Assembly: GCA_023078555.1 (NCBI GenBank)
Contig: CM041199.1
Location: 5,523,315-5,587,314 of the forward strand
DNA: 64,000 nt
Direction of reading: 5' to 3'
From: Ulva prolifera
Taxonomy: Eukaryota > Chlorophyta > Ulvophyceae > Ulvales > Ulvaceae
Shown here: positions 1-64,000 of the stretch, in pieces
Numbering within the stretch: position 1 is the stretch's first letter
Layout of the letters: the number at the start of each line of letters is the position of its first letter
Translations under genes and position numbers: made by a program
Notes under the pieces: model-generated
What the model saw: the letters and a program-made list of their open reading frames with translations, nothing else
The model's database searches: none
What the model was told of the DNA's origin: nothing

Positions 1-1307
1 TGTGGGATGCATGGAGACGGCGTGTGCCACTGCTGGCCGGCTGAGGTAGCAACATACAGCATGGCTGTGCTAGCCTGAAAAGGCTTGGGAGAGCAAGTAC
101 CTGAGCTGCTCGCTCGAATGTTCGGGCTATGGGGCTGTGTAACTGTGGTGGTGGCAGTGGCACTGTACCCATAGCACGCCATGAGGGCACCGCGAGTTGC
201 TTGGGCTGGCTACACTCGGCACGCGGCTTCCAATATGTCAGAATTTTAGGCCAGAGAAAGGCAGTGAGCAGTGTTCCCTGGCACGCAGAGCTGCAAGTCA
301 TATTCCCTGGCACATGGCTCGAAACAAAGCACGGTTTGTGTTGGTAGAGCCACAGAGGCGGACATGAGCGGCGGACATGAGCGTCACCGTCGGGAAGCAT
401 ATATGCAGCGGGTGGTGTGTGTACATGGTCACGTGTGTCGCAACACAAGTACATGGATGCCAAACGGGGTCCGGTTCATAGCATGTGGGGTTCTTACCAG
501 TTGACTGTGTGAACGCTGCAAATGTGCAAATCGGACCTGCGGGTACTGCTTGATGCGACATCTTCCAGGCACCTTTAATCGTGCGGCTCAGTCTTGTTCG
601 CCGCGCTACATGCTTGTGCGGGCGGGCGGTTCCACTGTCCAGGAGCTGCATGGAGCTCTCCACCTGCCGTGGCCAGAGTGGCCACGAGCGGTTTCGAACG
701 TGCCCGCCATGGCTGGCCACTTCGCCTGGCCAAGCGCGAACAGGCTGCGCTCTGATTCACGCATAGCGTTGTTGTACTTGCATACGGCAATACAAGACAA
801 TTTGCTGTCCATATTTGATATTATATGACTGGAGTACGCGTCGTGCAATCGCGGACTGCCGCCGAGCCTGCTTCACCACGCTGTTTTCAACTAAGCTGTT
901 CTTGGCGTGAAAAAAATAACTTTGTTACTTCAGCGCTTACTTTCTGGAATTGAGGATGTCGTATCTTCGGGAAAGCACCGGAGCGGACTTTGAGTTTGAT
1001 GTGCGCTGCTGTGTCTCTGGCATCCGCATCCCGTCACACTAGAAGATCATATTGTTGCATCCGACGATCAAGCGTTGGTGCTAATGCATGCCATATTTAC
1101 GCGGCGGATGCGCATATTCTCTATGGTGTCTGATGTCTCTGTCGTGCCCGTGCTGCCGGTGGCGCCCGCAAACCGCTGGCAGAGGCCGATCACAATGCCA
1201 CTGCACATCCCTGCACGTCTGTCCAACTTATGCACTTGTCCTGCAATATGCATGGCCTCACAGCGTGTAGATGTCCTTTTACTTGCCTCATCGTCACAAC
1301 ACTGCAG
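1..1307. other. Left-edge region without a recognised gene
   Basis: No frame here is recognisable as a conserved protein. Several short frames overlap on both strands, as expected in moderately GC-rich non-coding DNA. The part just before 1308 should contain the 5' UTR and the missing first exon(s) of EBP2, because the first recognisable EBP2 exon is preceded by an acceptor-like CTGCAG. An ATG at 956 opens a short frame but has no visible similarity to EBP2. A short direct repeat, TTCCCTGGCAC, occurs near 277 and 303. Confidence 0.5.
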
Positions 1308-2626
1308 ACTGGATCAGATTCGAGCAATGACGAGGCCGAGCTGGCACCCTTCCGCCTGGAGAACATCAAGGACAGACCTCCAATCTTTGATGCTGAAGCG
1401 TTGCATGAAGCTCTAGAAGAATTTGGATGGAGTAATACAGCGGACTGGACCCAGACCCAGGTTGTGACGCTGGCCTCCAGCGCACATGAATCCGTTCCTG
1501 ACATCCATGACGACATGGCACGCGAGCTAGCTTTCTACAATGGAGCCAAAGAAGCCGCAGAACAAGCTATAGCCAAGTTTGATGAGGCCGGGGTACCGTG
1601 GCATCGCCCCCCTGACTACTATGCTGAGAGCGTCAAGAGCGATGCACACATGTCCAAGGTCAAACAGCAGCTGATGTTCGAACAGCAGGCGATAGAAGAG
1701 GCTGAACAAAGGTATGGATACTGAGAAGCTCACATGGTTTGGGTGCACAGGTCGGTGGCGATTGTCTCTTTTGCATCAGCACCGACACACTGTTGATGTG
1801 GGCACCTGAGCTCATACCCACATCCCCATGCACCTGTCATGCACCTGTTTGTGAGATCAGGAGTATTTCCGCAACCGTGGCTGTGAGACTTCGGGATGCA
1901 TCAGTCTAAACATGCGATGTCGTGCAGGAGAAAGAATCGGGAGATGAAGGCATACTCCAAGCAGGTCCAAGCAGAGAAACAGAAGGAACGGACGCGGAGC
2001 AAGAAGGACCAAATCAGCGAGATCACGAAGCTCAGGAAGCAGCGGTCGTCCTCTGGATTTGCTGGCGAGCTGCAGTTCGATAAGGACATGAAGGTGAAGA
2101 AGAACGGCGTGCGGCCAGATAGAGCGGGGCAACGAATCCAACAAGGTGTGCCCCGATCCATCCTGCTGTGCTTGTAATTGACGTCGCAAACCATGCTGCA
2201 TGCCTACCTCTAACTGCATTAGAGGTGGAGCTGGCACATGCCATGCTTTCGTGGACGGGAAGCACACGGTGTCATATCACAGCAGGATATTTCCCGCCTT
2301 CATGTGCTGCCGTCTGCAAATCTGGCTGGTCGTGAAGGATCTCGCTCTTTCATCTAGGGTCAATAGGTTGATACCAAGGTCTGAATGCAGATCTACCGGG
2401 GAAGAGCAAGAAGAGGGTCACCCGGGATGCAAGGTATGGGTTTGGAGGACGCAAGAAGCTGGGCAAACAGAACAACGCAGATTCCAGTGCAGATATGAAC
2501 GCCATGTTCAAGGACAAGGGAAAAGCCGGTGGCAAGGGGAAATTGGGCGTCAAAGGGGGCGGGACGAAAAAGCGGCCAGGCAAAGATGCTAGAGCCTCTG
2601 GTCGCGGTGCAAACAAACGGCGATAA
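1308..2626 (+). CDS. EBP2: EBP2, nucleolar rRNA-processing protein (5' end not resolved)
   Basis: Homologue of EBP2 (EBNA1-binding protein 2), a nucleolar protein needed for 27S pre-rRNA processing and 60S subunit assembly. Three exons are visible: 1308-1711, 1928-2145 and 2391-2626 (TAA at 2624). They join in frame with GT-AG borders and give 286 codons including the stop. The family core is clear: a helical segment, then RPPDYYAESVKSDAHMSKV, followed by a very basic coiled coil (RRKNREMKAYSKQVQAEKQ) and a Lys/Gly/Arg-rich tail (KKRPGKDARASGRGANKRR) typical of EBP2 and of nucleolar retention. The N-terminal exon with the start codon was not found, so the model is 5'-partial. Exon GC is moderate, unlike the very GC-rich genes to the right. 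Convergent with NDUFB7. Confidence 0.88.
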
Positions 2627-3003
2627 GAATCTCGCCAACGGTGATCATGGCAACATGACACAGTGTAAATGATCTCAGGCTTCTAGTGTTGAGTCAGTGC
2701 GCACATTGCTAGAGCTGGCAACACACGAATGGCCCTATAATCTAGCTGTGTGCCCGAAAGCAGTCTTCTTTGGATGGTGACTTGCAATAAAGGCATGGTT
2801 TGTTACATTTCCTATGTGGGCGCTCAGGAACGCGATCACAGGTAGAACTCTATCTTTCATGGCAGATCACTGTTTCCATGACAAGTGATTTGCTGTGATG
2901 AACGGATCTGCTCCCATCGTGACACCCATCGCATTCGCTGATATGGTTATCTTGAGAGGTCGCTAGAGGGGCCTGGTGGCATGCCAGGCACCTGCATGAT
3001 TGA
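2627..3003. other. Convergent 3' intergenic region between EBP2 and NDUFB7
   Basis: This 377-base stretch lies between the stop codons of two convergent genes and should hold both 3' UTRs. It contains TGTAA on the plus strand (2664), AATAAA (about 2787) and TTACA at 2803-2807, which is TGTAA on the minus strand and could serve NDUFB7. No further gene is seen. Confidence 0.45.
2664..2668 (+). terminator. TGTAA, candidate poly(A) signal of EBP2
   Basis: TGTAA lies 38 bases after the EBP2 stop codon, where the main chlorophyte polyadenylation signal is expected. An AATAAA also occurs near 2787, so either could be used. Confidence 0.4.
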
Positions 3004-3384
3004 CTACTCGTCCCCATGCTTCTGCTTGTGTTCCAGATATGCCTGCTTTAGCAACCGCCGCTTGTACTGAGCGTATTGACAAAGCTCGTACTTGTGGTCT
3101 TCTGCTTTGCATTTCCAAGGCAGGAAGAAATTATCTCTCCTGCAAGCAGTCGGATGGTGAGCACAGGAAAGCAGCACCCTGCAACGATCAACGCTAGTTC
3201 CGCGCACAAGACGCTGGCACGAGTGACTAAAGTAGTCATGTACTCACCTACATTGGTTCAACGGGATAAGCAAATGAGCGCAGAAGTCCCTGTACTCGCG
3301 CGGGATTTTTGCAGCTTTCAGCTCTTCCAGAGTTGCTTGCATCTCCGGTGGGTCATAAGGCGGTTTGATTTCAAATTCAGCCAT
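3004..3384 (-). CDS. NDUFB7: NDUFB7 (B18) subunit of mitochondrial complex I
   Basis: Accessory subunit NDUFB7/B18 of NADH:ubiquinone oxidoreductase, located on the intermembrane-space face of the membrane arm. Two exons on the minus strand, 3384-3248 and 3139-3004, join with GT-AG borders (phase 2) to give a complete 90-residue protein from the ATG at 3384 to TAG at 3004. The twin CX9C pair is intact: Cys-AHLLIPLNQ-Cys in exon 1 and Cys-KAEDHKYEL-Cys in exon 2. This implies import and oxidative folding through the MIA40 pathway. The hallmark RDFCAHLLIPLNQCR and FLPWKC segments match the family. At 90 residues it is near the short, plant-like end of the family. Head-to-head with PUS7. Confidence 0.93.
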
Positions 3385-3936
3385 GGCTGCAAAAGGGTGA
3401 ACGGTGGAAGACAACTTGACGACGCTTGGATGCGTTCAGCGTGGTGCCTGAAGCTGCTCAAGACTGGCCATCGAGCGCGCCATGCAAGGATAGCTGGCAT
3501 AGGGGTATCACAAATTATCTCTTCCCTTCAGTTTGAGTTCTATTGCTGTCTTGTGTGACGTTCCGATGGCCTTGCCCCTTCTGCAAGCGTGTCTACTGGG
3601 CCACTTCATATACAATATGGCTACTATTTCTGAGGTCCACCACAGCTGAAAACATCCAACAAAACCACCAGCAACATCAGGATTGCGATGTAACACCACC
3701 TTGGTAGCGACCCGCGCTGCACCTGGGACAACAAACACATCATTCAAACAGTCCTATCGGAGAACCAGCTTTCTCTTACGCTGGTTGACATCGCTCGGGT
3801 GCACGTGAATCGCGACGGCATGAACCGCCGCAGGTTGTTCCGCTCTCAGTGCTGCCACTGAGCGTGAAGTAGATCGGCCACATGCTCGATCTGCCAATGT
3901 GATTTCGATATACTACATTCAACATACAGTAGCAAC
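3385..3936. promoter_or_regulatory. Divergent intergenic region between NDUFB7 and PUS7
   Basis: The 552 bases separate the start codons of two divergently transcribed genes (NDUFB7 minus, PUS7 plus) and so must contain both promoters and 5' UTRs. No convincing TATA box or other named element was recognised. The assignment rests on gene geometry only. Confidence 0.5.
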
Positions 3937-6900
3937 ATGGTCGACGAAAGCAGCGTGGGTATCACCCAATTCGCCAATAGCGCGGCTCCGATCTCCGGCA
4001 TTCTACGGCATCGCTACAGCGACTTCAAGGTGAATGAAATTGACACGCAGATGCGCGTTGCTCGACTGACAGATGAAGACTTGCGTCCTGAGAACCAGAC
4101 AGCTCCGGTCGTTGAACGAGTTGTCAAGTCCTTCGACGATGAAGGCGCAATTGAAGCATGTGTGAAGCAATTTTCTGACCTGGCCGGTCCAGAGCACGCC
4201 ACCGCGCTTTTTGCTCTGCTGGACCAACTTCGTCAGCGTGTACGCCCTAAACCTCTCTCTCTTGCGTGTGAGTCCCTCGGCTCGTGGCACAGCCTTTACA
4301 CAGTATGCCCGCACAGCCGGCCGCACGACCTGCTCTTCTTGGATGCAGGAGATATCTAAGCACACGCGTCGCAATCAGCCTGAGCAAGCCAAACCCTCAG
4401 AAGTCGAGGCACCAATTCCTGGCCCGAGTGCTGTTCCCGAGGCAGCAGCAGCTCAAGCAACAGGCGAGCCAGTGGAGCAAGGAAACCAGCCATCATCTGA
4501 GCCACCTGCAAACACTCCAGACGCCAAGACCTCATCCGTACCAGACAGCTCACAAGCACAAGATGCTAAAACATCCAAAACCAGTCCGAGCTCGAAAGAG
4601 GCTCTGATGGCAGTGTTCTCTGGGGTCTCCGACAAGGTCAAGCGAACCGAGCTGCACGCTTTCTTCCGCAGAGACCTGAGCTTGCCGAAACTGGTCACAG
4701 ACACCATCAAGCACGATGACGGTGCTGTCGACATCCGAGTCATGGCGCAGACGGACCTCAAGGCCTCCGTCCGCAAGTGTGGCCCCGACCCTGCATCGCC
4801 TGCTCAAGTCAGGGCCACAGCAACCAATTAGCTCAGGGGCAATTGACAGCAGGCAGCCTGACTCTACATCGCACCCAATGGACTGCATGTGCCCGCCCGA
4901 GGCCGTGTTTGCCGGTGATCGCCTTGGTGCACCATTGCCATGCCACACACGCCACCCCTGCAGCATACTGGTGAGACGATACACTCAAGTCATTGCATGT
5001 GAACCAACTCAGTCACCCGAAAGCATCCGCATGCATGGTTCCAGGGACCAGGAGCGCGAATGGGGGGACAGCGGCGGCCGTGGCGGGCGCGGGGGACGGG
5101 GCGGCCGCGGAGGCCGCGGCGGCCGGGGCCGCGGCGGCCGCGACGGCCGCGGCGGCCGCGGCGAGAAGCGCCCCCGCGCCGCCGACGCGCCGGACGCGCG
5201 CGGCCTCAACAGCGCGCACTGGCACGGCCGCCCGCCGTTCACGCGCTTCGTGCTGCTCAAGGTGAACCGCGACGGCCACGACGCGATGGGGGCGCTCGCG
5301 GCCGCGTGCCGGGTGCGGCCGGGGGCGATCGGGACCGCCGGCACGAAAGACAAGCGCGGGGTGACCGCCCAGTTCGTCACTGCCCACAAGGTGCGGCCCG
5401 CCACCGTGGTGCATCAATGCATGCCTCCCCCCTCGCATGGTGTGGCGAGCCAGCGCCGCCGAGAGCACTGGTGGCCACGCGGAGGCCGGGCTGCAGATAT
5501 CTTACTTCCACCGGTCGCCGCCGCGGGCGCCTTCGAAGAATTTCCGTCTGCGCAATCTGGGAAACAAATCGCTGCATGCATGTTGAAGATTATGTCCTGT
5601 TAGCAGGGATCCCACACATCCAACAACTCACGCAGATGCCCAACGCATCATCAGTTCTCAACCTCGTACATCACCCGAATGCGCATGCTCCAGCTCGATG
5701 TGAAGCAATAGAATCGTATCATACTCTGGGCTGTACCCCAAGCCTCCGGCGGCTGTGCAGGCGGAGCCGCGGCACAGGTGTGGGTTTTACGAAATTAGCT
5801 GGGTTTTGGCCAGACAACCTGCAAACCTGTTCATACACATGGTTAACAGTCCCCCGCACACCGCAGCCGCATCATCCTTTCCCGGCCTCGTCCTCCATCC
5901 GAATGTGGACACTCCTCCTCAACCTAATTCAGCAAGAGACACCATCATACACTGCGCCTGACCCGGTGGTGTCTTTTGCCTTGCAGGTGGAGCCGAGGCA
6001 GCTGGCGGCGTCGAACGGCCGCGTCGCGGACGTCCTCGTCGGCGCCTGCACTACCGCCCCCGCCAGCCTCCGCCTCGGCGACCTCGCCGGCAACCTCTTC
6101 ACGCTCGTGCTGCGCGAGGTGCCGCGGGGCAGCCGCGCCGCGGTGCGCGCCGCCGTTGACGCCGTCCGCCGCACCGGCTTCCTCAACTACTTTGGCCTGC
6201 AGCGCTTCGGCCAGGGCACCGTCCCGACCCACATCGTCGGTGCGCCACCCACCTCGCCTTGATAACCCTGTGGTGTTGTGAGTCTACCGGTGTTTGCACA
6301 TGATGTGTTTCACTCCAGAACACGAGCGCAGAATCCTCGGACGTCGGGACACGGTAACGCCCGACCGTGATCCAGCTGGTTCGTCGCCGGTCTACCCGTT
6401 GTATGCGATCCAAAGGGCAATCACGCGTGGCTGCGCCAGAATGGCCAGGAGCAGGAATGTACGTGATCGCGGTGTGGGACCGCCTGCGAGCGACGGCCGG
6501 CGTCACGGCGGTTGTGTTTGGTGCAGGGTTTGCTCTGATGGCGGGGGAGTGGGAGGCGGCGGTGAAGGCCATCCTGATGGCGCGCCCGGGGGAGCGGGAC
6601 GACGTGGCCGCCGCCCGCCGCCTCTTCTGGGACGCCGGCGACCCGGCCGGCGCAGCGGCGCAGCTGCCGATGCGCATGGGCGCGGAGCGGGCATGTCTAC
6701 AGGTGCACTTCATCGCCCTGCACTACCCAGAGTCACTGTGTGGGGCTGCCGTGCCGCTCACGCCACCTGTGGAGTTTGGTCGCTTGGGCACAAGGGTCCG
6801 ATTTGAGTCGCGGGGTTCATGAGCTGCTGTATAACAATGTTAAGAGTGCTGTTTCAGTTGCGGCTGTGTGCAGGCTCTGGGGAAGCATGGGAGCGAAGAG

Positions 6901-8379
6901 TGGCTGGCAGCGGTCCAGGCCATCCCGCACAAACTGCGCTCGATGTACATGCATGCAGCGCAGAGCTTCATCTGGAACAACGCGGCATCGGAGCGCGTGC
7001 GCATGCATGGCCTCCGCGTCGTGGAGGGCGACCTCGTGCTACCAAACGGACCTTGGCCAGACGGCGGCAGGGCAGCCGAGCCACTCCCGGACACCCCTGT
7101 GGCCACGGATGCCGCAGACGATGCGGCCGCAGATGAAGGCGGCGCGAAGCGGCGGCGCAAGGACTGCAAAAACAACGGTGACACAGCAAATGCGCGCATC
7201 GAACGCGCGGTGCGGGTGACCGCGGCGGATGTGGAGGCTGGGAAGTACTCCCTTGAAGAGGTGGTGCTGCCGATGCCGGGCGGGGAAGTCGAGTATCCCC
7301 CATGCATGGCAGTGGCTACAGGGGACCCTCCACCTGCTGTCGCAACAGAAGCCACGCCCGAGGCTGCGGCGGAGACTACAGGGGACGCCGAGGGGCAGGC
7401 GGCCGCAGCCACGACCGAGTCGGTGTATGATGCGATTGCGCGGCGCGCCGGAGTTAGCCTGACGGCCGCGAAGCACGGCGTGCGTGAGTTTGATATCAGT
7501 GCGCTCACGGGCGACTACCGGCGGCTGGTCACGGTGCCGAGGGCGATGCGCATGATGTTTGTCGAGTACGAGGGGCTCGACGATGAGATCTGCGGCGGGG
7601 GCGTAGAGCTGCTGGCACGGTGGAACCCTGGCTACCGGGAGCGGGACAGCCGCCACGTGGCTGCGGCGGCTGAGCTGGAGGAGGGCGACCACTTGCCCCC
7701 TCCACCGCCGCCGCCGCGGCGGACTGCGATGCAGACGGCGGCGTCTGCATCGGAACCAGGGGAAGGCGGCAGCGCCGCGCAGCAGCCGCCAGATCCTCCG
7801 ACAGGCGGTGCGTCCGCGGATGCCGCGCCAGAGACCGGGGGACCTGCGGATGCGGACGGGCCTGCGGCAGCTGTTACGACGGGGCCCTCTACGACCGAGG
7901 CACCCCCCACGGACGCTGGGCCCGCTGCCGACGGAGCCGAAGGTCAGGGTGCCGAAGAAGCTGGTCCTGCCTCGGCAGATAAGCCAGGCGGGACCATGTG
8001 GAAGCTTCTAGAAGACGCCAGCATGGTGGAGGACGGCAAGACGGTCGTGCAGTGCCCGGGGGGGTTCAGGGAGGCGGAGGAGGAGCGTGACGGCGCGGGG
8101 GAGGATGCGGCGGGGGCCACGGCCCGGCTCGGCGTGGTGCTGACGTTTGCGTTGCCGGCATCATCGTACGCGACGATGCTGACGCGGGAGCTGCTGAAGG
8201 CAAGCACTGCCGTGAAGGCGCACATGGCGGCGTCCGCCGCGGCTGCAGCGGGGGCGCCGGAGGCCGGTGATGGGCCTGCGGAGGCGGAGGGAGCGGGCGC
8301 TGCGCCGAGCGGCGGTGATGCAGCTGGGGATGGCGTTGGGGCGGGGTCTGCGGCCGAGGCCGGTACGGAGGCGCAGTGA
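3937..8379 (+). CDS. PUS7: PUS7/TruD-family pseudouridine synthase with an RGG box
   Basis: TruD-family pseudouridine synthase, homologue of eukaryotic Pus7, which modifies tRNA (U13, U35 of pre-tRNA-Tyr), U2 snRNA and mRNA. Six exons: 3937-4239, 4349-4776, 5045-5390, 5987-6239, 6527-6702 and 6874-8379 (TGA). They total 3,012 nt, giving 1,003 residues. The N-terminal GITQFAN...RYSDFKVNEI motif, the KRTELHAFFR helix, the catalytic motif AGTKDKRGVTAQ (Asp at 5349-5351, about residue 346), NYFGLQRFGQG and the late REFDISALTGDYR region appear in family order. Between the N-terminal part and the catalytic motif exon 3 inserts about 20 Arg-Gly-Gly/Arg-Gly units (5072-5165). A long Ala/Pro/Gly-rich acidic insert lies near the C-terminus. 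The exon 1 donor (4239) is the least certain border. Confidence 0.9.
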
Positions 8380-8498
8380 TGGATGTGCGCACCGGGTGCA
8401 TGCATGTGGCAATGGGCTCTGTGGCATGCGCCGGTGGGGCGTCTGGGTGGCACGAGGCTGGTGCTGGAGATTCTGTCACGGCATCGCCGCGATGTCCA

Positions 8499-8503
8499 TG
8501 TAA
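8499..8503 (+). terminator. TGTAA, candidate poly(A) signal of PUS7
   Basis: TGTAA occurs 120 bases after the PUS7 stop codon. Its position suits a chlorophyte poly(A) signal, but the pentamer is short and also occurs at 8699. Confidence 0.3.
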
Positions 8504-8895
8504 CTTGTTCATGAACAAAACGTGTTTGCATTGTTCCCGGTGCGAGCCTGCCTGTACTGACGAGTTCGGCCTCCTGAGTCCAGCCTTCGGGCTGCTGACG
8601 CTGTGAGGGAAGGGAAGGTATTTGAGTGGGAGCTGTCCGGTCTCTTTGGGTTCCTGGCAAACCGGCTGGATACGGCGACACAAACACCGGCACGGCCTGT
8701 AACGTTCGACCGGGCCACTAGCTGCTGGTCGCAGCACATTGGCCACAATGCAGCGATTCGTTCAAGAGTGTGCAAACTCTGTTGGTATACTGTCACAGCG
8801 TGCTGAGGTGCGGCGGAGCTGTGCATTCGGTGATATGGAGCTCTGATGTGCCTCCTGCACTTGCTGCAGCGGTGGCTGGGGGGAGCTGCTACTTA

Positions 8896-8923
8896 CCCAT
8901 ACCCATTTGAACGTGGGTATGGG
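8896..8923. repeat. Short perfect inverted repeat (9-bp stem)
   Basis: CCCATACCC (8896-8904) is followed after a 10-base spacer by GGGTATGGG (8915-8923). It could form a hairpin in the PUS7-RNL intergenic region. Function unknown. Confidence 0.6.
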
Positions 8924-9131
8924 AGGTCACCATCGTGCACGGCAGCGATGTGATCATATGCGATGCCGTGGCTGAGCCTCTTGCTGTTTACGAAATGCTG
9001 CCGTCTCTTTTCATTTGCCGCGTGATCTGCAGTGACGTTCGTTTGCATGTCGCTGTTCTGCTGCTGATCCGCTGATTTCACCACGCAGTCCAGAGAGCAG
9101 TGAGTACAGTCAGATTACGGTATCGTAGGGC

Positions 9132-12100
9132 ATGCAGGGCGCCAGTGTCGATGATGTCGCGGCCTTATGCCGCCTGCAGAACTGCCGCGCGCTTGTTTCC
9201 GAGCTTGGACTCGATAATGTGGTACAATTCAAGGTGCGAGACAGCATGACTGTCGCTCTGCAGTGCAATGGATTTAATGAGATGGTGTCAGCGATGCTGC
9301 CTTCAGACTGTGGCACACTGTCACAATTCGGAGACACTCTGTTCAAGATGCTCTGCAGCAAGGCGCTGTGGCACACAGCCACCGCCACCGCCGAGGCTCA
9401 TGTTTGACCCAGCAAGGCAACTGATCGATGAAAAAGTAAAGTAGCCGTAGGTGTATCAGCGAGCTGGTGACAAGAACGCAACTCGCTTCCTCATCATCAT
9501 CAATGTCACATCCGATGATGCCTTCCACACGTACAACAGCGCCGGGTCAAATTCTGACCTGGCGCTTTTTCGAGGACAAGCCGTCACCTGTACCTTTGTA
9601 GAGTCGCCCCTGCTAGAGAACGGCTCTTCTGATGCTGAAGCAGTTCCGAGGCCGCTGCTGAGCACGTGCCAAGTCACCCAGGCCTTCCTTCCCAAATTCC
9701 ACACCCGGGCACAGGACAAGGTCGATGTGGCATCCGTCATTCGAGACGAGGCCGGGCAGCGGTTCATGATGGTGTCGGTCAAGCACTCGGGCAGCCTCGC
9801 GATGGTGTCCAGCGAGCTCGCATCCTCAAAGAACTCAGTCGCAAACCTACACGCGGCTGCGGCGCTGCTGCTGCTGCAGGCCCACTACACCCGCCTCGCA
9901 CACCACAGGTACGCTCCCGCTCCCTTCCCATTCCCAGGTACGCTCGCCTTCATCAAAACCCAGACACATGCATTCGCGCGACGGGTGCAGCCGCGACGCC
10001 CTTCGAGCCAAGTTTCAGCCCTGCCGCTCCATGCATGCAGGCCGGGGTGTGGGGGGGTGGCCGCGCTGACGGCGGCGCTCGCGGCGCGGCGGGCCTGCCT
10101 CTCCTTCGAGATCGTCACCCGCTGCCTCGGCGAGCACGGCCAGGCGCCGCGCGGCGAGCACCTTGTGGCCACGGCGCTCACCGCCTGCCTCCCCGACGCC
10201 ACCCTCCAGGTGAGCCCCCCGCACCCCCAGCCCCACTTCTTCGTTGTACACCTCGGCGCTCCACCATGCAACGGCGCAAGATCTTACATCCTGATCTGTC
10301 TAACATCACCCAAACCACCCGCCCTTGGTCTTCTGCCGCGCGGCGGCCCGGCCCCCTGCGCACTGACAGCCCCACGCCCACAGGCCGCGCTCACCAGCCT
10401 CGGCTGCCACCTGCACATAAATCCTCGCGGAGAGGGGCTGCATGGCAGTGGCAGGGAACCCTCGTTTCGGCGTCACTGTGCATCGCCGCAGCGTCATGCA
10501 TGCATGCATGCATGTCCCTCAGCACCCCGGGCCTGCGGGGGGAGGGTGGTGCTGGTGAAACCCTGGCAGATGACATCAACAACAGATAGCAAGTTCTCGG
10601 GCCCCTGCATAGCAGGGCACCAAGGCATACAGGGAATACATCGCATTGCAAAATCCAAATGGATGATGAGATAATGGCCCAGAGAGTCTGCAGATCCTCC
10701 TCAGTGCAGGTGCTGGACTGGAGAATGTGCCATGGAGAAGGCAGCACATTCTTCTCCATATACGCCATTTCATACCAATGCATACAATGCATGCACTGCA
10801 TTGCAACGACTGCAATGCAATCAAGGCGGGAACGGAAAATGGTGGGGTGATGCCTGGGAGAGCCTGCAGCTCCGCCTCGGCGCAGCTTCGCTTCCTGCAG
10901 CTCCGCTTCGATGCAGCATCGCTTCCTGCAGCTCCGCTTCGGTGCAGGTGCTGGACTGGACAACGATGCTGGAATTCTGTGCGGAGCATGGGGTCCCCGT
11001 CAATGATACCTGGGTCATCTGGGGCGCCGACGCGGCCGCCGCCGCGACGGCCACGCTGCAGCAGCTCTCCCTGTCCGCCCCCACAACCACGGCCGCGATC
11101 GCCGCGCTCGACGACCTTCTCAGCACCTTCCCCGACAGCCACGTGCGCATCTGCGGCACGTATCCGCACGCGGAGTGGCAGGGGAGCCGGCTAGAGGGGT
11201 TTGTGGTGGCGCAGGGGGAGGCGGTGGCGGAGGCGGCGGTCTCGCGGTTCCGCGGCATCGCGGCGGCGGTGAACGGCTTGCAGATGAGCCTGGCCGCGTG
11301 TGTGAGTGGTACGCTGCTCTGGCCACTTTGACTGCAGATGCGTGGCCGGTACGGCTGCGTTCGGGTGAGTCTGAGCTGGTGACGCCGGTTCAGGATCTGG
11401 AGATATTGTCATGCGTTTTGCACGGCCATGTGGTCAGGTGTCGGATTGCCGTGACGGGTTGTTGCTCCCATGCGGTGCCACGTTTCACGTGCCGATCACT
11501 GCACGCCCCGCGGGGCCGTGGGGCTGCCCTGGTGCGTGCCGACATCGCATGAGTCAGTCCAAAGCTCGGTATGTGGGCTGCACCCCAAGCGTCCTGCTTG
11601 GCAGGACCCCCCCATGCGCATGAAGGGCACGGCCTGAGAACGCTGCCGAGGCGTTGAGACAGTGGCCCCCCTCCTGTGGGAATGTGGCAACGGCACAGAG
11701 CACACCAGCGGAGCATGCAGGCGCACCAGAGCCACAGCACGCGCAGCACGCGGCCAAGACGGCGGCCTGCGGAGCGCTGTGTGCCACGGACGCACTTCAG
11801 CCACTCATGCGTGGGCACCGCGGCGTGCCGCCGCCAGCCGTGCTGCAAGCTGCGGTCTCTGCCGCCGCCGGAGAGCGTGGCGGCGACGCCGCGAAGCTGC
11901 TGGTGCGCCCTCGCCCCGCCTGCGCTGCACGCCGCCTGCGCTGCACGCCGCCTGCGCTGCACGCCGCCTGCGCTGCGCGTGTCACACCTCCTCTGCTAGT
12001 GTCACCCACACGTTGCTCACGTGCACGGTGAGGTAGCCACCCTGCGGCCCCCGCGCTCGGTTGCGCCATGCATGGCACTCTGCCGCAGCGTGGCTTGGAG

Positions 12101-15100
12101 GGTGCTGCGGTGTGCGACTCTGCGCCGGCGCTGTCCTCATGTGTTGCAGTGTCCGTGCTGCCATGCAGTGCTGCGTATGGCACGGCTTCTGACAGAATTC
12201 ACTTCGTCGCCCTTCGCCATTTGCATGACCGGTTTGCCTACCTGGGAGGGCATGGCTGTAGGGGGAGTGGGTGCCTTGCGAGCGCCGCGGCGCCGCCGCC
12301 GTGCTGGCCGCGCTGCGCGATGCTGCCGCCGCGGTGCCGCTCACCGACGGGATCTTTCTGGCCCAGCCCGTGGAAGAAGGCGCCACAGCCACGGACACCG
12401 CGCCGCGGCTCCGAATTGTGAGCCGGCATGCCTTGGGGGCCATGGGGGCGGGTGAGCTGGAGGCCGCCGCAGGTGCGCAAACACCCTTTAGCCACCGGGA
12501 TTCGTTTTGGGTGGACCACCTGTGGACAGTTCCTAGGATGTGCAAGTATCGGCTTTTGGTTGCAGTACTTTGTAGTGCTTGGGTGCTCCGTCACAGAATG
12601 TGTCTTCGCATCGACCACCAGTGGGTGGGACGTGCGCTGCTTGTAGGGTGCCGCCGCAGGTCTTCCGACGGTTGACGCGCGTATCGATAGAGATGCGGCT
12701 CGCCCCATTAGAGGGGCCTCGTGGCCGGATGCCACCACTGCGGCGTGGTCGATCACCTAGACGACAAAGTTGTGTCGCAGGAAGGGCTCTAGTTGCGGGA
12801 TTCATCGCGGCGTTCCATCAGTGATCATTTCATGCTGATGCTCTGGACACTGGTCCGGTGTGGTCTTTCTGGCATGCAATACTATGTGCCCAAACAAAGT
12901 CTCTATTACCTTGCATATGTGGCTACCAGTACAATTAGTCGGCGCTCGGTGGCGGGCTGGTTGCTCAGAGACATGATCATGCTTCAGGCTTCCACAGCAG
13001 TGGCTTGTGCTGCGCACGCCAGCTGCTGCCTGAGCAGCAGGCGGCGCCACATCAATAACGACGTGTGTCGAGCACCTGCCCAGCGCAGCCGGGGGACGCG
13101 GTGCTGCCCCCTGCTTGCAGTCCGAACCTTCTCACACGTCAGCGCTTCTGCTTGCTCATGCATGACCGGCATGCGTGTGTCCAGACTCCAACCCAGAAGC
13201 GGCGCAGGCCCTCCGTGAGCTGCTGCGCAGCCGTCGGGATGCGGGCGGCGGGAGCGGCGGCGACCCGGACGCACGCACCGCGAGGCGCGACCGCCCGCCG
13301 CAGTCGACACTGCGCGCTCTCAGCGGCGCCCTCCACGTCGACAGCTGCCTCCGCTACAAGGTCAAGCTGTGGATGTACCACCGTGCAGCCGCGCCGCCTG
13401 TGGACACAAATTCTGCCATGTCGGAGGCGGCCGCAACGACCCCCACACCGAATACCCAGAAGGTGCCGGTGGGCGCTGGAGGCCGCTCTGAGCAGCAGGG
13501 GGGCTTGCAGGCGGCGGCGCGCTGCAAGGGGGGGCATGCTCCGCATGTAGCATACTGCATGATGACTGTGATCATCCGCAACGGCCTCGCGCAGCTGAAA
13601 CGGGGTCGCACGCCATACATCGAGTTTGCGCGGCACGCCGCAGAGAACGCCGGCCTCCCCGCGCCGCAAGTGCATGACGTCACCACGTTCGCCGATGCAT
13701 GGCATGCATGGGCAACAGCACACGTCCCGGACATCGTCGCCGCGGGCACGCGCGCCGCGGACAGATACCTCGACGCGGCGGAGCGCTTTGTGGCGGACTT
13801 TGTGGCCGGGGCGGCGCACGGCGGCAACGGCGGCGCCGGCGGCCGGTTCCGGGGCATCCTGGTGATGGTAGGGTTTGAAGCGGACGTGGTGGCGGGGGTT
13901 GCGGCGCGGCTGCGGGTGAAGAGTGACGCGGGCAGCCGCCCAGACCTGAGCCGCGCTGCGGCAGTCTGCGGCTCCCTTATCAGCATGGTCCCCTGGACCG
14001 GCTCGGTGCGACACCACTCAGCTGCCTTGTTCATCGGCCGCAGTCCCATTCAAATATTAAGGCTTTGGACTCTGCTGAAGCTCCCCCATGCATCGTCCAG
14101 TGTCTGGATGCCATGACGCTTGCTGTCATGCATGACCGTCCGGCATGTGTCCAGTGCAGAAGCCTGACAACTCCAGATCTGCAGACTTCCCGGCCGTGGG
14201 TGTGGTGTCATGCTGACATGTACGCCCATTGTACCGGCACACATGGGCCGTGCACCCTCTGCATATCATGCCTGGCTTGCATGCATATCATGCATAATGT
14301 GATAACACCACACGAGCAAACCGCACCCTCTGCATATCATGCCGCATGCAAGCCAGGCGTGCACACTCTGATCCATCGACTCGTGGGTTCCGTCCAAAGT
14401 CCTGACCGCCCGGACATCAGCATTCCTGCCCACCCTCCCACCAGCACACAGCACACAGCACGCGTCTCCACGATGCACCGCAGGACCCAGCAGAACGACC
14501 CCCGCGTGCATGCGCATTGAATGGCTCAGCCGCAGCTGCTCCGCGTGCAGGTGGTCGGGGGCCGCGCCAGCGCCGCCGCGTGGCGCAGCATCGCGCCGGA
14601 CCTGCTGCTGGTTCACCGCCCCTTGCCACACTTCGCCGAGGGCGCCGCCGCGTCGTCCCCTGACGCGAAGCGGGTCGCCGGGTGCACCCGCGCCGCCCTC
14701 AAGCCACTCGAGGTACCGCACCCCTGCCACAGCCGAGTCTGCCGGCCTCTCTGCTCACCTCCCGCCTGCCCCTGTTCTGAGGGCGCTACCCTGCTCGTGT
14801 CACCTGCGCTCGCGCTGCCCTGCTGCAGTGGCCAAGGCACACGGGCCTACCTGTTGCATCGCATATCGCCAACACAAAAACTAAGGCAGCACGCTTCGGG
14901 GGCGTCAGGACTCGTGCTGCGCGCTGCCCTGCTGTGGCGGCACGCCGCGCGATGCCCCATGCGTGTGTGGCTGGCCGTTTGCGCCGACTTATCATGCTGT
15001 GGTGCATGCTCTGCTGCGCAGACGCTGCCGACAGTGCTGTCCGCATCTGGGGTGGCGCAGTCCGTGGCGAAGTGAGAGGCCCAGGGCTGCCGTGCCTGGA

Positions 15101-18100
15101 GCTCATGTGTCTGAGGCGTGTGCCGAAGGCTGCGCTCGACACTGGGATCTTCGGTGGTCGAAGTTTATAGAAGACATTCTGGGTGAGGGAAAGGTGCTGA
15201 TGGGCACCCCCTCGCCACGTTTCAGGCCTGCCGAGCGGAGCACACAGCATGCCATGCTGTGTACGTCGCACGCGTGGTCTGCTCCATCGTGTCGGAATCG
15301 GAGTGATGTGGTAGGCGGGCAGTACAGAGCACAGCTGCGCATGCATGCTCCCCGGCTCGAGAAAGTGCTGGATCAATTTACACATATCGGGCCATTGTAT
15401 GGCAGATCAAGCAAACAAATCGACTCATCCTCCACACGAGCAAAACCAAACAGCAGTCCAGCCGACCATCCGGACAACGACCGAGGGCAACTACATCAAA
15501 CGCTCCATGAACAGGGCTCTCATCCCAACAAATCATCCACCGGCTCAAGGATCCATCACACGCCATCTCTCAAAGCAAAGCACCGGTGCTTCCAGAGTCC
15601 CGCCGGTGCTTCTGCAAAAAGTGTTCCACAATTTCAGCCCACAAACACGCCCACAAACAGCAGCGAGTCAGGAGGCGTCCCATGCAGGCGTTGCAAGAGT
15701 TCCTGCATGAGACAGGCGCCGAGGAGGGCAGCCGAGTGCTGCAGGTGGACACCCCCCAGTGGGCGCCGCCCCACCTCCTCGCCCGCCCCGACCCCCCCTC
15801 AGGCACGTCTCCACAGAGCTGACACGACAAGTGCTGACATGCATGTATCAGAAATGGCCATGCCCATTGAGACATTGCTTCAGCTCCAGGAACAGGGCCC
15901 CGAGGGAGGCGACCACGCCTTGTACAGAATGTATGTGCGGGGAGCGCTCCTCCTGGCTGCCACCACTGACAAGTGCCATGCTGAGTGAGCACTGTTTGCA
16001 TAGGGTTGTGCACTGCTTTGTAGTCTGTTTATCTCTCGGGTGCATGATCTGCAACCCTGCGAGACCCTGTCTCGCAGGGTTGCAGGTCATGCACCCTGAG
16101 GGATGAGCAATGCAAACACCCCCTGCGCGTATTTGAATTGCATCACCTCTGCGTCTTGCGTCCCTGCTGGTGTGGTTTCATAGCCACGCCACAGCGCATG
16201 TGTCAGCCTGCAGCACAAATAGTACCCCGTTTGAATACAGGCGATGCAAGTGGAGCTACGGACGCTTGCGGCGCCGTAGATGACATGCGGGAACATGCGG
16301 ACGCGTCCGGCACAAACGGTAGCGGCGAAGGCAGTGCAAGTGCGGCCACAGAGGCTTGCGGCGCTGCAAACGGGAAACGGACAAACGCGGACGCGGCCGC
16401 CGCAAACGACGGCGGCGGCACAGGCAGTGCAGAAGAAAGCAGCCAGAAGGCCGCAAAGCATGACCAGCACGCAGCAGGAGGGACTGTGAGTGCAGAGGCG
16501 CCGGGCAAGCAGCGGCGGCGGAGCGGCGGCGAGCGCGCCCCGCTGCCGGAGCTGCGCGCCTGGGCGGGCCCGGCGGCGGCTGCGGCGATGGTCGACGAGA
16601 TCGTCGCGTGGGCGGGTGCGGCGCATGCTGTGCTGCGCTGTGCTGAGCGTGGATTGCGGCGCATGCCCATCGCCCGCATGCATGTCGTATCTGCTCAGCA
16701 CAGACATGTGTGATTAGAACGCTGGTGAGCACACTTATGGCTCGTGGGGCACAGGGGCACGAAGTCTGGGCCGATGCTGCATGCATGATCAGCATGCATT
16801 GTCATGCCCCATCCGGCGCCGCTGCCGCACTGTGAAGTGATCCACCTTGTGAGCTACATCGCCTTCCCTTCAGCCAACATCAGTAACGCCTTGCCACATC
16901 GCTTTCACATGTGGCCCATTCACCGTGTTCAAGCCTGTGGCCACAATACATCGTAGGCGCGCCGGCAGATCCAGAGCGGCACTGCTATCTCATGCAGCGC
17001 ATGCAAGCCACTCAATGCATGGAGGTGCAGGCAACGGCGTGCGGCCGAGGGTGGCGGACCCCGCGGCGGTCGTCGTGTTCATCGGCATCCCCGGCGTTGG
17101 CAAGGGCACGCTGTGTGCTGCGCTCGCGGCCATGCTGCCGCCGGAGCACTACGCCGTACGCCACCTCGAGAGCGACGCGCTGCCCCGCCAGAAGAGGTCC
17201 ACCTTCTGGCCGGAGGTGGCGCAGGCGGCGGTGACGCACCGCGGCGACGGCCGCGCGACCGTCGTGCTCGCGGATAAGAATGCCTTAGACACCCCCCCCG
17301 GTGCGCTACGGCCAATCCTGGTAGTCTGTTCTGGTGCTCCGCCATGCAATGGCCTGGCTCCTTGGAATTTGTATGCTGCAGCCATACGTACTGCGTGCTG
17401 TGCTGCGTGCTGTGTACGCTGCGCTGGTCACCAGCGCTTGTCGCTAGGGCTGCCTCGCCTCTGGTCGCATCCTCACGTGCACTGGTGGAGTCTATGTGAT
17501 GTTGTGGGAAGACGCTCGCACGGCGGTGCAGGAAACTATGACAAGATCGCCGAGACGCTAGGCGCCGCCGGAGTGGCGGTGGTGTCCGTCGCGCTGGGCC
17601 AGGCCGCCGCGGCCGACGGCGCCGCGACCGAGCCGCCCCCGGCCCTGCCCCCTCTGCTCATCGCGCTGTGCATGCTGCGCGTGCTGCGGCGGAAAAACCA
17701 TACCGGTGCGCTCCTCCTCTGCTCATGTGCCTCCGGGTGCACGGGAGGAGTGCACCTCCGGCCACGCGCCGCGTAGAGGGGCTGCGCTGGCAGATCGTCG
17801 GCGTGGCCGAGGGGCCGGTATTGCATGTTTTCTGATGGTGTTGACCCAGAACCTCTCGCCGCATGCATGCTGCTGCTGCTCTGCTTCTCGGAGTCGCCCC
17901 GGCCTGGTACAACATGCCCGCAGCAACGGGCCTTGCAGTCCTCTAGGGCAGCCCAGCGCCACAAGCTGCCATACGTTCTATTACTTGAACTTATGTCACG
18001 ACGCTTCAGAATCTGGCATGTCTGGATCTACCAGAGTCGATTCTGGTCCGCAGCTGTCCTGCCTTCGTATATATGAAACTTGGCGCTCACGTCTCTCTTC

Positions 18101-19175
18101 TGTGTCTGCCTCTGTTCGGTCCACGCTTTAGCTGACATTGCAGTACGTGCTGGTGCGCTGCTGTACAATAGCGCGTGCCCTTGTAATATGATTGCTACCT
18201 TCAGCTGACGCACGTTAGGTCAGCTCTGCAGGAAAACTCACAGGCAAGGACACGCCCACCGCACTGCAAGTCGTCAATGACTTCGCGGCGAACTTCACCG
18301 GGCTCACCCCTGGCCGCCTGCGGCAGCGCGCTGCGTGCTTCGGCGGCCACCACATCGTCGCCCCCGCGCTCCTCCCGCCGCCACCCACCCAGCACGCCGA
18401 TGCTGCCCCCCTCCGTGAGGCAGCAGCCCTCCTGGACGAGGCCACGGAGTTTGGCGGCTTCAACAACAACAAACGGCCCCCGGCGGCGGCGGCGGCGTGG
18501 GAGGGCGACATGCGCACCTGCCTCCGCCGCCCAGATGTCGAAGCTGCGTTGGAACGCCTCCAGCCACTTGTGCGCGACACCGCGGCGCCGATCGTGCACA
18601 AGCTCGCGGCCCTGCTGCAGCGGCCGGTGGGCGTCGACGTGCCGGCCGATGTGGCGCCGGTGCCGGCGGCGCTCGCCGCGTGCGAGTACATCGCGGTGAT
18701 GGACCTGCCGGTGGCGCGTATGCATGGCGCGTGGGAGTCTGTCCGTGCCGTTGCGCCGGCCGCGGCCGCGGCTGCCGTGCGGCCGCGCTCCGAGATGCAT
18801 GTGACTCTGTGGCATCGGGCCGAGGCCGGCACGGCAGCGTCTGCGGACAGGTCTGCGGCAGTCGAGGGGGAGGGGGTGGCGGAGCGGCGGGGGCAGGCGG
18901 CGCTTGCGGCGGTTGGGAGCTCAGTGCTAGTGCGCGTGACTGGATTTGACTGCAGCGACAACATGGTCGCTGCGCGCGTGCAGCTTGTCGATGTGGGGTT
19001 GGGGCTGCGGCACGTGCCGCGGCCGCATGTGACGGTGTGGCATGCTGCGGGGGTGCCGGCAAAGGAGGCCGGGTGGCTACAGGAGCGTGCGGCGCGGGGC
19101 GAGGCCGGGGTGGTGTTCCTGCCGCTCGCGGAGGCGGTGGACGTGCAGGGCGTGGTGCGGGCGGTGGCGCTGTAG
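9132..19175 (+). CDS. RNL: Plant-type tRNA ligase (ligase-kinase-cyclic phosphodiesterase)
   Basis: Trifunctional plant-type RNA ligase that joins tRNA halves after intron excision and, in plants, the IRE1-cleaved bZIP60 mRNA. Exons read: 9132-9233 (tentative start), 9460-9908, 10041-10209, 10948-11301, about 12262-12472, 13185-13915, 14551-14712, 15688-15744, about 16453-16615, 17031-17300, 17532-17705 and 18232-19175 (TAG). One or more exons in 11302-12261 are unresolved. Ligase domain: nucleotidyl-acceptor motif SVKHSGS with Lys at 9781-9783, then ELVT-like FEIVTRCLGEHGQ and FCAEHGVPVNDTW. Kinase domain: P-loop GIPGVGKGT (17084-17110) and VVLADKNA. Phosphodiesterase domain: the paired HxT motifs HVTLWH (18798) and HVTVWH (19026). 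Domain order and catalytic residues are complete, so an active enzyme is expected. Confidence 0.9.
10863..10947 (+). repeat. Tandem 31-bp repeat forming the 3' end of an RNL intron
   Basis: Almost three copies of a 31-base unit beginning CTGCAGCTCCGC run directly into the acceptor used at 10947. Each copy ends in an AG that resembles the true acceptor. A further partial copy with the first exon bases lies at about 10690-10722. Confidence 0.75.
11916..11979. repeat. 16-bp minisatellite, four copies
   Basis: CCGCCTGCGCTGCACG is repeated at 11916, 11932, 11948 and 11964, the last copy with one change. It lies in the unresolved part of RNL and may be intronic. Confidence 0.75.
14270..14358. repeat. 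Perfect 15-bp inverted repeat within an RNL intron
   Basis: GCCTGGCTTGCATGC (14270-14284) is repeated in reverse complement at 14344-14358. A direct repeat, GCACCCTCTGCATATCATGCC, overlaps both arms, so the segment looks like a rearranged duplication. Confidence 0.7.
15377..15545 (+). repeat. Dispersed repeat family, copy A (RNL intron)
   Basis: Copy of an interspersed repeat whose core reads TTACACATAYCGGGCCATTG followed by TATGGCA. Nearly the same sequence continues for about 100 bases in copy B at 38075. The segment around CTCCATGAACAGGGCTCTCA is shared with copy C at 22224-22446. No coding capacity seen. Confidence 0.75.
16038..16096. repeat. 27-bp near-perfect hairpin in an RNL intron
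   Basis: The arms at 16038-16064 and 16070-16096 pair at 26 of 27 positions around a 5-base loop (CCCTG). In RNA this would be a very stable hairpin. It sits between the exon ending at 15744 and the exon before the kinase P-loop exon. Confidence 0.8.
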
Positions 19176-20530
19176 GAGCGAAACACCAACACAACTATAG
19201 GGGCCGATCTGTGGGGGCTGTTGTGAGTTGAGTGCAGGGCACACTGGGCTTGCTGTAGGGGCCTCTTGAGCACCTCCGCAAGGTGCCCAGGAACTGTTGC
19301 AGCTTTGCTCACAGGCAGTGATGGCAAAACACGCGTATTCTCGAAAAAAACGTATGAAATACGCGTGTTATGGCCACAGCGTATGGAATACGGCATACGT
19401 TGGACTTGGCCAGCGTGTGGGCGCCTAAGTGCTAGCGCTGTACACAGATTGCGCTTGTAGACGCTTGTCGACAAGCGCGTAGGCTCAATAGTCACCTGCC
19501 GCGGCCGCTGCGCTGCGCATGCCGCCACACAGAGCCTCGTGTAACGTTTCGTCGTGTTTGTAGTATTGTCAGAGGTCATGAGACATTGCGGCTTACGTGC
19601 AGCGTGCTGTTCACGATGCAGCGGTTCTTGGGGAACAGTTGTGAAAGTGGTAGCTGACACGTGGACGAGGATGTTGCAACAGAATGAGCTGCTGTTGTCT
19701 TGGTGCATGCACAGATGCTCTGGTCGGCGGGGGCTGCGCCCCCGCACCCCCGTTGCTATGTTCCCGCCTCAAGTGCACTTTGACACACGTATTCCCCCAC
19801 CGCAAACGTATTTGCATACCGTATTCGCTGCCCAGCGTATGCCATGCGAAATACAAAAGTGCCAACACTGCTCACAGGTGCAGACGGTGTGTGGCGGCCG
19901 TCCGCTTGCACGGTGTTGTGCGGGTTGTGGCGCCATAGATGTAAGCACACTTGATTCACTGGAGGATGGCAAGGGGACATGGTATATGCGCTTCCTGACC
20001 AGTGTTGCCAGTGAGCACAGCCGAGGCGGGGTCCGTCCATGTCGCAAGTGATGGATATATGCGTACGTAAACGTCATTTTGTGCAGCTCATGCGTGGTCC
20101 AGTCACCCTGTTTCGTCGTGCACAACCGAGGGCGCTGCCTCGCCATCGCATGCACTTCTCTGCGCACTTTCACCCAGGGGTGCGAGGCAGGTCCAACACG
20201 TTAGAGATGCTGTCGCGCCACCACAGCGGCGTCATTGCTGGCTAGATCAAGCGTTCTAGAAGGATCTGCGTTATTTTTGACCATCGTGGCGGGAAAGTCA
20301 GCTGTTGCGTTTTGAAATTATTGAGGTACACCTTGGACAGTGATAGCGGGTACACGACCACGCACAACCGTGTACTCTCTTGTCAACTACAACGCCAGAA
20401 ATCAGTTTGCCACGCTCGTTCGCTTGGTCTTGGCCAGCTGTCGCGTACCACTGTGACTCCGGATCAGGCACCGAGGAGATGCAAACAGGCATCCGGGCTG
20501 TCGGAGCGCTCATGGTGCCTTGACGCGTAG
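19176..20530. other. Intergenic region between RNL and the first kringle kinase gene
   Basis: Apart from the hAT MITE at 19308-19878, the remaining bases hold no recognisable gene. About 650 bases after the element precede the signal-peptide exon at 20531 and should contain its promoter. No TATA-like or other named motif was recognised with confidence. Confidence 0.5.
19308..19878. mobile_element. Non-autonomous hAT-type MITE with 8-bp target duplication
   Basis: A 555-bp element (19316-19870) starts CAGTGATGGCA and ends TGCCAACACTG. These terminal inverted repeats match at 10 of 11 bases and have the CAGTG-TGGCA form common in hAT elements. It is flanked on both sides by the identical 8-mer CTCACAGG (19308-19315 and 19871-19878), the target-duplication length of the hAT superfamily. 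Subterminal sequence is rich in short CGTATT/AATACG palindromes in inverted arrangement. No transposase frame is present, so it depends on an element elsewhere. It lies 140 bases after the RNL stop codon. Confidence 0.85.
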
Positions 20531-23500
20531 ATGAGGCTTACCATATTCTGTGTTTGCTTTGCTGTCGCTGCAATTCCTGTGTCAGGGCAAGCCAGCGTGC
20601 GAACAGCTGCCCAGTTGGCAGACGCTATACGATCCGGAGAGCGGACAATCCGCTTGGACTCGACGGTCACAGGACACAGCAACGATGAGCTATCTCCAAT
20701 ACAGGCCTCTGAGCATTTACGTTACAGCGACTTTCCTGAGGTGCGCTAACCGAACTGCCCTGATGCGAGGCACGGCACGACATAAGCTTGCGCTCCGCTT
20801 CGCTCAATCTGCAGCACTCGTGACACTCTGCCGCATGTGCTACAATTAGCACGCATTGACCTACCACGTTGTTTCATTTAACTCCGCTCCTGTGACAGCG
20901 GAGGGATTCTGGACAGCGGCAGTTTGACTAACATAGTCTACCGTACCTGCTACGCACCTGCCTTACAAAGGTACAACGGAGTTATGGTAGACGTGTGGAC
21001 GTGAACTTGTGCGCCCGGGATCCTAGATCGTGGCGTGAACGCCGGAGGTACGATAATAGCTGCGCAATTGGCGTAAACGATGCCAATGCATCATGAAGGC
21101 CCCCATCGCCACGCACGAAACGGCAGCCTGTCGTGCGCGTATCCTCTACCCATCGCACTGTTCAAGGGTGTATACCACCCGTGAAAGCATGGTTGCTGGC
21201 CTTTGCGGTGAGATCAGCGTCACTGTGCCAACTGGTACAATGCGGTGCCACTTGATGGTGTGCGATTGTGAACAGGCAGCTGCAGCAGGTGGACGCGATT
21301 GTGATTGTCGGCTTGTTACCGTGGTAGAAGGACAAATACAGCGACGCGGGCAGCATCGCGAGCAGCTCGGACATATCTCAGAGATGTGCCCTGTGTTGGA
21401 ATGCAATGCCACAGTGCAATTGGTGCAATGCTGGCAACTGCACAGGTGATTCCTGCCTCTCTGCTGCTGCCCACAGGCAGCTGCTGCAAGCCTTCTACAA
21501 GTTACACATACCGGGCCATTGTATGGCAACGCAACTAAACAAACAGCTGCTGCAAGCCTACACCCCAGCTGGGTTCACTGCAGCTGCAGCCATTGCACCA
21601 CATCACCCCCAGAACTAAGCAGCGCATGGGGCATGGGGCAGCGAACAGCATAGCAGGCATGGCTGACCCAGAGTCTAGCTGGACTCTTCTCAGCTGGTAA
21701 ACGGTTGCTCTTCACAACAGCAGGCTGAATGCACCTCTCAGCAGGCAACCTGTTTGGCAACCTGTGGCTCCCCAGAGCATGCTGCACAGCGCTGCTACCT
21801 CTTCACCTCACCCCGCACATGTTATTGCTCTCATGAAGCAATTATTTCTCTCATGAGTTTCCATATCTCTGACAGTGACAGTGACAGTGGCAATGATTAC
21901 GCACATGGCCACACTCACGCCATGCCTGAAATCCCAACTTCTGAACACTGCAGCATTTGACCAAGCACCGTCAAGATCAGCAAACAGGCATCAAGGGGGC
22001 CAGCAAGGCTGCCTTTGGCGACCTGGACTGCATGCATGGAACCACACTCCCCCAAACTGCATTCCCTAACACTGCACCAATGCAGCAGAACTCTCGCTCT
22101 AGTGGCAGGTGGAATATGCATCATAAACTGAAGCCCCCGCATGCAACGATTCATGATCATCATCATCGGCATATGTATCTAAAGTGTGTTGGGTGTTTTG
22201 GGTCGATACTGATCGTGGGGAACCAAAATAAATATGCTGGTACATGCTGGGTTGAGAGCTCTGTTCATGGAGCATTTGATGACGTTATACTTGGTTGTTG
22301 TCCGGATTGTTTGCTGGGATGAGCTTTTGTGGTTGCTTGTGTGGCAGCCGGTCACTGGTTTGGCTTGGTGTGTTTGTTTGCTTTGCCATACAATGGCCCG
22401 GTATGTGTAACTTATTGAACTCAAAATAAAGATGCTGGTACATGCTAGCACATTCTGTGCCAACAACTGCTAGTGCGGAATCAGACAACCGCATTTCACA
22501 CAGGATATCCCTCCTCGTGCCTCGTACCTCGTACCTCGTTGTAGGGCAGGGCACAGCTGGACTTGGTGCAGACACCTGGAGGTGCACTACGTGTCTGTCT
22601 GTGGGCTGCTGTCAGATTGTGACCATGCACCTCCACAAGCACATCACAGTTTCGCATGCATGCATGCATTCATGCCGCAACATGCGTCACTGAAAACAGA
22701 GCTGAACACACATCATATCAGGCCCACACAGGCCGGCCAGCGGCCAGCGGCCTCCCTTTCCCCCCCCCCCCCCTCCAATTGCGCGCGCATGCATGCAGCT
22801 GCCGGAGCAGTGCGCGCAGGACGCGGAGGCGTGCGGGGGCGACGGCCGCTACGTGCACCTCTCGGTGCCGACGACCATCACCGGCGGCGGCGACGCGCTA
22901 TGGGACCTCGGCTTCCTGCGCCGCCGCGTCATCGTCTCCCAGAACGTCACCATCCAGTCCATGCGGCTACGAGTGCGCCCCCCTCCCCCCCCTTTCGCAG
23001 AGAGATGTTGAGGTAAAAGCGCCAACGCTGCAGCGTTGGTGCGCTGGAGGGTTGATAGTCTCCTGATGAGCGCGCTGGAGGGTTGATAGTCAACTGATGA
23101 GGATGGGATGCATAGACAGTGCTACTTGAGTGGCAGCCTCACTCGTAGCAGGTGTTCTCTGGAGTGTTCCGTTGTGGTGTCCTGCCGTGCTAGGGCCCGA
23201 ACCGGTGTCAGGTGCAGCGCCACCCTCGTGCCACCAGGGTGGTGCTGCTACGGCTGCTGTGGCGATGCCTACTGCGCTCTGGGCTTGTCAACCTCAGAAT
23301 CGGTTGTTTGAATCTTGATGTCGCTGTTCTCAATGTTGTGGTAGCGCATTCCCATGCGGTGGCCACGGGAGAGTGTCCAGATTCCGCAAGCGCTAGCTCG
23401 GCATGTGGCGTTGATCGCTTCGAAGCCATCCGAAGCCGAACAAAGCTGAACGAAGCCATCAACGCCACAGGGACCCTGGTGCAAGCCGTGGCTGCCACAG

Positions 23501-26500
23501 CCTGTTCACCCTCCGGTCACCACAATCAAGTGACAGCTCAAGCGGCCGTGGCAGCAGGAGCTGCCGGATCACCACTAGCCCGCCAGCTAGTCTCGCAGAT
23601 TAGATACGGACCAAATTCAAAACCAGATAATTAACAAGAGCTGCCGTCAGAGGGTGAGGCGGGGTGGCATGCATGCAGGGCCTCGTGTCGGGCACGGCGC
23701 CGTACGTGCTCTGGTTCTTCTTCACCGCCGACGCCGACCTCTTGTGCGATGGCTGCACCATCGAGCATGACTGCGCCGGCGGTAATGCCTCCTACTTCCT
23801 CCAAGACGTCGGCCTCGTACGCCCCCCCCCCCCCCCCCCCCCACCCTTTGTGACCTACACTCCTTGCCACTGTAGCAGGCATTGGCGGTGCCGAACGCAA
23901 GGGCAGCACCCATGTAGCCACCTGTTACAATGACGAGCCCCGCGGTCTTCCAATCCGCCGCGAATCTTGCTAAGACCCCGCCAGACACTTCCTGGGTGAG
24001 CGAGTCTGTCCTGATGTGGTGATGCCCCCAGCGCATTGCGAAGGCGCGTGCACACATTGTATTGGACTCGTAGCAATGAAGCCCAAAAGGACGACTGCAC
24101 TCGAACAGCAGCGAATCAACCAGCTCAGCTTATGACAGTCCACCGGGCTCGCCAACGACCAATCTGGGTTGAGGCCTGCTGCCCAAAACCGGCGGGTGCG
24201 CTGAAAGGTCTTGAATGCGGTCGCGCAGCATGCAGGCGGCGCTGTCGCAGGACACGGTGACGGTGTCGGAGGACGGCATGCGGGCGTGGGGCACGGTGCC
24301 GATGCGTGCGCAGGACGCCGCCCTCGGCACAACCTCCGGGCAGCTCTTCCGCAACAGCACCTGGGTGTGCACGCCGGCGGCCCCCCCCGAGCCCGGCCAC
24401 GCCGTCCGCCCAGACACCACGCTGCGGCCCGCGGAGTCCTGCCAGTTCGCGGCGAACGAGGTGCGGCCTCCGCCGATGGCGCCTGCCTGGTGGCCCTGTC
24501 GTGGGGGTGGGTGTGCATGTGTGGGGCTTTGCCGGGTTGCTTTGCTGTGTGCTGATTGCGAACGTGCATGCTCTGTGCTGACGTGCGTCTGGATGCTGGC
24601 TGTGGCTCGAGAGTCCGAGGCTCTGTTCCTGAGCTGCTCTCTGCCCGCCTCTCCAACCTTGCCCTGAACACACACATAATTGTCAGCAGCTTGGCTGGCA
24701 GACCTCTGCAGCAGGAACAGTCATGATGCTGCTAGGAGCCATATTCGGGAGGCGCAATCTTGAGGCTGCGGTCAGAATGACAGAGTAGATCGGTCGGAAT
24801 TTCGTCTGTTCGTCGTTTTGCTCTGTAGGAACATCGGCGTGAGAGATCTCTTGGTTCGAGTTGTGTCAAGATAGCGTCAATGTGGCATCATACTGAGATC
24901 AACACATTGATTCCAGGAGCATTTGAACGACTTGAAGCAGCGATATATGCGAAGCTTGATTCATCATCGACGTCGGCCTGCGCTCATTCCTCGCTGAGCA
25001 CTGTCTTTGCCTGACTCGATGCCTCTCTCTGGCGCGGCCACGAGTGCCTGTCAGCACTCATGCTTAGATAAATTACGCACACACCATTTTGATCGTAGTT
25101 TCGTACGTACGGACATGTTCGCGGCTGACGGCAGGCTAGACTGGACAACGAGGTATACCTGGATGGTCAGTGAACGCATTGCCATCGCCTTACTCACCTC
25201 GCGCCTATCACATAGCTTTACGTGGCGTAGCCAAGATCCAGCCACATAGTTGTCGCGTCCAGGTCAGGAATGCCGTGGGGTATGCAGTGAGGACGCGTCC
25301 CAGTCAGCGCGAACGCGAGCCCCAGCATCGAGAGCAGGCATGTTGCGACGGCGCGTCGAGGCCAGGCACCACTAGCAGCTTTGACAAATGTGGCGCTGGC
25401 GTAGACGGCGCGTGGCGGCCAGCCACGGTGCCGCAGTCCCGCCATGTGCACGGTGCAGGCTAGTCAATGCTTCGAATGCACATCTGCAGCCAGAGACTAT
25501 AGTCGATACTCTATAGAGTGCAGCCAGAAAATTAGGCGCAGCGGATGAGGTGTCTAGAGGTGGATAACAACAAGAAAAAGTGAGGCAGCCGAGTGCCACC
25601 TCGCCTCTTGCCTGCATCAGGTGATGGGAAAGGATCATGTTGGCACAGTGCATCAATCTTCGCAAGCACCTGATGCAGGCAAGAGGCGAGGCTGAGGCTT
25701 GCGAGGGAGCGCACACCAACACATGCATGCAACACATGTGTACACGAGGCCCCCAACTCGGCCCCATGTGGAGCCTCACCGCGGCCGCAGCTTTAACCCA
25801 TACAATCCCCTGTTCCACACACATCGGTGCCCGTTTGCATGCAGCTTCAGCCTCAGCCTACAATCATATCCAGCAGCTGTGTCGCTCCGTGCGTCAACGA
25901 CGGAAGCATTGCTACCACTCCGCACGCGGGGCCAGATGCACCCTGTGGGGTCGGGTCGGCCCGCATGCGATCGTCTAGCCGATCGTCTAGCCGGCTCGCA
26001 ACGCGTGGTGTCGGCTAGACGATCGCATGCGGGCCGACACGTCCCCACAGGGTGCATCTGGCGCCGCGTGCGGAGATCCCAAACCATTATGCAGTCACTG
26101 AGACTGCATTGATTTTTTTGTTTGTATGGTCGTTACATCTCACACAGCAGTTCAAGAAAAAGTTATGGGAAGGTCGTTGCGAGAAGAGTCTATTAAGGAT
26201 TGCGCATGGCTACAGGGGCGTTCATACCGGGGCACCCAGAACTTCACGCGCAGCGGCCACGCCTGCCAGCGCTGGGACGCCACGGAGCCCGTCTTCCACG
26301 ACCGCACCCCCGCGCGCTACCCCGCCGCTGGCCTCGTCGACAACTACTGCCGCAACCCTGACGACGGCGCCGAGGTCTGGTGCTACACTGTCGGCGTCTC
26401 CCCACACGTGCATGTTGTGTTGAGTGCCTTCGTCCCTGCAGGGCCGGTTTCGGTGTTGCACCTCTTGTGAGGTAGCACATCCGCCATGTTGAGTGCGGTG

Positions 26501-28861
26501 TCAGCACGGGGCCCTCCGAGGTTGGCCGTTGCTGCTTGGCCGTGGCCGCTTGGCCGTTGCCGCTTGGCCGTTGCCGCTTGGCCTTTGCCGCTTGGCCCTA
26601 GCCGCTTGGCCGTTGCCGCTTGGCCTTTGCCGCTTGGCCGTCGCCGTTTCTGTGTGTCGCGGTCGCCCGGTGAGTGCGCCCGTTTGATGGTATTGTAGTC
26701 ATTAGAAGCTTGCGTGAACATGCTTCGCTGTGTGGGCATAGGGTTCCCTCGGACCCCCGACGCCTGCCGCGTGCATGCCCGACCCGCATGCTGCGCGGGC
26801 TTGAGAACCCTCGCTGCGCGTATCAGGGCCGTAAGAAGGGAACACTGGCGGGGCCGCCGCTGGACGGCCGCCGCGTCGACGCACCCACTGCTGCTGGCGC
26901 CACCTGCGGATGGTGGAGGTGAGTGAGGGTGCGGTGCAGGCTGGCGCCATATCTCGGGCTGCGCGCGGGCGGACAGGGCGCGGTCGCGTTTGCGCAGCAC
27001 CAGCACGCCGTCACGCGGCTCTTTGCGATCAAGTTCTTCTACAGCGAGGAGGCCTTCCAAATCGAGCGGCAGGCCTCCCTCCTGCCGGTGTGTCACCCCT
27101 CAGCATGTCTGCGTACCGTCTGTCTGTTTCAGGTTCTGTCTGTGGTGAACACTCTGTTTGAGCGCAGAAGTGCTTGTATCGCAGAGCGCCATACACGAGC
27201 GCTATGCCATACAGAGCGCTCTGCCATGCAATCGCCCAAGCTACCGCAGCCGGTACCTCCTCCCTCGTGACCCCCCACATCCATTCCCACGTGCGCACCA
27301 TGATGATGGTGCACAGCAGACTCTACATCACAGCCATGCATGGCGGCCTCCGTGTGCTGAGCACGCCATGGCCACGCCGCGTGCTGTGACGCCGTGCTGC
27401 GCGTGCTGTGCAGGAGCTGCGCGCGCTGATGCCGCCGGTGGAGGTGACGGAGGAGCGGCCGGAGGCGCTGGAGGCGGCGACGGCGGCGATGCCGTGGCCG
27501 CTGTGCGCGCGGCCCCTGCCGCCGATGATCGTGACCGAGAAGGGCGAGAGCCTCGCCGACTTCGTGCGCCGCTCCGCGCCCGACTTCTTCACCTCGCTGC
27601 AGGTCCGCCGCCGCCGCACCACACGCATGTGCGAATTGCATGTGTCAAGTTTCATGGACCCGAGTATGGCTCTGGCCTGGTATAGGTGCCACGCACAGTC
27701 TGGCTTTTTTTGTTTGCGTTTGCTTCACGTGTGCTACCCCTGTGGCCACCTGTGTCAGCACCCACTCTCCCCATGCTACGATCTTCGGGACAGAGGTGTA
27801 CACTTGGTGTCATGCATGCTCGCGCACGGATGACGCTGGGGGCCAGCTGACTGCCAGGGTGGTAATGGTGTGGATTGATATCTGTGCATGAGGTGGATGC
27901 ATGTGCAGGTGATGGTGCACATCGCCGAGAAGCTGGCGCAGCTGCATGCGGCCGGGTGGGCGCACCGCGACCTCAAGCCCGGCAACGCCATCTGGCTGCC
28001 CTCCCAGAACTCCTGGACCCTCATCGACTTTGGCTGCGCCGCCCGCATCGGTGCGCCCCCGACGTGCCCCAGCTCCACACTTGCACCCGGGCCAGCTGCC
28101 GTGTCAAACTGTGAACTCCCAGTCTCACCATGCACAGCTCGCAGCGTCGGCGGTCAACCTCGTCTACTCACCTGAGCTTGTACAGGCGAGGAGGCGCCGG
28201 TAGGGTTCAGCCTGTACTACGCGCCGCCGGAGGTGGTGGCTGCGTACGATGCCGGCTGTAAGACGACGCTGTGTGCCGCTGCGATGGACGTCTGGGCCTT
28301 AGGGGTGCGCTCACCCCTCCCCTCTTGCCTACATCACCCCAACCCATCCGACCCCTTTGATGTTGCCGAGTGCCTCCTCCCCTCCCCTCTTTCGCCAGCA
28401 TTTCCGCACAGGCCATGCATGATCACTTCCCTGAGTGTGTGGGTTTGTGTGTCCCCACCGTGACGCCTGTGTGTGAGTCGGTCCAATTCTGTCCTCTCAG
28501 AGGCTCCCACGCACCGTGCATCCTCAGGCCACTCTCGCGCAGGCTGGCTGATACGTGTTCCGTATGGCTACAGGTGGTATGCTGGGAGTTGCTGACGAAG
28601 GAGCGGTTCTATGGCGCCGGCACGCGCTCGCACGCCGTCATCGCGCAGCTGTGCGGCCGCGCCGCGCTGCCGACGGAGGCCGCCCTCTGCTCCGACCTCT
28701 GCCGCCGCCTCGGGGGCGGCCGCATCTGCGCGTCGATCCTCTCGATGCTCTCGCGCGCCCCCGACCGCCGCCCCGCCGTCGGCGCGCTGCTGCGGCAGTG
28801 GAAGGCCGCATTCGGCCAAGCAGACGTCGATGGCGACACGCCGTCCGGTCTCGATGCGTAG
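20531..28861 (+). CDS. Kringle-domain receptor-like kinase 1 (RD kinase)
   Basis: Predicted surface receptor kinase; no named family recognised as a whole. Exons: 20531-20740, 22799-22972, 23679-23816, 24236-24460, 26216-about 26407, possibly about 26830-26918, 26940-27087, 27414-27602, 27909-28050, 28186-28304 and 28574-28861 (TAG). Exon 1 encodes a signal peptide followed by a pectin-lyase-like AAQLADAIRSGERTIRL segment. Exons 2-4 are Cys-containing, likely beta-helical rungs. Exon 5 is a kringle (YRGT, CQRW, LVDNYCRNPD, WCYT) whose last Cys exon was not found. The kinase has the Gly loop RAGGQGAV, FAIK lysine, HRDLKPGN, IDFG, YYAPPE and DVWALG, so it should be active. No transmembrane helix was located between kringle and kinase; an exon may be missing. 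Confidence 0.72.
21500..21545 (+). repeat. Dispersed repeat family, copy D (kringle kinase 1 intron)
   Basis: Short copy of the family core: GTTACACATACCGGGCCATT followed by GTATGGCA. It lies in the first intron of the kringle kinase 1 gene. Confidence 0.65.
22224..22446 (-). repeat. Dispersed repeat family, copy C, bounded by 25-bp direct repeats
   Basis: The minus strand carries the family core with the GGGCCATTGTATGGCA motif and the shared CTCCATGAACAGAGCTCTCA block. The copy is bounded by CAAAATAAAKATGCTGGTAC followed by ATGCT, present in direct orientation at 22224-22248 and 22422-22446 with one mismatch in 25. The bounding repeats could be a target duplication or part of the element. 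Confidence 0.7.
25600..25690. repeat. Perfect 24-bp inverted repeat
   Basis: The arms at 25600-25623 (starting CTCGCCTCTTGCC) and 25667-25690 are exact reverse complements with a 43-base spacer. They lie in the intron before the kringle exon of kinase gene 1. Confidence 0.85.
25920..26073. repeat. 63-bp imperfect palindrome (60/63) in an intron
   Basis: The arm 25920-25982 matches the reverse complement of 26011-26073 at 60 of 63 positions, with a 28-base loop. The inner end also contains a tandem GATCGTCTAGCC duplication. It lies about 140 bases before the kringle exon of kinase gene 1, could fold into a long hairpin, and has no coding frame. Confidence 0.88.
26530..26642 (+). repeat. 14-bp minisatellite in kringle kinase 1
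   Basis: A unit close to GCCGCTTGGCCGTT is repeated about seven to eight times with small changes (CCTTT, CCCTA). It lies between the kringle exon and the kinase exons, probably in an intron. Confidence 0.75.
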
Positions 28862-31800
28862 CGCGCCGCGTCCGCCACAAACACGCTTCGCTTGCGCGTA
28901 GGCACAGCGGTCACGTGTGCGCCGCCCATGCATGCAGTGCATCAGCCACGCAGCGATACAAACGAATCCTGCACGCGATCGCGGCTGCAGTCTGAGCTGG
29001 GACACGCGGGCTCTGCAGCAATTCGAGGTGCAGTGTTAGTGGAACATCTTCAAACGTCTTCAAACATGTTTGAACAAAGCTTAAGAAATGCGCCTGGGGG
29101 GGCGTCGGCTGCTCCCCGCACAGTTTGGCTGCAGGGGGCAATGCCTGTGGCTCACTGTGAATCTGGGGCGGCCCGGAGCAGAGCACAGCTGCTGGGCAGG
29201 CCTATGAGGGGCCTGTAGGGGCTGCTCAGTGTACACCCTCCAGGCACTGTAGATGCCACCTTGAATGTAGATCCGGCAGCAGTTGAGGCCATGCATGCAT
29301 GCGCTCATGCAGTTTCCAGCGAGTTGACGCGCGGCAGGTGCAGTTGACATGTTGTCCGTGGGACTTGGAGGATGCTTGACCCAGCCCCATGATGGTCTGG
29401 AGAGGTCCATGCATGGAGTTTCAGCATGCATCGATGATCAGGACGCCCTTCATATTGGGTTTCAGGTTGCTAGCGGCAGACGGCGTGGCGAGGCGGCTGC
29501 CACAGGTCTGAGAGATTTGTGTGAACGCTGTAAACAGATATGGTTTCGGTTGGTTGGCCCGGAGGCGGTGCTTGTAGTGTGCATGAATTTCACCGGATCC
29601 AGTGCATGTTTTGGGTGGGCTTTGGGATCGATGCTCATGCTTGCAACCCCTAGGCTTGCAAGCTTGTGGCATGCTCTGACTCTCGACCATGCAATGGCCT
29701 GGACACTTGTAACTTGATGAATATGGAGTAGGTATTCCGACATGAAACAGTTGAAGCATCGGTTCACAGCTGACAACAGAATGTTGTGTGTTACAAGGAC
29801 AAAGCCAGCGAACCGCAGGCCACAAAATGCTGTGTGCATGTTGCCATCGGGAAAGGTCCAGCTCGAGTTCGAGCTGAAATACACACAAGCACACAGCAGA
29901 GTTCACCTACGGCAGCTTGAATTACGATTATTTTCACCGGATTGTAGTCGATTGCTGAGATCGTCGGTGGCATCGCTGCGACTAGGCGAAGCGCTGCAGC
30001 CAACGCGGGTGTGCCAGTGTGAAACATCTACAGGCCGCACGGGCACGCAGTCATTGGCTATCTGCCTGTAGCGTGTGACTGTCATGATGACTGAGTGTCG
30101 GTTTGCGTGTCCTTGGACGGCATGCCGCTCAGTGGCTGGGAAATGGCCGTGCTGCAGCACAGCTAGCGAAAGGTCCACTGCGATGAACGACTCTGATGCC
30201 TTTGACCGACGCTGCCAGCGGCCCGCCATTGCAATGGGCCTCATGGTCATCACACGCGTGCATCTGCAGCCCTGTCCGAAGCATCGGTGTCGCCATCAAA
30301 TGCGCACCGAAGCCAACAGCATGGCATCAGTGGCCTACAGCTCATGCACGCTGTCCACCGCACGGAGTAGCCTGAGAACGATTCAATGGTGCAAATTTGC
30401 AGCGATGCTGTGGCGCCGCGGAGTCTCGCGGCACAAATGGCAATGCCTGAACGCGCTCGTAGCGCTCAACCGACTTTTTCTTCGAATTTCCCTTGACATA
30501 CGTTTGACATCAACAGTCAAGGGAAAGCAGCGTCGATTTCTGGAATGGTGCACCCATCTCGAGATAGCAGCGCGCTGTGTGGACAAGACCACCTTGTCCG
30601 GCCAGGTATATATGGGCAACACCAGCTGCAGCGTCGCCAATAATCGGCGGCCCCGTTATGTCACCGTTTGAAATCAGCTTTCAAATCTGCAATTAGCAAT
30701 GGCGCTGGTCCTTCAGTTCAAACCTTATCCTTTTCACACGTCTGCATGCATCGGCGGATGTGTACGGCCGATGTGCATTGGGCGCATTATGAGGTGCAGC
30801 TCCATTCATCCGTCGTGCCGGCTGCCGGGATGAAGTAACACTCACGTAACCTGATGTCATCTATGCATGCATTGCCATCACAGCCTGGGATGACCCCACA
30901 ACTTCATTGGTAGAAGAGAGACATACAACGCAGCCGCGGCAAGCGCGCCCAGCCGGGCACAAGCAGCCCACTCAAGTGGGGATGTATTGGCCAATGGATG
31001 TATTGGCTACTTTAGCTGCCAAACACCGCCAATGGGCATTGAAGCAATGCACGCCCCTCCCCCTTGGAATTGTTTCCTTTTTAACCATGTCCATACACTG
31101 GTGGTGAAGCTCTAGACCAGATCGATCTGAAACAAGGCTACAGCAGCGATCGCGTGGGTCTCATGAGTCCTTTTCGGTGCCCTGGCCAACGCGCCTGGGC
31201 ATCTCAGATTTGAGAGCTCGAGCTTTCAAGAATTCTGCAGACGTTCGCGCCCAGGACGTGCATGACGCCCAAGTGCACACCTGGACGTCGACTCCCGGGT
31301 CGACTAGTCCCTTGGTGCAGCAACATTCTGATGGTGTTTTCCCCGGGACTTCAAGTTTAAAGCTGGCAGTGCAAATGCTGCAGAACTCGTGCATACATAT
31401 GTGCAGCAATAGGCTAGAGTACGCAGAGTCTCAGGCGAGGTGGCCATAACTACACGTGGGGAATCTTGCGCGCGCTGACATATATGGCGTAAAAAAGATA
31501 TGATATGTCCGCCTTTCCGCCTCACCACCAGGCTGACTGACCACGGACTGTGGCAATACAAATGTGGCCTCTGCACTGGCCAGTCTTCTTGCGAGCAGGT
31601 CAGCGAGGCCTGGAGTACCATGCGTGGTGCACGTCGCGATTGGAAGTTTGTGATGCATGGTAGAAGCTTGCGATGGCAGCGCGTGGCTATGAAGGCAGTC
31701 CTCGTGAGTCATGCGGGTATGCCAGCTAGTGTGTGTTGCCTGACGGCCGTGACGAGGAACACCGGGACACCAGCAAGCCAGCACCATCGCTGATGCAGGC

Positions 31801-31957
31801 TGAGGGCCAAAGTCTCGAAACCTTGATGATATTTCTGAACCCCACACGCATCAGATGTAGATACCATGGCTCAGCGCACAGAGTGTCAGCTGTGGCAATT
31901 GAGACAGCATAGCTGAGCCGACACGTTCTGTTGAGTGTCGCGATGAGATTAACGTAG
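28862..31957. other. Intergenic region between the two kringle kinase genes
   Basis: About 3.1 kb with lower GC than the flanking genes and no recognisable protein. It holds a degenerate minus-strand copy of the dispersed repeat core near 29684-29722, and a stretch unusually dense in six-base palindromes at 31214-31308. A few frames of 100-200 codons occur (for example 30075-30671 plus), but they lack the codon bias of the neighbouring genes and match nothing I recognise. The promoter of kringle kinase 2 should lie at the right end. Confidence 0.5.
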
Positions 31958-34900
31958 ATGTTGAGCTTGATAGCGTCCGTTGCGGGCGTGATTGCTGCGC
32001 TTGCAGGTCCGCAGCGGGTGTTTGGGAAGGTCGTCGTCACCACAGCCTCGGAGTTAGCGGACGCCATCAGGGCCAGAGAGAGTGTTATCAGCATCGAATC
32101 CCGTATTACTGGAACAGCTAATGAGCAGCTTGTGCAAAACAGCGGGGTTTATGCACTGGAGCGCTATGACGACTTCCCTGAGGTGCCGTCCTTTCGACTC
32201 AGAACAGGAGCCCGCGTGCTGATCGGTGAGCACATTGCCCGAACTACCTTTCCGCCGTACTCTCTCGCGAGTTTTGCCATTGTCACGTTGTTGATCTGCT
32301 GCGCGTTCTTTTATCCGGCAGCCCGGCGCTGTTCTGCAGCACCGCAAGTTATCGTCGCTGGGCCCAGCCAACTGCACTGTCGTGCCTCTTCCGTGCATGG
32401 TCTCGCTTACGTGACAGCAATGAGGTACCACAGGAATGAGTCTGCGTTTTGTGTGTCGGGGCGCGCGAGCCTACGGTATCAACACTGCATGTCGCTCGAC
32501 GTTGCATATGCTGCCAATCTTTACGAGCAAACTGTGACGGCGGCTGAGATATCTCAGCCAAGCCAACTATGATCATGTACGTCAAAGTGTCTGTGGCATA
32601 GTTCGCAGCTGCTGTGGGCTGAAACGTGCTTGCTCCCGCCATTGTTCCGCCTGGAAACGCCACATGGCCTCTACACTCCTGCATGATTCGCATCCGCAGC
32701 AACAAGTGAACAGGAGCTGGACAGCCTGCAGACACATGCGGCTCGGATGTCATGGTGTGGATAGAAAAGCTCCGGCACGGTCGTGTGTTTCAAATCACTA
32801 GTGGATGCACTTCCAGCCTATTCGCAGTCACGCACTACACGGTTGTAACGCGTAGACAACATCTTTCGGAATTCGCTGCAGTAACAAGATTTCAGTAGCA
32901 ATCATAAGCTGTCCTCTCGAAGCAATCACAGCTCAGATCTGTAGGATGTGCACGCGATACGCTGCCTGGATCGTGGCCAATCTGCTCTCCAGATGGCCAG
33001 ACTTTTGGTGGCCAGACTGCACTCTAGTTCAGAGTGACATCAAAGCAGTGAGTGCATACATCAGGCGCCGGGGTCGTGTTGATCCCATTTCGGCCCGCGT
33101 AGCCACTCACCATGTGTTCCACGCTGCGCACTCCGCGTCTCCATCTCCCACACAGCAGTTCCTCGCACAGTCAACGTCTCTCAGGAGATAGAAAGTGCCT
33201 GCGCCATGTTAGGTTGCTGCACATGGAGGCCACCAGCACATCAGACACAGCACCCCGTAACGCTCACACCGCAGCCCATCATCGCCTGGCATGTACGTAT
33301 GCGATTATGCATGCGTGTTGGGGCGTCTACCTCCGCTGCTGGCATGAGTTACAAGGACAAAGCAAGGCAGGTAGCACCGCGAGCAACAACCTCCGCTGCT
33401 GGCATGTTTGTTTTTGCTCGTGTTGGCTTGCCTCACATAGATTTCCAATGGTGCCCTTTAGCAAGGCCACAACATGCCGTGCGTGTCCGTGATAGTCGTG
33501 CAACTAGCATCAACCAGTGCACTTCCTACCTCGGATAGTTCTTGTGAAGCCAAGGCCTGCGCAACCGTCGTGCACAGCTTCGAATTGGTTCTTGCGCCGG
33601 GCATGGCTGCATTGCAGTCGCAAGAAGCACCAGGACGTCGCCACCCAGTGGTGCCGCAAGAGGCAGGACCGCTCACACGTAACAAGCAGCGATCCCACCA
33701 ACAGACCAGTTCCCTACAGCTTGCCAAGTTTACGCCGTATGCGTCACAGCACATTTTAGCTCAGCTTGCCAACGAGTCATGCCAACAACAGTACTCAGCA
33801 TTGCCAGTGCGCATTATGGCATGCATCAGCCTGATGAGCATTAGTAGCACCTTGACCACCACATCCGTCCTCCAGACACAATTGAGTCAATGCTGTGGCG
33901 TTTGAATGCCTTCAGCCTGTGTTCAGCAGATCACACCCACAGCCACTTCACACAGCCACATGCACCATCGTCCACACATGCATGCGGCAATGCATAGCTC
34001 TCCCACCTGCTGACGACCAGTTCTTCATCGGTTGCCAGACGCTGCCTGCACCCTGACGTGAAGGCGCGGAAACCTGCATGGGTATCAGGCCAGCGCACAC
34101 CACCGAACAACACCCGCAGCATGTACCCGCTGCGCCAGGCAGCGTCTGCCGCAGCACGGCCACCCCGCCCCGGCCCGGCCCCCGGAGCCACAAACGCCCC
34201 GTCGTGTGAGCATGCGTACATAAACACCCTGCGGCGCCACCCGCCTCCCCTGCGTTGTCCCCGTAGCACACATGCATGCAGCCGCATGCGGCACACGTGG
34301 CGGGCGGTGCGGTTTCAACCCGCGCGGCGGTGCTGCGCAGGTGCCGGAGGAGTGCATGCGGGCGCAAGGGCCGTGCCTGGAGGACCCCGCGCTGGTGCAC
34401 CTCTCGGTGCCGACGACCATCACCGGCGGCGGCGACGCGCTGTGGGACCTCGGCTTCCTGCGCCGCCGCGTCATCGTCTCCCAGAACGTGACCCTCGACT
34501 CCCTGCGGCTACGGGTGCGCTGCCGTCACCACGGCCAACGCCTCCTGAACATCCCGCACACGCAGGAGGCGTTGCCTTTAACACACCAGTCCATGTCCTT
34601 TGCTGATCTGGCTGCTGCCACGCCTCCAGTGGTGGCCGAGCCGGCCGGGGGGCTCGCAACGGCCCCTTGCATGCCCGGCGAACAAGTGGGGGCGCCCATG
34701 CCAAATCAGGAATCGGAGGACACCATGTGAGAGCACCACCCCATGTGTGCCTGGGCTTGTCAACGCCGACGCGGCGGCGGCGTGTGCAGGGTCTGGCGGC
34801 CGACGTGCAGCCGTACATCTTCTTCTTCCTCTTCACGCAGCGCGCGTCCCTCGTGTGCACGAACTGCATCCTCGAGCACTCCTGCGCCGGCGGCGACGCC

Positions 34901-37900
34901 TCCTTCTTCCTCGAATCCATGCAACTCGTGCGCCCCCCCCCCCCCCCCCCCCCCCCGCCCTCTGCATGCATGCGTCCATGCATGCTGTTCCATGGCTGTG
35001 CTCTGGCACTGCCGAGGCCCAGGTGGTCATGTGCTCCTCTCTTCTCCCTGGCTGTTGTCATATGCCTGCTGGAACATGCCAGTGTCGGTGATGTTGGGCT
35101 TTGTCACGCGGAGGCGCCTGCCGCTCTCGCACACTGGTGTAGCGCAAGCACTGTTTGCGTGCTGGTCCCCTGGCGCCACCCGATCTGAGGGCCCACGCGT
35201 CCGGCGCGACGCAGCTCCCCCACAGACAAACGTGCCCTCCCATGCTGCGTGCTGCGTGCTGTGCTGTGCTGCCCAGCCACGGTCGCAGCCCGTCATCGCG
35301 GCCCTTTTGTCTGCCCAGCACACACAGCACGCACAGCACGCGCAGCGGCGTCACCCCCCCCCCCGGCCGTATGCAGGCAGCGCTGTCGCAGCAGAACGTG
35401 CGGGCGTCGGCGGACGGCATGAGCGCGACGGGCTCGGTCGTGCTGCGTGCTGCGCAGGACGTCACGGCGGGCACGTTCAGCACGCAGGAGTTTGTGAACG
35501 GCACGTTTGTGTGCGACCACAGCATCCTGCGGGGCGTCGCGCTCGACACGGCGGTGCGGCCGGAGGAGACCTGCCAGCTTGAAAGCGACGGGGTGCGCCC
35601 CCCCTCTCTCCCCTGTGAAGGTGTCTGTCCATGGCCTCGTCAGTGTTCATGAGTTGCACTATCCGGGCTGATTGGATGTGTTGGGGTGATCTTCTGATCG
35701 AGGTGTTTCGGCTGCGATGCGTTGTAGTGTGCTTCGGTGCTCCGGCATGCAACGGCTCGAGCTGTCGAGGTCTTTTGTACTCTCCCTGTTCCCCCCGTCC
35801 ACTCCTCCTACCTGTGTCACAGCTTGCGATGGCATGCGCAATTGCATGGTTGAGCTGCCACCCGGGATTGTATAGCTGACAAAACCCAGGTGACAGCACC
35901 TACTGACGCCTCTGCCCCTCTATGCGTGCGTATCAGGTCTTGAGCTCGTGTGCGTCAGATCCTTGCAGTGGTAGTTTGCCATGCATCGGCCCATGCACAT
36001 GTCAGTCCCAACACACCTGTAGCCACATAAAAAAAACGTGCCCCCGAAGCACCATCATGCCTCACTGGCACCGCATCAATCCACAACACCGCTGCAGGTA
36101 ATTAAAAAAAATTGGCTTGATGTATTTGTTTGCTTTGCCATATTTTGGCCCGATATGTGTAACTTGATAAACCGCTGCAGGGGAACTCGTACCGCGGCAC
36201 CCGCAACACGACCCGCAGCGGCTACACCTGCCAGCGCTGGGACGCCACGGAGCCCGTCTTCCACAACCGCATCCCCTCCGCCTTCCCCGACGCCGGCCTC
36301 GTCGACAACTACTGCCGCAACCCCGACAACGAGCCCGAGGTCTGGTGCTACACGATCGACGGCCCCCGGTGGGAGCACTGCGGCGTCCCCGTCTGCGACG
36401 CCGCCGCGCCGGACCCGGCGGCCGCGCCCGCCCCGGCGGCCGCGCCCGCCGTCGCAGGCGGTGGCGCCGGTGCGGCGGTGGCGGCCACTGGTGTGGCGCA
36501 GACGGACGCGAGTGTGGAGGAGCAGGCTGACGCGGTCGAGCCGGTGGCGGAGCCGGAGAGCGGCTCGGGGGACGAGGACGACAGTCGGACGGCGATGCTT
36601 GCGGGTGCGTCGGCTGCTGCTGGGTCAGCCTGATGCGGCCTACTGTCGATATGCCTCAGTGTCCGCGTCTCTGCAGGGTGAATTTGTGGCCACACCATGG
36701 CTTGCCATCCAAGTGTGGCAAACCCGGTGTTCCATTTCGAGGACCGCTTTGCTGCGCCACCACGCTCATGCAGGATTCATGCATGTGTACAGCTCGAGTC
36801 ACCAGCGCACTCCGAATGCACAGCAGCAGTCCCTTCCGTCCACCGCACGGACTGCGCCGGGAGTGTGCATGTGATGCACCCGGACTGCCTCGACGCATGC
36901 ATGACGGCCATGCGTGTCGTGCAGGCGTGCTCGCGGCAGTGCTCGTGCTGCTGGCCGCGGTCGCGGCGGTCGCGCTGCTGCTGCATCGGCGCCGCCGGCG
37001 GTGGAGCCGCGAGGCCCTCGCGCTCGAGGCCTCGAGCACTGCGACGAAGAACATCCTGTACGGCGGCAGCCACAGCAGCCGCGGCGACGATGACGCCTCG
37101 GGCAGTGGCGGCGGCGGCAAGGGGCCCGCCACGAAGAGCAGGGCCGCCCTGCTGGACACCGCGACTGGTAGTGAGAGTGCCGCGGAGGCCCCCACCCCTG
37201 GTGCCCTCCCCCGCTGTGCTGTCTGTCCAGGATCTGTGTGTTTGTTCTGCCAAGGCGTGGGGGTCTGTGTTTCGGATCTCCCACGCATCCCCCCCCGGCC
37301 CGCGCCAGCTGTCCATACACAGGGTCTGTTTTATGATCAAATCACAAGGCGTCCCGGGTTTTGGTCTGGGTGTAGCGCAGACACGCCGGACTGCTTTGCA
37401 GAGGCGGAGGAGGGCATGACGGCGGTGGCGCTGTCTGCCAGCGGCAGCGGCCGCAGCCGCCGCAGCAGCCGCAGCCGGCCGGCGCCGGCGGAGGAGCTGC
37501 GGGAGGCGCTCGCGGGCATGCAGGTCGACACGTCGCAGCTCGTGCTGCATGAGGTCGTCGGCCGCGGCGGCTTCGGCTGTGTCTACCGGGGCACCTGGCG
37601 CGGCCTGAACGTGCGATGCACCCTCTCGCCGCTGCGTCCATGCATGCACGCCTCCGTCAAGCTGCAGCGCCATGTCCTCTGTCTTCTGGCGCTGCGCTTC
37701 CGTGAGCTGGATTGTTTCCCAGGGAGTCGATCTGCGAGCCGGCGTTTCGCTGGTTGTGCATGCATGTTGGACGGCAGGCAGCGCTGCAGGCACAGAAGTG
37801 CGTATACTTTCATTTCATATCAGACCGGCAATACTGCAACAGGGCGGCTCGCAATCAGCACAGCAGCAGTCATGCCCAAATCATGCCGACTGCAGCGTCC

Positions 37901-40900
37901 TCCCATCAACAAGGGCCTGACCCCAAGCCCGCCATTCCAGATCGAGCCAGGCAGCTGCAGCATAATGGCTGCACCATGTGTTAGCTTGTATGCCACCATT
38001 GGCCCGTGACTTAACCCACTGCTCTCAATGCCGTCACATGACGTGCTGCTGACGTCGCCTCCAGTGCTGTTCAGGTTACACATATCGGGCCATTGTATGG
38101 CAGATCAAGCAAACGAATCAACTCATCCTCCACACGAACGAAAACCAAACAACAGTCCTGCCGACCATCCTCCAGTGCTGCGGACCACCTGGAGTGCAGT
38201 GGTCACGGTGGAGGCACCCGAACAGGGCGAAGCACTTCCTTACACCTCCAGCGCATGCGCAGGTGGCCGTCAAGACGGTGACGTTTCAAGAGCGCAGCAC
38301 TGGCGGCGGCGCGCAGGCACGGGCCATCGCCGAGGCCGCCATCACCTTCTCCCTCTCCCACCCCAACGTCATCGCCACCTACTTCCACGAGATCAAGCCC
38401 CTCCATGCCGCGGCGGACGGCGGCACGAGCGGCGGCGTCGGCCACGCGGTGCTCGCCGACGAGCGCCTGCAGGACTGGAAGCTCTTCCTGGTGCAGGAGT
38501 TCTGTGAGGGCGGCTCGCTGCGGCACGTCGTAGATCAGCGAGGGTTTGTGAACCAGGCGGGGCGCGTCAAGCTGGTGCGCTGCGTTGGTGTATTGCGTGC
38601 ACGCCCAGTCTGCATGCGTACAGGCACATGAGCGTGTGTGCCTGAACATGCTGGGCGTGCCAGCTGCGACGCGCCCGGCGACGGGTCCACTCAATGACAG
38701 AACAGCGGTTGGCTCGGCCACAGACAGCGATCTCGATCTCCAATCCGTCCTCGCGGACGGAATGCAGCCGATGGATCATTCCTGTGAAAGCTTGAAATGT
38801 ATGACTTCTTCGCACAGTTTTCAGAAGCTCGCGGCTTTCACTGGCCCATGACTTTTCCATAGCTGCGTGGCTGACGGTGGCGCCATGTGCAGCGTAAGTG
38901 CGTGGAGTGCCTCGTGGACATCGCCCAAGGCATGGAGTACATCCAGTCGAAGCAGGTCATCCACGGCGACCTCACCCCCTCCAACGTCCTCGTCCGCCCC
39001 CACGCTACCCCCTCCACCCCCTCCGCGTCCCCTCACGCGTCGAGCCCGGCCTGTGCCGCGGACCCGTCACCCGTCCCCACCCCCCTCCCCCTCGCCTGCC
39101 CCCCCCCATACAGCCGAGGCAGCGCCGCCGCGGCCCCCCGCGCCTGGCACATGCTGTCTGGAGCCTCCGGCTCGCATGCGGATGCCGCAAGCAGTCCGGC
39201 CGTACACGCCGCGGACACGCCGTCGCAGAGCGTAGATCACGCGGCGGCATCTCCGGCGATGCCGCGCCCACCGGTAAGCCTACCGTCGCGTGAGCAGGGG
39301 TGGTACAGCCCCTCCGCAGAGCCCCCGGCCACACCCTCCCGGGACCCGCCCCTGCCGCAGCCAGCCCCCCCCGCCAGCGGTGCCTCTGCATCGCAGTTCT
39401 TCTCCGCCGTGGAGTCGCTCGCCCCTCCGAACGCCCCGGACGGCGGCGGGGCAGACATGCATGACGGCCATGCGTTGCGAGATCGGGGCGCCGCCGACGC
39501 CGCGGAGCAGGCGGAGGCGGAGGAGTGTGCAGAGCACATCGATGCCGCGCCGCCGGACGGGGCGCATGCGGGGCCGCCGGACGCAGCGCGGCTGGCGCTG
39601 ACGCTGCACCAGCCTGCGCGCGCGTACCAGGCCAGCCCCTACAGCAGCAGTGCGCCCTCCCGCTCTTCATCAATATGCATGCAGCCCTTGATGTTTTTCT
39701 GGGGAAGTCACCGTAAACGGCGGTGTTGTTTCGGCTGCGGGAGTGTGTACCTGTGCACATGCCCACACTCCATGCATTGCAGTACAACATGAGTCACGGT
39801 TGATTCATACCCACTCTGACCCAGCCGGAGGTTCTGGAACCTGCGGACGAAGCTTGGCGCAGGCTTGCGTTTGCGTCTGTCAGCGTCGCCCTCCGCATCC
39901 ATGCACGCCATGCATACACGAAAGGCATCGTTCTGCTCCGCCACAGTGATCAGCAGGCATCACATCTCATCATGACATCAGCAGCAGCGTGTGCGCTTCA
40001 GGGGAGGGGTCGCCAGCGGCGTGGGACACGGAGCCATGGCAGGCGACGGCGAAGGTCAGCGACTTTGGGCTCAGCATGAAGCTCGACCCCGCGGCGGGCC
40101 ACATCAGCAACATGCGGCAGGGCACGCCGTTCTACGCGGCGCCCGAGGTGCGGGACGCAGGCTACCTCTCGCAGGCCGCCGACGCCTTCTCCTTCGGTGC
40201 GCTCCCCCCCCCCCCCCCCCCCCCCAGCATGCACTGCAGTGTCGACCATCCTCTCGCGAGGGTGCATGCGTTGTATCGCCATCACACCACCCCCAAGTAG
40301 CCCCCTCACACAAGGACCCTGTGTTGCAAGGACAAATTCAGAGTGGCCGGTAGCACCGCCAGGGCAACAAACATGCATGCCGCCACCCCAATGCATGCAC
40401 GGCAGGAGATGCTCACCTACGTCGAACCCGAACACGGCGCCGAAGCACAGCATGACAGACACCCACCGAACACGCACCATGGGCTCTGTGCATTGTGCCA
40501 CTGACTCCCGTAAACTCAGAGTTGTCAATGCCCAATAATATACGGCTCAGTACATTCAGATTTGCTTTACTTTACCAACGCGCCGTTCATACCCCTCCCC
40601 CCTGCCCACGCCCCTCCGGGGTGGGTACCTGCCGTGAATCGTGAGTCTGTGGCGGCCCCTCCTTGCCTCTGGGGCTCGCATGGCCAGTTTCGTCTTGGGT
40701 GCTTGGTGGGTTGGGCTGGACCAGGAATGCTTCAACGATGTGACACGCAGGCTGTCGCAGTGCTCACCCGTGCAACGGCCTGCCGACGTCTTACCAGGGC
40801 CCGAATGCAGGCGTCATCATGTGGGAGTGCTTCCACTGCGCGCCGCCGTACCACGTCAACCGCGGCGGTCGCGTCGTGCGCCACCCCAGCTTCCCGGACT

Positions 40901-42231
40901 TCACGCGGGACTGCCCCCTCTCGTTCGCCGTGCTCGCCGTCTCCTGCCTCTCGGAGAACCCTGCCGACCGCCCGGACTTTGCGCAGATCTGCGGCGTGCT
41001 GACAGACCTCGCGGCCCACCTCCGCGGCGAGGGCGACCGCGAGACTCAGTCCGCTCATCTCACCCTCACACAGGTCCGTGCCTATCGGCCAGGCAGGTTA
41101 CACCCTTGTGGTGGCTGTGGCATGTGTTCCCCTTACATGCAGTGGGCTGGTGAACATGATCCTGAGCTGCTCGCTGTCTTCGCGGTGCTGCCTCGTCGCC
41201 TTGGACCTTGTAAGATCGAGGCAAGAGCTCGGGCCATGCATGTGATCCTGTGCTGTGACTGCCCATGTGTGTACGGCAGTGCCTGCGCCCTGAGGGATCC
41301 ACTCCTGATGTTAGGGACGACCCTTGTCGGGTGGATCTGTCATGCTACGCCCAACCCACCGCCGTCTGCTTGCAGCACGTAGCACCCATAGCCCCTCATA
41401 CACAGCACGCAGCAGAACCCAAACGTACTCGTGATCACATACATGTGGCTCTGATTTGAAAACACACGCATGCAGCTCGAGAGCCAGGACGGCGGCGGCA
41501 GCCCGGCGCCGGCGGCGCTGCCGAGCGCTGACGGGGCGGGCTCGGCGATCAGCGGCATCCTCAGCCGCACCGCCGGCGAACGCCCCGCGGCTTCGCGCTC
41601 CGACAGCGGCATGTCGTTCCTGGTGCGCCCTCCTGCCCAGCGGCTCGCACGCGTGTACTGCCCCTGGAATTGGGATGCCTGCTGTGGTTGCTTAGGAATA
41701 CACATCACGGCAGTTCGGCCGTGCTGCTGTCTGCCATGACCCAGCCTGTCCTCGCGTGCACCAATGCGGTTGGTCGGCATCAGACTGTGGGCAGAAGCTG
41801 CAGCGCCAATCGCACGCCTGGCGTGTCCACGCTGCGGTCCCACGCAATCTGTGGTGTTGGGACCTGTTGCATGCCCATGCATGACGCCGCTTGCCGCGCA
41901 GGGCCCCTGCCGGCCGCTCGCGGGCCACAGCACGTCCGCGCTGCAGTCGGTGCAGGACGTCATCCGCAGCGTCACGGCGGGCCGCGCCGCGGACCGCGCG
42001 CACCTCCTCGCCGCGCCCCGCGCCGCCCTCCCCGCCGGCAGCGGCTCCTCCCCCTCCGCCTCATGGCCGCGCAGCGCGGGCCGCGCCCACGCCCTCCACA
42101 GCGGCTCCGCGCCGCCCTCGCATCCCTCCAGCGCCTCCGCGGCCGCGTCGTGGCATGGGGGCGCGCAGCACAGCTGCCAGGAGACCATCCCAGAGGAGGA
42201 CGCAGAGCAGCATGCCGGCACAACAGAGTAG
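31958..42231 (+). CDS. Kringle-domain receptor-like kinase 2 (non-RD, TKL-like)
   Basis: Complete model of 13 exons, 1,221 residues: 31958-32182, 34341-34514, 34790-34927, 35377-35592, 36181-36604, 36925-37200, 37402-37610, 38263-38574, 38893-39649, 40002-40196, 40811-41073, 41476-41622, 41902-42231 (TAG); phases agree throughout. Order: signal peptide; beta-helix-like ectodomain matching kinase gene 1; complete kringle (SYRGT, CQRWD, LVDNYCRNPD, EVWCYT, WEHCGVPVC); acidic Ala-rich stalk; transmembrane helix VLAAVLVLLAAVAAVALLL followed by HRRRRRW; cytoplasmic kinase with GRGGFGCVYRG, VAVK, HGDLTPSN, SDFGLS, YAAPE and DAFSFGVIMWE. The catalytic Asp is preceded by Gly, so it is non-RD, as in many algal TKL kinases. 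About 220 low-complexity residues separate the catalytic loop from DFG. Ligand unknown. Confidence 0.82.
36113..36172 (-). repeat. Dispersed repeat family, copy E, abutting the kringle exon
   Basis: The reverse complement reads GTTACACATATCGGGCCA followed by a TATGGCAAAGCAAACAAA tail shared with copies A and C. It ends eight bases before the first base of the kringle exon (36181), so part of the 3' splice region derives from the repeat. Confidence 0.7.
38075..38172 (+). repeat. Dispersed repeat family, copy B (kringle kinase 2 intron)
   Basis: Nearly identical to copy A over about 98 bases, starting GTTACACATATCGGGCCATT and continuing through CTCATCCTCCACACGA. It lies in the intron before the VAVK exon of the kinase. 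Confidence 0.8.
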
Positions 42232-45122
42232 GCGCCACTCGTGGCCACACACCAGCTCCCGAGCTGGGGCAGCCGGTTGTGGGTTTGCACGCGCCACGCG
42301 CGTTTTTGGCGGGCTGTGTTGGACCAAGGCTTTCGGCATGTCGAACACTGGCCGGGATGTTTCCTGACTGTTGCGTCGGGGGCGGACATGATCATGGGAT
42401 GAAATGGTATGTAGTTGTTACCATGTGCACTGCGGAATGCACTGCGGAATGTACATTAGTTCCTGCTGTATATGGGCCGCACCTCGGTGCCCGTGGCATG
42501 CGTTGGACTGCCCGTGGCGGAGCGCTGAGTCATGGCGGTGCTGAGTCAGCGCACCCGCTTCCAGAAGACACAGCTGGGGCGAGTGCCAGACGTCCCTTCC
42601 GGGGTCACGCGGAAGCGTCACTGATTGTACACATACCCACACAGCCGGCGAAGGCAAGGCAGTACAGGCCACAGTGCAGTAGACTAGAGTGTTGGTTGCC
42701 ACAGCGGCCGTGATCGTCTGGGATCTTTGGTGCCGTCACTCACAGCTGTCCCAGCGAGGTGGTCAGGGGAGAAGAGCCCCGAGGGGCGGGGGCGTGTGCT
42801 GTGGTGGCCGACAGCTCTGTCCAGGCGAGATGGCATACTCCGGACCGAACCTCGCGCTGGGGGTGAGAACCAATGTTGCGTTACGCCCTGCTTGGATCAC
42901 AGTTCATGTCAAATTGCGCTAGAACCGCACGCGTGGCTGCCGGCGCACCTCGATGGCATCTCGCTCCGTTGCTGTTGTGAAGCACGCCAACACACCAGAT
43001 TACACCAATGCATCTCAGATCTCTGGTACAAAACAATGCTTCCTAATTGCCGTGTAGGTTGCGTTCAGCATGACCACTGTGCGTCATCTGGAGACCACAG
43101 CTCTCACCACACTCGGTGCTCATGCATGGCTCCCTCAGCGTGAGGCTACCCCATGGCCACAGGCGGCTGTGTCGCAGCACAGTTAGAGCGGCTCTCGAAG
43201 TTAGGCAAAACACCACAGAGCACAGACTGGCTGCGTTGTGCTAGGACATGTCGGGGATGGCTCCACGACCTTGTGACAGTCACTGCCTCAGCGGGTGCAC
43301 AGCAGCCCTGGCCAGGCCTGAACTGTGCCACACTCAGATGCATGCACATCCTGGATGGCTGAACCCCTGGGTATTCCCAGTCGCAACCTTCGCAGCACTG
43401 CAGTGGCTGTTCCTGGACCATGGCGTGGGGTGCTTGCAGCATCTGATGCGATGACATTTCATACGTACCATCATGAGAGGAAAAAGTTGTCCCCAATACT
43501 CAGTCAGAGTGCCCCCAGTACTCTTGCAACTGCCGAGTTCAATGCGCTGTGCCGTCCTGTCGACATCAGGAACCGCGAACGGGTTAGAAATAGGTGTACG
43601 CCGCCTCGGGCTACTCGAAAGACAGTGTTGGGTGTGCAAGATGCACTTCGGCATCCGGAAAGGAAAGGTGGCACCATGCGGAGATTGAAGCAAGTCGTGC
43701 CCAACTGGTGCTGACGCGCAGGTGCCTCATGATGCGTAGTCAACACTGCCATAGCAGGGGTGTACTCACAAAGCACTGCTCCCACTTGTCCAGACTCGAT
43801 TGCCCTGCTCGAACGATGGCGCATCTTGCCGCACAGATGTTCTCAGGATGGCGCAGTTGTACAACACACGCATTGCCACGGAAACGCAATCACAAGGTCC
43901 ATGGGCACAGGATTGCAGCGTGAACAGTGTGAATGGTCAACAGCCAGTGTGTGAGACTGAACACTAGAGAACATACCATGACGTATAGGACTGCCGGGCT
44001 GCCCTGGCTTGGAATGTATGAGCACGCTGGGCTGCCGTTTAGGTGAACCCCAGATATGCAACCATTTTGTCATTGGCAGTAGCGGTGGTGATGAGCGAGC
44101 AAGCCGCTATTTGCAGGGTGTGTCTCCATGGCCCTCTGCAACAGCCCTACTGCTTCCAGTTCAGATCGCCACATCGTTGGGCAATGTGCAGGCGGCTTGT
44201 GTACTATGCAGCAGCATGATGCGGATCTGCGCACCGCGTGTCCGCTGATGGCCACCTGGAGTTGTTGAAAAGGGTGCAGGGCTGATTGGAACATGCAGGG
44301 CAAGCGATCACGCCCATACACAATCTCCACATCAGATGGACCAGAAAAAATGCAGTGTACGTTTGCATGCTTTCATAGATGCATGTACAGCAGGTGGGGT
44401 GCATGTAGACGATGCCATGCACATTTCTGGTGCTTGTATGCTGGGAACCAGACACATCTACGGATGACACAATGTGTGCCATAGCACTCCTTGATCGAGA
44501 TCGAAATCAAAAGCATGAACGCCATTACGTCGCAGCCAGCAGGCTGCGCCATTGAAGCAACAGTGGGAGCTTCTCCCTTGAGAAACAGAAAGAGATGGCG
44601 CAGAGTCCATGGGTTATTATTGCAATTGCGAGTCTTGATCAATTGGCATTGCATACATCATGCCAACATCCCTGTCAGGAATCTCAAGGTTCACAACGGT
44701 GCCCAAGCCCGCGAGTGCAACTAGGCTGGGGACCCGTCGAGCATCCACTGAACAGGCGGTGCCTCCACAAGCATCATTGAGGCTGCCATTTCTCCTGGCA
44801 GCATTTTGCGGCCGCTTGACACCTATTGTTGCGCCGTGTAATGTACAGCCACGTTGTGCTGAGTCATGTACTGGCGTTTGTGCTGAGTTGTGTGGCTGGG
44901 TCGATGATTCATTCGCAGGGACCGCACGGCACGGACCAGCAGCTCCGGACTACCACGCCGGCGGACATGCCAAAGCAGGGGAAGTGACTTTATGCGATGC
45001 GCTGTGTACATGCATCCACCAAAACAACGGGATGAAAGACAAGAGGGGCAGCTTGCGTTCACGAACGCCAGAAGCTCATGAGAGCACAGAAGGTTTGATA
45101 CATCAAAATGTCCAGATTCCTA
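42232..45122. other. Region without a recognised gene, left of ERD2
   Basis: About 2.9 kb of moderate GC. Frames occur on both strands (for example 44660-45148 plus and 43334-43693 minus), but none has a recognisable domain or strong codon bias. A minus-strand frame near 43440-43540 ends in a good GTACGT donor and could be an unrecognised exon. I cannot support a gene here. Confidence 0.45.
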
Positions 45123-45425
45123 CTACGAATTCAGGCCCGATGCTTTAAAGGCCAGCGCATTCGCTTCGTTCGCTGAAGCTTCAGCTCGACGGGCCTGGCG
45201 CGTAGAGTTCGCATCTAACACGTGTAGCCACTGGGCCTGTATCTGCAGCACCGTTTCTCCGTACTGGCATGCAGCCATCACAAACTCAGAAATGCATACA
45301 ACATATCTCGCACCATCTTGAATCAACCTGCCCTGCAATTGCCGCGCTTTGCCGCATTCATCTCGGTCAATCCTGAGGGGTACTGGAGTGCTGCGCCAGT
45401 CCAGCCGCTTCTGGCTAGAATGCCA
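45123..45425 (-). CDS. Unidentified protein, 3' exon, head-to-head with ERD2
   Basis: Minus-strand exon of 101 codons ending in TAG at 45123. It starts after an acceptor-like AACTCACAG (the bases before it contain an in-frame TAA, so a splice is needed for it to be coding). The product is mixed hydrophilic-helical, with the segment RLDWRSTPVPLRIDRDEC near the start and an Ala/Arg-rich helix near the end. I do not recognise the family. Its first exon, with the start codon, would have to lie in or beyond the short gap before ERD2 (start 45491), which would make the two transcripts overlap or share a promoter. Confidence 0.4.
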   Translation of the reverse strand, partial: WHSSQKRLDWRSTPVPLRIDRDECGKARQLQGRLIQDGARYVVCISEFVMAACQYGETVLQIQAQWLHVLDANSTRQARRAEASANEANALAFKASGLNS

Positions 45426-45490
45426 CTGTGAGTTCCCTTAGATTGTCATAAGGCAATAGTGTTCAGAAGCGCGCAGAAGAGCGGAAGACG

Positions 45491-46706
45491 ATGAACATCT
45501 TCCGGCTCGCAGGCGACATGAGCCATCTGGCGTCCATTTTAGTTCTGTACCACAAGATAGCGTACACACGGTCATGCAAAGGTGTGTTGCGTCGATATTG
45601 TGATGTTTAAGGCACGTGCAAGGTCTCCCAGGATGTAAGTCTCATCCCATAATCACGAGCACTGTGCACTCGCAGGCATCTCACTGAAGACCGTGGAACT
45701 TTATGCCCTGGTCTTCCTGATGAGATATCTTGATCTCTTCACAAATTTCTTTTCACTGTGCGCTCTTGCCTTTTTGGTCCAAGGGCAGTGTTGACCACTT
45801 CTGCACCAGCCAAGTGTTACATCGAATGTGCTGAGCAGGTACAACTCCATCATGAAGATGCTGTTCATTGGAACAACGCTGGCAATTGTATATCAAATTC
45901 GATACAAGCGGACTGTGAAAGTGACATATGACAAAGAGCGTGATACCTTTCGGTCAGAGCTATTAATCGGAGCATCGGTACTGGTGGCATTCATCGTCCA
46001 TGAACGGATACATGGCAAAGGATTTTTTCATTACCTCCAGGAGGTGTGCCTTTTGAGTGATGTTTGTACCGCATGTCCATCATGCAACCAGTCCATGCTC
46101 TTCAGAGCAGAGCTGCACCCTCCCTGCTCAGATAAATCTTACATGACGTCACACATCCTGTCACACGCAGATTTCATGGATGTCATCAATTTATTTAGAG
46201 GCCGTGGCGATCTTGCCGCAGTTGACGTTGCTGATGCGAACAGAAAACATTGACAACCTCACTGGCAACTATGTTTTCTTGTTGGGAGCGTACCGGGGGC
46301 TCTACATTTTCAACTGGATCTACCGATTCTACACGGAACCGAACTATCAACACTGGCTGGGTGTGATCTCTCAGCGTCTGATGATAGCAGTGCTGCCATG
46401 CCAAAGTGCATCGTGCTCCTACAGTGCCATGCATCTTCCTCTACAGTGCCCAGTGGGCCCTTCACCATGACCAGACGCATCATGTGGCAGTATGAAAGTC
46501 TGGAACACGTCGTCCCCAGATGATGTTAAGTCTTGATCACGTTGTGCTGTTGTGCTGCGCAAGGCAATTCAGCTGATGCATGCCTAAGTCCGTCATGTGC
46601 TGCAGTATGGCTGGCTGGCGTATTGCAGACTGGGTTATACGCTGACTTTTTCTATTATTACTTCAAGAGCTGGAAGCGTAATGAAAAGCTCAAGCTCCCA
46701 GCATGA
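45491..46706 (+). CDS. ERD2: KDEL receptor, ER-retention receptor ERD2
   Basis: Seven-helix K/HDEL receptor that returns soluble ER proteins from the Golgi in COPI vesicles. Five exons: 45491-45581, 45676-45757, 45839-46043, 46171-46360 and 46606-46706 (TGA). They join with consistent phases to 222 residues, close to the usual 212-220. Family hallmarks run throughout: MNIFRLAGDMSHLASILVL at the N-terminus, GISLKTVELYALVFLMRYLDL, YLEAVAILPQLTLL, NIDNLTGNYVFLLGAYRGLY, FNWIYRF and the end TGLYADFFYYYFKSWKRNEK followed by LKLPA. Exon GC is moderate. The last exon begins after TGCTGCAG at 46605; a competing AG within it (CAG at 46627-46629) would drop eight residues needed for the last helix. Confidence 0.95.
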
Positions 46707-47313
46707 GAGAATCGCCGCTAGCTCGCGAAGCATGGCAGAGGTCGCAGCAAACTCTGCCCACGGACATGTAGCCATGGATCCCTTCGACCTGAGCAGTTAC
46801 CGGAATTGACGATGTTGGCCTTGTGCTTGTGTTAGTGTGGACAGGACCCACTCTAAGACAAGGCATGTATGCAACGTCAAAGGTTGAATTTTCAGCTGGT
46901 GGAGGCAAACCATCAACCGTAGATCTGCATAGTGCCGTTGGCAGATATGTGGGGTACCAGCCTTTGCACTGGCGGTTGCTGGTGTTGTCTGTGTCGAGTC
47001 ATGGTTGTACCCGAAACCAGCGCCGAGCACACGTTGACAAGGCCATCTATAGCTGTCGAGTATGACCAACTTTGTTACTCCACGCTCGATCTCATATGAT
47101 ACCGCACACGAGTTTTGACACTAAAATGTAGAGAGTGCGGTGCTTGACATATCGCGAGAATTGCTGGCCGACAAATTGGTGCTGCTCACGGCAAGCAGAA
47201 ACAGGAAGTCTATGCTTGCCACAATGATACCAACTTGATTGCGATAACTGGTACAAACTCGTAGTTATTCATTGCACAGGCACCGCGCTGACTGCTATCT
47301 CCTACTCAAAATC
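46707..47313. other. Intergenic region between ERD2 and the RAD7-like gene
   Basis: About 600 bases between two same-strand genes; the ERD2 3' UTR and the next promoter should be here. Nothing else was recognised. Confidence 0.5.
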
Positions 47314-50300
47314 ATGGCTCCGAAGCGAAAGCGTGCTAATACCAGAAACGCCGACAAGACAGAGCAGAATACTCCAGAGGTCGGGGAGACCGCTGCAGAT
47401 CTACCACAGGCAGATGCGAGCGTTCAAGATGCGGATGGCGGAGATTCAATTCCGGCAGCACTGCAGGGTCGTACGTCACGCATGGAACAAATGGCGGAGA
47501 TCGCGCAAAGGTGATGCCCAAATTGGTCTTTCAATTGACATTCCTGCTGTGCTCGGTGTGCCTGGTGCATGGTGCCATGATCGCGGGGGCCAAGTGGGTC
47601 CTGCTTCGACACGATCGATGTCGCTGCAGGAGAGCAGCTCACTTCGCTACGTTCCAAGCCGAAGGCTCTGATGATGAGAACGTTGACAATGTTCATGTCG
47701 GAGGTGATGAGGTGTGTTGCCCGTTCACGGTAGCAATTCCTCAATGTATTTATGTCCTCCTGCTCACAATGTGCGCGCGATTGACCTGACTTTACGCTCG
47801 GCGGTCACCACCTGAGGAATGGCATTACTGTAGGCTAATCAATTAGGACCGTGGTCAAGTGCTCGGCAACTTGTCGAGCAGCGCGCAGCAGCAGCTGAGG
47901 CGCGGCGAGGTCGACTGCTGGCCGAAACAGAAGATGCGGGCGGTATGAAGCATCTCGTATCGTGAATAAGATGGACCAAATTTATTGCCTCCCGGACTGT
48001 TGCCCAGCATCTTGGAGATTTCAGGGGGCTGCTGAATTATTGCACAGGGCGAGCACTCGTCACTGTTGGATGTCGCTGCCAGTCGCACGCCGAAGTGTTG
48101 AGGCTCATATGCAACTTTGCTTTCTGAGTTTGTAGGCTTGCCGCGAACGTTTGACGTGGGAATTTTGAAACGTCCAACGTGCGTCTGCATGTCATCGTGC
48201 TGCGTGCGGTGCAGATGGTCAAGTGGAGTGGACGCCTTCCAGGCCTGGATGGCAGACCGCACAACGGGCTCGCAAGAGAACAGTGCCTTCCCTCTCTCGG
48301 CTGTGTGTGCTGACTGTGGCAGACTGCATCGACTACGTGGAGAGCTTGTATGGCCTGCCCCAGGTCTACCTGGTGCGCTGCTCGCCCGTGTGCGGTGACC
48401 CGGTCACTCGCCCTGCGGTGCATTCGCAAGCTGTGAAAGTTCAGGCTTCCGTTTGAATGTCACGGCCACGCACTCGAATCATGCAGACACACACGTACAG
48501 GCACCCCAGTGACATTGGTCAGTGTGTCTGCAGAATCAGCTGGCCGAGTGTGTCTCCAACCGACGGAAGCTCTCGCCCGATGCATGGCGGCTCTTCACGA
48601 ACGATGCCCCCTCAGAGGTCATAATTCCAAACTGCACACAAGTGGATGAGGCGGCGATGGTGGACGGCCTGGCAGCATGCTGCACCTTCAGGTGCGCCTC
48701 CGGCAGCTGCCTGTGCCTTGCCTATGCCTTGCCTGCCCCCAGTGAAGCCAATGCATGAGCGGACACACTGTTGTCGTCTCGCGAGGACCACCGCCTTCAT
48801 CTCTATCTCCTAGTGATGATGCATCTAATGCGACGCCGCACAGGCATGGGGATGTGGGATCATGTGGCAACGCCTGATCAATCACTTCTGTTCTTCACAT
48901 TCGCGAGGGCTGTCATCTGGAAAATCGTTTGCCGCCGCCCAGGCCCGTTGAGAAGGCTGTTCTACTCCACTTGCCAGGGCTTGTGTGTGTTTGCTTAGCA
49001 TTGGGCCATCTCTGTGATTCCCGGCTGCTGTTTGTGTGTGTGCATTGGCGCGGCATGCATCACAAGTCGCATCTTCAAGCTTGTGCTGTGTACATCCATC
49101 CGCCGGGTCTTGCCGCATCTGAACTTTACTCGTATTCAAGTCCACCGCGGGCTGTTGCACCATGCTCCGATCCCGTGCAGCTCCAACACTGCATCACGCG
49201 CTGCAGGCTGGAGCGCGTCGATCTCGGCTTCTGTGGCCGTGGCTTTGGCGACGCCGCCGCGGCCGCGCTCGCGCAGCGCGCCCCGCTGCCGGGGCTGCGC
49301 ACGCTGCGGCTGTCGGGCGCGTACCGCCTCGGCCCTGACGCATTGGTGCAGGCCGCCGCGGCCGCGCCTAACCTCGAGCACCTGGCAGTTCCCGCCTGCG
49401 TCTGCCTTCAGGCACGCCCCCCCCCCCCCCCCCTTCTCTGGCAAGGGCTCCCGGCACTATGTCTGCTCACGCATTCTGGCCATGGCGACCTCATCGGCTG
49501 AGGAATTCAAAGGCGACGATCGAGGCAATGTACCCTCGATACCTGATACTGAGCCGCAGAGGGTGCTGCATCTGTCTGGGACTGATGGACTGCCACAAGC
49601 CCTGTGAGCTTGCACAATTCACATTGCGCCGTCAGCACTGTGGGGCATCATGCTGCGCTACACGTACGCCCCGTCATAAACTGTGACGAAGGATGTTGTC
49701 CGGGGTGGCGCCCGAGTCGTGGCACCGGCCACAACAGCTCCACGCATTCGTTTGTCAGTAGTACCGGGCCCTTGTCTACGACTCACGCTTGCGTTGTATG
49801 TATGCACAGCTCCGCTCTGCCATGCCTGAACGGGCCGCGGTGACCCCTGCAGCTGCACCATCGGTCGCGCGCACTCATTCTTCAAATACAATACAATATT
49901 TGTTTCTTGTTTTTTCCCTTTCTCGCCCACGCGCGAGTGGCGTCGAGTTTGAAGGACTGGGGGTCTGTCGTCAGATCACAGGCTGTGTTGTGTGTGCAGG
50001 GCGCCGTTCTGCCGCGGCTGGCGGCCGTTCTGCCGCAGCTGCGCCACCTAGACCTCAGCGAGTGCCGCGGCCTCGACGGCGTCGCCCTCGCCGACGGCCT
50101 GCGAGCCATGGGCAGCCTCAACGCACTCTTCCTCGGTGCGATCCCCCCCTCCCCCTCCCCTGCCCCTGCCCCCATGGTGCTGTGGCCGGCGCCGCTACGT
50201 GAAGCGCTGGTGGCTAGCGCTCCAGGCCCCCTGGGATGTGCCGCAGTGCATCCGATGGGCTCGCAACTGGCCGGTGTCAACAGCCACAGGCACAGTGTTT

Positions 50301-51272
50301 GTCTGTGCCGACCCCTGATACCACAGCCGCAATTGAACTCACCCGAACCTCATTCGCCGGAGCAGATTGTCAGCAGCAGTTTTCATCTGGATGCCTCACG
50401 ACGAGCTGCGAACACCTGCACGCTTGTGGCCACGCCGCATGTGCACACAGCCGTCCTTGAGGTCCTCAAGGAGGCAGCGGGCCACAGCTGTGCATACCCA
50501 GCCTTGTGTCAGGCGGCGTACTCAGCGTCAGCGCCACTGTATCACATTGTGTCTGCATCCTCACCACACCCACACCACCTAACGGTCCACATGGGTGCGT
50601 GCTTCTCGCACAAGCCTGCAAGGCCTGCGGCGCCTGCCGCCTCCGACGCCTCCGGCATATACATAAAAGTGTGTTTGCAATGTAGACGAAGTCGAGACGG
50701 TGGACGACTCCGTCCTTGAGGCCGCGGCCTCCCCCCGCCTCCAGCGCCTGCACATCCGCCGCTGCCGCGCGATCACCGACCGCGGCGTCGCCGCCGTCGC
50801 CACCGCTGCCGGCGCTGCCCTCGCCGACCTGTCCCTCGCAGAAACCCCCGCCACCGCCGCCGCCCTCGACGTCCTCGCGGCCCGCTGCCCCGGCCTCACC
50901 ACCCTGCACCTGCGGCAGTGCACCCGCGTCAAGGACGAGGCGCCCCTGATCGCGATCGCGCAGCACGGCGCGCTCCGCCGCCTCGACGTCAGCCTCGTGC
51001 CGGCGGCCGGCGGCGCGCTGCTGCTTGAGCTCGCAGCCTCGTGCGCGCGCACGCTGGAGTCCCTCGATATGTCGTTCTGCCGCGGCGTGGCGCCGAACGC
51101 GCTCGGCCACATGCTGGACGCGTGCATGGGGCTGCGGGAGGTGCGGGTGTTTGGGTGCTCGCAGCTGACGCGGGCGGCGCTGCGTGGCCACTGCAATGTG
51201 GAGGTGGAGGTGCGGGGGGAGCCGACGCTGGAGGGAGGCGCGCGGCCGCAGGCTGTGCCTGCGACGGCGTGA
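47314..51272 (+). CDS. RAD7: RAD7-like leucine-rich-repeat DNA-repair protein
   Basis: Homologue of the Rad7-like LRR proteins of plants and fungi; yeast Rad7 acts with Rad16 in global-genome nucleotide excision repair and in a cullin ubiquitin ligase. Eight exons: 47314-47510, 47630-47703, 47847-47942, 48284-48372, 48534-48691, 49207-49411, 50000-50135 and 50686-51272 (TGA). They total 1,542 nt, giving 513 residues. The N-terminus is basic and acidic (MAPKRKRANTRNADK) with a conserved EIAQRRAAHFATF motif. Then come a VPSLSRLCVLTVADC segment, RRKLSPDAWRLF and about ten LRRs with the [L/V]xxLDLSxC pattern, ending LREVRVFGCSQLTRAALRGH. The intron after 49411 starts with GC instead of GT. Exons 1-5 have moderate GC and exons 6-8 very high GC. 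Confidence 0.85.
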
Positions 51273-52228
51273 TGGCCACGGGCAGGCTGTATTGCTGTGG
51301 CCGCGGGCCGGCTGCCGGATGGGAAGATAGTGCATCTTCTTGCTTGGCGGTTGGGTCGTTGCATGGCACAGCACCAAAGCGGGCTACAGTGCAGTGCAGC
51401 TAACAGCATCCAATTCAAGGGGGAGGCCGCATGGTGAGAACGGGCCGGTTCATGCGTCCCGATTTGTGGAGTGCCCTGGCGTGACGCGAGACCCCGGCCT
51501 GTGCAGGGTCGCTGCCAGGAAGGTGCTCTGGGTATTAGCGGCAGGACTGTGAGGTATCCCCGGGCGGTGGATGTTTGTTGCACGCAGGCCTCGTTCGCAA
51601 GCAGCTGTGCGAGGGGGTTGTTCGGCCCTCTGTGGGGCCGACGTCCAATCGCTTGCAAGATGAATGTTATGGATCTTGATAAATTTGCGCTGGTGGGATT
51701 GCCAGCGATGTGAGGGGCTTGGTGCCGGGGTGCGCGACTGCGCTGTTATCGTGTAATGATTCTGCTGTAACGTTCAGGTATTTCAGCCTTTTGCGTTGGC
51801 AAGTGTAGAGTACCTGGTCTAGTCATGCGGAGTAACCTGCTAAACCTCTACAGATACGCGGACAGACTGCCCCATGCGGGGTGTCCAAATCCGCGCTAAT
51901 AACAACCACCACATGGGATGGAAACAAAGTCCCTGTATCATGTAATTGGAGGCATGAGGCATAGCTGGGGTCAGCGGTGGACGTGTGTTCGGCGGTGGTT
52001 AAGTGGCTGCAGTGCCCTACAGGATGGCACACCCGCGGTGCATACGCAGATTGCAACACGCCAGTGGTGTCCGTCCCCAGTGGCGTGGTGACGTCCTCAA
52101 CGGCAGTGGAGGAGAAATTGCAATTGGCAGCTGTTCTGGTGAAGCACGAGCGAGTGAAGCCACCATGTTCATAACCTAACAATGACATGTGATGGCCACA
52201 GTGGGTGTGAGGAAGAAACACACATGCA
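51273..52228. other. Intergenic region between the RAD7-like gene and tRNA-Ser
   Basis: No gene recognised. It contains the likely 3' UTR of the RAD7-like gene. Confidence 0.45.
51753..51771 (+). terminator. Two TGTAA motifs, candidate poly(A) signals of the RAD7-like gene
   Basis: TGTAA occurs at 51753-51757 and again at 51767-51771, about 490 bases after the stop codon. The pairing is suggestive, but the distance is long. Confidence 0.25.
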
Positions 52229-52311
52229 GATGATGTGCCCGAGTGGTCTAAGGGGTGGGCTTGCTAGCCTCATGGGTTCTACCCGTGTGAGTTCGAATCT
52301 CATCGTCATCG
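52229..52311 (+). tRNA. tRNA-Ser (anticodon GCU)
   Basis: Class II tRNA. The acceptor stem GATGATG/CGTCATC has a discriminator G at 52311. D arm CCC/GGG, anticodon GCT at 52263-52265 preceded by T33 and followed by A37, a long variable arm (GGGT-TCT-ACCC) and T arm GTGAG-TTCGAAT-CTCAT complete the fold. The A box (TGCCCGAGTGG region) and B box GTTCGAATC (52291-52299) are intact internal Pol III promoters. A TTTT terminator follows at 52317. No intron. The anticodon stem has one apparent C-C mismatch at 31:39, next to the loop. Serine identity is supported by the long variable arm and the G discriminator. Confidence 0.93.
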
Positions 52312-52316
52312 CTCTA

Positions 52317-52320
52317 TTTT
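52317..52320 (+). terminator. Pol III terminator of tRNA-Ser
   Basis: Run of four T residues five bases after the discriminator base, the usual RNA polymerase III stop. Confidence 0.7.
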
Positions 52321-54917
52321 ATCATGTTGGGCAGAAAATTCGGGTGTGCCCGTGTGTTGTGTCCGGCTGGGTAGGCTAGCAATGCAATACCTGTGGCAGT
52401 TGACAACATTAAGCGGCGTGATACGACACAAATGCATCTAAGTAAGTGGAATGTAGCAGAGGCAGAGCGTAGGCCAGCATGCGCTGGGTAGGTGGGCTCT
52501 ACTGCTTTTGAATGGCGTTCCTGGCGTTCCATAGTGAGCATGAACGACCACGATGTACCGGAGTCGTCTTAGCTGCTGATGTGGACGCAGATCCCGCCAA
52601 TAGTCCTTGTAGCGCAGGTTGTGGGTCCGATTGAGTACCTGCGCCAACCTGAGGCTATTGCCACTGTGACCAGCGTGGCAAGCTAGGTTGTGCACACGCT
52701 TCGGGCTGCTCACACCACTGATCCACGCGTCGATTCATCCGGCAACGTTCTTTCTTTCATTCGATCATGTGCTGTTGAATGCTTTATTGCTGCACATGTG
52801 GCTGTACAGCCCTGCTACCGTTGCCGAATGTCCGGTGTTGAGATTCAATCAACGTGCCCCTCGGAACGCACTGGATCACAGACATGCTGGACCGCCCGGC
52901 GCCAGAGTCGGCCAGCGAATATTCGTTTTGTAACCCGCACATCGTGGGATAGCTGATGCATGTCAGGGCATCGCAAGTTTTAGCGGGGTGCCAGTTGCTG
53001 TCCTGTTTGTACGCAACCGGCCAACCCGAGCTTGCGATCCAGAACAAATTAGAACAGCACCTACAAAAGCGCAGCAATGAAGCGATTTGAACATGTAAAC
53101 CATCTGATCTGCGGCACTTTCCGTATCAGAACAGAGGCTTGTGTTTCGTGCGTAGCTGGCGCGAAGGTAGGCAGGCCGGCTGCAGCTGCCAGAGACGCGT
53201 GCAGGCGGCTTGACATGCAAGGAACAGCCTGTACTTATTGCATGCACTTCAACCAAACCCTTATACCACTGAATATGATGGGATGCTGCACATCGTATCA
53301 TCTCAGCTGTCTCGACACACTTGGTGTGCATGCTTCCATGTGTGAATCTGCAAGGCCCTTGCGTTGCGATGACTACTGTTACATGTTGCAATCAGATCTT
53401 GTCTAAGGAGTGCATGATGTGAGCATGCCCACGCAGACAGTATCAGCGTGCTGACGGTGCCAAGGGGCACTGCAATCATCGTAAGATCCATCAGAAAACA
53501 TACATCATTGGAGCCGGCAGGAATCCACATGCGTCAAGATTAATCCGTCATCAATCATTCATTGGGAACTAGAGCAGTTGATCGCTTCAGCGTACGTGGA
53601 GCAGGTCCAAGTGGAACACTGACTTCACAGGACTTTGCTCCAAGTTCATATGAACGTTCATATGCATGCTGTGATCATACGCCAATTTGGGATCTAAGCA
53701 CTGTAATCATCAGCCCTGACATGGCTGCAGCGGCGGGCCTGCAGCGGCGGGGCACCACGGCTGAGCTCCTTGGCAGCAGCCTTCCCCGGTGGCAGGGCAA
53801 CCATGTTGGCTGCAAACATCACGTCTGCCACATATCACCCGGGGCATGTCATGAGTGCCTCTGGAAGCCAGCCTTACTGCCGCTGATGTGGTTTGGAGTG
53901 CCATGTGCTGAGGCCAGGAGGCAGTAGCTGAAGTCTTGCAGGCCTTCAGAACTGCTTCACAGTGCACTCGGCCACCTCGCCCCTGCTTCCGATGGCCCCT
54001 GGTGCCTGCAGTGTTCCGCTAGCTTCCACTTGGGCTGGCCACCAGGCTAGTTGAAGCGGACCATCCCATGCATCTGTGCTATTGCTTCTGCAGCATGCCC
54101 TCCCAGATGCGCTGCCCGACTGCCTGTGCATGGTCAGTCGAGTCTCCCTGGCGCTCACCCAGGTGCTGGCTTGCACTCTAAACGAGAGAACTGCACCCAC
54201 CTTCATGTGCATGTTCTCCCTCGCGGCATGGTATCGCAATGATAATGTTCTGCCTCATGGGGACATGAAATCTCACGCTCCTGACGCGGTCTTTGGCTTG
54301 CTGCTGATGCTGGCAATGCCTCGAATCGTGGATTACATTATATCAATTTGGAACATCACAGAGCAATATGATAGAGCACAAGGCAGTGCAGACATCAGAA
54401 TTGATTCGAGTGTCAATAAGTGATGTAAGCTCCTGCTAGGCACAATGGTGAACGCTGACGCTCGTGCTTGTAGCCACTCAATAATGCATGTTGCACGCAC
54501 AGGACGGCTCGGTACCTGCCTGTAGGATAGTTGGTTAGTACTGCCTGATTGCACACGTCACATGGCGATGCGCCACTGCAAGGCTGAATGCCACATCACG
54601 ATCCAAAACACGAAGTCCTGGCATCCCATCACAATTCTGCCACACCGGCCGCTCCACACCGGCCAGTGCAGCACACGTACAAGGTCAACTCAACAACATG
54701 CCAGTCACATGCAAGGTCAACGGTCCTTGTCATTTCAACGCGCTGGGTCACAATCAGAAGCACTATTCACGAGCATCACGGTGAACGTCGCGATTGCACA
54801 ATGCCTTCCCCAGTTCTCCGCAGGCTGTTGGTACTGCAAGACCCAAAAATTCTCCTCAGCCTGTTCTGCCCAGCACTTCAATCGTGCCACATGACGTACC
54901 CCGCGGCGTCCAAGCCA
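52321..54917. other. Region without a recognised gene
   Basis: About 2.6 kb of moderate GC. The frame ending at 54423 (plus) has hydrophobic stretches such as FGLLLMLAMPRIVDYIISIW and could be an exon of a membrane protein. It has no supported start, acceptor or family, so I do not call it as a gene. Confidence 0.4.
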
Positions 54918-57900
54918 TCACCCATGCTCATCATCTGCAAACACAAGCCGCTCATCACGTGTGTCCCCAGCCCCCACCGGCCGCACCTGCGTCCGCTTCG
55001 ATACACGCCACACCCGCAACTTCTGCTGCGTCGCCGCCACAGCTCCAACGCTAGCCCCGTCCGCACGTCCCACATGCTCCCCACCGCCCACACCACTGTC
55101 GTCGTCCTCGCCTTCCAGCCCATCCACAACCGCCGCAGCGCCCCCCGCCGCGGCGCCTCCAGCCGAGCTTCTAGCTCTGCCACACCCCTGCCCACCTGCT
55201 GAGCTGCTGCCACGTGAGATGTACGGCAACGTGGCACGGCGGCGGCCGCCGCTAGGCCGCCTTGGGTCAGGTGGCGCGGCCTGCACCAGCAGCTGCAGCC
55301 GCCGCCGCATCGTCCACACCATCGCCGCCATGGCCACCACCGTCACTCCAGCGACGACCGCTGTCCACCACAGCGACGCCCACGACCAATCCGATGCGTC
55401 GCCGCCTCCACCCGCCGCCACCTCATCGGGGGTGCCTGCCTGGGGCGGCCCGGAGTCTGCGTCACCCGGCGCCGCCGTCCGCGACGACGCCTCGAAAACC
55501 ACCGAGCACAGCACCAACATCCCACCGTCCAGGCCCTTCACCTCCTGCTCCTCATACCCCAGCGCCGCATCGCACGTCCCGCAGTCAATTCCAACGTACC
55601 CGCGCGCGCAAGCGCACGCGCCGCTGCGGGGGTCGCACGCGCCGTTGCCGCCACACGGCTCCGCCGCACCGACGCGAGCCGGCGTCCCGCAGAGCAGCGG
55701 CGCCGGGCAGTCTCCGTCCGAGGTGCCGGGGGTCTCGCCGAGCTCGCAAGCGCCGTTGCCGGGCACGCCCTGCGCCAACACGGCTGGGAGCGGCGACGCC
55801 GCCGTCAGCGCCCCCTCAGCCGCCGCGTCTGCGCTCGCACCCACAAACGCGGCAGCGAGCTGATCAGCCGCATACACCACGCTGCCCCCCTCTCCTCCGT
55901 CCACCATGATGCGGTACTCCACAGCCACTTGTGATGCCTGCTGAGCGTCCAGGAGGTGCCTGTGTTGCCGCGCGCTCGCGTCCGCAATTGCGGAGGGCAT
56001 GGCATGTCCAAGTGAAGGCAGTAGTCCCGCTTGAGCGGGGAGTGGATCGTCTGCTTGCACCTCAAGCACAAGGTTCACGCTGCGCATGCTGTGGGGTGTG
56101 CTGGGTCCCCACGCGTTTGCCAGACGGCGGCGGCGGCCGCCCGCCCCAGCGTCCGAGCTCGTGACTACCACACCCGGCAGCCGCGCCTGTAGGATCTCTG
56201 TGAACCGTGCGGGGCGGCCGTCGGGCGCGAGCGCGAGGGAGCCGCGGATGCGGCGCTCGCAGGATGAGCCGTCGCCGCCGCAGACGCCGCACTCGTCCAC
56301 CAGCGCCGCGTTGCGGCAGCACCGGCGGGCCTTCGTCAGGAAGCCGGAGGCGTCGGCGGCGACGCAGCAGTCTCCCGCCGCGTCGAGGCCGAGAGCGCGG
56401 CCGGCGGCCGCGGCGGGGTCAGCCGCGGCACAGCGGCCGCAGGCATCGAGGTGGCGGTCTGGGCAGCAGGCGGGGGCATCTCGGGGGAAGGCCGCGACGG
56501 TGCCTGACACGCAGCAGGCGCCGCCCGGCAGGAGAACACCTATAGACACACAGTGCATGCATACGGGTGAGTGGCATGCATTTGTTCGTGGCGGCGTCGA
56601 CCGAAGGTTGAAAAAGTACACGGGACTGGGGCGAGATATCTGTAAGCTCGATCCCGATTATTCTGCAGCCTGGATGGTGACAAGGGCACAGCCGACACAG
56701 AGAATGTGGCTGGGAGTGCAAGAGCCAAAAGCCGCAAGCCGTGTAGTACTGTGTGTGGCAAGGACCAACTCCTGGAGCGTTGCGCTTTACAGTATTGTCC
56801 ACATTCTAGCAATCTGATGTTGTATTCCTGTGTCAAGATCTGTTTCATAATTATAGAAGATGAGAGAAAAGCGCCCCACAGCCGTTGCAGCAACCCTGTC
56901 CCCATAAAAGGAACAAAGCACGTGCAACATTGCGGGAATCGGCTTGCACGATCCTGCGCTGCTGCCAGGGCCACACACACCTGAGCACGCCGCGCCGTCG
57001 GCATCGAGGAGCCCCTGCGCGCTGCGGATGTGGCACCGGGCGCCTCGCCAGCCGCGCCGGCACTCGCACACCGGCGCGCCGTCGCTGTTGGCTGAGCACC
57101 GCAGCAACCCGGACGCCGAGTCCACGACGGTGGCGCCGGCGCTGCAGATGGAGCCGTGCATCGGCGAGCCGGGGGCGTTGCACGGCTTGCATGGCTCGAC
57201 GGCGCAGAGGCGCTCCGCGGACGGGGCCGCGCTGTACAGGGTGCACGACGGGCTGGCGGCGGCGCAGGGGGCAGTGTTGCGGCGCTGTACCTTGGTGAGG
57301 GCGTCGCCGGGGCAGTCGAGGCCGCAGGTGCAGTTCGCGTCGCAGCCACCCCACGGCCCGACGGTGAAGCGCTGTCCTCTGCGAGGGAACGAACGAGTCA
57401 AGAGGGAGTAGGAACGTTGTGGGGTTGGTCATCCTGTGGCAATCCGGTGCCATTACCAACGACCAGGGCAGGGTGCGGGAGTCCTGTGGGGGGGGGCGGC
57501 ACGCACATGTTGCAGATCGTGGTGCAGGGGCGCTCGGTGGCGGGCTCGCCGGTGCAGCCGCTGCTAGCCGCAGAGCGCGCGCCATCTGACGCGACGGCCA
57601 CGCAGTCCGCTGTGCGCCGCTGCACACCCTCTGCAACACACTCCCCCACCGCCGCAGTCCCCGCCGCTGACAGGCACTCGCCGCAATCTAGCGGCCCACT
57701 GCCCCGCGAGTCCTGGCACGTCGACCATGGGCCATACAGATACCTTGGCTCTTCGGCGCACGCCGGCAGCCCGTCTCCGCCAGTGTTGCAGGCTTCGACA
57801 AACGTGGTGGACGCAAGCAGCGTCGCGGCGATGCTGCGTGCCGGCAGGCTCGCGTTGCGTGCAGCAACGATGCACGCGGGCGACCAGTGCGCCGGATCAA

Positions 57901-60900
57901 CCACAAACTCGTTAAGCGTCTCCGAGAAGCACTGTGGCCGGAGGGTGCGCTGTGAGGCGCCGCACGCGAGGCCGGCCGGGGAGCGGCAGGGGCCGGCGGC
58001 AAGCTGTGGCGTCAGCCGCTCGCACGGCCGCGCGGCGCACGGTTGCCGCAGCGGCAGCTCTGCGAGCTCAAACGGCGTGCACTGGAAGAGCGGGGACGCC
58101 TCCATCTCGGCCGTGAAGGCCTCGCGGGGGACGTGGTACGTAATTACGCTGCGGCCACCGCCAGTCACGACGTACTCTTGGCACACCGCAACGCGGGACT
58201 GCCTGGCGGTCGGGTCACCGCAGGCGCCAAAGCGGTCGATGGGGGTCGACGTGCCGCACTTTGCCGTGTATGCGTTCGTGAGCACCCACGCCCAGCGGCG
58301 CGGCGCCCGCGTGCCGAAAGGAGGCGCGGTCGGCACAAAGCAGTCAGGGGTGAAAGGGTGCAGCATGCAGAGCTCGTCAAGGGTGTAGGTGAGGGGAAGG
58401 TGCGGAGGAGGGGGGGGCGGAGAGGGTGGAGGGGGCGAAGGGGGTGGGGGCGGGGGTGGCAGAGGTGGCGGGGCGGGGGGGCAGGGGCAGTAGCAGACTG
58501 GCGGTGGAGGGGGCGGTGGCGGCGAGGGCGGTGGCGGGGGGAGTGGTGGTGGGGGACTTGGGGGAGGAGGTGGTGGAGGGCTGGGAGGAGGGGGAGGTGA
58601 TGGGGGTGGAGGAGGAGGGGGACTGGGTGGAGGAGGCGGTGATGGAGGGGGTGGAGGGGGAGGCGATGGGGGTGGAGGAGGAGAAGGTGGGGGAGATGGA
58701 GGCGGAGGTGAAGGCGGAGGTGAAGGTGGGGGCGGCGAAGGGGGTGGAGGCAATGGTGGGGGCGGCAAAGGAGGTGGTGGTGAAGGGGGTGGAGGTGACG
58801 GGGGCGGAGGCGACGGCGGCGGTGGCGGTGGCGGTGGAGGCGGTGATGGGGGCGGGGGCGACGGCGGAGGTGACGGCGGGGGCGGAGACGGGGGCGGTGG
58901 AAACGGTGGTGGCGACGGAGGCGGCGGAGGAGGCGATGGCGGAGTTGAACGCAGGGGAAGCGCATAATCATCATAATCCAACAGGCCCCGATCGCGACGG
59001 AAGTATTCATGTACGGATCGACCCTCGTTGTCCCACTCCAGACGACCGCGTCGAGCCTCGTCCCAGGTAGAGTCCGCCGAGAACTGCCGCGACGCCACAG
59101 TTCGCATCGACGCCGGCGGTGGCAGCGGCGGCGTGGGCGGTTTGAGCGGCGGCGGCAGCTCAGGTGGTGGAGGTGGCGGCGGGCAGTCACAGGAGCACCA
59201 CCGGCCGTAGGGGTCGACCTCAAGGTATAGAGCTGCGGCGCCGTCCCCGGACAGATTGCCCGGCCGCTTGACAATAGGGGGCGTGACGAAGCCTTGGAAA
59301 CCGGTGGGAGGTGAAGGACTCGGGGGAGGAGGGCCTGCAAATGAGACCGCAGGGGCTGACACGGGACCAGGAGGCGGGGTCGGTTGCGGAACACCGGGCG
59401 CTGGCTCAGGGCTGGGAAGGGGGAATCCAGGGGCTGACGCGGGACCAGGAGGCGGGGTCGGTTGCAGAACACCGGGCGCTGGCTCAGGGCTGGGAAGGGG
59501 GAATCCAGGGGCTGACGCGGGACCAGGAGGCGGGGTCGGTTGCGGAACACCGGGCGCTGGCTCAGGGCTGGGAAGGGGGAATCCAGGGGCTGACGCGGGA
59601 CCAGGAGGCGGGGTCGGTTGCGGAACACCGGGCGCTGGCTCAGGGCTGGGAAGGGGGAATCCAGGGGCTGACGCGGGACCAGGAGGCGGGGTCGGTTGCA
59701 GAACACCGGGCGCTGGCTCAGGGCTGGGAAGGGGGAATCCAGGGGCTGACACGGGACCAGGAGGCGGGGTCGGTTGCAGAACACCGGGCGCTGGCCCAGG
59801 GCTGGGAAGGGGGAATCCAGGGGCTGACGCGGGACCAGGAGGCGGGGTCGGTTGCAGAACACCGGGCGCTGGCTCAGGGCTGGGAAGGGGGAATCCAGGG
59901 GCTGACACGGGACCAGGAGGCGGGGTCGGTTGCAGAACACCGGGCGCTGGCTCAGGGCTGGGAAGGGGGAATCCAGGGGCTGACGCGGGACCAGGAGGCG
60001 GGGTCGGTTGCAGAACACCGGGCGCTGGCTCAGGGCTGGGAAGGGGGAATCCAGGGGCTGACACGGGACCAGGAGGCGGGGTCGGTTGCGGAACACCGGG
60101 CGCTGGCTCAGGGCTGGGAAGGGGGAATCCAGGGGCTGACGCGGGACCAGGAGGCGGGGTCGGTTGCAGAACACCGGGCGCTGGCTCAGGGCTGGGAAGG
60201 GGGAATCCAGGGGCTGACGCGGGACCAGGAGGCGGGGTCGGTTGCAGAACACCGGGCGCTGGCTCAGGGCTGGGAAGGGGGAATCCAGGGGCTGACACGG
60301 GACCAGGAGGCGGGGTCGGTTGCAGAACACCGGGCGCTGGCTCAGGGCTGGGAAGGGGGAATCCAGGGGCTGACGCGGGACCAGGAGGCGGGGTCGGTTG
60401 CAGAACACCGGGCGCTGGCTCAGGGCTGGGAAGGGGGAATCCAGGGGCTGACACGGGACCAGGAGGCGGGGTCGGTTGCAGAACACCGGGCGCTGGCTCA
60501 GGGCTGGGAAGGGGGAATCCAGGGGCTGACGCGGGACCAGGAGGCGGGGTCGGTTGCAGAACACCGGGCGCTGGCTCAGGGCTGGGAAGGGGGAATCCAG
60601 GGGCTGACACGGGACCAGGAGGCGGGGTCAGACCTGGGGAATCCGGCGCACGCGCAGGGCTTGATGCTGAGCTGGGCGAACCAGGGTCTGCTGCCGGGCC
60701 AGGTTCCCGGCTGGGCGGTGAATGCGACGCGTGCGGACCGGGGAGTGAGGCCTGCTTGATGGAAGGAGTAGCGGGGGCTGGCGTGGGGCCCGGGGCTGGG
60801 ATCTGAGGAGGTGGCTGCGTTGGACCGTGGGAAGATGGCGTCGGCGCCACAACAGGGGGCTGCGCCTGTGCGGATGGCTGCGTCGAATTTGGTGATACGC

Positions 60901-61534
60901 TTTGGATGCGACGGCTCGTCCGGATCCAGGGTACCTCTTGTTGTGCTGGCCCTGGCCCTGAAGTCGCGTTGTAGCCGGGGGCTGCGAGCTGCGTAGATGA
61001 GCTCGGGCTTTGAATTTGTACACTGGTCACCTCTTTTCCTGTCTCAGATGGCATGGAAGCCAATGCTGTCTGCGCTCGCTGTGTGCTGGCCTTGACCTCG
61101 GCTTGTTGCGGTTTGTGTGCGTTCCTTTGCTGCACTGGGAGCTTGGGGGTAGGGTCTGACCAGGGCATCTCTCTCCTAGTTGGCACGCCGCCACGTTCGT
61201 TGCTGCAGGGATGATTTGCTTGACCCATGTGTGCGTGGCCCTGAACATCTTCTGTTGACTGCAAAGGTTGATGCAAAGTTGCAGATGAGACATCTGGTCC
61301 TGAAGTTTGCAATGTGGCATGTGTGGTTTCGCTTGCCAGTTTGAAGAGGTTTTGCGGAACGAGCGGACGGACTTGATGTGTAGCAGGGACTGGTCGTGCA
61401 GTCGGATCGGTTGCTGATGTTTCTTGGGGACCAGCATTGCTCGGGGTTGCACTGGGCACCGTCAGGACGGCCAAGCAGCTGAGGGCTACAATGGCGCCTT
61501 GTAGACAAAGCCTGCCTTGCCGCTGCTGCATCAT
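54918..61534 (-). CDS. Large Pro-rich modular membrane glycoprotein (TSP1/EGF-like)
   Basis: Three exons on the minus strand, 61534-57507, 57378-56981 and 56539-54918, join in phase to 2,015 residues. Order from the N-terminus: signal peptide (MMQQRQGRLCLQGAIVAL...); Thr/Ser/Pro/Gln-rich segment; sixteen 26-residue repeats of the type GPxSAPGFPLPSPEPAPGVL; long SPPPP extensin-like region; Cys-rich modules with thrombospondin-1-like WSTC and GPWGGC motifs; VDECGVCGGDGSSC; EGF-like CECRRGWRGARC and CACARGYVGIDC; transmembrane helix (VVAGVTVVAMAAMVW) followed by RRR; and a 125-residue cytoplasmic tail. Pro-hydroxylation and arabinosylation of the SPPP region are expected by analogy with algal cell-wall proteins. 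A wall or surface-adhesion role is inferred. No pherophorin domain was recognised. Confidence 0.82.
58387..58960 (-). repeat. SPPP low-complexity coding region
   Basis: On the coding (minus) strand this encodes an almost uninterrupted run of SPPP and SPPPP units, the substrate motif for prolyl hydroxylation in extensins and algal hydroxyproline-rich proteins. At DNA level it is a strong G-rich/C-rich strand asymmetry. Confidence 0.9.
59360..60630 (-). repeat. 78-bp coding minisatellite, about sixteen copies
   Basis: A 78-bp unit (26 codons) is repeated about sixteen times with very few changes. The main variants are GTG/GCG-type codons giving Val or Ala in GP(V/A)SAPGF and Leu or Pro in GV(L/P)QP. 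Because 78 is a multiple of three and the unit lacks stops, several other frames are also open for 480-800 codons; these are shadows, not genes. Confidence 0.95.
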
Positions 61535-63507
61535 GATCGGCCACGAGTAGATCTGTGCCGCTGCATGCTCTTTCTATCTACCAGCAGTGGGTTCATCAGC
61601 CCTGCATGAAACACCCAGATGACGCTGGTGGACAGCAGAAGATCTGATAGCGACAGAAGATTTCTCTGATTAGGTACTTGTCAGTGGTGGCGCGCATACG
61701 ATTGCAAACGAGACCATGTCGGGGCATTGGCGTTCAGATGACATGGGCTTTTTAAATCAGGCATTCACCGATGCAGTTTTTGCATGTCTGAACTCCAGCC
61801 AAGAAGCAAGAGCACCTCGTTGACCTGATTCCAGATCTGCGTCAAACAGTGCCGAACGGCTTCAGTTAGGTGTGAACGTATGGTGGGTGGGTGGGTGGTC
61901 CTATTCCTCGTTCATGTCAGCCTGACAGACATAGGCAAGTGCAGTGACAAGTCTCTCTAAGCCTGGGTGTCAGGTCATTCTGGGGTGTCCATACGGGAGA
62001 CTACCAACTCTATCTTTGTTATGGATCGGGCTTCTACACGGGCAGATGATGAACGAATGACACCTTCTACGTATGTGCGTGCTGCTGGAGTCACTAGCTG
62101 CAAGCCGGCAGTGCCCAATTGGGTCCTGTAATGTGCAGGCGATGCGCTCTTTTCAACAGGCCTTTCGAATCTCACGTTTCCTTAGAGTTTCATCGGATCG
62201 CCATATCGCCGTCAGAGCCAAGGCACATTGGACATCGTAGCAACGTAGCAAAACTGGTTCGGAATTGAGCCTGCTGCAAGCACCGCTGTCTCCAGGCTGT
62301 CGTCTCGAACCAATCACATAGCGTCACAGCATTCTAGGCTGCCACGTAGGCCGTCTCGTTTCCCGCTGTGAGGTGGTGGGAGGCGGTTGGCTTTGGTCCA
62401 TCACCGTGAGCTGACAGCTCCGGTATAGCTATTGCTCTCGAACGGGCTGTGAAGCAGACGGCTATTGATTGACTCTCGTGGAGATAGTGGGTTACTGCTG
62501 CTCTTCACCCAGTAGTTTAGCAACATACAAGTGCCGCATCTAATACATGCTACGGGCGAAGTCTGAGGGGCCGGCATAAGAGTGCCACGGCCTGGTCTCA
62601 TGTGTTCGCATATATGACTCAGTCGCTTGTACACATCATTGCGACTTATGTGAAGCAGGCAATCACACACAGATGGCTTGGACTTGGGGCGTGAGACATG
62701 TCTTCAGGCGTCGTATCAGATGGCGCGCACCGTTTGACTGGCGCAATCCGCGTGCGCACATGCATGCACCGATGTTTGCTACGGTGGCGATCACACCGGA
62801 GGTGTGTAAGTAGCAGACGTAGAAATGATTGACCCAGTGGCAGCCTTGAATCTACTAGTCAAGTTTCGCAGAGCGGGTGTTGCAGTTTGCATCCACCGAT
62901 GCCTGCATGTCTTGCTGGACCTGTCGGTGTGCATCATTTTCTGGAAAAGTCTGACACTTGTTTCTGTACTTTCTTCTCAAAATTACAATTCTTCGTCAGC
63001 AACTCTCAAGGGCGTACCGGAACAAGTGTTGCTGAAGACCGCGTTTCTGACCACTGCAAACAAGTGACCAGGTATACCCGACCGGTTGCTGTTAAACATT
63101 CTACTTACTGTTTCATGTGGAGTATTACCCGGGAGTATTCAGATGTTCGACCTTCCGCCTGCCATCTCCTTGCAGTTGCTCCGAGACAGCCATCTAATGT
63201 CCGGCGATCCTACTGTCGCCCCCGCTCAAACGTCACTCATGTCTCTCACAGCTGCTAGTAGATATGCTTGTGATGGCATGCAGTCCACTTGAGGAGAGGT
63301 ACCGTAAGGGGTCTTCTAACCTCGGCTGCGTATGCCTCTGTCTCACAGGCAATTTCACGGCTTCAAGTGTTATGTGCTCCGTAGAATGCTGTTATGGTAT
63401 TGCATGACGATAGTTATTTGACTGCTTGCCGGCGCGTTTCGTTGGGAGAGTTCGGAACCGATATTACTTCTGATGTACATGCCTTGACAATTGCACGCGG
63501 AACGTGA
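61535..63507. other. Upstream region of the Pro-rich glycoprotein gene
   Basis: About 2 kb without a recognised gene. It should contain the promoter of the minus-strand glycoprotein gene and possibly that of the open frame at 63508. A short GGGT run (GGTGGGTGGGTGGGTGG) occurs near 61880. Short frames on both strands are not supported. Confidence 0.45.
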
Positions 63508-64000
63508 ATGGTGGAATTGTCAGCAGTGTATATGCTGATGCAGACGATGCGTGCTTCCGTGAGCAAATCCGATGATGAGGCAGAATCGCCAACGTCTGCG
63601 TGCCACCTCGACACAGCGACGACGGACCCGATCTGGCCAGCGCTACAGCTCTGTAGTCAAGATGCCGATAAAGATGTTGAGATTGCCCATGATGATTGCA
63701 GTCACGCGCTGCCGCCGATGAGTTTTCTGTATTGCGAACCCCCGCGTGACGTGCCCTTGCTGGCACACCAGTTCGATCCTTGTGGCCGAAGTCTGTGTCA
63801 GAGCCAAGGAAGGTGGATGACATTGATGATTGGGTTGATGCGAGATCCGGCGAATGTCCTAGTGGTCTGCGCCGTGCAAGCGTGCTTGCATTTGGAGTCT
63901 ACACTGGGTGATGCTGGCACGTCTCGCCCCGATCCAGGCACGTGCGACGCCTCGATGAACGCCTCGGCGCGCTCAGGCAACTGTGAGGCTGATGACCAGA
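63508..64000 (+). CDS. Open frame running off the right edge (partial, unknown)
   Basis: From an ATG at 63508, preceded directly by an in-frame TGA, the frame stays open for 164 codons to the end of the window. The product starts MVELSAVYMLMQTMRASVSK, is acidic and Cys-containing, and has a hydrophobic stretch (WMTLMIGLMR...VLVVCAVQAC). No family was recognised. The length without a stop at moderate GC makes coding plausible, but an intron or chance frame cannot be excluded. Confidence 0.35.
   Translation, partial: MVELSAVYMLMQTMRASVSKSDDEAESPTSACHLDTATTDPIWPALQLCSQDADKDVEIAHDDCSHALPPMSFLYCEPPRDVPLLAHQFDPCGRSLCQSQGRWMTLMIGLMRDPANVLVVCAVQACLHLESTLGDAGTSRPDPGTCDASMNASARSGNCEADDQ

Follow-up and report, generated by a model that had tools for sequence, protein, structure and literature searches.

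Structure of the two genes

The window, i.e., the whole stretch of 64,000 nucleotides analysed here, contains two genes on the forward strand, gene 1 (20531-28861) and gene 2 (31958-42231), which an earlier note had described as a tandem pair of kringle-domain receptor kinases in an algal-type genome. An algal-type host is supported by nuclear genes for the RuBisCO small subunit and for light-harvesting proteins; a search for the RuBisCO large subunit found none. The gene starts at 20531 and 31958 and the last stop codon at 42229-42231 were placed as in the earlier note.

Gene 2 has 13 exons with a predicted product of 1210 residues, and in the splice check all 12 introns were of the GT-AG type and the phases agreed. 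The product consists, in this order, of a signal peptide, an ectodomain encoded by four exons, a kringle with six cysteines, a stalk, a membrane helix and a kinase. Exon 1 (31958-32182), which was missed by the codon scan and is supported by splice phase and by alignment to a third kringle locus in the genome (locus 3), contains the start codon, the signal peptide (in both genes judged by eye) and the N-terminal ectodomain. Ectodomain exons 2 (34341-34514), 3 (34790-34927) and 4 (35377-35592) are supported by the codon scan and splice phase, and in addition by the alignment to locus 3, exons 3 and 4 also by a match to the single-frame stretch C1:8435389-8435880; the presumed first cysteine of the kringle is located at the end of exon 4. 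Cysteines 2-6 and a stalk of alanine, proline and acidic residues are encoded by exon 5 (36181-36604), which scored 79.9 bits against the Pfam Kringle model and up to 85.6 bits against solved single kringles. Exon 6 (36925-37167) encodes the transmembrane helix and a basic juxtamembrane stretch; with a mean hydropathy of 3.17 over 19 residues the helix is strong, as had been proposed. The remaining juxtamembrane stretch and the glycine loop of the kinase are found in exon 7 (37402-37610), the N-lobe with VAVK in exon 8 (38263-38574), the DFG and APE segment in exon 10 (40002-40196) and the C-lobe in exon 11 (40811-41073), all of which were placed by splice phase and the Pfam scan. Exon 9 (38893-39649), placed by splice phase, contains the catalytic loop HGDLTPSN and, ahead of the DFG motif, a low-complexity insert some 215 residues long. 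Exons 12 (41476-41622) and 13 (41902-42231), both supported by the codon scan and splice phase, encode the C-terminal tail, the latter with the stop codon.

The four matched ectodomain exons previously suggested for the two genes were recovered at the same positions, with exons 2 and 3 measuring 174 nt and 138 nt, respectively, in both. In gene 1, exon 1 (20531-20740; donor in phase 0; missed by the codon scan) contains the start codon, a signal peptide and the N-terminal ectodomain, and is identical to gene 2 at 32 of 68 aligned residues. It is followed by ectodomain exons 2 (22799-22972), 3 (23679-23816) and 4 (24236-24460), in which 42 of 58, 22 of 46 and 34 of 71 residues are identical to gene 2, and the last of which ends with the presumed first kringle cysteine, a residue that is invariant in the kringle alignment. 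The identity between the exons of the two genes is patchy (pS 0.14 to 0.75). For the ectodomain as a whole, pN is 0.29 and pS 0.38, and selection on it looks weak by this sequence comparison.

The remainder of gene 1 is less regular. Its kringle exon (26216-26395; Pfam Kringle 71.9 bits; 44 of 60 residues identical to gene 2) ends past the fourth cysteine (..WCYTVG), such that cysteines 2-4 are kept and cysteines 5 and 6 are absent. A repeat search identified a minisatellite with a 14-nt unit (26494-26675) between the kringle and the kinase, at about the place where an exon for the membrane helix would be expected. Of the five kinase exons, the first (26940-27087) is supported by splice phase and an intron site shared with a relative, L048 (by eye), and the second (27414-27602), fourth (28186-28304; missed by the codon scan) and fifth (28574-28861; with the stop codon) by splice phase and comparison with L048. 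The third (27909-28050), with the motifs HRDLKPGN and DFG, is identical to L048 at 39 of 46 residues, with pN of 0.07 against pS of 0.38. A low-threshold coding scan of the kringle-kinase gap yielded a single stretch of 12 residues (26845-26880, score 5.7), and the kringle tail, stalk and helix of gene 2 aligned to the gap with scores of just 32 to 48, partly across stop codons. Neither approach gave anything convincing, which speaks against an overlooked kringle tail or membrane exon. As its kringle is incomplete and no clear helix for the membrane is seen, there is no support for calling gene 1 a receptor kinase, as the earlier note had done.

Kringle domains

The kringle is a protein module best known from the human blood-clotting factors, and it has been studied mainly in animal blood and development. 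Both genes were said to encode one, and both indeed exceed the Pfam cut-off for PF00051 (34.3 bits), and did so again when the genome was searched in all six frames, a search that gave no hits in 14 control genomes; the kringle of gene 1 is nevertheless truncated, with four of the six cysteines. The core CQRWDATEPVFH is the same in the two kringles in the alignment. Six cysteines are present in gene 2, in locus 3 (67.3 bits) and, on a guessed join, in a fourth locus (41.3 bits on that join). The first cysteine was assigned by its conservation and spacing, since the alignments to solved structures begin past it.

Searches for a viral or prokaryotic source of the domain returned pattern matches at 36 places in contigs of viruses and at 69 in those of prokaryotes. 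Tblastn confirmed none of them, which speaks against such a source; for the prokaryotes this check was made with a single-protein query that reaches close relatives only.

Four of the five positions in the lysine pocket of plasminogen are kept in the gene 2 kringle, two of them with conservative changes: Asp, Glu, Arg and Trp correspond to Asp55, Asp57, Arg71 and Tyr72 in plasminogen kringle 1, while Arg35 is not retained. Independent evolution in a green alga might have produced a receptor kinase with a kringle that acts like the lysine-binding kringles of plasminogen, reading exposed lysines on protein ends, although we regard this as quite unlikely. If true, such a receptor would report that proteins on the surface of its own cell, or on that of neighbours, had been cleaved by proteases.

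Kinase domains

In the gene 2 kinase, the VAVK, HGD, DFG and APE motifs were all read by eye. Alone, this kinase scored 91.9 bits against MLK4, 84.3 against MLK1 and 80 against TAK1 among solved structures, and a profile of three loci scored 122.8 bits against MLK4 and 116.8 against TAK1. The kinases of the TKL group (MLK, TAK1) rank first by score, with a modest margin for the class: the tyrosine kinase Fes (79.2 bits) scored above CTR1 and B-Raf with gene 2 alone, 12.7 bits below MLK4, and with the profile ULK1 (116.0 bits) and an EGFR entry (115.5 bits) followed closely, the latter 7 bits and a Src-Abl ancestor 22 bits below MLK4. RLK, Pelle and IRAK kinases were not among the best 60 of 1709 or the best 60 of 2322 solved matches. 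Gene 2 thus combines a signal peptide, a single helix and the catalytic residues of a TKL kinase, as in a TKL receptor kinase; with TKL ranking first and a loop that reads HGDLTPSN, it does not appear to have the tyrosine kinase of the ROR family.

The first matches of the gene 1 kinase to solved structures were instead TAO, PknA, GSK3 and PAK, with scores of 37.1 bits at most. Each gene does contain kinase exons, as previously proposed, but the kinases belong to different families, which gives no support to treating the two genes as a matched pair. A membrane-helix segment was flagged at six of nine sampled kinase loci. It was located upstream of the kinase at three of the five sampled loci with a kinase of the gene 1 type, so that this type is often part of a receptor.

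Other kringle loci and the ectodomain

At least four kringle loci were found in the genome, where only the best candidates were scored. Locus 3 (C1, 8.434 Mb; C1:8434308-8436251) has four exons with agreeing phases and is 32% identical to gene 2 over the whole ectodomain. A single open frame (C1:8435389-8435880) spans half of the kringle together with the third and fourth ectodomain exons, exons for a membrane helix and a kinase are located downstream of the kringle, and order and phases agree as far as they were checked, to the point where the membrane exon begins. In locus 4 (C1, 12.598 Mb; C1:12598361-12599448), the kringle tail and the membrane helix are contained in one frame of 656 residues, followed by kinase exons; no signal peptide was identified by eye. 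The DFG motif is replaced by DAG in locus 3 and DLG in locus 4, the kinases of both having been scored on guessed joins. Two further candidates (L053 and L054) map to the window. A weak match (E 0.14) was observed at C5:2579427.

The earlier note had also suggested a beta-helix-like fold for the ectodomain, for which no match was obtained in Pfam or NCBIfam. For locus 3, a fold predicted without relatives from the ectodomain exon that reads in a single frame had a mean pLDDT of 33.9.

Interpretation of the two genes

Taken jointly, it is likely that gene 2 encodes a green-algal single-pass surface receptor kinase, one of at least three genes of this family in the genome, and that gene 1 is a chimera. 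The presence of a kringle receptor kinase of the gene 2 type in a probable green alga is supported by the predicted gene structure. The signal peptide would direct the product to the membrane, with the alga-specific ectodomain and the membrane-proximal kringle facing outward, followed by the stalk, one helix and a TKL kinase with an H-G-D loop. The ectodomain and kringle may bind an extracellular protein or peptide, upon which the receptors would cluster, and the clustered kinases inside could then modify one another, as well as downstream proteins, by phosphorylating serine or threonine residues. Gene 1, which is probably chimeric or decaying, would have arisen when a front half similar to gene 2 was joined ahead of a kinase half from another receptor family, with loss of the kringle end and the membrane exon. 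The different kinase family, the truncated kringle, a clash in splice phase and the membrane exon in L048 make a chimera the most likely explanation.

The phase clash can also be read in other ways. The obvious end of the gene 1 kringle exon is in phase 0, whereas the acceptor of kinase exon 1 requires a phase-2 donor, and there is therefore no obvious splice from kringle to kinase. The only phase-2 donor spotted by eye in the gap (CTCTT|GTGAGG) is located after 26466. If the kringle exon extended to this donor, gene 1 would also be a working receptor, with the read-through serving as membrane helix: the reading is open over 628 letters, and the kinase exons are intact, the catalytic exon differing from L048 mostly by silent changes. 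But the read-through has no coding signal and is weakly hydrophobic (2.0, as compared to 1.92 for the signal peptide), and it abuts the glycine loop with no juxtamembrane stretch in between, at a place where L048 carries a separate strong membrane exon to which gene 1 has no equivalent. With kringle cysteines 5 and 6 missing and the last kinase exon showing no constraint relative to L048 (pN 0.46, pS 0.45), a working receptor is unlikely. It is also unlikely that gene 1 is split in two, with the ectodomain and kringle secreted as one fragment and the kinase left as a remnant of its own. In favour of such a split are the in-frame TGA at 26468-26470, which the kringle frame reaches and at which the secreted fragment would end, and the lack of an obvious splice. 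This overlaps with the decay reading, and the helix segments found upstream at three of the five loci sampled for the gene 1 type of kinase argue against it.

For gene 2, it could be argued that kringle and kinase exons belong to different genes at all loci and that the receptor is an annotation artefact. This is very unlikely given that ectodomain and kringle share a frame in locus 3 and kringle and helix in locus 4, and that exon order and phases agree throughout gene 2 and, in locus 3, through to where the membrane exon begins. An origin of gene 2 as a ROR receptor, whether inherited or transferred from an animal, seems extremely improbable. The kringle does adjoin the membrane helix with the kinase inside, and a four-kringle profile scored higher against ROR2 (79.4 bits) and ROR1 (79.1 bits) than against several single HGF kringles (about 76 bits). 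The gene 2 kringle alone, however, matched apolipoprotein(a) (85.6 bits), plasminogen (80.8 bits) and HGF (79.7 bits) better than ROR2 (66.7 bits), ROR kinases were absent among the best 60 of 1709 and the best 60 of 2322 matches, where TKL kinases came first, and neither an Ig nor a Frizzled domain was found when the whole protein was compared to Pfam (E up to 1), in which only kringle and kinase models matched. The splice-site style that gene 2 has in common with gene 1 and locus 3, and its location on a contig of 11 Mb, also speak against a ROR origin.

Comparison with known systems

Besides a tyrosine kinase, ROR receptors have an Ig and a Frizzled domain. Gene 2 shares with animal ROR1 and ROR2 the kringle next to the membrane, the single helix and the kinase inside, but differs in its TKL-ranking kinase and in that no Ig or Frizzled domain was found. 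Since the kinase is nearest to MLK and TAK1 and those domains were not found, the resemblance looks convergent, in agreement with the independent origin proposed earlier. Apolipoprotein(a), plasminogen and hepatocyte growth factor, which provided the best solved single matches to the kringle, are serum proteins that are secreted and carry a protease domain or one resembling it; in gene 2, the acidic pair, Arg71 and the aromatic residue at position 72 all have equivalents. Among the TKL kinases, MLK, TAK1, CTR1 and B-Raf are mostly cytoplasmic, and gene 2 matches MLK and TAK1 best but has the H-G-D loop and the insert before DFG. In the literature searched, which covered few subscription journals, no title among the papers listed described an algal kringle receptor. 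Outside animals, the apicomplexan CRMPA is likewise a surface protein with a kringle, but has nine membrane helices, and no kinase is mentioned in the part of the report consulted (PMC9815656). The kringle receptor kinase predicted from gene 2 would provide algal cell-surface signalling with a ligand-binding module that has a well-known pocket, and the patchwork of gene 1 suggests how such receptors may be reshuffled. With a kringle outside and a TKL kinase inside, gene 2 would have arrived at the same layout as ROR from different parts.

Structure and domain order of the downstream gene

The downstream gene of the pair, gene 2 (31958-42231, plus strand), consists of 13 exons with GT-AG borders in all 12 introns and consistent phases throughout; 10 of the 12 donors start with gtgc and 11 of the 12 acceptors end with gcag. 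A codon-use scan, trained in part on these same exons, recovered all but exon 1 and called no additional plus-strand segment in 31501-42500; one minus-strand segment of the coding scan overlapped exon 13. The product of 1210 residues matched the Pfam kringle at residues 251-323 (1.2e-20) and the kinase domain (7.6e-36), and no other Pfam domain was found at E-values up to 1. The membrane helix is unambiguous (hydropathy 3.17). The kringle, transmembrane helix and kinase that the earlier note had described for this gene are confirmed. By eye, the catalytic residues VAVK, HGD, DFG and APE are all present, and about 215 inserted residues precede DFG. The product would be located at the cell surface; ligand binding, clustering and serine/threonine signalling are predicted.

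Related loci and the joining of the exons

The kringle family search of the genome (88.9 Mb, 44 contigs, with the window on an 11.2-Mb contig) identified 5 pieces in 4 loci, all 8 candidates being scored, and later searches with the two loci outside the gene pair recovered no further kringle loci, save for one match at E 0.14. The genome contains at least four kringle loci. The 12 pieces that matched the gene 2 ectodomain at E-values up to 0.1 all came from the gene pair itself or from locus 3 (C1:8434308-8436251). A single open frame in locus 3, corresponding to ectodomain exons 3 and 4 and the first kringle half, matches residues 134-283 of gene 2 with 29% identity (E 1.6e-5). Four phase-consistent exons could be assembled at this locus; next come a membrane-helix exon that begins in phase 0 and kinase exons with putative joins. 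Intron 1 of locus 3 interrupts the same FP/E position as its counterpart in genes 1 and 2, but in phase 1 instead of phase 0. Locus 4 (C1:12598361-12599448), the N-terminus of which was not found, has a frame of 656 residues that holds both the kringle end and the membrane helix. The presumed kringle cysteine 1, invariant in all four kringles, is encoded by the end of exon 4 in both genes of the pair, so exon 4 must be joined to exon 5 for a whole kringle. The related loci go a long way towards answering whether the exons belong to one gene.

The upstream gene

The tandem pair proposed previously is supported for the ectodomain of gene 1 (20531-28861, plus strand), where each exon has its counterpart in gene 2 (32/68, 42/58, 22/46, 34/71 and 44/60 identical residues). 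It is not supported for the remainder, since the gene 1 kringle lacks cysteines 5 and 6 and its kinase differs from that of gene 2. Synonymous differences range from 0.14 to 0.75 across exons, and local alignment scores of the introns were just 22 to 48, the top score representing a run of C. The codon-use scan recovered 8 of the 10 exons, missing exon 1 and kinase exon 4. The intron before the kringle contains an inverted repeat (25918-26075) with 65-nt arms that are 95% complementary.

The gene 1 kinase belongs to a large family, with at least 143 pieces in the genome including its own (138 scored of 445 candidates). It has no close relative among solved structures, the first match being TAO3 at 37.1 bits. 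Locus L048, a relative selected for high exon identity, shares 162 of 278 residues with the gene 1 kinase (pN 0.30, pS 0.46), with values of 0.07 and 0.38 in the catalytic exon and 0.46 and 0.45 in the last kinase exon. Intron site and phase are common to both, and L048 has a membrane-helix exon just upstream. No such exon was seen in gene 1, where a 14-nt minisatellite lies within the corresponding gap. The simplest reading is that gene 1 is a chimera or a decaying gene, and we infer a chimeric origin. Gene 1 may nevertheless make a functional product, as an alternative donor after 26466 leaves the frame open, against which stand the two lost cysteines and the missing membrane exon.

Kinase classes

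The best solved relatives of the gene 2 kinase were MLK4 (91.9 bits), MLK1 (84.3) and TAK1 (80), and the best tyrosine kinase among the matches listed, Fes (79.2), scored above CTR1 (77.9) and B-Raf (75.2). A profile built from the kinases of gene 2, locus 3 and locus 4 gave MLK4 122.8, TAK1 116.8, ULK1 116.0 and an EGFR entry 115.5, followed at lower scores by CTR1 (110.4), B-Raf (103.1) and a Src-Abl ancestor (100.6). These rankings favour a TKL assignment, although by no wide margin. The HGDLTPSN loop is presumably other than the tyrosine-kinase form. Divergent tyrosine kinases are on record in Chlamydomonas (PMC8662651).

With the gene 2 kinase as query, at least 88 genomic pieces were recovered, four of them from gene 2 itself, out of 221 candidates of which 138 were scored. 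Among nine sampled loci, an upstream membrane-helix segment was flagged in 3 of 4 gene 2-kinase matches and 3 of 5 gene 1-kinase matches; L044 had no segment at all, and the kinase itself was unflagged in L045. Loci L046-L050, along with arrays at 7.2-8.7 Mb of C5 and 0.56-0.72 Mb of C7, make up a clustered and very large collection of putative receptor kinases, in which varied ectodomains are combined with two kinase families.

Other features and genome setting

A dispersed element of about 50-60 nt occurs in both orientations at 15377-15403, 21501-21527, 22385-22411, 36137-36163 and 38075-38101, four of the five copies being located in introns of the gene pair; shuffles gave a mean of 0.00 matches (n=100). 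Its core has 79 exact copies genome-wide; these are densely clustered around 8.30-8.39 Mb on C3, 2.21-2.30 Mb on C6 and 4.58 Mb on C7, sites that are possibly centromeric. The minus strand at 55275-58396 encodes cysteine-rich segments, with EGF matches under Pfam cut-offs, and a membrane helix, and is perhaps another surface receptor gene. At 17051-19172 a P-loop segment (AAA_17, 20.7 bits) precedes one that weakly matches the phosphodiesterase domain of fungal tRNA ligase (16.2 bits); neither score reaches its cut-off, and the two segments perhaps represent a tRNA ligase. A TruD pseudouridine synthase exon (5046-5411) matched Pfam over cut-off, and a 78-nt satellite (59350-60629; 16.4 copies, 98% identity) lies where GC skew is strong.

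RuBisCO small-subunit genes are nuclear in this genome, with best solved matches 1ir2, 7jfo, 9hvm and 1gk8, of which we take 1gk8, 1ir2 and 7jfo to be Chlamydomonas structures. Because of these genes and the 38 light-harvesting gene pieces, the genome is likely to be green-algal.

Comparison with known kringles

Against single solved kringles, the gene 2 kringle scored highest with apolipoprotein(a) (85.6), plasminogen (80.8) and an HGF kringle (79.7), as compared to 66.7 for ROR2 and 55.7 for ROR1. With a four-kringle profile, the top single kringles were plasminogen (92.8) and apolipoprotein(a) (89.6), with about 79 for ROR2 and ROR1 and about 76 for chains that contain a single HGF kringle. 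The lysine pocket of plasminogen kringle 1, as described previously (PMC9736318), comprises Asp55, Asp57, Arg35, Arg71 and Tyr72, which in our alignment, numbered by hand count, correspond to Asp, Glu, Asn, Arg and Trp in gene 2. Position 57 is lost in gene 1, where 71 and 72 are missing, and in locus 3, and both acids are lost in locus 4, so a lysine-reading role would be plausible for gene 2 only. A literature search, with most subscription journals outside its coverage, found no algal kringle receptor kinase. Kringles outside animals are already on record, as seen in a 2007 domain survey that lists the kringle as a "Euk" domain (PMC2394772) and in a report of a kringle in the apicomplexan CRMPA (PMC9815656).
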